Origin: Candidatus Aenigmatarchaeota archaeon
Lineage (GTDB): Archaea > Aenigmatarchaeota > Aenigmatarchaeia > CG10238-14
DNA length: 37,761 nucleotides
Assembly: GCA_018920345.1 (NCBI GenBank)
Contig: JAHLMN010000003.1
Coordinates: 1 to 37,761, forward strand
Direction of reading: 5' to 3'
In this document: positions 1 through 37,761 of the stretch, in pieces
Layout of the letters: each line of letters begins with the position of its first letter
Position numbering within the stretch: position 1 is the stretch's first letter
Made by a program: the position numbers and the translations under genes
The notes under the pieces: generated by a model
The model's database searches: none
What the model was told of the DNA's origin: nothing
What the model saw: the letters and a program-made list of their open reading frames with translations, nothing else

Positions 1-190
1 CACATTATTCCCCACAACACTATTATTACTGCCTGATTCAATATACACCCCATCAGCATAATATCCCATCGTACTCACATTATTCCCCACAACACTATTA
101 TTACTGCCTGAATCAACATAAACCCCATAAGCATAACTACCACCCGTACTCACATTATTCCCTTCAATTCTAGTGTAATTTGCTCTATTC
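1..190 (-). repeat. 75-bp (25-codon) in-frame tandem repeat encoding beta-helix coils
   Basis: 'cacattattcccc(acaac)' blocks begin at 1, 76 and 151, an exact 75-bp spacing; encoded unit ~NNVSTMGYYADGVYIESGSNNSVVG. Confidence 0.85.
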
Positions 191-1200
191 AAGTAAATTC
201 CATAAGAATAATCATAATTTCCATCAAATATTCTGCAATTCTTTACAGTAACATTATTTCTTCGTTCAACATAAATTCCATACCCGCTTGCCGCTTGAGC
301 ATAATCTATTCTTTTTCCATTACAATCAAGCTCAACAAGATCAGCAGTAATATTAAAGCAAGTGCCAGAAGCAGAAACATCATTTGCTAAAACATAAGTA
401 CCAGAAGAAGTGATGTTTTGGCATTGGGTTAAAGTAGCAGCTTGAACATTAAAACTGTTAATACCAGTAGCATGCCAATTTCCACATGTATCGTTTGCAT
501 ACACTCTCCAACTAACAACTCTATTTGATATGCTTGAATTTTGCCATGTGAAATTGCTCCAACCAGAATTAGCCTTTATTGTTAAAGGAGAACCATATAT
601 GCTTTTATTTTGCCAACTTCCTGTTTCATTTGTCTCCAATATTGTGTGAGACAAATTACCATTATCCTGCCAAAATACATATATCTTTACAGCTTGTCCA
701 GGCTGTATGCTGCTTGAATTTTGCCCTATATTAGAAGCAGTTGGAGCTATATCCTCTCTTTTGCAGCAGACTTGAAGTCCATAATATCCAGGAGAAGCTA
801 TATGTGCATTAGTGCTAGCATTCAAAGAAGCCAAGTTATATTCATCAGGTAGGCAGCTTGTCCTAAGACTACAAAACCAAGGGCAGCTAACACAAACTTT
901 ATAATCATAATTCCCAGCCGTATAAATTTCAGCATGAGCGTTTGTATAATTAAACATTGATATAGTACCATTTTCACCCAGTCCACATGAACTCTTGATC
1001 TCAACTTTTTCAAGATAAGGGTCAGAGCAACATGTTAAAAGTGAATATGCGCTACAATTGCCGACATGGCTATTATCTTGCTGATATCTGGAAAATAAGC
1101 AAAACTCTCCACTATTACAAGAATTGCTTCTTAAAACACAACTTATACTAAACACTATAGGTATAAAAAGCAGTATACTCAAAAACACCAAATAACGCAT
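1..1200 (-). CDS. Secreted Cys-rich N-terminal domain plus NosD-like right-handed beta-helix repeat protein, 3' end beyond left edge (partial)
   Basis: Reverse-strand ATG at 1200..1198; open frame read to position 1 without stop. N-terminus MRYLVFLSILLFIPIVFSIS is a signal peptide; Cys-rich region (CSAYSLLTCCSD, VCVSCPWFC, VCCK), then ITSSGTYVLANDV..LVELDCNGKRI..GYGIYVERRNNVTVKNCRI beta-helix pattern. Confidence 0.85.
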   Translation of the reverse strand, partial: MRYLVFLSILLFIPIVFSISCVLRSNSCNSGEFCLFSRYQQDNSHVGNCSAYSLLTCCSDPYLEKVEIKSSCGLGENGTISMFNYTNAHAEIYTAGNYDYKVCVSCPWFCSLRTSCLPDEYNLASLNASTNAHIASPGYYGLQVCCKREDIAPTASNIGQNSSSIQPGQAVKIYVFWQDNGNLSHTILETNETGSWQNKSIYGSPLTIKANSGWSNFTWQNSSISNRVVSWRVYANDTCGNWHATGINSFNVQAATLTQCQNITSSGTYVLANDVSASGTCFNITADLVELDCNGKRIDYAQAASGYGIYVERRNNVTVKNCRIFDGNYDYSYGIYLNRANYTRIEGNNVSTGGSYAYGVYVDSGSNNSVVGNNVSTMGYYADGVYIESGSNNSVVGNNV

Positions 1201-1224
1201 TAATTTTATTTTGTTTTTCTTAAT

Positions 1225-2781
1225 TTAATTTTTAATTTTTTCTATTATTTCAAAATTTATGTTTGTTTTTACTTTACTATTCAAGACATCTGTATTTTCA
1301 GTAGAGAAAAACAATAAGCCATAAAATTCGTTCTCAGATAAATCACTATCTACAACTTTAATATTTTTGGAATATTTTGCAATAACTCCGTTAGAATTTT
1401 TATTTGAAACAAACCCGAAAATTGATACAAATTCAGATCTATTAATAATCAAGCCAGTATCACTATTTTCAATAACACAATTCCTTAATTCGATATTTTC
1501 AGAGTTGTCAACAAATATAGCATAATCAACTCCTTTAACAGAATGACCTTTACAATCTAATGTTATATTTTTTCCTTTAATGTATATTCCAACATCATCT
1601 GAAAAAACATCTTCATTTAATTCATAAAAAATGTCATTTCCAATAATTTTATATTTACCAGTATTTTCATCTTTTACAAAGAAATTTGATGATAAAACAA
1701 TTTCATCTTCATAAACTAATTTAATATTATATTCACCCTCTTCAAAAACATCTTCAAAATAAAAATTACCAAAGGAATCTGTTTTCAAATAATAGAACTT
1801 TGTATAATTTTCTTTCTCAAAATAAAGGTAAAAATTAGCTAGAGCAGGCCCTGTTATTAAAAATGACACATTTTTTTCATAATTTTCCATTAAATTGTAA
1901 ATTTGAAATTCATCAATATTATCGACTTTTATATAATATTCTTCTTTAAAGTTTTGATACTCAAAAACAGCAGTATAATTTCCAGGTAATTCAAAATAAA
2001 GAAAACCATTATAAAAACCTTCTTGATCTGTACTACCCATAATTTGAATAAAAACCACATCTTCATAAAAAACGCTAAAATTAAAGTCAGTATATGCACT
2101 TCCATTTATTGTAAAGCTAATATTTTTGCCAACAAAAAAGTGTTTTTCTTCAAAAGATAGATTTAATATTTTTTCTTCATTTTCTTTCAAAACACTCAAA
2201 TTATAACCAATCCCATTAATATAAATAGTATAATTCCCTTCATTCTCAAAACTAAAATGAAAAATTTCACTTTCATTAACTTTTAAAAAATTAAATATCC
2301 TGCCATCAGGTTCTATTATTATGCTATAATTTTTTCCAACAAAATCTTTTATTAAAATAGAAACATTTTCATTAACATAAATTTGTTTGGGGTAAACTTC
2401 TATTTCCGGTAGCAATACATTAAAATTTGTATAATTTGTATAATTTAATTCAGGTATATAAACTTCAAGATAGTAATATCCAGGCAATAAATCTAAAACA
2501 AAGCTATTAGTTATATTTTCAGCAATATAATTCATTGAATAATTAAGAATGCTAAATTGTATTGAATAGTTAGAAGAAAAATTAAAATCAAATGTTTGGT
2601 TAATGAAATAATACTCTCTTAATGTTAAATTTATATAATTCTGATTTATGCTTTGGTTTTCTTCATTACTTTGATTTAACCCTAAAGTTTCATTAAATCC
2701 ATCAGTCTCATCTTGAACATATTGAGATATTACTACACCTAAGAAAACTAATGCCAAACCTAGTACTAGAAAAAATCTCAT
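1225..2781 (-). CDS. Secreted N-glycosylation-sequon-rich protein with C-terminal right-handed beta-helix (NosD-like)
   Basis: Signal peptide MRFFLVLGLALVFLGVVIS; many N-X-S/T sequons; C-terminal GIYIKGKNITLDCKGHSVKGVDYAIFVDNSENIELRNCVIENS beta-helix pattern. Confidence 0.8.
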   Translation of the reverse strand: MRFFLVLGLALVFLGVVISQYVQDETDGFNETLGLNQSNEENQSINQNYINLTLREYYFINQTFDFNFSSNYSIQFSILNYSMNYIAENITNSFVLDLLPGYYYLEVYIPELNYTNYTNFNVLLPEIEVYPKQIYVNENVSILIKDFVGKNYSIIIEPDGRIFNFLKVNESEIFHFSFENEGNYTIYINGIGYNLSVLKENEEKILNLSFEEKHFFVGKNISFTINGSAYTDFNFSVFYEDVVFIQIMGSTDQEGFYNGFLYFELPGNYTAVFEYQNFKEEYYIKVDNIDEFQIYNLMENYEKNVSFLITGPALANFYLYFEKENYTKFYYLKTDSFGNFYFEDVFEEGEYNIKLVYEDEIVLSSNFFVKDENTGKYKIIGNDIFYELNEDVFSDDVGIYIKGKNITLDCKGHSVKGVDYAIFVDNSENIELRNCVIENSDTGLIINRSEFVSIFGFVSNKNSNGVIAKYSKNIKVVDSDLSENEFYGLLFFSTENTDVLNSKVKTNINFEIIEKIKN

Positions 2782-2809
2782 AAATAATATTTTGTTTTAT
2801 AATTAAAAA

Positions 2810-3220
2810 TCATTTGATTTGCCTAACCGGTGTTTTTGCACCACAGGCCTCACATTTTAGCAAGGATATTCTATCTTGTTTTATTATCTGTGTATCTGGT
2901 TTTTTACATTCAGGACAATATAGAAATTCTTTATAATAAGATTCTAGCTTTCTTTCTATCAAACTTCCATACAACTTGCCTTGAAAAATAGCCCTGTTAC
3001 CTTCTATATGTGCAGGAGAAGCAAGCTCTTTTGACAAGAATTTTAACAAATGATCTGGTTTTCTCCTTATAACATTTGCAATTTCAACAAAATTATTTAT
3101 ATAAGTTTGATTACCAGAAACAACAACTTCAGGTTTTGGTATTTCTAATCTAACATCCAATTTTACCTCTTCTGGTAGCTTGCTTAAAGCTTCTTCAAGC
3201 ATTTGTTTATAATCTTTCAT
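2810..3220 (-). CDS. Translation initiation factor aIF2 subunit beta
   Basis: MKDYKQMLEEALSKLPEEV...; C-terminal zinc ribbon CPECKKPDTQI...LLKCEACGAKTPVRQIK. Start trimmed to internal Met at 3220, because the longer ORF overlaps the upstream gene. Confidence 0.9.
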   Translation of the reverse strand: MKDYKQMLEEALSKLPEEVKLDVRLEIPKPEVVVSGNQTYINNFVEIANVIRRKPDHLLKFLSKELASPAHIEGNRAIFQGKLYGSLIERKLESYYKEFLYCPECKKPDTQIIKQDRISLLKCEACGAKTPVRQIK

Positions 3221-3225
3221 TTTTA

Positions 3226-3966
3226 TCACGCCAATTTTATCAATCCTGGGAAAGGTTCGTAACATATACCTTCTTCTAATAGCTCGTTAATAGCATCACT
3301 TAAGGCTTCTATAGGTATATCAAGCTCCTCTGTTAATTTAGCTAGCTCAACACCCTTTCCTTTATCCAAATCCTTTATTTTTTCAATTATTAAAGGTTTA
3401 TAATCCTTTTCTATTTTTTTATCACCAAGACTCAAAACTTCCATTATATTTGTCAATATTTCTTGATCAGCCATATATTCTTTTATCATAAAGTTTTTCA
3501 ACTCTTCCAAGTCAGCAAATTTATCTTTTTGATTAAAGACAATATCAAAGATTCTTTTTTGCTCTTTAAAATTTTTTAAAACTTCAAGCTTATGTAAAAG
3601 AAATAAATTGGGATCTTGTACTTTTCTAACAAAATTAGGTATTATATAATTTTCATCTGCATATTGTTTTACTTTGCCTACAACTATAACTAGATCACCC
3701 ACTTCAATATCATCTAGTATACTTATATCCTCTTTAAAAACCTTAACTCTTATACTACCAGTGTCATCATTAATAGTTATAGTAGAATAATTTCCCTCTT
3801 CACTAACAAACTTGTCAACTACTGTACCAACTAGTTTTACTTTAGCTATTTTTATGCCTATATCAGTCAATACATAACTTGGCTCCAATCCCTCTTTTCT
3901 AATAAAATGAGAATTTACAACATCAGCAATATTAGCCTTTATTGCAGTTAGCCTTTTAGTTTCCAT
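3226..3966 (-). CDS. RPA-like single-stranded DNA-binding protein (OB-fold plus C-terminal helical/winged region)
   Basis: VKLVGTVVDKFVSEEGNYSTITINDDTGSIRVKVF...IEVGDLVIVVGKVKQYADENYIIPNFVRKV is an OB-fold signature. Confidence 0.8.
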   Translation of the reverse strand: METKRLTAIKANIADVVNSHFIRKEGLEPSYVLTDIGIKIAKVKLVGTVVDKFVSEEGNYSTITINDDTGSIRVKVFKEDISILDDIEVGDLVIVVGKVKQYADENYIIPNFVRKVQDPNLFLLHKLEVLKNFKEQKRIFDIVFNQKDKFADLEELKNFMIKEYMADQEILTNIMEVLSLGDKKIEKDYKPLIIEKIKDLDKGKGVELAKLTEELDIPIEALSDAINELLEEGICYEPFPGLIKLA

Positions 3967-4014
3967 GAAGTATATTTTAACTAAAAAAACATTTAAAAAT
4001 AAAAAAAAGCAAAA

Positions 4015-4224
4015 CTAGCCTATTAAAGCAGCCTCTATATCACTTTCTGATATATTCTGTACAGCTTTATTAACTTCTTCTTCTACTAAAGCATCTATAC
4101 TAGCTTCATCAATGCCTTGGGTTTGTATAGATTCTTGAAATCTGCTTTCTCTAGAATAATATCTCCAGATCAAAAAAGCAGATAAAAGCAGCAGCACAAA
4201 GACTGCTACTAGAGCTATTTTCAT
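4015..4224 (-). CDS. Small single-TM protein
   Basis: 69 aa; N-terminal TM MKIALVAVFVLLLLSAFLIWRYY; spaced tightly with the neighbouring gene. Confidence 0.6.
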   Translation of the reverse strand: MKIALVAVFVLLLLSAFLIWRYYSRESRFQESIQTQGIDEASIDALVEEEVNKAVQNISESDIEAALIG

Positions 4225-4228
4225 TCAT

Positions 4229-5077
4229 TCACCTTTTACCATTCATTTTACCTCTATTTTCCTTCATTTCTTGTAATTTTTCCTTTAATCTTTCTTTAAC
4301 TTCTTGTTTTATTTGTATTTTGCATGCTTCTGGATTATCTTGACAAAAATTTAAGCATCTTGTGTCTCCTGGATTTTGCTTGCACACATCTCTTAGCATC
4401 AATCTACATCTTGTGTCGTCTGTATTGTTTGCACAATAGTTTTTCATTACTGCGACGCATCTAGCATCACTTGGATTTTCTTGACAAAACTCTGCAATCT
4501 TTTCTCTACATGATGGATCATTTACTTTTTCACAAAATCTATTACCTATACCTTTTGCTATTTGTGTGCAATTTCCATCATTTTCATCACAAAAGTCTCT
4601 TACTTTCATTTTAATTTCTTGTTTTTCAAAACCTCTATTTCCTTCTAATATATACAGATTATATTCTTTGCCATTAATGCTAGCTTTTCCTACCCATATA
4701 GATGTATCATTTTTTTGTACTAATGCTAGATTAACACTGCCAACTAAACTATCATTTAGATATACATCTGCAGATACAGCACTTTTTTGAATACTTGCAT
4801 TTCTTAGCTGATATTTTTCATCATCTAACCAAAGTAAACCTGTCTCTTTAGTTAAAATTTGACCACTGAAATTTACTTGTACTTGAACTAGCCCTATTTT
4901 TGCTATTTTAAAGTCTAAAGGATCTGATGTTGAAATAGCCATACCTTTACCCAAGGCACCTATCTTTGTTATAATAGGTTTTCCTAATTCAGCTCTCAAT
5001 TGTTGCATTCCCAAGTCTTGAGCTGCTACTAAGGCTATTGATAGCAGTACCAATACTGCTAGTGCATACTTTTTCAT
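4229..5077 (-). CDS. Secreted protein with C-terminal Cys-pair repeats
   Basis: Signal peptide MKKYALAVLVLLSIALVAAQ; repeats FCEKVNDPSC, FCQENPSDARC, YCANNTDDTRC, VCKQNPGDTRC, FCQDNPEAC. Confidence 0.8.
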   Translation of the reverse strand: MKKYALAVLVLLSIALVAAQDLGMQQLRAELGKPIITKIGALGKGMAISTSDPLDFKIAKIGLVQVQVNFSGQILTKETGLLWLDDEKYQLRNASIQKSAVSADVYLNDSLVGSVNLALVQKNDTSIWVGKASINGKEYNLYILEGNRGFEKQEIKMKVRDFCDENDGNCTQIAKGIGNRFCEKVNDPSCREKIAEFCQENPSDARCVAVMKNYCANNTDDTRCRLMLRDVCKQNPGDTRCLNFCQDNPEACKIQIKQEVKERLKEKLQEMKENRGKMNGKR

Positions 5078-5147
5078 TTTTACATCACCAATAATAATAT
5101 TCTTTGTTTCAGTATAATAAAAACTTCCTGAAACAATTGTGAAACAT

Positions 5148-5954
5148 TTATTTCCATTTTAATTTATTGGTTCTACCAATTTTTTCTTTTTCAACCAAAC
5201 CCTTATCTTCTAATTTTTTAATAATCCTAGTCATCTTGGCTCTAGAAAAACCTAACTCCTTTTCAAGTTTGTTTTGATAAATTACTCTTTTTTCTTTCAA
5301 AACATTAATAACCTTAATCTCATCATTGCTAAAACCAAGAAGATAACTTTCATCTTTTCGGATTTTCAACCAAATAATTAATGCAATAACAATTAATGCA
5401 AATGCTAGTAAGAGTTCTAATTTGTTTTGAGAAGTTTGGTAGAATCTCACTATTATAGGTGTTTCGAAAGGTAGATTTTCCCAAACAACAAATATTCTTT
5501 CACCATCTGTTTCTATTTTACCTTTTGGTATAACACCTTCTTTGTAAAGCACATATCCTTTAGGTAATAAAAGCTTAAACTTGCTTATTTTTGCTTCAGG
5601 TAAATACAAATATGTTAAAAACTCTTTACCATCATTATAATTCTTTATAAGATCTTTTGTCTCAAAAGATAGATATAATTGTCTAGTTCCATTAGGAATA
5701 AGTAAAACAATACTATCTCCTGTTTTTTTTATCTTTATCTCTTCAAAAGTATTGTTTGCTTTAAAATCATAAGCATGCCCAGTTAGTATATAGCTTAGAT
5801 TTCTCTCTTCCAAAGGCTCTGCAAATACTATTTTTATCTCTTGTTTTACACTCATATCTGGTTGAATATCAAAAATTACAGAATAAACCTGTATTTCAGC
5901 TGCTACTGTTATTTTAATGAATAAAAGAAATAAAAATAGTCTTAATAATTTCAT
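5148..5954 (-). CDS. Membrane-anchored putative transcriptional regulator: signal/extracellular domain, TM, C-terminal MarR-like winged HTH
   Basis: MKLLRLFLFLLFIKITVAAEIQVYS..., TM LELLLAFALIVIALIIWLKIR, then FSNDEIKVINVLKEKRVIYQNKLEKELGFSRAKMTRIIKKLEDKGLVEKEKIGRTNKLKWK. Start trimmed from 6089, which would overlap S9. Confidence 0.8.
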   Translation of the reverse strand: MKLLRLFLFLLFIKITVAAEIQVYSVIFDIQPDMSVKQEIKIVFAEPLEERNLSYILTGHAYDFKANNTFEEIKIKKTGDSIVLLIPNGTRQLYLSFETKDLIKNYNDGKEFLTYLYLPEAKISKFKLLLPKGYVLYKEGVIPKGKIETDGERIFVVWENLPFETPIIVRFYQTSQNKLELLLAFALIVIALIIWLKIRKDESYLLGFSNDEIKVINVLKEKRVIYQNKLEKELGFSRAKMTRIIKKLEDKGLVEKEKIGRTNKLKWK

Positions 5955-5985
5955 AAAAATCAATTTATCTTTTAAATTAAATAAA

Positions 5986-6408
5986 TCATCTCTTGCTTCT
6001 TTGCTTATGTCTTCTTGCGCCTTGTCTAGATCTAGATGGTTTGTGGGGTTCAGTTCTTCTGAAATCATATACAAGTAAGCTTCTATCAAATTCTAAAAAT
6101 CTTCTTTTCAAATCTTCGCTCTTTGTGGCTTCTACTAAGGCTTTGGCTATTGCTTGTCTAATAGCGTCAACTCTAGAAGAAATACCGCCACCTCTAACAT
6201 TGACTTTAATATCATACTTTTCAGCTGTTTTATCAGCAAGTAAAAATACCTCTCTTATTCTTAATCTACCAAATTCTGGCTCATAAATATCTAAAGGAAC
6301 ATTATTTATCAAAACCTTTCCGTCACCAGCTTTTAAAGTAGCTCTAGCTACACTTGTCTTTCTTTTACCAGTTGCAAATATTATTTCTTTTTCTTTCATA
6401 ATTACCAT
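5986..6408 (-). CDS. rps9: 30S ribosomal protein S9
   Basis: FATGKRKTSVARATLKAG...VNVRGGGISSRVDAIRQAIAKAL...RRTEPHKPSRSRQGARRHKQRSKR. Confidence 0.97.
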   Translation of the reverse strand: MVIMKEKEIIFATGKRKTSVARATLKAGDGKVLINNVPLDIYEPEFGRLRIREVFLLADKTAEKYDIKVNVRGGGISSRVDAIRQAIAKALVEATKSEDLKRRFLEFDRSLLVYDFRRTEPHKPSRSRQGARRHKQRSKR

Positions 6409-6836
6409 CTCTTTTTAGCTCCTAGAGCTACAGACAAATCCCCAATAGTTATGTATTTTGTCTTAAGCATATTCACATTTTTAATACTATTTTCTTCTAC
6501 TTTAGCATTTTTTAACATTTCTGGTACTCCGACCCAAACCTTTATTCTTTTAAAAGCCTTTTTACCTAAAGGTTTTTTATAATCAATCATTCCTCTTATA
6601 GCTCTTTTAACAATTCCAATAGGTGTTTTAGGAAAGAAGGGACCATGATGTGGATCACCTCTATCTATTCTTTGCTTGTATTTAGCTTTTGTAAATTCTG
6701 GATTGCCAACTATAACAGCCTTTTCACAATTTATTATATGTATCTCTTCACCCTTTATCGCTTCTTTAGCAACAACAGTAGCCAATCTTCCTAAAACTTT
6801 ACCAGTAGCATCATATACTTTCATAGGCATCAACAC
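6402..6836 (-). CDS. rpl13: 50S ribosomal protein L13
   Basis: VYDATGKVLGRLATVVAKEAIKGEEIHIINCEKAVIVG...; typical L13 sequence, overlaps S9 start. Confidence 0.97.
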   Translation of the reverse strand: MLMPMKVYDATGKVLGRLATVVAKEAIKGEEIHIINCEKAVIVGNPEFTKAKYKQRIDRGDPHHGPFFPKTPIGIVKRAIRGMIDYKKPLGKKAFKRIKVWVGVPEMLKNAKVEENSIKNVNMLKTKYITIGDLSVALGAKKRW

Positions 6837-7195
6837 ATTATCTTTACACCAGTACCTCTTGGATTCTTTTTTACAAGTTCTTCAATGCTGATAGCTATAC
6901 TATTGCTTTTTTTAATCTTTTCTAAAGCAGGTTTGGAAAACCTCCATGCACTTATTGTAACCTTTTTTTCAAGCTCACCATAACCTAGAACAACACCAGG
7001 AACAATAATTACATCGCCTTCATTAGCATTTCTATTTATATCAGCAATATTCACTTCTACTCTTTGTCTTCTAGGCTTATTTAGCTTTTCTGCTACAGCT
7101 AGAAGAAAAGGACTATGTATTTTATAAGATGTTTTCTTCAAATCATCTATTAATTGCTTCAACAACGGATTTGTAGGTCCGGTGCGCTTTCCCAT
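6830..7195 (-). CDS. rpl18e: 50S ribosomal protein L18e
   Basis: GPTNPLLKQLIDDLKK...VNIADINRNANEGDVIIVPGVVLGYGELEKKVTISAWRFSKPALEKI. Confidence 0.96.
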   Translation of the reverse strand: MGKRTGPTNPLLKQLIDDLKKTSYKIHSPFLLAVAEKLNKPRRQRVEVNIADINRNANEGDVIIVPGVVLGYGELEKKVTISAWRFSKPALEKIKKSNSIAISIEELVKKNPRGTGVKIMC

Positions 7196-7332
7196 TTTCG
7201 CTACACCTTTTTTAACTTTACAAATATCACACTATATATTTATAAATATTTGATTTTGAGGTTTTTTTAAAAGACAATTTTTATAGTGATTCAAAGTTTT
7301 TCTATTTTATGTTAATAAAAATAACTTTTAAA

Positions 7333-7406
7333 TGCGCCAGCCGGGATTTGAACCCGGATCTTCAGCGTGGGAGGCTGATATCATAGCCAGGTTAGACTAC
7401 TGGCGC
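7333..7406 (-). tRNA. tRNA-Gly (anticodon CCC)
   Basis: Reverse strand GCGCCAG...TCAGC-CTCCCAC-GCTGA...CCGGGTTCAAATCCCGG CTGGCGC + A: 7-bp acceptor stem, 5-bp anticodon stem, T-arm GGTTCAAAT; no encoded CCA. Confidence 0.95.
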
Positions 7407-7448
7407 TCATCTATATAAATAATTAAGTCGAATAAAAGAATTTAACAT

Positions 7449-8696
7449 GTGGTTAAAATGCAAATATGTTTTCAAGGCGCAGCAAAAGAGGTAGGACGAT
7501 CTTCAATACTCATAAAAGGAGATAAAAACATATTACTTGATCATGGTTTAAAGCCTTTGCCAAAAGGAGTGGAATTTCCCTTACCCATAAAAGAAAAAGT
7601 AGACGCTGCTTTTATTTCTCATGGTCATCTTGATCATTTAGGAGCAATACCTCTCATTAAAACAAAAACCTATGGAACTGAAATAACATCTCATCTTATA
7701 AGATTGCTTCTAACAGATACAATAAAGATAGCTAAGCAAGACGGTTATTTTTTAGGATTTGATGAAGAAGATGTAAAATATGTTTCCAAAAATTATCAAC
7801 CAATTGATTATAATGAAGAAATAGAAATAGGAAATACTGTGATAAAACCGATAGACGCTGGACATATACCTGGTTCTTGCATGTTTTTAATAGAAAATTC
7901 TTTGCGCTTGCTGTATACTGGAGATTTCAAGTTAAGTGACACAAGATTAGTGAAAGGTGCCGATGTTAAAGAAGAAGCAGATGTTTTAGTTATGGAAAGC
8001 ACATATTCAGATAAAGAGCATCCTGATAGGTTAAAAGAAGAAGCAAAATTTATAGATTTCATAAATGAAACACTAGACAATGATGGTGTAATGCTTTTGC
8101 CTGCTTTCGCCATTTCCAGGACACAAGAGATTTTGCTTATCTTAAATGAATATGGAATAAAGACACCAATATTTGTTGATGGTATGGCAACTTATGCTAC
8201 AGAAATAATAAACGCTTATCCTGAGCTGCAAAAAAATTATAATAGTTTAAAAAAGGCGATGCAGAGGCTAGATATAAGATATGTAGAACCACCTCAAAGA
8301 AAAAAGATCATCAAAGAGCCATGTATCATAATAGCAGGTTCAGGTATGTTAGAAGGAGGAACAATGTTAGAATATGTTAAACGTTTACATAACAAAGATA
8401 ATTGCTCTATAGCCTTTACAGGTTTTCAAGTTCCAGGTACAGCAGGTTATAACCTGTTAAAAACAGGGAAGATACAAATAGATGGTAAAGAATTAAGAGT
8501 TCAAGCTTCAGTCAAAAAATTTGATTTTAGCTCTCATGCATCTAGAAGTGAACTTTTCGAGCTGGTAAAAAAAGTTAATCCACAAAAGATATTCTGCATA
8601 CATGGAGAAAAAACAGAAGAATTTGCAAATGAACTTCAAGAGATTGGTTTTAATGCATTTGCGCCAGAAAATTCATGTTATGATATAGACTTGTAG
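7449..8696 (+). CDS. Metallo-beta-lactamase/beta-CASP ribonuclease (RNase J / aCPSF2-like)
   Basis: HGHLDHLGA metal motif, GHIPGSCMFLIE, YTGDFKLSD, ESTYSD, beta-CASP region IIAGSGMLEGG, C-terminal FDFSSHASRSEL...IFCIHGE. Confidence 0.93.
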   Translation: MVKMQICFQGAAKEVGRSSILIKGDKNILLDHGLKPLPKGVEFPLPIKEKVDAAFISHGHLDHLGAIPLIKTKTYGTEITSHLIRLLLTDTIKIAKQDGYFLGFDEEDVKYVSKNYQPIDYNEEIEIGNTVIKPIDAGHIPGSCMFLIENSLRLLYTGDFKLSDTRLVKGADVKEEADVLVMESTYSDKEHPDRLKEEAKFIDFINETLDNDGVMLLPAFAISRTQEILLILNEYGIKTPIFVDGMATYATEIINAYPELQKNYNSLKKAMQRLDIRYVEPPQRKKIIKEPCIIIAGSGMLEGGTMLEYVKRLHNKDNCSIAFTGFQVPGTAGYNLLKTGKIQIDGKELRVQASVKKFDFSSHASRSELFELVKKVNPQKIFCIHGEKTEEFANELQEIGFNAFAPENSCYDIDL

Positions 8697-8962
8697 ATTA
8701 TCAATATAATTATAAGTAAAAAATAGATTATCATTATTATTAAAAGTTCTTTTGAAATTCCAAACAAATATTTAATAACAATAAAAATAACAAATCCTAC
8801 TATAATAGAGCCTATGATCAAAGTTAATATATTTGAGGATCCAATTACAACAACAGACTCTAAAAATTCTATTGTTTTAAAAGATAGAAAAAATATGGCT
8901 TCTATGAGACTTTTTATGAGGAAATAAAGAATTTCAAAGATTATCATCAAGGGATTTGTCAT
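8678..8962 (-). CDS. Small polytopic membrane protein of unknown function
   Basis: 94 aa, multiple hydrophobic helices; 19-bp tail-to-tail overlap with the preceding gene. Confidence 0.6.
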   Translation of the reverse strand: MTNPLMIIFEILYFLIKSLIEAIFFLSFKTIEFLESVVVIGSSNILTLIIGSIIVGFVIFIVIKYLFGISKELLIIMIIYFLLIIILIIYKSIS

Positions 8963-9048
8963 TAACTATATTTTATTTCAACTTAATAAAAAGATATATT
9001 TACTACAGAATAGTAATATTTATATACTATAACTACTAATAAGTAAAT

Positions 9049-9336
9049 ATGAAACTAGAGCCAAGAGAAATAATAGATACATGCTCTCAACATTATTTTA
9101 ACTGGAAAGAGGAAGCTTTGGCAGCTAAAGATCCTGAAAAGGCTAAAAAATATATGGAGAAGGCATTTTTTTGGCTAGAGTTACAAAATAATTTACTAAT
9201 TCTTTGGACAATAGATAAAACTATGGGCAATGATCCAATAGTGAAGGAAAAGATAGAATTAGCTCAAGCAAATATCAACAAAAAAATAGTTGATTATGCT
9301 TCAAGTATATTAGATGATATTACCGAAAAGTATTAA
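9049..9336 (+). CDS. Small helical hypothetical protein
   Basis: MKLEPREIIDTCSQHYFNWKEEALAAKDPEKAKKYMEKAFFWLELQNNLLILW...; A/T-rich TATA-like element (tatttatatac) upstream. Confidence 0.6.
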   Translation: MKLEPREIIDTCSQHYFNWKEEALAAKDPEKAKKYMEKAFFWLELQNNLLILWTIDKTMGNDPIVKEKIELAQANINKKIVDYASSILDDITEKY

Positions 9337-9361
9337 AAGATTAAATAATTTAATTTTTCTT

Positions 9362-9781
9362 ATGAAAATTGGAGATAAATTAAAATATATTCAGGATAAA
9401 TTCACTAAAGATGGACCAGTTAATCAACTTATTGTAGATCCTGTAACGGCTTGGTTATTTGGAAAAGGTTTTGCTGAATTATTAAGAGGAGTTGAACCTA
9501 AAGAGTGGCAAGATTATTATCCAGAAGTTCTAGCATTAGTTCAAATTGGATCAGCAACATTATATTATTTTTTATCTAAAGGTGAACAAGAGAATAGAGT
9601 TTCAAAGCTTTTCAGAGATTATTTTTTACCACCTTTGTTGGCAGGAGTAATAGGATATTTAATAGGTAAAAGATACGGAGATGAATGGCTAGGCATAGCA
9701 TCTGGAATTTTAATGTTTGTTAGAGAATTAGCTACAGATGCTGTTGGTTATAGAATAAGTAACAGACTTGGTTATCAATAA
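9362..9781 (+). CDS. Hypothetical membrane protein
   Basis: Trimmed start MKIGDKLKYIQDKF at 9362; hydrophobic segments LLAGVIGYLIGKRYGDEWLGIASGILMFV. Confidence 0.6.
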   Translation: MKIGDKLKYIQDKFTKDGPVNQLIVDPVTAWLFGKGFAELLRGVEPKEWQDYYPEVLALVQIGSATLYYFLSKGEQENRVSKLFRDYFLPPLLAGVIGYLIGKRYGDEWLGIASGILMFVRELATDAVGYRISNRLGYQ

Positions 9782-9806
9782 AAATAGAAAACGCAAAATA
9801 TTTTTT

Positions 9807-10847
9807 ATGATACATATAGACGGCTCTTTAGGCGGCGGACAGATGCTTCGCTCTGCCATCACTCTTTCAGCTTTAACAGGCAAAGGTGTAAAAATAACAA
9901 ACATAAGAAAAGGTAAAAAGGAAACAAAACCAGGTTTGCGACCACAACACATGACTGTTATTGATGTAATAGGAAGCTTTTGCAATGCAGAGATTCTAGG
10001 TTTAAAAGAAAATTCTTTAGAAGTCGAGTTCAGACCTTGGCAAGTAGTGGCGAGAGATAGAAAAATAGATATAGGTACAGCTGGTAGCATTAGCTTATTA
10101 ATACAAGCTTTATTACCAATATTAATCTTTTCTGATAAAGAGATTAAACTACAAATAAAAGGGGGTACAGATGTTGCTTGGTCTCCTACAATAAATTATG
10201 TCAAGTTCGTCTTTTTACCTATGTTAAGAAAGATGGGAATAACTATTGAATTAGAGACAATTAGACATGGTTTTTATCCAAAGGGTGGAGGAGAAGTAAA
10301 GCTTGTTACACATCCAGTAAAATCAATAAAACCAATAGTTGCTTTAGAAAGAGGTGATTTTATTGGTTTACATATAGAGTCTCTAGTCGGCAGATATCCA
10401 AAAGATTATGCTGAAAGAATGGCTAAAGCATCTTTAGGAGTTTTTGAATATTTGATACCAAAAGATAAAATATCCATAGGGTTAAAAGCAGACAACACAG
10501 AAGATTATGGCGCTTCACTTCTTTTATTTGCTACATTCAAAAATTCTATTTTTGGTTTAGATGCAATAAGTGAAAGAGGTTTTGAACCAGAGAAATTTGC
10601 AATAAAAACATCAGAAGAATTTGAACACCTGCTAAAGACAGATGCTGTCATAGATAAATTCCTTGCTGATCAACTCTTGCTTTACATGGCTTTGGCAAAA
10701 GGAGAATCAAAGATAAAAGTTGAAAACATCACAGAACATTGTTTAACAAATATTCATGTGATTGAGAAATTTTTACCTGTTAACTTCCAAATAGATAAAG
10801 AAAATAAAATAATATCAGTTGAAGGTGCAAACTTTTCTAGAGAGTAA
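9807..10847 (+). CDS. rtcA: RNA 3'-terminal phosphate cyclase
   Basis: MIHIDGSLGGGQMLRSAITLSALTGKGVKITNIRKGKKETKPGLRPQH...GGTDVAWSPTINY...GFYPKGGGEV; start trimmed to 9807. Confidence 0.95.
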   Translation: MIHIDGSLGGGQMLRSAITLSALTGKGVKITNIRKGKKETKPGLRPQHMTVIDVIGSFCNAEILGLKENSLEVEFRPWQVVARDRKIDIGTAGSISLLIQALLPILIFSDKEIKLQIKGGTDVAWSPTINYVKFVFLPMLRKMGITIELETIRHGFYPKGGGEVKLVTHPVKSIKPIVALERGDFIGLHIESLVGRYPKDYAERMAKASLGVFEYLIPKDKISIGLKADNTEDYGASLLLFATFKNSIFGLDAISERGFEPEKFAIKTSEEFEHLLKTDAVIDKFLADQLLLYMALAKGESKIKVENITEHCLTNIHVIEKFLPVNFQIDKENKIISVEGANFSRE

Positions 10848-10870
10848 AATTTTATTTTATATTCCTTTTA

Positions 10871-11611
10871 ATGAATTTTATGATAAAAAATGCAATAGTT
10901 CTAGCGGCTGGTTATGCAACTCGATTAAACATGAATATTTCTAAACCTTTAATAGAAGTTGGCGGTAAACCTATTATTTCTTATCTTTTGAAAAAACTAG
11001 AAAATAATGGTATAACAAATATATGTGTTGTAACTAATAATAGGTATTTTTTAGATTATCAAAATATTCTTTCATCAAGAGTAAGATTAATCAACGACGG
11101 AACAAATTCAAATGAAGAAAGATTAGGTGCATTAAGAGATTTAGCATTAGCTTTAAAATTAATATATTCAGGTAAATTAGAAGACACACTAGTTTTATTA
11201 GGAGATAATTTATTTGAAGACGATCTATCAGATTTTTTTAAAAAATATAATAGCAGAGAACCAAAAAAATCATTAATAGGTGTATATGATTTAAATGATA
11301 TTCATTTAGCAAAAAATTATGGAATAATAGAAATTGATGAAAATGAAAGAATAAAAAGTTTTAAAGAAAAACCAGAAAAACCAAAAACAACACTGGTATC
11401 AACAGGAATTTATGCTTTTCCATCTAAAATTTTACAACTTTTAGATTTTTATTTATCTGACAAAAAAAATCCTTTTGAGGGTCCTGGAAATTTTATTTCA
11501 TGGCTAATTGAAAAAGGTTATGATTTGTATGCATATAAATTAAGAGGAAAATGGTGGGATATAGGAACAATAGAATCTTTAGAAGATGCAAAAAAAAATT
11601 TCAATGGATAA
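10871..11611 (+). CDS. Nucleotidyltransferase (NTP_transferase, sugar-1-phosphate nucleotidylyltransferase-like)
   Basis: NAIVLAAGYATRLNMNISKPLIEVGGKPIISYLL...LVLLGDNLFEDDL...STGIYAF...KWWDIGTIESLEDAKK. Confidence 0.88.
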   Translation: MNFMIKNAIVLAAGYATRLNMNISKPLIEVGGKPIISYLLKKLENNGITNICVVTNNRYFLDYQNILSSRVRLINDGTNSNEERLGALRDLALALKLIYSGKLEDTLVLLGDNLFEDDLSDFFKKYNSREPKKSLIGVYDLNDIHLAKNYGIIEIDENERIKSFKEKPEKPKTTLVSTGIYAFPSKILQLLDFYLSDKKNPFEGPGNFISWLIEKGYDLYAYKLRGKWWDIGTIESLEDAKKNFNG

Positions 11612-11655
11612 TTTAATTGCAATCTTTTTAAAACAAAAACACAATAATTTTTCTA

Positions 11656-12606
11656 ATGTTAAAAGATTTTTTAAGCATTAATGATATCAAAAAAGATGAA
11701 ATGCTTGATCTTTTCAAGCTAACAGACAAACTAAAAAAATATCCAAATTCAGATGTTTTAAAAAACAAGATATTTTGTCTTTATTTTGAAAAACCTTCTA
11801 CAAGAACAAGATTATCTTTTGAAGTAGGCATAAAGCAGTTAGGCGGTGAAGTTATTTTTTTAGATAAAATCACAAGCCAGCTTTCTAGAGGCGAGCCTTT
11901 AGAAGATACTATTAGGACAATAGAAAGATATGCACATGTTTTGGTTGCAAGAGTGTTTTATCAAAAAGATTTAGAATTAATGGCAAAGTTATCTAAAATG
12001 AATGTTATCAATGCTTTATCTGATCTAGAGCATCCATGCCAAGCTTTAGCAGATATATATACAATAAGAGAAAAATACAAAACTCTGCAAGACATAAAGA
12101 TTGCTTTTATTGGTGACGGCACTGATAATGTTTTGCATTCTCTATTATTAGCAGCAACTAAACTAGGTATACATATCAATATAGCATGTCCAAAAGGTTT
12201 TGAGCCAGAAAAAAGTATATTGGAAAGAGCAAAAACACAAGCAAAAATAAGCGGGAGCAACATTTCTATTATGAGAGAACCAGAGCATGCAGTAAGAGAT
12301 GTTCATGTAGTGTATACAGACGTCTTTGTTAGTATGGGTCAAGAAAAAGATGCAAAAAAGAAACTTAAAAAATTCTTACCAAAGTATCGCGTTACACAAG
12401 AGTTGTTAGATAAGGCTGGTAGTGCTTTATTTATGCATTGTTTACCCGCTCACAGAGGTCAAGAGGTCGATAACAAAGTAATAGAAGATATAAGATCAAT
12501 AGTTTTTGACCAAGCTGAAAATAGATTACACACACAAAAAGCCCTAATACTAAAATTACTTGGTCTAGAGCAGCTATACAACATCAAATTATCCTTACAA
12601 GAATAA
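11656..12606 (+). CDS. argF: Ornithine carbamoyltransferase
   Basis: PSTRTRLSFEVG (carbamoyl phosphate site), HPCQALAD, DVFVSMGQE, HCLPAHRGQEV. Confidence 0.92.
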   Translation: MLKDFLSINDIKKDEMLDLFKLTDKLKKYPNSDVLKNKIFCLYFEKPSTRTRLSFEVGIKQLGGEVIFLDKITSQLSRGEPLEDTIRTIERYAHVLVARVFYQKDLELMAKLSKMNVINALSDLEHPCQALADIYTIREKYKTLQDIKIAFIGDGTDNVLHSLLLAATKLGIHINIACPKGFEPEKSILERAKTQAKISGSNISIMREPEHAVRDVHVVYTDVFVSMGQEKDAKKKLKKFLPKYRVTQELLDKAGSALFMHCLPAHRGQEVDNKVIEDIRSIVFDQAENRLHTQKALILKLLGLEQLYNIKLSLQE

Positions 12607-12607
12607 T

Positions 12608-14080
12608 TTAATTTAATCTATTTTTTATGAAATTTATCAATTCTTCAATCTTTACTCTTTCTTGTTTTGTTGTATCCCTATCTCTAACTGTTACAGTATC
12701 ATCTTCTAAAGTTTGATAATCAATTGTTATTCCAAAAGGCACACCTATTTCATCTGCCCTTGCATATCTCTTGCCAATAGAACCACTATCATCAAAAAAG
12801 ACATCAAATTCCTTTTTCAATAATTTGTATACCTCTCTTGCCTTATCCGGTAATTTATCTTTATTAACAAGAGGATACACGCCTGCAGCATAAGGTGCAA
12901 TCTTTTTTGGTAGCTTCAACCAAACCCATCCTCTTTCTTTATCATCCACATAGCTCTCTAGTAAGATAGCATACAATATCCTTTCTAAACCAAAAGAAGG
13001 TTCTACAACATGTGGCAAGACTTTTCTCCCGTCTGGTAAAGCTACAGATAAATCTTCTCCAGAAAATTTAGAATGATTTTTTAAATCATGATCAGTTCTA
13101 TATGCATTACCAACTACTTCTTTCCAACCAAAATCAAACTTTATTTCTAAATCAAAATTACCTCCAGAATAATGCGGCGTCTCTTCAGGAAGCATATGCC
13201 TGAAACGCATATTTTCTTCTTTTATACCTAAAGATTTGAAAAACTCAAACTCTTTTGCTAAAAAATAACCCATCCATTTGTTTGGCAATATATTCTTTTT
13301 AACAGCTTCACCTACTTTCACCTTAACAGCTTCACCATTTTTTAACTGAGCCTCTCTAGTCATTATTATTATCTCTTTATCCTTTACCTCATCAAATCTT
13401 TCGCAACCATCGTTCTCAGGGTCAAAAAACATTTCTATCTCTATTTGATTAAATTCTCTTGACCTTATCACAAATTGTCTAGCTGATATTTCGTTTCTAA
13501 AAGCATGTCCATGTTGAGCTATACCTAAAGGTAGTTTACCTCTAACAGCTCTAAATACCCTTTCAAAACCAGTAAATATATTTTGTGCGCTTTCTGGTCT
13601 AAGGTATGCTGTTTGCTCGCCAGTGGGACCAGCAAATGTTTTGAACATTAAATTAAACATTCTTACCTCGCTTAAACTACCTTTGCAATTAGGACAAACA
13701 AGTTTTTCTTCTCTTATTATTTTTGTCAATTCCTGCGGCGATTTACCTTCAACAAATCTTCCTGTTTTTTCCTCTATAAAATTATCTGCTCTGTAAATAC
13801 TTTTGCATTTTTCACATTGTGTTATAGGATCAACAAAAGATTCAACATGACCAGAAGCTATCAATACTTTTTCAGGTAATATAACAGCACCATCAAGCTC
13901 AAAAATATTATCTTCATTTTTTACAAAAAATTGTCTCCAATAATCCAAAAACTTTCTTTTTATCAAAACACCTATAGGGCCATAATCAAAGCAACCACTC
14001 AAGCCGCCATATATCTCAGCAGTAGGAAAGATTATAGCTCTAGATAAGCAAAGTCTTTGTATATCTTCTAGTTTTGCCAT
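12608..14080 (-). CDS. glyS: Glycyl-tRNA synthetase (archaeal/eukaryotic-type class II)
   Basis: RAIIFPTAEIYGGLSGCFDYGPIGVLIKRKF...YLRPESAQNIFTGF...IAQHGHAFRNEISARQFVIRSREFNQIEIEMFF...VVEPSFGLERI. Confidence 0.96.
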   Translation of the reverse strand: MAKLEDIQRLCLSRAIIFPTAEIYGGLSGCFDYGPIGVLIKRKFLDYWRQFFVKNEDNIFELDGAVILPEKVLIASGHVESFVDPITQCEKCKSIYRADNFIEEKTGRFVEGKSPQELTKIIREEKLVCPNCKGSLSEVRMFNLMFKTFAGPTGEQTAYLRPESAQNIFTGFERVFRAVRGKLPLGIAQHGHAFRNEISARQFVIRSREFNQIEIEMFFDPENDGCERFDEVKDKEIIIMTREAQLKNGEAVKVKVGEAVKKNILPNKWMGYFLAKEFEFFKSLGIKEENMRFRHMLPEETPHYSGGNFDLEIKFDFGWKEVVGNAYRTDHDLKNHSKFSGEDLSVALPDGRKVLPHVVEPSFGLERILYAILLESYVDDKERGWVWLKLPKKIAPYAAGVYPLVNKDKLPDKAREVYKLLKKEFDVFFDDSGSIGKRYARADEIGVPFGITIDYQTLEDDTVTVRDRDTTKQERVKIEELINFIKNRLN

Positions 14081-14089
14081 AAAACCAGC

Positions 14090-14275
14090 TTAGGAAATTA
14101 TCTTTAAAACCTTTGCTTTTATATTACCCACACCGCCTGTAGGCTCTGCCAATACATTCTCGCAAACCAGGCATTTAACAACCATAGCTGGTTTATTAAA
14201 TATTATCTGCTCGTTTTTACATTTTTCACATTGTACTTTCAAAAATCTACTTTTTGGCATTGGTATCAATTGCAT
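14090..14275 (-). CDS. rps27e: 30S ribosomal protein S27e
   Basis: [47 protein letters not shown]; zinc ribbon. Confidence 0.93.
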
Positions 14276-14278
14276 AAA

Positions 14279-14560
14279 CTACACCTTTTTGAGCTGAAAC
14301 TTTTTAGCTCTAAATCCTTCGCCTTTTACATGTTTTTTACCACAAACACTACATTTATATCTTAAATCAATCTTTTTAGTAGATTTTTCATGATCAGGCT
14401 TAGGTCTAGGAAAGCCTGTATAGCCTTGTAGCTTGCGTAAATATCTTCTTTGACCTTGAGCAAGTGTTCTTCTTTGTCTTTTCTTTACAATCTCAACAGT
14501 ATGTAAGGTATGCTTTTTACAAAACTTACAATATGTCTTCATTTGTTGTGGTAGATTCAT
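14279..14560 (-). CDS. rpl44e: 50S ribosomal protein L44e
   Basis: [23 protein letters not shown]...[43 protein letters not shown]. Confidence 0.95.
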
Positions 14561-15087
14561 TCATTCACCTTTTTAGCCTTCCCAGCTTTTATAAACAATT
14601 CTGCATTATCTTTTGGTATTAATGCTTTATCTCCTTTATTGTATGGACCGAATTTTTTTAAATCTATGCCTATGAACTCTTCTATATCCTCTAAAAACTC
14701 TACTTTTGTATAATCAGTTTGTTTTCTTAAAGGTTTCTCCAGCAAACTATCTAAAAAGAACCTACTTTTCCTTAAAGCCTTTGTTATCTGCTCGAATAAC
14801 TCTTCTTCATGGGGAAGCATATTAGCTGGTATCAACCCAGTTCTAACAGACAAAACAGCCAAAGAAACAATCTTCGTCTCTCTTCTATTAAATATATCTT
14901 CAACTATCCTTTCAATATTTTTTAATTCTAGTAAGGCATCCTCATTTCTTTTAGCATGCTCCCTTTTTTGCTGTATATATTCTTTAACCTTCTCAAAAAA
15001 GTCTTGAGGCAAGTTAGTCAGTTGCTGGCTTTTCTGCTCAGCCCTTTGTGCTTCTCGAATATACTCAAAAGTTATAGCTTCTTCCAT
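14557..15087 (-). CDS. GINS complex subunit (Gins51-like)
   Basis: [18 protein letters not shown]..., archaeal Gins51-like A-domain; position beside primase, L44e and S27e. Confidence 0.78.
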
Positions 15088-15126
15088 AATTTAGTTTTGT
15101 GGTTTAAAATTAAAATACACATTTGG

Positions 15127-16371
15127 CTACTTTTTCTTATACAAATAATTCAAAGGGTTTTTTATATCTTTATGCATCTCTTCACCGCAATATAAGCCTA
15201 AATCTTTGTATACTTGCTGATCACAATTAGGCGGCAACAAATCCTTTTTTTGCTGCTTGAACCATTTTAGCTGGGAGTTTATATATCTAGCAGGCAAAGG
15301 TTTGTTTTTATTGTTCCATTCTAATATTTCTGTTTCTATCTGTTCCCATGTCCAACCTGCATTACGCAAAAAGGTTATTAAGATAAACAAACCTCTTTTT
15401 CTTCCATCGCTCATACCGCCTTGTAAAAGTTTTTTTATGCATGGAGGAAATTGATCTTTATTAAAATATTTTTCTCTTCTTTTTTCACTATATTCTTTTT
15501 TTATTATAGGTTCAATCTTTTTAGCAAAATCCACTGCCTCTATTACCAAGCTAATAGCCTCTGCTTTTTCGGGTAATTTAAAAAAACTAGAAACTTGTTT
15601 TAATCTATTAATAGAGGCATCTTCTTTCTGAAAACTATCTATATCATCTACAGGCAAGCTAATTAAATGATTTTTTTCATGAAGGGAATAAGGCATTCTA
15701 AAAAGATGTCTAGAAGAAATTAAACCAGAGTCAATAATTATTGCTTTAAAAGGATCAAATTTATTCTCAGTAATTAATTCCTCTTGGTTTTTACCAACCA
15801 TTTCAGCTACTTCTTTCAAGCTATATTTGTCCAAAATACTTCCTCTCAATTCATCCTCTATACTATCTTTCATATATTCTATTATAGCCTTTGGCAATTC
15901 AGGATAAAGTTCGTTTATTGGTTTGTTGTTCAATCTTTTCGGAAAAGCTTCAAAAGGTATTACTATATGAAAACCTTTACCACCAGTAAACTTCACAGAA
16001 TAGCATCTTAACCTGTGTTCTTCAAAAAATTCTATTATGTGTTTTACACCTATTTTAGATAATTCAAAAGAAGGACAATCAGGGTCAATTACAAAATCCC
16101 AACCTATCCTTAATTCATTTATTTGACTCAAAGTCATATCATTGCCGAGCCTCATAGGGTTGCTCCATCTCTCTAAAGAACAATGGAAGGCAACAACACC
16201 TTTTTTTACCATTTGAATAATATCATCTTCAAATGCAATTACATTAGGTCTTCTATCAAAACTCCCGTTGCCATATACACCTACAACTTCTCTGTTTTTT
16301 GCTATCTCTAGTATAGCTTTTTGTACATCCTTTCTAGAGTAATAATTTAATATTTCAGAAAAACTAACCAT
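15127..16371 (-). CDS. priS: DNA primase: PriS catalytic domain fused to a PriL C-terminal (Fe-S type) domain
   Basis: PriS-like FVIDPDCPSFELS, SVKFTGGKGFHIVIPFEAFP, SRHLFRMPYSLHEKNHLISLPV; C-terminus FPPCIKKLLQGGMSDGRKRGLFILITFLRNAGW...PPNCDQQVYKDLGLYCGEEMHKDIKNPLNYLYKKK resembles the PriL C-terminal domain. Start trimmed to 16371. Confidence 0.85.
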   Translation of the reverse strand: MVSFSEILNYYSRKDVQKAILEIAKNREVVGVYGNGSFDRRPNVIAFEDDIIQMVKKGVVAFHCSLERWSNPMRLGNDMTLSQINELRIGWDFVIDPDCPSFELSKIGVKHIIEFFEEHRLRCYSVKFTGGKGFHIVIPFEAFPKRLNNKPINELYPELPKAIIEYMKDSIEDELRGSILDKYSLKEVAEMVGKNQEELITENKFDPFKAIIIDSGLISSRHLFRMPYSLHEKNHLISLPVDDIDSFQKEDASINRLKQVSSFFKLPEKAEAISLVIEAVDFAKKIEPIIKKEYSEKRREKYFNKDQFPPCIKKLLQGGMSDGRKRGLFILITFLRNAGWTWEQIETEILEWNNKNKPLPARYINSQLKWFKQQKKDLLPPNCDQQVYKDLGLYCGEEMHKDIKNPLNYLYKKK

Positions 16372-16434
16372 AATAATCCATAAAATCTTTAAATTCTTAA
16401 AATAAGATGGTTTATTATTTTGAAAGGTGAGGCA

Positions 16435-16656
16435 ATGGGTAATATAAGGACAACACAAATAAAAAATGTTTCAGAAAAACTTGTTAAGATGTTTCCAGAT
16501 AAATTTTCAAAAAATTTTGAAGAAAATAAAAAAATTGTATCAGAGCTTTTGCACATAAAATCTAAAGATGTGAGAAATAAAATAGCAGGTTATATAACTC
16601 ATATAGTAGAAAAGAAACAAATATCCCCTCCACAAGTCTTAAAAAAGAAAAAATAA
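16435..16656 (+). CDS. rps17e: 30S ribosomal protein S17e
   Basis: MGNIRTTQIKNVSEKLVKMFPDKFSKNFEENKKIVSELLHIKSKDVRNKIAGYITHIVEKK. Confidence 0.92.
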   Translation: MGNIRTTQIKNVSEKLVKMFPDKFSKNFEENKKIVSELLHIKSKDVRNKIAGYITHIVEKKQISPPQVLKKKK

Positions 16657-16680
16657 ATATAATTAAAAGGTAAGATAAAA

Positions 16681-16950
16681 TTGAAAAAGATAAAAAAAAT
16701 TGGAATATTATCTTTAGCTAAAATTCAAGCCTTTTATCTAGGTATTTTTGGTATAATCTTATCAATTATATATTTTTTAGCAAAAATTTTTGTCCCAGAA
16801 GCTTCTGATATATATCCTAGAGATGATTTTTTAATATTTTTGCCACTATTGTACGCATTAATAGGTTTTATCTCAGGTGCTATTTGGGCCTTTCTTTATA
16901 ACTTGATTTCAAAATTTACAGGTGGAGTTGAAGTAGAAATAGAAAAATAG
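16681..16950 (+). CDS. Small two-TM protein, DUF3566-like (TTG start)
   Basis: LSLAKIQAFYLGIFGIILSIIYFLAK...YALIGFISGAIWAFLYNLISKFTGGVEVEIEK. Confidence 0.65.
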   Translation: MKKIKKIGILSLAKIQAFYLGIFGIILSIIYFLAKIFVPEASDIYPRDDFLIFLPLLYALIGFISGAIWAFLYNLISKFTGGVEVEIEK

Positions 16951-16977
16951 ATAAATGATATTGATATAATCTTATTA

Positions 16978-17040
16978 AGCGGCGATGATATCACCATCCC
17001 GGTTTGAATTAATGAAAGGCGAGGTAGTTTTTGAGCCGCT
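16978..17040 (+). ncRNA. Candidate structured small RNA (possible C/D-box-like sRNA); strand uncertain
   Basis: GC-rich 63-nt island (about half G+C by hand count) between two convergent genes; perfect 6-bp terminal inverted repeat AGCGGC...GCCGCT; near-C box GCGATGA and near-D boxes TTGA/TTGA. Confidence 0.4.
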
Positions 17041-17043
17041 CTT

Positions 17044-18852
17044 TTAGCTTATGATAGTTTTTATATTTTTTCCTGAAACCAACGCCTTTAGAACTTCTTT
17101 ACCTATTTCAGACGATTTATTAATTTTTACTTCATTTTTCTTTCCTACTGTAGCAGAAATAATAAAATCATTATCTATGTAGATAGATATTTGCTTTCCT
17201 CTAACAGATTTTTCAAAAGTAAAAATTATAGAATTTCCTGATTCCAAAATTTTATGAGCAACTTCTTTGCCAATACTAGGTATTTTTGGCTCAACATCTA
17301 TATTTATACCAAGCTTCTTTTCTATCTCAGTTATATTTTTTCCTTCTCTGCCAATTAATCTAGCTATGCAGTTATTATCAACTCTAACTGTAACTCTATT
17401 ATTAGAAGAAAAAATAATTTCTGCTTCAGGATCATATTTTTTTATCTCTTGATATATTGCTTTCTTAGCAAGCTCTTCTACAGGTGATTTGCTTTCAGCT
17501 TCTATAGGTATAACAACATTTTCTTCTCCATAAGAGTATATTTCATAAACAAGCTTACCAGACTCAAAATCTCTTACTTCTACGACAGGTCTTGCTAGAT
17601 CAGCTTCTGTCATACCAGTAGGCACTTTAACTGTTAGCTTTAATTCATAAACATTTTTTATTTCTCCATCTTTCAAAAATATTACAGTATCTATCACATG
17701 AGGAATCATACCAAGCTCTATTTTTCCTATAAATCTTTGTATGGCATCTATAGCTTCAGATGCATGAACAACACCTATCATTCCTATACCAGATAAACGC
17801 ATATCTGCGAAAACTCTGAAATGCTTTTCCAACCTAACCTCATCAAATATAGTATAATCAGGCCTTACAAGTAAAAGAATATCTGCAGTCTTGGCAAAAT
17901 CACCATTTAGAGGACCATATTGTGTCACTTGATCAGGTACCTGTAAATCTTTCGGTGATTCTAAAGTCTTTATTATAACATTTTTTTCTTTTATTAAGAA
18001 TTCAGCTATAGATGTTGCTAATGTGCTTTTTCCACTACCAGGAGGACCTGCTATTAAAATTCCTTCAGCCTTATTTTTTAATCTTTCCACAAGTTTATTT
18101 GATAGCTTATAATCCTCTAGTCTAAGTTTTATTACAGGTCTAACAATAGTTATCTCAAATCCATCAGAAAAAGGAGGACGAGCAACAGCAATTCTATAAT
18201 TACCTAATTGAATAACAATAGCTCCACCATTTTCTGCTTCTATAAAAGCATCATCTCTGCTTCTAGCAATCTCAATTATCTCGTAAATCATTTTTTGAAC
18301 TTGCTCTCTTGTTAAAACATCGCCAACTTTATCTAGACTTATTCTTCCAGGTTTACCTCTTTTTGCCATAACAGGAACATTTTCCTTTATATGTAAACTC
18401 ATAGTATCTTCAGTAAAATATTTTTCGAAACTCAATTCTTTTACTTGAACATCAGGTGGTATATATTCTGTTTTTACACCTTCAGCTTCACCTGTTAATG
18501 CTTGTACATAATCAGCAGTTAATAAAACAGCATTTTCATCTTTAGCAACATCTCTTATTATTGCGTCTAACCTACCACCTTTTGCCAATTTTATATCCTC
18601 TAAACTAGGTCTTTCTCCAGAAAATCGAAGGTTTATGTCCATTTTTTCACATAATGTTCTTATTTTTTTCAACTCATCCAATCCTAAAAATCCTGGCTCT
18701 CTACCTTTGGATGCCTGTGCTTGTAACTCATCTAAAACAGCTCTAGGTATAATTATCTCCTTTAATCCCTCTAACTCATTATTTTCAAGCATCTGAGATA
18801 TTCTTCCGTCTACTATAATGCTAGTATCACAAACAATCTTACTTACCTTCAT
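17044..18852 (-). CDS. PIN domain - PilT-type ATPase - KH domain protein
   Basis: N-terminal PIN (IVCDTSIIVDGRISQML...RLDAIIRDVAKDENAVLLTADYVQA); Walker A AGPPGSGKSTLA; C-terminal KH-like CIARLIGREGKNITEIEKKLGINIDVEP. Confidence 0.93.
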   Translation of the reverse strand: MKVSKIVCDTSIIVDGRISQMLENNELEGLKEIIIPRAVLDELQAQASKGREPGFLGLDELKKIRTLCEKMDINLRFSGERPSLEDIKLAKGGRLDAIIRDVAKDENAVLLTADYVQALTGEAEGVKTEYIPPDVQVKELSFEKYFTEDTMSLHIKENVPVMAKRGKPGRISLDKVGDVLTREQVQKMIYEIIEIARSRDDAFIEAENGGAIVIQLGNYRIAVARPPFSDGFEITIVRPVIKLRLEDYKLSNKLVERLKNKAEGILIAGPPGSGKSTLATSIAEFLIKEKNVIIKTLESPKDLQVPDQVTQYGPLNGDFAKTADILLLVRPDYTIFDEVRLEKHFRVFADMRLSGIGMIGVVHASEAIDAIQRFIGKIELGMIPHVIDTVIFLKDGEIKNVYELKLTVKVPTGMTEADLARPVVEVRDFESGKLVYEIYSYGEENVVIPIEAESKSPVEELAKKAIYQEIKKYDPEAEIIFSSNNRVTVRVDNNCIARLIGREGKNITEIEKKLGINIDVEPKIPSIGKEVAHKILESGNSIIFTFEKSVRGKQISIYIDNDFIISATVGKKNEVKINKSSEIGKEVLKALVSGKNIKTIIS

Positions 18853-18934
18853 CTAATTCACACAATTAAAGTAGTTGAATATATTTATCTTTTGTAGTAA
18901 TTAAAAACCTTTTAAATTCATTTCACCAAAATAT

Positions 18935-19072
18935 ATGGTGGTTGGTATTAATAACCCAACATGTCCAGAATGCGGTAAGAAGACAATAAAACTAAGTTCT
19001 ACAGAAATTTACTGCCAAAATTGTGGTTTGGTCTTCACTAACGTGGCTACAATAGAAGAGGCACTAATCTAA
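18935..19072 (+). CDS. 45-aa TFIIB-type zinc-ribbon microprotein (not in supplied ORF track)
   Basis: Translation MVVGINNPTCPECGKKTIKLSSTEIYCQNCGLVFTNVATIEEALI*, CxxC...CxxC with CGLV as in TFB zinc ribbons. Confidence 0.8.
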   Translation: MVVGINNPTCPECGKKTIKLSSTEIYCQNCGLVFTNVATIEEALI

Positions 19073-20359
19073 AAGTATATTAATTAACTGGCTTATATTT
19101 ACACTAATCTCTGTACCTTTACTCATATCTTTAAGTTTATATTTACCTGTTTTAACTTCTTGATCACCAACTATTAAAACAAAAGGAATTTTACATTTGT
19201 TTGCATAATCTAATTGTTTGCTCAAAGGCCTTTCCATTAAATCTATTTCTGTGTTTATACCTTTCTCTCTTAAAGTTTTTGCAATCTTTATAGAATCTTT
19301 TCTGTTATTTTCAGAAACATTTGCCACAAAAACTTTTGTAACATTTGCCACATTATTTTCTTTTTCCTTTAAAAGTTCAATTATTCTTTCAATACCTAAT
19401 GCAATACCAACAGCTGGTATCTGCTCTTTACCACCAACGAACTTTCCAATCATTTCATCATATCTTCCACCACCTGCTATGCTACCTATAGTTTTATCTT
19501 TTACAGAAAGTTCAAATATGTTTGAAGTATAATAATCAAGACCCCTTGCCAAACTTAAATCAATACAAAAATATTTCTCTTCAACCATATCTTTCAAATA
19601 ATCAAACAATTTTTCTAGCTCTTCAACCCCTTCTTTACCAAGATCATAATTTTCAAGAAAAGAAATTTTATTTAGTATATCTTTAACACTTCCTTTTGTC
19701 ATTATTACATCAAAAATCATCTTTACTTCATCTTTTTTCAACCCCAATTCTAATAATTCTTTTTCAACCCCTTTCTGGCCAATTTTATCAAGTTTATCAA
19801 TAATTCTTAAAACATCATTTTCTTTAGTTTTCACTTTTGTGTATTTCAATAAAGCAGAAAGCAACTTTCTATTGTTTATTCTCATAACAAAATCTTTAAA
19901 TCCCAACTCCTTAACAGCCTCTATAGCGCAAGCTATAACTTCTGCATCAGCTAGCATACTTTTGCTTCCGACAATATCAATATCACATTGCCAAAACTCT
20001 CTATATCTGCCTTTTTTTATCTCTTCATATCTCCAGACTCTTGATATTTCATATCTCTTAAAAGGTTTTGGTAGTTGAGGATTACATGCAATTAATCTAG
20101 CTAGTGGTACTGTTTGATCAAATCTTAGAGCAAGTTTTCTTCCAGATTTATCCTCAAATTGATAAATATTTTTTAAATTTTCTTCTCCTATTCCATATTT
20201 ATTAGCAAACACTTCATAATATTCTAAAGAGGGTGTAATAGCAGGTGAAAAACCGAATCTTTCAAAAACTTTTTTTATTTTTTCAAAAACTTTATCTCTT
20301 AATATTGCTTCATTTGGTAAAAAATCTCTCATTCCTTTGACAGTTTGAAATTCTGCCAT
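19064..20359 (-). CDS. hisS: Histidyl-tRNA synthetase
   Basis: VKGMRDFLPNEAILRDKVFEKI...LRFDQTVPLARLIA...RYREFWQCDIDIVGS...ARGLDYYTSNIFEL...AGGGRYDEMIGKFVGG. Confidence 0.96.
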   Translation of the reverse strand: MAEFQTVKGMRDFLPNEAILRDKVFEKIKKVFERFGFSPAITPSLEYYEVFANKYGIGEENLKNIYQFEDKSGRKLALRFDQTVPLARLIACNPQLPKPFKRYEISRVWRYEEIKKGRYREFWQCDIDIVGSKSMLADAEVIACAIEAVKELGFKDFVMRINNRKLLSALLKYTKVKTKENDVLRIIDKLDKIGQKGVEKELLELGLKKDEVKMIFDVIMTKGSVKDILNKISFLENYDLGKEGVEELEKLFDYLKDMVEEKYFCIDLSLARGLDYYTSNIFELSVKDKTIGSIAGGGRYDEMIGKFVGGKEQIPAVGIALGIERIIELLKEKENNVANVTKVFVANVSENNRKDSIKIAKTLREKGINTEIDLMERPLSKQLDYANKCKIPFVLIVGDQEVKTGKYKLKDMSKGTEISVNISQLINILLD

Positions 20360-20365
20360 AGAATC

Positions 20366-21193
20366 TTATAAATTATTTGAAATGTTTAGATTTAAATCTG
20401 GTTTATTTTCCAATTCCTGAATTTTTTCTTTAATTAAAGGTAACTTTCTTTTAGCTTCTTTTTCACCTGCTCTTATAGCTTTCTTAGCCAATTTATCAGA
20501 AACAGAAAAAGTACTTACTCCATAAATATTCGGCTCCAAAATTATACAATTTTTTATATCTTTATTTCTAAAATCTGTTAAAAATATCTCCATCATTTTT
20601 ATAGATCTCCATACAACATTCTTATAACTAAGATCTTTCATTTTTCTTACTGAATTAAATTTTACACCTATTATAAAATCCATATTTTTTCTGGCTAAAA
20701 CATCCATAGGAAAGTTATTGACTATACCACCATCCACAAGAACACTATTTTTTATTTTTACAGGTTTTACTAATCCAGGATAAGCTATACTTGCTCTTAT
20801 TGCAATCAAAACATCACCTTTATCAATAACAACTTCTTTCAAATTAGAAATATCTGCAGAAACAGCAGCAAAACCTATTTTGAAATTCTCTATATATCTT
20901 TCTTTTATATTTTCTTTAACAAAATTCATAAGTCTTTCTGCTTTAACTATTCCACCTTGTGGTTTTGAAAAATCAAGTATAAATCCAAGAAAATCTCTAC
21001 TTTTCAAAGATAATATCTTTCTTTCAAGTTCTTTTATTGGCGTTCCACTTGCATATATACCTCCTATGATTGCACCAGCACTAGTACCAGCTATAAAATC
21101 TATTGGAATATTATTCTTTTCTAAAACTTTGATCACACCTATATGAGCTAAACCTTTTGTGCCACCACCACTAAGAGCAAGACCTATTTTCAT
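20366..21193 (-). CDS. Patatin-like phospholipase
   Basis: LALSGGGTKGLAHIGVIKVLE (oxyanion hole), GTSAGAIIGGIYASG (GxSxG), VDGGIVNNFP (Asp of dyad). Confidence 0.92.
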   Translation of the reverse strand: MKIGLALSGGGTKGLAHIGVIKVLEKNNIPIDFIAGTSAGAIIGGIYASGTPIKELERKILSLKSRDFLGFILDFSKPQGGIVKAERLMNFVKENIKERYIENFKIGFAAVSADISNLKEVVIDKGDVLIAIRASIAYPGLVKPVKIKNSVLVDGGIVNNFPMDVLARKNMDFIIGVKFNSVRKMKDLSYKNVVWRSIKMMEIFLTDFRNKDIKNCIILEPNIYGVSTFSVSDKLAKKAIRAGEKEAKRKLPLIKEKIQELENKPDLNLNISNNL

Positions 21194-21248
21194 AAAGATA
21201 ATATTTTACTTCTAAATATATTAATCTAAAAAACAAAAAATCATTAAT

Positions 21249-21818
21249 ATGAAAAAAATAGAAAAAAATGAGGCAATAGATATATTTATATCTATACTTG
21301 CCTTAACACTTTTTTTTGCATTTCCAGAATGGAGTGAAAGATTCTTTCTTTATTTTAGTATAATAGCACTTTCATTTTTACTAAAAATATATTTTCATAA
21401 ATTAATGGCAAAAAAACTTCAATGTACTTGCACTTACAGAATGAGAGTTCCTTTTATTTTGCTTGGTTTGTTTTTAATGCTTTTCAAACCAGTATTTGGA
21501 ATAAGTTTTATGGCAGCAGGTACAATAGATATAGTGCCTTATAGATTTGGCAGAACTGGTTTAAAACTCGTAAAGCTAACACCATATGATCTTGGTATAA
21601 TAGCTTTAGCAGGGATTTTTTTTAACCTACTTTTAGCATACACCTTTCTATTAATAGAAGGAGAAATACCAAAATTAATAGTACAAATAAACAGTCTAAT
21701 AGCAATTTTTAACATGATACCTTTTCCTGGCTATGATGGTTCAAAAATTTTTATGTGGACTATTTGGGGTTGGCTTTTTATAATTTTACTTGCTATCATC
21801 CCATTAATACTTGTATGA
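21249..21818 (+). CDS. Site-2-protease-like (M50-type) membrane protein with degenerate metal motif
   Basis: Polytopic; GIIALAGIFFNLLLAY and FNMIPFPGYDGSKIF match the M50 GP..N and N.xPxPxxDG regions; the expected HExxH reads KIYFH. Confidence 0.65.
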   Translation: MKKIEKNEAIDIFISILALTLFFAFPEWSERFFLYFSIIALSFLLKIYFHKLMAKKLQCTCTYRMRVPFILLGLFLMLFKPVFGISFMAAGTIDIVPYRFGRTGLKLVKLTPYDLGIIALAGIFFNLLLAYTFLLIEGEIPKLIVQINSLIAIFNMIPFPGYDGSKIFMWTIWGWLFIILLAIIPLILV

Positions 21819-21822
21819 GATG

Positions 21823-22332
21823 ATAAAAATGGCAATAAGCTTAATAGATTTTTTATTTGAAGTTTTTGCTTTTCTCGATCAATTAGGCTATATAGGTCTA
21901 GCTATAACCTCTCTACTTTCAAGCGCCTTATTTCTACCATTTCCACTACCAATTTTAGTATTTACTTTAGGGGCAAACATGAATCCTTTTTTAGTTGGAT
22001 TAATAGCAGCATTTTTTAGCTCAGTAGGTAGCAGCGTCAAATATTTAATTGGTTTAGGAGGTAAAGAATTATTGGAAAAAAAATATGAAAAAGAAATAAA
22101 AACAGTTAGGCAGGCATTTGAAAAATATAACTTTTTCTGGTGGCTTTTCGCTGTAGGTTTAACACCCTTTCCTGATGATCCAGTAAGTATTTTTTGTGGT
22201 ATAGTTAAATATGACTTTAAAAAATATTTTTTTGCAATGTTTTTAGGAAGATTAATGCTATATATGATAGTATCATTTGCGGGCTATTATTCCATAAGTG
22301 CAATAATAAACCTAATAAAAATTACAACATAA
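21823..22332 (+). CDS. VTT-domain (DedA/YqaA-like) membrane protein
   Basis: LDQLGYIGLAITSLLSSALFLPFPLPILVFTLG...VGLTPFPDDPVSIFCGIVKYDFKKYFFAMFLGRLMLYMIVSFAGYY. Supplied ORF starts 21811; ATG choices at 21811, 21823 and 21829. Confidence 0.8.
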   Translation: MKMAISLIDFLFEVFAFLDQLGYIGLAITSLLSSALFLPFPLPILVFTLGANMNPFLVGLIAAFFSSVGSSVKYLIGLGGKELLEKKYEKEIKTVRQAFEKYNFFWWLFAVGLTPFPDDPVSIFCGIVKYDFKKYFFAMFLGRLMLYMIVSFAGYYSISAIINLIKITT

Positions 22333-23086
22333 AATCAATGCAATATTTATTTACTCTTGGTGCATAAGGCAAAACTTTTTTTATAAAAAAATTCTTTGCA
22401 TTTATTTCTCTAGATATTTTTTCAGCAAATTCTTTTATTTCCTCTTCTCCTTTTATTACATATAAATGTATCCAACCACCATTTCTTAAACACTTTAAAG
22501 CAACATCCAAAAACAATTCTGACTTGTGTGGTAAAGGCATCAAAACTCTATCACATTTTCCATAATAATCTTTACATTTTTCTTTTACATCACCTAAAAT
22601 AACATCTATTTTTTCAGACAATTTGTTTATTTCAACATTTTTTTTCATAAATTTGACAGCATTTGGGTTTATTTCAACACATATTATTTTTTTGACATTT
22701 GGTTGTTTTTTTCCTATAGCTATTGCTAAAGGTCCTATACCAGCAAACATTACCATCACTGTTTCTCCTTCTTTTACTAGAGATGCTATTCTTTGCCTTT
22801 CTGTACTTTCTCTAGGGGAAAAATATACTTTTCTAGGATCCAAAAATAATTTATAACCATATTCTATATGAGTAACTCTTGTATCTTTCTCACCTGCTAA
22901 AAGTCTATATGATCTTATTCTTTCAACACCTTTTCTTTCAGACATTTTTTTTAAAACTGCCTTCACATTTTTATGTTTCTTCATAATTTCATTTGCTATT
23001 TCTTTTTGCCTCTTTTTTTCATTATCTTCTATTTCAACTATTGCTATAGCCTTTTCTCTCGAACCTATTATCTCATAGCTTGCCAT
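22322..23086 (-). CDS. trm5: tRNA (guanine37-N1)-methyltransferase, Trm5-like
   Basis: RVTHIEYGYKLFLDPRKVYFSPRESTERQRIASLVKEGETVMVMFAGIGPLAIAIGK...CVEINPNAVKFMKKNVEINKL...DRVLMPLPHKSELFLDVAL. Confidence 0.9.
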   Translation of the reverse strand: MASYEIIGSREKAIAIVEIEDNEKKRQKEIANEIMKKHKNVKAVLKKMSERKGVERIRSYRLLAGEKDTRVTHIEYGYKLFLDPRKVYFSPRESTERQRIASLVKEGETVMVMFAGIGPLAIAIGKKQPNVKKIICVEINPNAVKFMKKNVEINKLSEKIDVILGDVKEKCKDYYGKCDRVLMPLPHKSELFLDVALKCLRNGGWIHLYVIKGEEEIKEFAEKISREINAKNFFIKKVLPYAPRVNKYCIDFML

Positions 23087-23132
23087 AATTCACATTTATT
23101 AATCTAAAATTATTAAAATCATCAGCGAGAAT

Positions 23133-23906
23133 ATGAGTTTATCATTTATTAGCATTGGTTTGAACGATGAAAAGGATATGAGCCTAAAGGCAATAGAAGA
23201 AGCTAGATCTTGCGATCTATTGTATGCAGAATTCTATACACACAAAATAAACACTAGTATAGAAAAACTAGAAAAATTAATAGGAAAAAAAATTCAACTT
23301 TTGTCCAGAAAAGATGTAGAGGAAAGTGATATAATATTAACACAAGCAATGAAAAGAAAAGTAGGTTTTTTAGTAGGAGGAGATGCTTTTTGTGCAACTA
23401 CTCATTTAGCCTTAAAATTTGAAGCAATGAAACGAGGCATAGAAACAAAGGTCATACATGGCTCTTCCATTTTTTCAGCAGTAGGAGAAGTCGGCTTACA
23501 CATGTACAAATTTGGCACAACAATCACAATACCTTTTTTAGAAAAACTTAGAGGTAAATTACCTATTTCCGCTTATGAAAGATTAAAAGATAATAAAGAC
23601 AGAGGTCTTCACACATTAGTATTGCTTGATATTATAGAAGAAGAAAAAAGATACATGAGTTTTAAAGATGCTATAGAAATATTACTTCAATTAGAAGAAT
23701 TAATGAAAGAAAATATATTCACAGAATATTCAGATATTATAGTTTTTGCGAGAGCTGGCAGTGAAAATTCAAAAATAGTCTTTGGTAAAGTGAAAGAAAT
23801 AAAAGACATGGATTTAGGTGAACCTCCTTTTTGTCTTATAATTCCAGGCTCTTTACATTTTACTGAAAAAGAGTATTTGGAGTTGTTAAAAAATGATAAA
23901 AGATAG
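23133..23906 (+). CDS. dph5: Diphthine synthase
   Basis: LSFISIGLNDEKDMSLKAIEEARSCDLLYAEFYT...VGGDAFCATTH...VIHGSSIFSAVGEVGLHMYKFGTTITIPF. Confidence 0.95.
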   Translation: MSLSFISIGLNDEKDMSLKAIEEARSCDLLYAEFYTHKINTSIEKLEKLIGKKIQLLSRKDVEESDIILTQAMKRKVGFLVGGDAFCATTHLALKFEAMKRGIETKVIHGSSIFSAVGEVGLHMYKFGTTITIPFLEKLRGKLPISAYERLKDNKDRGLHTLVLLDIIEEEKRYMSFKDAIEILLQLEELMKENIFTEYSDIIVFARAGSENSKIVFGKVKEIKDMDLGEPPFCLIIPGSLHFTEKEYLELLKNDKR

Positions 23907-24129
23907 AATACCAAAAGAAGAAATTGAAAAGTGGCTTGAAAAACTTGAAAATAAATTAAGTAAAACAAAGTTAAAAGATCAATCAAAAAAAGATTTTCTA
24001 AATAATATTTACGCTTATGTTAATGATTGCAAATATTGGTTGAAAGAAGGCGATTATGTAAAAGCTTGGGAAGTAATATCATTTGCTTGGGGGCTTTATG
24101 AAGCAGGAGAAGAATTTGAAATATTTTAA
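23893..24129 (+). CDS. DUF357-family protein
   Basis: IYAYVNDCKYWLKEGDYVKAWEVISFAWGLYEAG; 14-bp overlap with dph5. Confidence 0.75.
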   Translation: MIKDRIPKEEIEKWLEKLENKLSKTKLKDQSKKDFLNNIYAYVNDCKYWLKEGDYVKAWEVISFAWGLYEAGEEFEIF

Positions 24130-24131
24130 TC

Positions 24132-24680
24132 TTATTTACCAGGCGTCGCAATCCAAATTAAAGGTATTATCATAACCAATACCAAACCAAGTGTCAATAA
24201 AATATCAGAAGGTATTACCGCAAGCATATCAGGCGTTAAAAATAAACTAACCAAACCACTTGTAATAAAAACAACTATTCCAACAATAATAGCAATTAAA
24301 AATATTGTTGTTGGAGTAGATCTGCCTTTCCAAATTTCCCATAATTTTTCAGATATATTTTCAGGAAATATCATACCAGCTATCATTAATCCTACCATTA
24401 ATACCAGCATCACAACCATACCTTGCATAAAGAAAGCTGATAAATGAGCTTGTATGTCAACACCATTTATCACAGGGAAAGCCCAAACCATAAAAGCAGC
24501 TGTTAGTGCAATAACACCATTCAAAGCAACATTCCTGTCAGAGTCCGCTCCAAATATTTTCGATTTTCTCAACAAACCATAAAATATAGCAGAAGTAAGC
24601 ATAAATGGGAATAGAAAATTAAATGCTCCAATTTCATTCAATTTTAATATAACATTTCTAAACACGTCAGGCATAAACAA
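24132..24680 (-). CDS. Polytopic membrane protein, paralogue A (YGLLRKSKIFG family)
   Basis: AFNFLFPFMLTSAIFYGLLRKSKIFGADSDRNVALNGVIALTAAFMVWAFPV; same layout and motif as the adjacent upstream gene. Confidence 0.75.
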   Translation of the reverse strand: MFMPDVFRNVILKLNEIGAFNFLFPFMLTSAIFYGLLRKSKIFGADSDRNVALNGVIALTAAFMVWAFPVINGVDIQAHLSAFFMQGMVVMLVLMVGLMIAGMIFPENISEKLWEIWKGRSTPTTIFLIAIIVGIVVFITSGLVSLFLTPDMLAVIPSDILLTLGLVLVMIIPLIWIATPGK

Positions 24681-25208
24681 TCACTTTCTCGGTGGCATTA
24701 CAGATGTTACAGCTATTGCTAAACCCAAAAACAATAACAATACAAACAAAATCACACCACCACTTCCACCTTTGAATATAGTTCCCTGTAAATTTAAAAT
24801 ATTACCCATTCCACTAACAAAAAATATTATTATTCCTATTACAATAAAAATCCAAATCATTGTATTACTTCCTTTAAAAGCATAATTTAAAGCATCAACA
24901 AAATCTGGATATGCAATGCTAGCTCCTAAAAAAGCAAATAGAAAAACTAAAGCAATAATAAAAAATTGAGCAGTAAATATAGACATAGGTTTACCTATTG
25001 ACATTTCAGGCAAAGTTGCAGCATAACCCCAAATAAACAAAGAAAACACAAAAGTCAACAAAGCATAAATTGGCTCTGAATCACCAAATATTTTTGATTT
25101 TCTTAGTAAACCATACATTAAGGCCCAGAAAACAATCATAGGAAGAAGAAAATCATAAATTCCTGTTTCTGCCATTCTTTCTACGAGAACTTTAAACGGA
25201 TTAACCAT
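24681..25208 (-). CDS. Polytopic membrane protein, paralogue B (YGLLRKSKIFG family)
   Basis: IYDFLLPMIVFWALMYGLLRKSKIFGDSEPIYALLTFVFSLFIWGYAATLP; abuts paralogue A with no gap. Confidence 0.75.
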   Translation of the reverse strand: MVNPFKVLVERMAETGIYDFLLPMIVFWALMYGLLRKSKIFGDSEPIYALLTFVFSLFIWGYAATLPEMSIGKPMSIFTAQFFIIALVFLFAFLGASIAYPDFVDALNYAFKGSNTMIWIFIVIGIIIFFVSGMGNILNLQGTIFKGGSGGVILFVLLLFLGLAIAVTSVMPPRK

Positions 25209-25241
25209 AATTAAATATTAAAGTTTTTTCAATAAATACTT

Positions 25242-25958
25242 TTAATTTTTTCTTTTCATTTCATGAACCAAATCAGTTAATGCTCTAACGCTTTCTATTA
25301 ATGATGGTAAAGCCTCTTTAAAAGTTTTTTCTAAACTTGACATTTTTGCATTAAGTTCTTCAACACTATCTCTCAAAGAATCAATTTTTGATATTGTTTC
25401 AGATTCCCTTTCCTTTCCACCTTTTGCGACAATTGAAAGTTGATTATGTAAATCTAAAATCTTTCTTTCTAATTCATTATACTTGTTTCTGAATTCAACA
25501 AGCCTCTCATCAAGATCAGCCATTTTTTCATGTACTATAGATTCTATTACTTCTTCACTTATGTATTCTTGTGGTTGATAATATTCTTGTTGTTGTATTG
25601 GTTGTTGTGGCTGAAAAGATTGTGCTGGCTGAATAGGTTGAGAAGGATTTTGTTGAAAACTTTGGAAGAAAGGTTGTAAATCACCAGATTGATAATAGCT
25701 ATCTTCTTGCTGTTGATTCAATGTATTTAGCGTAGGCATAGAATTTTCTTCGCCTGTTACACCAATTTTAAGATTTTGGGTTAATGCTCTATCAATCTCT
25801 TCAGAGCTGAAACCATCTTTTCTTAATATATCAATTATTTCTGGCTCAGAGAAACCTTTATTGCTCAAATCCTTTACTTTGTCTGTTGGTATAAATCCTT
25901 TACCTATTAAAGGAGGTTTTTCTGGTTGTTTTTTTGCTCCACCTAAAAACTTGATCAA
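25242..25958 (-). CDS. Coiled-coil protein with UBA-like helical N-terminus and Gln/Pro-rich linker
   Basis: VKDLSNKGFSEPEIIDILRKDGFSSEEIDRAL; Q/P-rich SFQQNPSQPIQPAQSFQPQQPIQQQEYYQPQ; C-terminal heptad-rich coiled coil. Confidence 0.7.
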   Translation of the reverse strand: MIKFLGGAKKQPEKPPLIGKGFIPTDKVKDLSNKGFSEPEIIDILRKDGFSSEEIDRALTQNLKIGVTGEENSMPTLNTLNQQQEDSYYQSGDLQPFFQSFQQNPSQPIQPAQSFQPQQPIQQQEYYQPQEYISEEVIESIVHEKMADLDERLVEFRNKYNELERKILDLHNQLSIVAKGGKERESETISKIDSLRDSVEELNAKMSSLEKTFKEALPSLIESVRALTDLVHEMKRKN

Positions 25959-26003
25959 GTTTAAACACCCTTATTATTTTAATAGAATTTTTTTAACTTA
26001 AAA

Positions 26004-26384
26004 TTATTCTTTTTTCTTTTCCAAAATTCTTTCAAGTTCATCCCTTGTTACAAACCTTGACTTTATAGGATTATATAAATCAAGCAAACTTTCCAATTCC
26101 TTAAGCTCTGTCTTTTTTGCTGTCTTCTCCAAATTTTGTTCAAATTTTAACATATTTCCTCTCATTTTTTTTATTTCTAAAGAAAGCTCTCTAACGTCAG
26201 CACTGAGCTGATCAAAAGTTATTTTTAATGTCTTCATTTCATCTATTATCCTTTCTTCTATACCTTTTATTCTAGAATCAATAACATCCAATCTTTGCTC
26301 TATTATCCTAATTCTTCTTGTATTATCATTTATCCTTCTAACAGTTTCTGTATCAGCACTAGGTTGGACTTTTTCAAAAGCCAT
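26004..26384 (-). CDS. Coiled-coil protein, archaellum FlaC-like
   Basis: Long heptad-rich helix, then LLDLYNPIKSRFVTRDELERILEKKKE; divergent from the secretion ATPase with a 50-bp gap. Confidence 0.6.
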   Translation of the reverse strand: MAFEKVQPSADTETVRRINDNTRRIRIIEQRLDVIDSRIKGIEERIIDEMKTLKITFDQLSADVRELSLEIKKMRGNMLKFEQNLEKTAKKTELKELESLLDLYNPIKSRFVTRDELERILEKKKE

Positions 26385-26434
26385 AATAGTTATTTTGATT
26401 ATTAAGTAAATATAATTTTATTTTAAGTGATAAA

Positions 26435-28675
26435 GTGGTATTCGAAACTGAATATATGGATGGAATACTAAAAATGAATTGTCTAGACAGTATATTCGGT
26501 TTTAATTTAGAAGATTCTGAAACAATAATGGCTACAATAATAGATAAAATTTTAGAGTATAAAAGAGTAGAAAGAATAATCCTTTCTGAAAGAAGAGAAT
26601 ATGAATATGATTTTGAACAAACAAAGCTTTTGGTAGAAATTGCAAATATCTATGACAAAATACTCAATAAAGACAGAATATTAGAAGATCCTATATTTTC
26701 TAACCCTTTATTTAGACAATTTATATCAGAGTCCTATCAAATCTTAAGCTCAGTCATAGTTGATATGCTTAAAAAAGATCCAATAGGAGCCTATGTAAAA
26801 ATAAAGAGAATGACAAGATTATATGAAACAAAGCTAGAAAAAACAACAAACAGAAACGAAAGAATAGCAATAAAATTATTATTGAATAAACTTAAAACCA
26901 TAAAAACATTATTAGAGCAAACAACTTTAATAAAATCTTGCCAGGATAATCTATTTGCTCATAAAATAGGAGATAGAGAGCTTTATAGAAAAATATTCAA
27001 TCCAATGATTAGGCCTATTTTTATGCTAACTAGATATACTTCATTACCTCCAAAAAATAGCAGGTTAGTTGAAAGATATAGTTTACCAGATGGAGTACAA
27101 GTTGAAATATTTCGAGTTCCTGATAAAGTAAGATATTATTATTTTTTAAATGCACCTGAGTTTAGATTAGATGACGAAAAATATTTTATATTGGAAACAG
27201 CCAGACAACAACTAGCCGAGCATAAACCTTCAGAAACAGAATTTACTCAACCAGAAAAAGTAAGAGAAATTTTTACAAATATAGGTAGAGATATGATAAT
27301 GCAATTAAGTGGAAAAAAATTCAATTCTAAAGAAATAGAAGAAATGACGAATATACTCGTTAGACATACTACAGGTTTTGGTGTTTTAGAGCTTCTTTTG
27401 AATGATGAAAAACTTCAAGATATCTATATAAATTCTCCTGTTGGCATAACACCAATATTTGTACATCACGATGAATATGACGAATGTGAAACAAACTTAA
27501 TACCAACAAGAGAGGACGCAGAAAGTTGGGCTACAAGATTTAGACTATTTTCTGGTAGACCTTTAGATGAAGCTAATCCAGTTTTAGATACAGAATTGTT
27601 TGTGCCAGGAGGAAGAGCGAGAGTAGCTGCAATCACAAGGACTTTAAGTCCTGAAGGTATAGCATATGCATTAAGAAGGCATAGAGATAGACCATGGACA
27701 TACCCTCTTTTTCTTTCTCAAAGATACTTTTCGCCCTTGTATGCAGGATTGATGAGTTTTATAGTTGATGGGTCAAGATCAATATTATTTGCGGGTGGTC
27801 GTTCTTCTGGCAAGTCAAGTATGCTTGGTGCAACAATGCTAGAAATAATGAAAAAATTCAGAATAATAACTGTTGAAGATACACTAGAGTTGCCTGTTCC
27901 ACAGTTAAGAAATTTAGGATACAACATTGAAAGAATGAAATCTCGATCAGTAATTACCAGAGTCGAGTCTGAATTACCAGCCGACGAAGCTTTAAGAACA
28001 GCTTTGCGTTTAGGTGATTCTTGCTTAATAGTAGGTGAGGTAAGGTCTAAAGAAGCTGTAGCTCTATTTGAAGCAATGAGAATAGGTGCTTTAGCCAATG
28101 TAGTTGCAGGAACAATACATGGAGAAAGTGCTTATGGTGTTTTTGACAGAGTTGTTAATGATTTAGGCGTTACTAAAACAAGCTTTAAGGCAATTGATAT
28201 AGTAACTATATCAGGTATGATAAAATCAGCTGATGGTTTGAGAAGATTCAGAAGGGTTTTAGAAGTAACTGAGATAAGAAAACATTGGAAGGATGATCCT
28301 ATATCAGAAAATGGTTTTGTAAATTTAATGGAATATTCTGCTAAAGATGATATGCTTAAACCAACTGATACTTTGTTAAATGGAGAATCTTATGTAATTA
28401 ATGAAATTTCAAAAAGAGTAAGAGAGTGGCATGGAAATTGGGAAGCTGTTTGGGATAATATAGAGTTAAGGGCAAAAATAAAACAGGCCATGGTTGATTA
28501 TGCTGCAAAGTTAAATAGAAAAGATATTTTAGAAGCTGAATGGGTTTCAGCAAGCAATGAAATGTTTCACTTAATTTCAGATCAAGTGAAAAGAGAATTA
28601 GGTCAACTGGATTCAAAAGAAATATTTAATAGATGGAACGAATGGTTTAAAAATAGTTTAAGAGGGAGAAAATGA
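26435..28675 (+). CDS. Type IV pilus / archaellum-type secretion ATPase (TadA/FlaI/VirB11 family), GTG start
   Basis: Walker A FAGGRSSGKSSML, TVEDTLELP (Asp box), Walker B CLIVGEVRSKEA, His box AGTIHGESAYGVFDRVVNDLG; ~300-aa N-terminal region. Confidence 0.93.
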   Translation: MVFETEYMDGILKMNCLDSIFGFNLEDSETIMATIIDKILEYKRVERIILSERREYEYDFEQTKLLVEIANIYDKILNKDRILEDPIFSNPLFRQFISESYQILSSVIVDMLKKDPIGAYVKIKRMTRLYETKLEKTTNRNERIAIKLLLNKLKTIKTLLEQTTLIKSCQDNLFAHKIGDRELYRKIFNPMIRPIFMLTRYTSLPPKNSRLVERYSLPDGVQVEIFRVPDKVRYYYFLNAPEFRLDDEKYFILETARQQLAEHKPSETEFTQPEKVREIFTNIGRDMIMQLSGKKFNSKEIEEMTNILVRHTTGFGVLELLLNDEKLQDIYINSPVGITPIFVHHDEYDECETNLIPTREDAESWATRFRLFSGRPLDEANPVLDTELFVPGGRARVAAITRTLSPEGIAYALRRHRDRPWTYPLFLSQRYFSPLYAGLMSFIVDGSRSILFAGGRSSGKSSMLGATMLEIMKKFRIITVEDTLELPVPQLRNLGYNIERMKSRSVITRVESELPADEALRTALRLGDSCLIVGEVRSKEAVALFEAMRIGALANVVAGTIHGESAYGVFDRVVNDLGVTKTSFKAIDIVTISGMIKSADGLRRFRRVLEVTEIRKHWKDDPISENGFVNLMEYSAKDDMLKPTDTLLNGESYVINEISKRVREWHGNWEAVWDNIELRAKIKQAMVDYAAKLNRKDILEAEWVSASNEMFHLISDQVKRELGQLDSKEIFNRWNEWFKNSLRGRK

Positions 28676-30687
28676 AAAATCTTGATAAATTAAGTGAAAA
28701 TTATCAACACGGTTTAACAGTTAGAAAATTATCATCAGATTTTGTGCAATTTTTGAAAGAAGAAAATGAGAAAAAAAGCTTTTATGAAAATATATGTTCT
28801 TTTGCAGGTTCAATAATAAAGTTTTATCCAGGTGAAGAAAAGACAAAAGAGCTACAACAAAAACTAGATTTTAGCAACATGAAAATTAAAGCAGCAGATG
28901 TATATTCTGCTTTTGTTTTAATGATAATATTTACTATATTTGTAAACTCAATTGCAACAATAACATTTATTTTACTTGGCTATACTTTTGGTGAAACATT
29001 CAAATATATATTTGTTACATCGTTAATAGGTATATCAATATCTTACTATATACTTGTTTATCCATCAATTTATGCTAAAAAGTTAAGAGTTGAAGCCAGC
29101 TCTGAAATAGTTCAAACAATTTTATACATTTCTATAGGTCTTAAAAATGTACCAAATTTAGAAAGTGCTGTAGCATTTGCTGCTTTTAATCTAGAAGGCC
29201 CGATGGGAAAGGATTTGAGAAAAATTTTGTGGGATGTTTATATAGGCAAATACAGCAGGATAGAGGATGCTTTGGATGATTTTTCAAATAAATGGAAGTT
29301 TGAAAATAGAGAATTTTCTCAAGCTTTAGATTTACTAAAAACTTCTGTAACAGAGATATATGATAGAGACAAAATCATTGAAAGAGCCATTTCCTTGATC
29401 TTACAATCTAACATGGAGAGAATGAACCAATATGCAAGAGAATTGAAAAATCCTATAACAATGATAAATGCTTTAGGCATCTTGTTGCCAGTAATTACTT
29501 TGATTCTATTTCCTATACTCGGAATAATAATGCCTTTTTTAATAAGTCCATATACTTTGATTTTTATTTACAATATTATTTTGCCTCTAACGGTTTATTT
29601 TCTGATGAAAAACACTTTAGATAAAAGGCCATATTCTTTTCATACAGTTAATATAAAAAATCATCCTGAAGCATCTGACTTTGGCTATTTATCTTTGAAA
29701 TTAAAAGACAAAAAAATCCAAATACCTATTTTGCCTTTTTGTATACTGATATTAGTTTTTCTTTCTTTTAATGCAATAATTGGAATGATAAATATAGATA
29801 AAGATACTTCTATTAGCACAAGAGTATTATATGGTTTACAAATATTTTGGGCTATATCAATTTCTACAATCATTTTTACAATGGTTTCTTCTAATAAAAA
29901 CAAAAAAATAAAAAAAGAAATTGAAGAAATAGAATCAGAGTTTGCTGAGGCAATATATATTTTGGGCAGTACTATAAGATCGGGTCAACCTTTAGAAGCT
30001 TCATTAAGGAAAACTAATGAAAGACTAAAAGATCAGAAAATTCATTCATTTTTTGAGAAAATAATAAATACTATGAACACAATGGGTGTAACTTTAAAAG
30101 AAGCGATTTTTAACAAAGATTTTGGAGTAATAAAACACTATCCATCAAAAACAATAAAAAATACCATGAAAATAGTTGTAGAATCATCCTCTAAAGGATT
30201 AAATACAGCAGCTTCTACATTAACAGCAATATCTCAATACATGAAAAATGTTCATGATGTTGATGAACATTTAAAACAATTTTTAGAAGACGTAACATCC
30301 TCTATGAGCTTAATATCATCTTTTCTTGTTCCTTTGGCTGCTGGAGTAGTAGTAGGTTTAGGAGCAATAATAATGAAAATATTAATATTTGTTGCCAGTC
30401 TTTTTAATCAACTGCCTATAGATCAACAAGAAATTCCTATAATTGGAACAAAAATAGAAGCTATTATGCCGATAGAGATACTCATAATAATCGTCGGAAT
30501 TTATATGATTGAATTAATAATATCTATAAACATTTTCAGGATACAAATAGAGAAAGGAAACGATTTAACAGAGATAGGTTATTCTATTGGTACAAATCTG
30601 ATAAGCGCATCTTTAATATTTACAATAACAATATTAATAATACATTTTGGTTTAGGTTCAATAATAGATTTCACTATAAGTGTATGA
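28672..30687 (+). CDS. Tandem T2SF platform membrane protein (FlaJ/TadC-like)
   Basis: Two repeats of a cytosolic helical T2SF-like domain followed by TM helices; 4-bp ATGA overlap with the ATPase stop. Confidence 0.85.
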   Translation: MKNLDKLSENYQHGLTVRKLSSDFVQFLKEENEKKSFYENICSFAGSIIKFYPGEEKTKELQQKLDFSNMKIKAADVYSAFVLMIIFTIFVNSIATITFILLGYTFGETFKYIFVTSLIGISISYYILVYPSIYAKKLRVEASSEIVQTILYISIGLKNVPNLESAVAFAAFNLEGPMGKDLRKILWDVYIGKYSRIEDALDDFSNKWKFENREFSQALDLLKTSVTEIYDRDKIIERAISLILQSNMERMNQYARELKNPITMINALGILLPVITLILFPILGIIMPFLISPYTLIFIYNIILPLTVYFLMKNTLDKRPYSFHTVNIKNHPEASDFGYLSLKLKDKKIQIPILPFCILILVFLSFNAIIGMINIDKDTSISTRVLYGLQIFWAISISTIIFTMVSSNKNKKIKKEIEEIESEFAEAIYILGSTIRSGQPLEASLRKTNERLKDQKIHSFFEKIINTMNTMGVTLKEAIFNKDFGVIKHYPSKTIKNTMKIVVESSSKGLNTAASTLTAISQYMKNVHDVDEHLKQFLEDVTSSMSLISSFLVPLAAGVVVGLGAIIMKILIFVASLFNQLPIDQQEIPIIGTKIEAIMPIEILIIIVGIYMIELIISINIFRIQIEKGNDLTEIGYSIGTNLISASLIFTITILIIHFGLGSIIDFTISV

Positions 30688-30688
30688 A

Positions 30689-30844
30689 ATGAAAGGAATA
30701 TCAAGATCCATAATAATATCTTTGATTTTTTTAATAGTAGTTATGCTATTTTTAGTTTTAGCATTCACAATATTTAACGAAAAAGTGAAGGAAATAGAAC
30801 CTGTGCTCAATAATATATTTAAAAAAGCTCTCAAGGTGAATTAA
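30689..30844 (+). CDS. Small pilin-like single-TM protein, 51 aa (not in ORF track)
   Basis: MKGISRSIIISLIFLIVVMLFLVLAFTIFNEKVKEIEPVLNNIFKKALKVN*; K-G then hydrophobic stretch (class III signal-like); last base of stop overlaps next ATG. Confidence 0.75.
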   Translation: MKGISRSIIISLIFLIVVMLFLVLAFTIFNEKVKEIEPVLNNIFKKALKVN

Positions 30845-31029
30845 TGAAAAAAGGACTAAGCGGTTTTATTTTGGCAATATTGATAACATTAATTGTAGCT
30901 TTAATAGCTTCTGTTATTTTTTGGATATTTCTAAGAAACACAACAGAAGGAGCAAAAACTTTTAGTGAGCAAATATATACTCAAATATGTGAATCATTAG
31001 GAATTTTGAAAGGTTTAATGGGATGTTAA
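30844..31029 (+). CDS. Small pilin-like single-TM protein, 61 aa
   Basis: MKKGLSGFILAILITLIVALIASVIFWIF...; KKG then hydrophobic helix. Confidence 0.75.
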   Translation: MKKGLSGFILAILITLIVALIASVIFWIFLRNTTEGAKTFSEQIYTQICESLGILKGLMGC

Positions 31030-31030
31030 A

Positions 31031-31156
31031 ATGGAAATGAAATTCATTATTGCAATTATATTGGGTATTATTTTACTAGGAATTATTTTATATATTATAT
31101 CATTACAATCAGGTATATTAGATAATTTAATAGAATGGCTAAATGGTTTGGTTTAA
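31031..31156 (+). CDS. Small single-TM protein, 41 aa (not in ORF track)
   Basis: MEMKFIIAIILGIILLGIILYIISLQSGILDNLIEWLNGLV*; sits exactly between two genes of the same strand. Confidence 0.65.
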   Translation: MEMKFIIAIILGIILLGIILYIISLQSGILDNLIEWLNGLV

Positions 31157-32551
31157 ATGTCTGAAACAACTACAAATTTAGTAATATTTTTTATTTTGTC
31201 AATTGTAATACTTTTATTTCTTTTAACATCTTATAACAAATTAACTAAATGGTTGTGTTTTAATAATACATTTTTATGTGTCAAATCCAAGCTTGAAATG
31301 GCTGTAGAATGCTCTTATTATAGATGTAAAGAAGGTTGTAACAGTGATGTAATAGATAAATTAAGAAAAGAAGATTTTAATTGTAGAGATTTTTGCTTAA
31401 AAGAATGGCAAGATGAAGAAGGAAAAATTTGTAATGATAATTCATTTTATCATCCTGTTATTGTGAAGAATATAAAAAAATATGATTACACTGAAAGTGA
31501 TTTTGGTTCTAAATGTGTTTTGAAAATAGATTCATACAAAAATACAAATTTACAGGATATTATTAATTTTGCAAAAGCTTTAACAATCGATGAAGACAAA
31601 TTTTTTGTTCATATTGAAAAATCTCTTTTGAATGATGACAAAACAAATACCGAAAGTACATGTTTAAATCAAATTCTACCTGTATCATTTAGTAGAATAA
31701 AAAAATTTAGTTTTGAAAAAGATAATTACGAATATTTTATTTTTACAAAATATACTCAATTGCCTAATATGGTTGGAAAATACTCTTATGCAACAAATGT
31801 TTTTATTCTAGAAAATATTTGTGAAGCTTGCACAGATAATGATTGTTGCAGTAAACTAATAGATTATGGAATAGATTGTTTCTTTGCTAACGGAGAATGC
31901 TTTTATAATAAAGGTGATTGTGATAGTTGTGGCAAAAATGAAGATTGTTGTAAAAAATTTTCGAAAGATGGAAAAGACTGTATTTTTAGTGGATTAAAAT
32001 GTTATAAAAAAGATGAATTAGATGAAATATGTAAAGATAAAACTCAATGTAGCGAATCCCATAATGATGTAGAGTGCTGCAATTATTTATCTATAACTAA
32101 AAAGGCAAATTGTTTTTATAATTCAAATGATGGAAGTTGTTTAGAAGAAAAAGAAATAACATGTGATGATAATAAATTTAATTTTGGCATTCACGATATA
32201 TGCTTTTATTCATCGGAATACTTTTGCTATCTTGAAAACAAAGACCTTATAGCGTCAGGTTGTTATAATTCTCATTGTTATAAGATTTGTGGCTCTTTAG
32301 TTGATATAAAATCATACAAAGAAGAAGGAAATACATTTCAATCATATTTTTCAGATTATAAAGACTGTGTATTCGCAATAAATGTATTTAATGAAAAATA
32401 CAACTCAAATATTGATTATAAAGTATGTTGCGAAAAAGTTAAGAGTTGTAGTGATTATAAATCCCGTAATTTATGTGAACAAAATGATTGTAGTGTAGGC
32501 GATTGTCATTGGAATGATACAAATGGAGGGTGTGAAGATTGGAGTCAGTAA
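31157..32551 (+). CDS. N-terminally anchored Cys-rich extracellular protein with repeated disulfide-type modules
   Basis: N-terminal TM TNLVIFFILSIVILLFLLTS; repeats CEACTDNDCCSKLIDYGIDCFFANGECFY / CDSCGKNEDCCKKFSKDGKDCIFSGLKCYK / CSESHNDVECCNYLSITKKANCFYNSNDGSCLE; terminal CSVGDCHWNDTNGGCEDW. Confidence 0.8.
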   Translation: MSETTTNLVIFFILSIVILLFLLTSYNKLTKWLCFNNTFLCVKSKLEMAVECSYYRCKEGCNSDVIDKLRKEDFNCRDFCLKEWQDEEGKICNDNSFYHPVIVKNIKKYDYTESDFGSKCVLKIDSYKNTNLQDIINFAKALTIDEDKFFVHIEKSLLNDDKTNTESTCLNQILPVSFSRIKKFSFEKDNYEYFIFTKYTQLPNMVGKYSYATNVFILENICEACTDNDCCSKLIDYGIDCFFANGECFYNKGDCDSCGKNEDCCKKFSKDGKDCIFSGLKCYKKDELDEICKDKTQCSESHNDVECCNYLSITKKANCFYNSNDGSCLEEKEITCDDNKFNFGIHDICFYSSEYFCYLENKDLIASGCYNSHCYKICGSLVDIKSYKEEGNTFQSYFSDYKDCVFAINVFNEKYNSNIDYKVCCEKVKSCSDYKSRNLCEQNDCSVGDCHWNDTNGGCEDWSQ

Positions 32552-32715
32552 AAATTATTATTGAAATAATTTTATTAGTGGTATTTTTATCCATTTTAAT
32601 ATTTTTCATAATTAATTTATCTAGAACATCAAATGAAAAATCTATGACAGATAGATTAAATAAATTATTGAACAAGTCAATTTTAATAATATTAAAAAAA
32701 TCTATATTTATTTAA
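32539..32715 (+). CDS. Small single-TM protein, 58 aa (TTG start, not in ORF track)
   Basis: TTG at 32539 overlapping the upstream stop; MESVKIIIEIILLVVFLSILIFFIINLSRTSNEKSMTDRLNKLLNKSILIILKKSIFI*. Confidence 0.5.
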   Translation: MESVKIIIEIILLVVFLSILIFFIINLSRTSNEKSMTDRLNKLLNKSILIILKKSIFI

Positions 32716-32732
32716 AAACAAATAATTAAATT

Positions 32733-33236
32733 ATGAGAGGTTCAATTAGTTTAGTAATAACTATAATATTTACTGTCATGATTATTATTTCTATAATAAT
32801 GTTTTTTCCATCTATAAAAAACACTTTTACATATAACTGTGTCAATATAGTAACTCAAAAGCTCGATTTAATAAAGATTAGATCGTGTGAAATGACTGAC
32901 ATTGATTTAGAATATATAGAAAAAATAGATTTATCTTGTTTAGAAAAAATTACATACGTAGAAAATCAAAACAGCCCACAACTATTATTAAAGGTTAGAG
33001 ATAGAGACAAAGATTATGTATATAAAACAACATGTGAAGACGGACAGTATGGAAATGTAGAATTTGATTTTTCTTCAGCTGGAAACAAAAATGAACTCAA
33101 AATAGATAGAGAAAAATACAATTTTTTAATTTCGCCTTTTAAAATAAAACTAGTTTTTTGTGAAGGAAATGAAAATTGCTATAATATGAATGAGGAACAA
33201 TGTTCAAAAAATACAGAATGTAGGGTCATAGATTAG
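32733..33236 (+). CDS. Pilin-like protein with N-terminal class III-type signal and Cys-containing C-terminus
   Basis: MRGSISLVITIIFTVMIIISIIMFF; C-terminus FCEGNENCYNMNEEQCSKNTECRVID. Confidence 0.75.
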   Translation: MRGSISLVITIIFTVMIIISIIMFFPSIKNTFTYNCVNIVTQKLDLIKIRSCEMTDIDLEYIEKIDLSCLEKITYVENQNSPQLLLKVRDRDKDYVYKTTCEDGQYGNVEFDFSSAGNKNELKIDREKYNFLISPFKIKLVFCEGNENCYNMNEEQCSKNTECRVID

Positions 33237-33237
33237 T

Positions 33238-33681
33238 ATGAGCGAGGAAAACATTTCAGAGCCAATAAATTTTTACATAATTGTTTTTGGTTTAATTGTC
33301 ATTTCCATAGTAATACTAATACCTATAATAAATTCAATAAATGTTTTTATCTATTTCTTTTCAAAATCAAATTCAGAATATGTTAGCGAAATGATAACAG
33401 AATTAGTTACTGTTTCTTCTGGTGTGCCTGGAGATGTAGAAATAAAATTTGTCAAGCCATCAGAAAATAAATATAATATAATGTTTAATCAAAAAATGGT
33501 TTATGTAGAAATGTATGATTACAAAAAACCATTAGGTATTTCCGATGATTTAATTGAAGAAATGTCAAAAAAAAGCTATTATTCATCTGCAGTAAACTTT
33601 ACTTCAAACAATATATTAGATTTCAATTTAATAAAAATTAGAAAGAGCAAAGAAATAAATATAGAATCTATAGGAAGTTGA
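33238..33681 (+). CDS. N-terminal TM anchored extracellular protein (pilus cluster)
   Basis: EPINFYIIVFGLIVISIVILIPIINSINVF TM; FLAG-like-free soluble C-terminus; 1-bp gap from the upstream stop. Confidence 0.65.
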   Translation: MSEENISEPINFYIIVFGLIVISIVILIPIINSINVFIYFFSKSNSEYVSEMITELVTVSSGVPGDVEIKFVKPSENKYNIMFNQKMVYVEMYDYKKPLGISDDLIEEMSKKSYYSSAVNFTSNNILDFNLIKIRKSKEINIESIGS

Positions 33682-33684
33682 ATT

Positions 33685-34566
33685 ATGAGTAAAGGAACAT
33701 CTTTGGCAATAGGTATAGGAGAATTTATATCACTTCTAGTTTTGATAGGAATAATTCTTTTAATAATAAGTTTTGTTTTCAGAGATGTTTTAGTTTTAAA
33801 GATAGAAAAAGAAAACTATATAGAAAAAGGAAAAACAATAAATCTAGCAAATTCTATAATAACTGAATCTAACATAGTTTCTTTAGACGAATTAGGTCAA
33901 AAAAGAAAAGGAATAATAAATATAACAGAATTAGAAAAAGTAAGTAATATTGAAAAACCTTTAAAATGTTGTGAATATGTTGATTATGATTATTATGCTA
34001 ATATAAAAATTAATTCAAAAAATCAAAATTATTTAATAGGATACAAGTTTAATGATTTAAAAGAATTATTTCAGTTGGAAAAAATTTGTATTAAAAATAC
34101 CGAATCTAAAACTTTAGAAAAAATAAAAATTCCTTTAATTGTTCAGGATCAAGATAAAATGTATGATGCGTCAATGGAAATATCTTTAGCAAAAACTCCT
34201 ATAAGTTATATAGCAACAGAATTAAATGTTGCTTGTATAAAAGATAATTATCAAAATACTATACCTATTTATGGTTTTAATCAATACCATTTTTGGATAG
34301 AAAAAAAAGACAATACTTATACTGTTTGTACTAGGACATATAAAGATGTTTTTATGTGTAAAGATGTTTTTTGTGAAAAAAATATTAAAGTGAAAAAAAT
34401 AGAAGGTGATTGCAGAAATGATGATAAAAAATGTTTAAAAGGATGTAGTTATTTTTTTGATAACGATTGCAAATTGGAATCTTGTGGTGTAGCAAAAATA
34501 ATATCAAAGAGCAATGAGGTAGTAATATGTTTTGCAAATACAGAAAAGGAATTGGAACAATGCTAG
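33685..34566 (+). CDS. Pilin-like N-terminal TM protein with Cys-rich C-terminus
   Basis: MSKGTSLAIGIGEFISLLVLIGIILLIISFVF; C-terminal GDCRNDDKKCLKGCSYFFDNDCKLESCG. Confidence 0.75.
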   Translation: MSKGTSLAIGIGEFISLLVLIGIILLIISFVFRDVLVLKIEKENYIEKGKTINLANSIITESNIVSLDELGQKRKGIINITELEKVSNIEKPLKCCEYVDYDYYANIKINSKNQNYLIGYKFNDLKELFQLEKICIKNTESKTLEKIKIPLIVQDQDKMYDASMEISLAKTPISYIATELNVACIKDNYQNTIPIYGFNQYHFWIEKKDNTYTVCTRTYKDVFMCKDVFCEKNIKVKKIEGDCRNDDKKCLKGCSYFFDNDCKLESCGVAKIISKSNEVVICFANTEKELEQC

Positions 34567-35078
34567 GTATAGCAATATTTTTAGTAGTTTTGGCTATTTG
34601 CTTAGCTTTATTTATAAAATTTTTTAGATATACAATAGTAATATCTGAGCGAGAAGATATAAAAAAAGATAGAGATTCTTTATTGTTTCTTTCCATAATA
34701 AACAAAGAATATACCTATGGAAATTTTGTTGTTGCTTTGTCGACTGATCCAGAAAAAACAATTGATGAAATAAGTCAATATATAAAAAAATTCTCATCTA
34801 TAGAATCTGTTCAAACAAATAACCCTCCTCTTAGCAGACCTCAACAAACAATTCAACCTTATTATACAAACCCTCCTCTTAGCAACACACAAATGAGCAT
34901 ATATTATTATTATAATTTTAATGGAAAAGAGGCCACAATATATTATATATCGAATGGGCTTTGTTTTAATGAGCCAATGAAATGTAAAAAATACACATAT
35001 ATAAACAGAATTCCAATACCAAAAATATACGATGGCAAAGAATTTGTAAGCGAGGGTATATTTATAAGTTTTGCGTGA
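34527..35078 (+). CDS. Pilin-like N-terminal TM protein
   Basis: MFCKYRKGIGTMLGIAIFLVVLAICLALFIKF, KG then hydrophobic helix; 40-bp overlap with the upstream gene; contains a short duplicated NPPLS peptide. Confidence 0.7.
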   Translation: MFCKYRKGIGTMLGIAIFLVVLAICLALFIKFFRYTIVISEREDIKKDRDSLLFLSIINKEYTYGNFVVALSTDPEKTIDEISQYIKKFSSIESVQTNNPPLSRPQQTIQPYYTNPPLSNTQMSIYYYYNFNGKEATIYYISNGLCFNEPMKCKKYTYINRIPIPKIYDGKEFVSEGIFISFA

Positions 35079-35082
35079 TCAA

Positions 35083-36045
35083 ATGAAAGGAATTAGTTTT
35101 ATTGTACCATTAATAATATTGCTTTTGTTAGTTTCTGTTTTATCGGCTTTCTTTGCATTTCAAAGTAATATTATAATAAAAAAAAGAGAATTCCAAAATA
35201 AAATATTGATTTTAGGTGACAGAATAGAATCTATTGGAAATATAATAAGACAATCTTCAGATTTGGCGACAATTCAAGCAATATACGATGCTGGCAGTTT
35301 CAATTTAGCTATAGATAATGATATAAAGTACAATGATAATGAAAATTTGCCATATTGGGATAATGAAATAAATGAATATATGAAAAAATCTATTTTAAAA
35401 ATATCTGAAATTTATTTTTATAATTATGAAAAAGAATTTGAAAAATATTTCAATGATTTGAACAATAAAAACAAAAATAATTATTGGAAAGTTTATTGGG
35501 AAAAAGACATAAAGATAGAAAAATTTAATGAAGATGAAATATCAATAAATTTCGGAACATTTAATATAACATATTCAGATGATCAGATAAAAATATCAAA
35601 AAAATATCCTATATTGTCTCATGTTAAAACTAATTTTGTCAAAATGTTAAATTACGCAAATGAAAATTACCATAAATTTAAAGATGAAAATTTAGATGCT
35701 TCAATGAAATCAGAAGATTTTACTGTAAAAATAGAGCCTAGATCAGATTATGTAAAAGTTTCTATAAAAGAAATTTCAAAAAGAAAATTATATATAATTG
35801 AAAAAAAGACCCAGAATTACGACAGTATAACTTTGAATTTCGTTATAGATAAATCAAAATGTTTTTGCCCAACAATGTATTGTACAGGCGGCTGCTGGTA
35901 TGGTTCGAGTGGCCCTTTTGAATGTCCAGGATCATGCAGTCCTAAAGGTGAAAATGTAAAAAATTTAAAAAACATAAAAAATTGCGGCGAGATTTATATA
36001 TTATCTAACATAGATCATTCTTGTGAAATTTTTCAAACTAATTGA
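35083..36045 (+). CDS. Pilin-like N-terminal TM protein with Cys-rich C-terminus
   Basis: MKGISFIVPLIILLLLVSVLSAFFAF from internal ATG 35083; C-terminal CFCPTMYCTGGCWYGSSGPFECPGSC. Confidence 0.78.
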   Translation: MKGISFIVPLIILLLLVSVLSAFFAFQSNIIIKKREFQNKILILGDRIESIGNIIRQSSDLATIQAIYDAGSFNLAIDNDIKYNDNENLPYWDNEINEYMKKSILKISEIYFYNYEKEFEKYFNDLNNKNKNNYWKVYWEKDIKIEKFNEDEISINFGTFNITYSDDQIKISKKYPILSHVKTNFVKMLNYANENYHKFKDENLDASMKSEDFTVKIEPRSDYVKVSIKEISKRKLYIIEKKTQNYDSITLNFVIDKSKCFCPTMYCTGGCWYGSSGPFECPGSCSPKGENVKNLKNIKNCGEIYILSNIDHSCEIFQTN

Positions 36046-36058
36046 ATTGTTTTCATAA

Positions 36059-37761
36059 TTATGTCAGTGGATCATCACAATTTCCACTATTTTGATCTAC
36101 TCTGTCATATTCTTTATATCTTTTACAAGTTTCTACAGTAACTTCACAAGGACCACAATCTTTAAGGAATAAACAAGGGTTAATAGAATTTTGAACATAA
36201 TTTTGGGATTCTCTTATTTCGAAATGTAAATGGGGGCCAGTACTTGTTCCACTACAACCATCAGCACCACCACTATATCCTATTATATCACCTGCATTAA
36301 CAGGATCACCAACTTTAACGTTTATTCCATCACATTTAAGATGACCGTATAAAGAATAATATTTATTTCCATCTATAGTATGCTCGATTACTACACGATT
36401 TCCAAAACCATCATTAAAATATCCTGCTCTAACAACAATACCATCTTGAATAGCATGAACAGGTGTACCTTCAACAACACCTAAATCAATACCAGAATGA
36501 AAATATCTATCTGTTCTCCAACCAAAACATGAACTAAACCTTCCACTTCCTTCAAGAGGATGATATGCAACTAATTCACTTTGCTCTAAAATTTCATTAC
36601 TTCTACAACATACAGCATCTACTTGATTGCATGTACCAGAAATTTCTGAATATCCATCAGGGCAAGAATATTTAACACATATATCAGGATATGAACAAAC
36701 TCTAGTTGATTCTGTTGATGTTTCTTCTTGACTAGAATACTTTGCACAATTTTTGGCTCTTAAGTATGTGTTTTCTTTAAAATTATAAAGATATAATATG
36801 TCAGTTGTTAAAAAAGATTCTTTTTCAGTTTCATCATATTTATTTATATTTATTTTTGCTTTACATTCTATGTTATAAGAATTTTTTTCTGAAATTACTA
36901 AATTTTGATTTATTTTTAATTTTATACATTTTGCTGCATCAGGTGAATTACAATCACGAGAAAAATCTATTTTTTTACGATAACTATCTTCACAACTAAT
37001 TATATCGACATAATCTCTTTGTACCAAAAGTTTAATATCCTTAATATTTACAAAGCCTTTTTCATTATTCTTAATATTTATTTGAATTGAAAAATCATCA
37101 GCATACTCTTGAGTTACAATATGAGGCTGAGAGTAAATAAAAACATCTAAAGGCCCTGGTGAAGATATACTTTGAAAAGAAAGGCTACTAATATAACTCT
37201 CATATCTTTTATCTAGTTCATTCATTCTATAGTTAGGTAATATTAAAAAACTAGATTTTCCTCTAGATATTTGTTCTGTATTTAAAATTACATAAAAATA
37301 AATAAAACCTCTACATTTTGATGGTAAAGCTTCAAAATCTATTGTTTGAGGATATATTCTATTATCAGGTGGTATAATTATTTCTTTATTTAATGTAGCA
37401 ATTTTTGTAAAAGTATTTTCTGTTAATAAATATTCATCATTTTCTAATTCAGAAGAAGAAGCTATAACATCAATTTTATTTATTTTTATATCATATATAT
37501 AACTTCCTAGATACTTTTTATAATATTCAGAAGGTATATTTTGATTTCTTAAGAAAAATTTGAATTTATATCCTTCACCTGCTATAGGCATAGCATTACT
37601 TCCATATGTGGGATCTTCAAATTTAATTTCAATATTTTTGTAAAGACCTGCTTTTTTAGAATCTTTGGGTAGACATTCATCAAAATTATATTCAATTAAC
37701 GAGTGAGATGGGTAAAGTCCGCTGGACAGGACATCCCTTCGTTGATGCAGGCTTGGCAGCA
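36059..37761 (-). CDS. Large secreted-type protein with M23 (LytM/Gly-Gly endopeptidase) metallopeptidase domain; N-terminus beyond right edge (partial)
   Basis: CFGWRTDRYFHSGIDLGVVEGTPVHAIQDGIVVRAGYFNDGFGNRVVIEHTIDGNKYYSLYGHLKCDGINVKVGDPVNAGDIIGYSGGADGCSGTSTGPHLHFEIRE with HxxxD and HxH. The frame stays open upstream of the track's Met at 37591 to the window edge. Confidence 0.92.
   Translation of the reverse strand, partial: LPSLHQRRDVLSSGLYPSHSLIEYNFDECLPKDSKKAGLYKNIEIKFEDPTYGSNAMPIAGEGYKFKFFLRNQNIPSEYYKKYLGSYIYDIKINKIDVIASSSELENDEYLLTENTFTKIATLNKEIIIPPDNRIYPQTIDFEALPSKCRGFIYFYVILNTEQISRGKSSFLILPNYRMNELDKRYESYISSLSFQSISSPGPLDVFIYSQPHIVTQEYADDFSIQINIKNNEKGFVNIKDIKLLVQRDYVDIISCEDSYRKKIDFSRDCNSPDAAKCIKLKINQNLVISEKNSYNIECKAKININKYDETEKESFLTTDILYLYNFKENTYLRAKNCAKYSSQEETSTESTRVCSYPDICVKYSCPDGYSEISGTCNQVDAVCCRSNEILEQSELVAYHPLEGSGRFSSCFGWRTDRYFHSGIDLGVVEGTPVHAIQDGIVVRAGYFNDGFGNRVVIEHTIDGNKYYSLYGHLKCDGINVKVGDPVNAGDIIGYSGGADGCSGTSTGPHLHFEIRESQNYVQNSINPCLFLKDCGPCEVTVETCKRYKEYDRVDQNSGNCDDPLT

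Follow-up and report, generated by a model that had tools for sequence, protein, structure and literature searches.

Taken together, our analysis leads us to regard as probable a model in which the Aenigmatarchaeota, a phylum of tiny, uncultured archaea, share a type IV filament machine that, in many lineages, displays exchangeable peptidoglycan hydrolases against bacterial walls. The block at positions 24132-37761 of the window, by which we mean the whole stretch of 37,761 nucleotides analysed, is a type IV filament locus in an Aenigmatarchaeota (DPANN) genome. Were the model true, a conserved surface machine coupled to domains that degrade peptidoglycan would mark bacteria as the target of a whole phylum, and a type IV filament would be used as a carrier of wall-cutting enzymes.

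Results

Organization and conservation of the locus

The block runs from a pair of TM-protein genes through two coiled-coil genes, the gene for a GspE/FlaI-like ATPase and that for a tandem-T2SF platform protein into a run of pilin-like genes (Table 1), and every open reading frame of the original prediction was recovered in its place. The ATPase and tandem-T2SF platform proposed there are borne out by matches to PF00437 and, in two stretches, PF00482, with the two genes sharing four overlapping bases. Likewise, the two membrane proteins thought to be paralogous belong to one family, the supposed set of small anchored or Cys-rich proteins corresponds to eight such proteins downstream on the plus strand, five of them with a [KR]G|hydrophobic N-terminus, and the presumed DPANN-type archaeon belongs to the Aenigmatarchaeota. 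The label FlaC-like given to the 126-residue coiled-coil protein had to be dropped, as the protein gave no match to the FlaC profile. For the 58-residue ORF, BLAST gave no homologue.

Table 1 Features of the type IV filament locus. Class III signals are pattern matches with predicted cleavage sites.
Feature	Coordinates	Strand	Remarks
TM-family protein, paralogue 2, 182 aa	24132..24680	-	TM family
TM-family protein, paralogue 1, 175 aa	24681..25208	-	consensus GFxxFLLPFLLTxAIxYGLLxKxxIFG
Q-rich protein with C-terminal coiled coil	25242..25958	-	family in 53/66 ATPase loci
Coiled-coil protein, 126 aa	26004..26384	-	family in 52/66 ATPase loci
Secretion/pilus ATPase, GspE/FlaI superfamily, 746 aa	26435..28675	+	PF00437, E=1.3e-14
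Tandem-T2SF inner-membrane platform protein, 671 aa	28672..30687	+	PF00482, two stretches
Small pilin-like protein, family p61	30844..31029	+	class III signal MKKG|LSGFILAI...
Cys-rich (42 Cys) N-terminally anchored protein, 464 aa	31157..32551	+	family Cys464, 12/66 loci
Small membrane ORF, 58 aa, tentative gene	32539..32715	+	
Pilin-like protein p167	32733..33236	+	class III signal MRG|SISLVITI...
N-terminally anchored protein p147	33238..33681	+	family in 15/66 loci, beside p293
Pilin-like protein p293	33685..34566	+	class III signal MSKG|TSLAIGIG...; family in 17/66 loci
Pilin-like protein p183	34527..35078	+	class III signal RKG|IGTMLGIA...
Pilin-like protein p324	35071..36045	+	class III signal MKG|ISFIVPLI...; SLT/Amidase_2/M23/C39 domains in relatives
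M23 metallopeptidase protein, M23 domain 36194-36502	36059..37759	-	PF01551, E=7e-27

Conservation of the neighbourhood had been set beforehand as the test on which the proposal could fail, and across the phylum the TM family, the coiled-coil genes and those for ATPase and platform remain neighbours, in a conserved core order. The ATPase family is present in 155 and a platform match in 149 of the 156 Aenigmatarchaeota genomes. When 66 ATPase loci were compared, the coiled-coil genes were found in 52-53, the platform in 51 and the TM family, 5' of the ATPase and in two to six copies per locus, in 38, while p147, p293 and p324, which are part of the pilin set, were recognizable in at most 17. 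The Q-rich protein and the 126-residue protein are homologous across the coiled-coil region. The AlphaFold model of the TM family is all-helical with about five TM helices, and a fold search with it returned no PDB match (best E=7.8). We infer a dedicated role as base components, so far uncharacterised, for the TM family and the coiled-coil pair.

A type IV filament system apart from the archaellum and Tad pili

The locus had been said to match no standard archaellum or Tad locus, and the ATPase agrees with this. Its closest solved structures are AfGspE (2OAP, E=5e-28) and FlaI (2e-16), with CpaF also related, and in the phylogeny, a check proposed with the original prediction, it forms its own clade, apart from FlaI. 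It scores below the curated cut-offs of the FlaI equivalog model (123.6 bits, cut-off 550), the TadA model (112.8 bits, cut-off 373.15) and the BasE model of the bindosome, or Bas pilus (54.3 bits, cut-off 1000). No FlaH, FlaF, FlaG or archaellin was recognized among the ten locus proteins scanned. The system extends beyond the window: other contigs of the same genome carry a prepilin peptidase (G000:C3:7182; PF01478, E=7.6e-15) and a further tandem-T2SF gene accompanied by pilin-like genes of its own (G000:C2:1171). The genome thus combines the hallmarks of the type IV filament superfamily, namely a GspE/VirB11-class ATPase, a T2SF/TadC platform, subunits that are class III prepilin-type by pattern, and a prepilin peptidase. 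It also holds three further T4P-type ATPase loci, which look ordinary.

Prepilin-type N-termini are concentrated downstream of the ATPase, where 88 of 183 proteins begin with [KR]G|hydrophobic, as against 12 of 409 elsewhere in the loci (P=1e-39). The signal Lys is invariant in 30 members of the p324 family. The p324 model combines a 69-residue N-terminal helix with an alpha/beta domain, and a fold search with it yielded 857 hits at E<=10, the best at 1.3e-2; among the matches listed, no probability exceeds 0.35 and none is a pilin. It counts against our preferred reading that neither this model nor that of the TM family resembles a solved structure, or a pilin, among these matches. Common descent of the N-termini of p324 and the family-f15 M23-pilins is not claimed, the hhalign result (E=2e-4, probability 44%) being suggestive only.

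Peptidoglycan hydrolases are tied to the system in relatives

In the window the M23 gene faces the pilin genes; the association first noticed there proved to be a functional linkage, as judged from relatives in which the enzymes belong to the operon, are fused to its proteins or are swapped for one another. Such enzymes lie within the system in 36 of 156 genomes, which come from seven families, a count that leaves out short cytoplasmic M23 proteins, viral-looking proteins of about 2000 residues, lipoproteins and the Tat-like amidase of G106, all of them unlinked. In other families M23 is carried by prepilin-like proteins within the operon (G057, G059, G063, G105 and G108), and at least ten genomes of families f30-f31 have a module that ends with an M23-pilin followed by p324. 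p324 itself is fused in relatives to SLT+Amidase_2, SLT+M23, SLT, Amidase_2 or SLT+C39. An enzyme gene lies no more than 12.5 kb downstream of the ATPase in 14 of 56 loci, where 0.6 would be expected. Unlinked M23 and SLT proteins have no prepilin N-terminus. The remaining 120 genomes, many of them incomplete, show no linked enzyme, and the core function is therefore independent of the enzyme.

The zinc motifs HxxxD and HxH are kept in most linked M23 members and are present in the window protein as well. As a caution, proteins with M23 or SLT folds may be inactive or act on other substrates. The window gene has lost its start (there is no start codon) at the contig end, leaving the M23 C-terminus intact. 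Of the large secreted M23 peptidase originally proposed, the M23 domain stands and free secretion does not, since an orthologue is TM-anchored by about three N-terminal helices. A congener has an SLT lytic transglycosylase in place of M23 on this same anchor protein. Because the window gene is convergent with the pilin genes and its product TM-anchored and devoid of a class III signal, the case for display of this enzyme on the filament rests on relatives. The window's genome also encodes a prepilin-like SLT protein (C17:6862).

Discussion

In our model, the cytoplasmic ATPase would power the tandem-T2SF platform. The subunits, of class III prepilin type, would be trimmed by the prepilin peptidase from another part of the genome and built by the platform into a pilus or pseudopilus on the cell surface. 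A sizeable minority of lineages, that of the window among them, would display an M23 endopeptidase, an SLT lytic transglycosylase or an N-acetylmuramoyl-L-alanine amidase on the filament or its base, as exchangeable domains on, or beside, the p324-type pilin. Such a machine would probably serve to hold on to a bacterium and make a local opening in its wall, whether for attachment, feeding, DNA or protein exchange, or killing. The original prediction of a surface or secretion apparatus, possibly for host contact, accordingly stands as far as the type IV filament locus is concerned, with its likely target changed from an unspecified host to peptidoglycan and hence bacteria. A more specific version, on which we would put even chances, is a cell-contact weapon or feeding device whose hydrolase-bearing tip or base subunits drill the bacterial wall; these DPANN archaea would then live as epibionts on bacteria or prey on them.

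The arrangement of the enzymes also bears on other readings of the locus. A conventional archaeal pilus for adhesion or DNA uptake, with the hydrolases as independent neighbours or as lineage-specific cargo without a filament role, would suit the many lineages in which the core occurs without enzymes and the ordinary appearance of the other three ATPase loci of the genome, but enzymes fused to p324 or carrying prepilin-type N-termini, domain exchange at a single gene position and a linkage far above chance make it quite unlikely. We also think it unlikely that the system is a T2SS-like device whose short pseudopilus releases soluble peptidoglycan hydrolases for antibacterial or scavenging purposes: the enzymes bear their own membrane or prepilin anchors, the surface of a typical archaeon lacks an outer membrane that would have to be crossed, and no secretin or GspC/L/M lookalike was seen, even if the best match of the ATPase is GspE-like, the Cys-rich proteins could be secreted and bacteria-killing peptidoglycan hydrolases are known from archaea (PMC12352652).

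The enzymes themselves might have other substrates or another origin. Because the organisms appear to lack peptidoglycan, a role at their own envelope would require that M23, SLT and amidase domains, whose folds have relatives with other substrates, were repurposed to cut or bind S-layer glycan, pseudomurein or pilins, for maturation or local envelope opening. This is improbable given that three unrelated hydrolase families with peptidoglycan as their common substrate recur in the same slot, that HxxxD and HxH persist in most linked M23 members and that the genome of the window gave no Mur ligase match. It is hardly conceivable that genes of integrated viruses, such as tape-measure or lysin genes, came by chance to lie near the pilus locus; some M23+SLT proteins of the phylum, about 2000 residues long, do look viral (G065), but the linked enzymes sit, in several families of the phylum, at a conserved position among the p147, p293 and p324 genes, have the prepilin-type N-termini that unlinked ones lack, and in the stretches examined have no viral structural genes beside them.

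Like archaeal type IV pili (Makarova et al. 2016, PMC4858521; Denise et al. 2019, PMC6668835), the system combines a VirB11/GspE-class ATPase and a T2SF platform with numerous pilin-like proteins of class III, a prepilin peptidase gene at a separate site and an ATPase/platform module partly apart from pilin operons; unlike them, it has its own deep ATPase clade, a dedicated TM family and coiled-coil pair, and hydrolase-bearing pilins. The main texts of these two surveys contain neither 'Aenigmarchaeum' or another word in 'Aenigm...' nor 'DPANN'. Murein-transglycosylase proteins of the DPANN groups Pacearchaeota and Woesearchaeota (Castelle et al. 2021, PMC8204110) and archaeal peptidoglycan hydrolases (PMC12352652) are, in the passages of these papers that concern them, described as stand-alone; they share wall-degrading domains and an already proposed bacterial target with the Aenigmatarchaeota proteins, in which, by contrast, such domains form part of, or are linked to, a type IV filament system and are joined by M23 and amidase. 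Most DPANN hosts are unknown, and cultivated DPANN live on archaea (PMC11291902). We propose M23/SLT/amidase pilins as a marker for further archaea that attack bacteria or live on them, and the model would name the genes to test.

Among bacteria, Saccharibacteria use type IV pili in episymbiosis (PMC12206443). The parallel lies in an ultrasmall epibiont with type IV pili for host contact, the difference in theirs being a bacterial system. We know of no hydrolase-bearing pilins in Saccharibacteria. The archaellum (FlaI/FlaH/FlaJ/FlaF/FlaG/FlaX or C/D/E) resembles the present system in its homologous ATPase, tandem platform protein and coiled-coil partners and differs in the FlaI score and in that no FlaH, FlaF, FlaG or archaellin was recognized among the ten scanned proteins of the window. 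Similarly, the Tad/Flp pilus shares the ATPase superfamily and small pilins, whereas here one tandem T2SF protein takes the place of TadB and TadC and no TadZ is found in the window. Finally, in Gram-positive conjugation, hydrolases such as VirB1-like proteins and PrgK, with LytM/SLT domains, open the producer's own wall. Both are trans-envelope machines coupled to M23 and SLT hydrolases, yet here the target wall is likely that of another cell, because the window's genome (G000) shows no match to Mur_ligase_M.

Gene content and identity of the locus

Open reading frames and profile matches bear out the original prediction that 24132-37761 is one pilus-like block in which an ATPase, a tandem-T2SF platform protein, coiled-coil and paired membrane proteins and small anchored proteins face an M23 peptidase (table); gene calls are mechanical ORFs, and sequences beyond the window come almost entirely from MAGs. 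Five of the eight proteins downstream of the platform gene carry the class III prepilin pattern of archaea, [KR]G and then hydrophobic residues, and the only Rfam feature in the window is a tRNA-Gly. At the other end of the window, two Asn-rich proteins look like secreted surface proteins.

Features of the locus, its surroundings and related stretches (G000, the window's own genome; C, contig; L, stretch)
Feature	Coordinates	Strand	Remarks
Two large Asn-rich proteins	1-2781	-	Hydrophobic N-termini; first runs off contig
PIN-domain and T2SSE ATPase	17044-18852	-	KH-like tail; outside pilus locus
Two paralogous multi-TM proteins, Q-rich coiled-coil protein, short coiled-coil protein	Left side of locus	-	
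ATPase	26435-28675	+	746 aa; PF00437
Platform protein	28672-30687	+	671 aa; two T2SF stretches, PF00482; 4-base overlap with ATPase gene
Eight N-terminally anchored proteins, mostly small	Downstream of platform gene	+	
M23-domain protein	36059-37759	-	PF01551, E=7e-27; at contig end, start beyond contig
Second tandem T2SF gene and further pilin-like genes	G000:C2:1171-5286 (L144)		Open contig C2
TM family, third copy	G000:C14:4572-5105		Near other end of C14 from L134
TM family, decayed copy	G000:C3:43112-43471 (L239)		Internal stops: one TAG, two TAA
Second M23 protein, C-terminal piece	G000:C14:37311-37589 (L134)		Same kind of protein, also ending in DDPLT; truncated by contig end
Further M23 protein, genome G023	L101:5766-7880	-	Ordinary signal peptide, many cysteines; in second cluster

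The suspicion that this is neither a standard archaellum nor a Tad locus is upheld by the ATPase, which, in a tree with few reference sequences, forms a well-supported, long-branched clade separate from FlaI, AfGspE, CpaF and three G000 paralogues. In agreement with a separate clade, it falls below the cut-offs of the curated models for FlaI (123.6 bits, cut-off 550), TadA (112.8 bits, cut-off 373) and BasE (54.3 bits, cut-off 1000). In many genomes of the phylum (among the examples are stretches L136 and L140 and contigs G119:C16 and G087:C6), inteins bearing LAGLIDADG endonucleases interrupt the ATPase gene (lowest Pfam Intein_splicing E, 5e-48). They occupy about three positions within or close to ATP-binding motifs, namely behind GSGK, behind IED and close to the later VGE region.

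G000 (0.82 Mb, 95.5% complete) has five T2SSE-type ATPase genes above cut-off: three in pilus loci of conventional type, where single-T2SF genes come in pairs, the locus ATPase, and the PIN-domain ATPase inside the window, which probably belongs to the MJ1533-like group regarded by Makarova et al. as unrelated to secretion. Contig C3 carries a prepilin peptidase gene. The second tandem-T2SF cluster, on C2, has no window-family ATPase beside it; next come genes for signal-peptide proteins and a MinD/ParA-like ATPase. Because the second cluster is preceded in congeners by the M23 (or SLT) gene plus a lipoprotein-like one, the window end and the C2 start are probably neighbours, the C2 cluster continuing the window.

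Conservation across the phylum

Of 156 Aenigmatarchaeota genomes, 155 have the ATPase family (51-87% identity for full-length matches to other genomes) and 149 a match to the platform gene. Neighbourhood conservation backs the reading of the block as one system: among 66 ATPase loci, 52-53 keep the coiled-coil families with the ATPase, 51 the platform gene and 38 the TM family, and the pilin-like families p293, p324 and p147 are recognised in 15-17. In families f30-f32 the ATPase lies apart from the pilin module, as in other archaeal pili (Makarova et al., PMC4858521). Both the TM family and the coiled-coil pair are dedicated components of the system; the AlphaFold model of the TM family is all-helical, with about five TM helices, and matches no known fold. 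A locus-type ATPase at 62% identity also occurs on L012 (JAEOTG010000134.1), filed under a Heimdallarchaeota MAG and likely a mis-binned Aenigmatarchaeota contig.

Scored by pattern, class III N-termini mark 88 of the 183 proteins encoded on the ATPase strand in the 8 kb beyond that gene, against 12 of 409 proteins from other parts of these loci (odds ratio 31, P=1e-39). Across 30 p324-family proteins, only the column of the signal lysine is invariant, and the p324 AlphaFold model, in which one 69-residue helix at the N-terminus leads into an alpha/beta domain, is pilin-like in its predicted layout, with no significant match in the PDB.

Hydrolases linked to the system

M23, SLT and Amidase_2 domains occur in 56, 46 and 10 of the 156 genomes, respectively. 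A hand count restricted to Pfam-found domains that lie on system genes or next to them gives 36 armed genomes out of 156, spread over seven families (f1, f4, f15, f16, f28, f30, f31). An enzyme is encoded no more than 12.5 kb downstream of the ATPase in 14 of the 56 loci that have 5 kb or more of downstream sequence, where about 0.6 are expected (Poisson P ~1e-14, shared ancestry ignored); the 14 include G106, with a Tat-like amidase, which lies outside the armed tally. In G057, G059, G063, G105 and G108, the gene for an M23 protein that has its own prepilin-type N-terminus follows the ATPase gene at a distance of 8-10 kb, on the same strand. In f30 and f31 the pilin-like module ends with an M23-pilin and then p324, with an SLT pilin two genes upstream of M23 in G129, G132, G135, G137, G138, G141, G143 and G144. 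The p324 protein itself is fused to SLT and Amidase_2 (G018, G020, G075), SLT and M23 (G028), SLT (G126, G127), Amidase_2 (G035) or SLT and a C39 peptidase (G019). In the congener G024, the orthologue of the window M23 protein keeps position and N-terminal anchor and has a C-terminal SLT domain in place of M23. As an internal control, M23 and SLT proteins unlinked to system genes lack a prepilin N-terminus; the exceptions are on short contigs or are orphan pilin-like genes, such as a G000 SLT protein on contig C17 that resembles the p324-SLT type.

Discussion

The gene sets, their order, the signals, the fusions and the domain swap are the observed elements of a mechanism in which the ATPase and platform protein would assemble prepilin-type subunits, the hydrolase-bearing ones serving as minor pilins at the tip or base. 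Once a bacterium is touched, its wall would come within reach of the enzymes, and local opening of the wall might support adhesion, uptake or killing. Judged from domain content, peptidoglycan is the likeliest substrate, since three unrelated catalytic families that usually act on it are swapped at one position. The wall attacked is probably a bacterium's, because Mur_ligase_M has no match in G000 or in 132 of the 156 genomes. The other 24 have one match each, one genome having two, and these need not signify peptidoglycan synthesis, as M. jannaschii and H. volcanii also yield hits to the family. Bacteria-killing archaeal hydrolases are established (PMC12352652), and for Pacearchaeota and Woesearchaeota that encode large transglycosylase proteins Castelle et al. 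proposed that the hosts are bacteria (PMC8204110); a search of open-licence papers found no report of archaeal hydrolase domains that are carried by pilin-like proteins or tied to a pilus locus.

Because most genomes are unarmed, the core machine has to serve a function that is independent of the enzymes. In the window lineage, TM helices hold the M23 protein, as seen in an orthologue, pointing to an enzyme anchored at the base or surface, next to the filament and not on it. G023 has two M23 proteins around its locus.

Follow-up and report, generated by a model that had tools for sequence, protein, structure and literature searches.

Genes at the locus

The window analysed here, a stretch of 37,761 nt, comprises all of contig C13 of an Aenigmatarchaeota-type (DPANN) genome of 0.816 Mb (95.5% complete), whose source is a tiny, probably host-dependent archaeon. 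Between positions 30689 and 36045 it contains, on the + strand, a single tightly packed operon of ten genes (p1 to p10; Table 1), and the locus is regarded as a type IV pilus (T4P) operon because genes for a secretion ATPase and for a double FlaJ/TadC platform protein lie directly upstream. The six N-termini in which the original prediction had seen a prepilin signal are real, all of them belonging to open frames of this operon; four further genes with an N-terminal transmembrane (TM) segment, p3, p4, p5 and p7, were missing from its list and are devoid of K/R-G. Pfam and NCBIfam searches with the small array proteins returned no meaningful matches and no pilin Pfam family. When the ATPase served as query, the nearest named relatives were MAGs of Candidatus Aenigmatarchaeota, those from Pacearchaeota, Nanohaloarchaea and Nanoarchaeota being more distant, and in most of the relative loci that were fetched the platform gene is followed by a run of short-leader membrane genes.

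Table 1. Coordinates and features of the pilus locus and of a related stand-alone gene (G000, this genome; other G numbers, relatives; L numbers, loci)
Feature	Position	Strand	Remarks
T4P assembly ATPase, T2SSE/FlaI type, 746 aa	26435..28675	+	PF00437, E 1.3e-14; PDB: GspE2 2OAP, E 5e-28, and FlaI, E 2e-16
Platform protein, double T2SSF, FlaJ/TadC-like, 671 aa	28672..30687	+	PF00482 in two stretches; homolog in 56/58 relatives
p1, MKG-IS class III signal, small pilin candidate, 51 aa	30689..30844	+	K-G invariant, 3 orthologs
p2, MKKG-LS class III signal, small pilin candidate, 61 aa	30844..31029	+	K-G invariant, 6 orthologs
p3, TM protein without K/R-G, 41 aa, MEMKF start	31031..31156	+	G001 and G003 orthologs likewise without
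p4, N-terminal TM, 464 aa, Cys-rich (42 Cys), MSETTTN, without K-G	31157..32551	+	MKG in G001-G003 orthologs
p5, TM protein without K/R-G, 58 aa, TTG start, ESVKII	32539..32715	+	
p6, MRG-SIS class III signal, minor pilin candidate	32733..33236	+	MKG in G002 and G003 orthologs
p7, N-terminal TM without K/R-G, MSEENIS	33238..33681	+	K-G present in distant orthologs of other genera
p8, MSKG-TS class III signal, minor pilin candidate, 293 aa	33685..34566	+	G002/G003 orthologs MRKG/MKKG, 37% identity
p9, MFCKYRKG-IG class III signal, minor pilin candidate	34527..35078	+	K-G invariant, 4 orthologs
p10, MKG-IS class III signal, last gene	35083..36045	+	Family alignment, hmmsearch; family bears peptidoglycan hydrolase domains in relatives
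Convergent protein ending in Peptidase_M23, 5' end cut by contig end	36059..37759	-	PF01551, E 1.9e-28; HSGID, HLHF
MKGEAENTIVRIVIALI candidate major pilin	L070 11112-11360, G000:C11		Stand-alone in this genome

Relative to its orthologs in G001-G003, p4 has lost the K-G. Divergently from the ATPase, a pair of paralogous membrane proteins and a pair of coiled-coil proteins are encoded at 24132-26384; similarly placed counterparts were detected beside the ATPase in G003 and in other Aenigmatarchaeota and, by layout, at the Pacearchaeota and Nanohaloarchaea loci, and these genes may belong to the pilus system. A second T2SSE-like match (17044-18852, 602 aa) is closer in character to the archaeal PIN-ATPase-KH family than to a pilus ATPase. 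At the contig end, a GC-rich segment (37705-37761), the translation of which is unlike that of the orthologous proteins, is a possible assembly artefact.

Enrichment and conservation of the K/R-G motif

The motif was scored when K/R-G occurred in the first 14 residues together with a hydrophobic 15-mer that begins within four residues, a definition that differs from that of FlaFind; the strict FlaFind motif would presumably accept three of the six N-termini, namely the MKGIS pair and MKKGLS. Five of the six array genes were flagged by the script; the one at 30689 was hidden behind an antisense ORF that overlaps it and was counted by eye. K/R-G directly precedes the N-terminal hydrophobic helix in 6 of the 10 genes downstream of FlaJ. 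The background consisted of 174 ORFs from the rest of the window and from sampled stretches of the same genome (ca. 140 kb in total, T4P loci excluded) and included 35 N-terminally hydrophobic ORFs, none of which has K/R-G directly before the segment. Across 38 loci, mostly from relatives, the motif occurs in 145 of the 291 N-terminally hydrophobic ORFs that follow FlaJ on the same strand within 9 kb; among those located elsewhere, 7 of 74 have it (Fisher p 2.4e-11, the true p being less extreme because the loci share ancestry). In ortholog alignments of p1, p2, p9 and p10 the Lys-Gly pair is invariant, with a mean column conservation of only 0.54-0.66.

The gene product of p10 was modelled with AlphaFold2 (pLDDT 72), yielding a helix of 69 residues (4-72) followed by an alpha/beta domain. 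The model is compatible with a pilin, and a Foldseek comparison with the PDB gave no significant fold match.

Prepilin peptidase, candidate major pilin and further pilus loci

A search of the genome for a peptidase of the EppA/PibD/FlaK kind, as proposed along with the original prediction, recovered a single A24 peptidase, which is FlaK-like (283 aa; L001 1018-1869), and no EppA-type domain, PF06847 having no match in this genome while control genomes do match. The prepilin peptidase whose absence was to count against the prediction is thus encoded. Its catalytic Asp motifs, D and GGGD, align with those of M. maripaludis FlaK (3S0X), and it scores 40 bits with the NCBIfam FlaK model, for which the cut-off is 330. 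Matches to A24 were obtained in 52 of 58 relatives, and in L094, L100, L109 and L111 (Pacearchaeota, Nanoarchaeota and an uncultured archaeon) the A24 gene is found directly behind the pilin cluster.

A Cys-containing pilin of 82-95 aa (MKGEAENTIVRIVIALI...) is the candidate for the major pilin. Its gene is located within the operon in G002 and G003 and stands alone here, and at other loci related genes number as many as four per locus. At the start of contig C2 (L040 1171-5286) there is a second gene for a FlaJ/TadC platform protein, with genes for three K-G proteins behind it and no ATPase. In G002, G003 and G007 one contig carries both FlaJ sets, the second ca. 10 kb downstream of the first, which makes it probable that C13 and C2 are adjacent; the direct DNA overlap between the window end and C2 that would be expected from synteny was not found. 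Three more sets of ATPase and T2SSF genes, with K-G genes nearby, are present in the genome.

Peptidoglycan hydrolases in or beside pilus operons

The array is adjoined by a convergent gene encoding an M23 peptidase domain, which retains the zinc-binding HxxxD and HxH motifs and which, judged on these residues, looks intact. In the window the hydrolase sits on a separate membrane-anchored protein and not on a pilin, the array proteins themselves having no hydrolase domains. The homolog of the M23 protein in the congener G003 has an SLT transglycosylase domain at its end in place of M23. Homology between the M23 companion and the convergent genes of more distant relatives is no more than marginal (E about 1e-3).

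Elsewhere among the relatives, such domains are fused to class-III-type subunits of the T4P clusters, often to the p10 ortholog. The p10 ortholog bears SLT and Amidase_2 in G009 and G011, SLT and a C39-like peptidase in G012, and Amidase_2 in G017, in which K-S replaces K-G. Other proteins of class III type carry M23 in G056 (K-G), G046 (RKG) and G039 (K-A), SLT in G052, SLT with M23 in G005 (RKA), and SLT with Amidase_2 in G092 (RKG-LASLE...). In a Nanoarchaeota MAG (L109), SLT and Amidase_2 are found on two neighbouring subunits, the Pacearchaeota counterparts of which (L094) are without both. The AlphaFold2 model of a 759 aa SLT and Amidase_2 protein has a pLDDT of 41 and is unusable beyond about residue 180. 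A GH5 cellulase-type domain, another enzyme on a pilin-like subunit, was observed on a K-G protein of a T4P cluster in G020 (L048 1691-3853), and a second M23 domain of the present genome (L072, G000:C14, 37421-37585) is cut by a contig end.

By coordinates, 12 of 36 distinct peptidoglycan-hydrolase ORFs are located at most 12 kb from a FlaJ gene (binomial p ~3e-8), a value that is indicative because the expectation, with ca. 4.5% of the genome within 12 kb of FlaJ, is our own estimate and because the species are related. In a phylum-wide sample of SLT proteins, 16 of 29 ORFs (17 when one K-A is counted) either bear the motif or adjoin genes that do. The hydrolases are absent or located elsewhere in many relatives. 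Nor are the Amidase_2 proteins of the phylum all borne on pilins, as had been considered, since several of them are exported by Tat or are giant proteins.

A probable type IV pilus operon

These data indicate that the array very probably constitutes the pilin/pseudopilin half of an archaeal T4P operon, made up of class III precursors. The original prediction of a class III (prepilin) layout is upheld, the N-termini in question being located behind an ATPase and a double FlaJ, conserved amid divergence and encoded in a genome with a FlaK-like peptidase, and cleavage is predicted. Its remark that six such candidates in one locus are a lot does not stand, since archaeal T4P are normally similar: clade 1 loci as a rule carry five minor pilins or more (PMC4858521), and the relatives studied here are comparable. 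M. maripaludis is likewise described as having several minor pilins, along with additional genes of pilin-like type (PMC3875500). The original prediction also left the ATPase and FlaJ genes upstream of the array and the M23 gene downstream of it unlinked to the array.

It is very improbable that the array proteins are ordinary single-pass membrane anchors in which K/R-G would be an unprocessed positive-inside flank. The four genes of the same operon that have similar helices without K/R-G would fit such anchors, but the motif is missing from all background ORFs of this type, diverged orthologs all keep the Gly in addition to a basic residue, and the genome provides the T4P machinery together with a prepilin peptidase. 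Equally improbable is that the locus encodes an archaellum, the filament used for swimming, or is what remains of one after degeneration. FlaI is the best NCBIfam match of the ATPase, and the FlaI/FlaJ-like genes known in Aenigmarchaeota have been annotated as archaellum proteins (PMC8407114); yet the ATPase reaches only 124 bits with the FlaI equivalog model (cut-off 550), the platform protein is a double-length T2SSF, and the array proteins, which are many and dissimilar, match no archaellin family.

For the T4P operon thus favoured, the ATPase and the FlaJ/TadC platform would assemble the filament from K/R-G precursors. The one FlaK/PibD-like peptidase, whose gene is found in another part of the genome, would remove their short basic leader by cleaving behind Gly, and the hydrophobic helices could then pack into the filament. 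Candidates for the bulk subunits are the proteins of 51-61 aa and the conserved pilin of 82-95 aa, and the larger Cys-rich p6, p8, p9 and p10 would be minor pilins. Together with other large Cys-rich subunits, p10 may form a tip or base complex, with p10 itself probably near the tip.

A pilus that may act on bacterial walls

The occurrence of wall-cutting domains on subunits in relatives suggests that the pilus is used on bacteria, and a role in acting on bacterial walls, at which we arrive from domain content and gene linkage, is possible and put forward tentatively. In armed lineages the filament would present peptidoglycan hydrolases to the bacterial wall, the pilus contacting bacteria and opening the wall locally. 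With similar reserve it is proposed that in many Aenigmatarchaeota and some Nanoarchaeota the minor, probably tip, subunits of T4P are hydrolases with interchangeable catalytic domains, forming a wall-opening pilus for bacterial hosts or prey, and that the operon of the window represents the unfused form with M23 as a neighbouring companion.

Alternatively, the T4P operon may be real and the nearby hydrolase domains either coincidental cargo or active in a house-keeping role or one towards a host archaeon, unrelated to bacteria. We regard this as unlikely, even with the patchy distribution of the domains between species, their absence from the array proteins of the window and the Tat-exported or giant hydrolases of the phylum that are unconnected with pili, all of which agree with it. 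Against it, linkage to FlaJ is well above expectation, if in counts that are not phylogenetically independent, one and the same slot is repeatedly filled by different hydrolase folds, and the catalytic motifs look intact in the sequences. Archaea are not known to have peptidoglycan, which also counts against it.

No host is known for most DPANN archaea, and the cultured ones known so far live on archaea. Pilus operons with domains that cut bacterial walls would, if the proposal is true, suggest that Aenigmatarchaeota have bacteria as their partners or prey, and would identify the contact machine. Scattered reports of DPANN peptidoglycan hydrolases would be joined into one testable mechanism, and the operon logic offers a way to recognise pilins in genomes where Pfam families catch none. 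In the open-access literature, no report of pilin-hydrolase fusions was found and no paper joining DPANN peptidoglycan hydrolases with FlaI/FlaJ-like pilus genes.

Comparison with known systems

Like the Epd pili of Methanococcus maripaludis (clade 1 of Makarova et al. 2016; PMC4858521), the present system has one secretion ATPase, a TadC/FlaJ-type platform and an A24 peptidase. As in clade 1 T4P, small major pilins can be stand-alone and the minor pilins number five or more; clade 1 has two platform proteins, and here a second one is found in a neighbouring locus. Unlike clade 1 (Epd/EppA), it has no EppA domain and no detectable pilin sequence families, and peptidoglycan hydrolase domains occur in or beside the operon. 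The peptidase resembles the FlaK/PibD preflagellin peptidase (3S0X) in its A24 family and aligned Asp motifs but falls far under the NCBIfam FlaK cut-off.

In Saccharibacteria, the type IV pili of ultrasmall cells are used on a bacterial host (PMC12206443), with bacterial machinery, so that the analogy is one of role only. Earlier papers describe peptidoglycan hydrolases of DPANN and other archaea and relate them to attack on bacteria (PMC8204110, PMC9723730, PMC12352652), and those described here are like them in that SLT/GH23 and M23 domains are found in archaea that make no peptidoglycan. In contrast to those reports, which draw no connection between the hydrolases and pili, the enzymes found here are subunits or neighbours of T4P operons.
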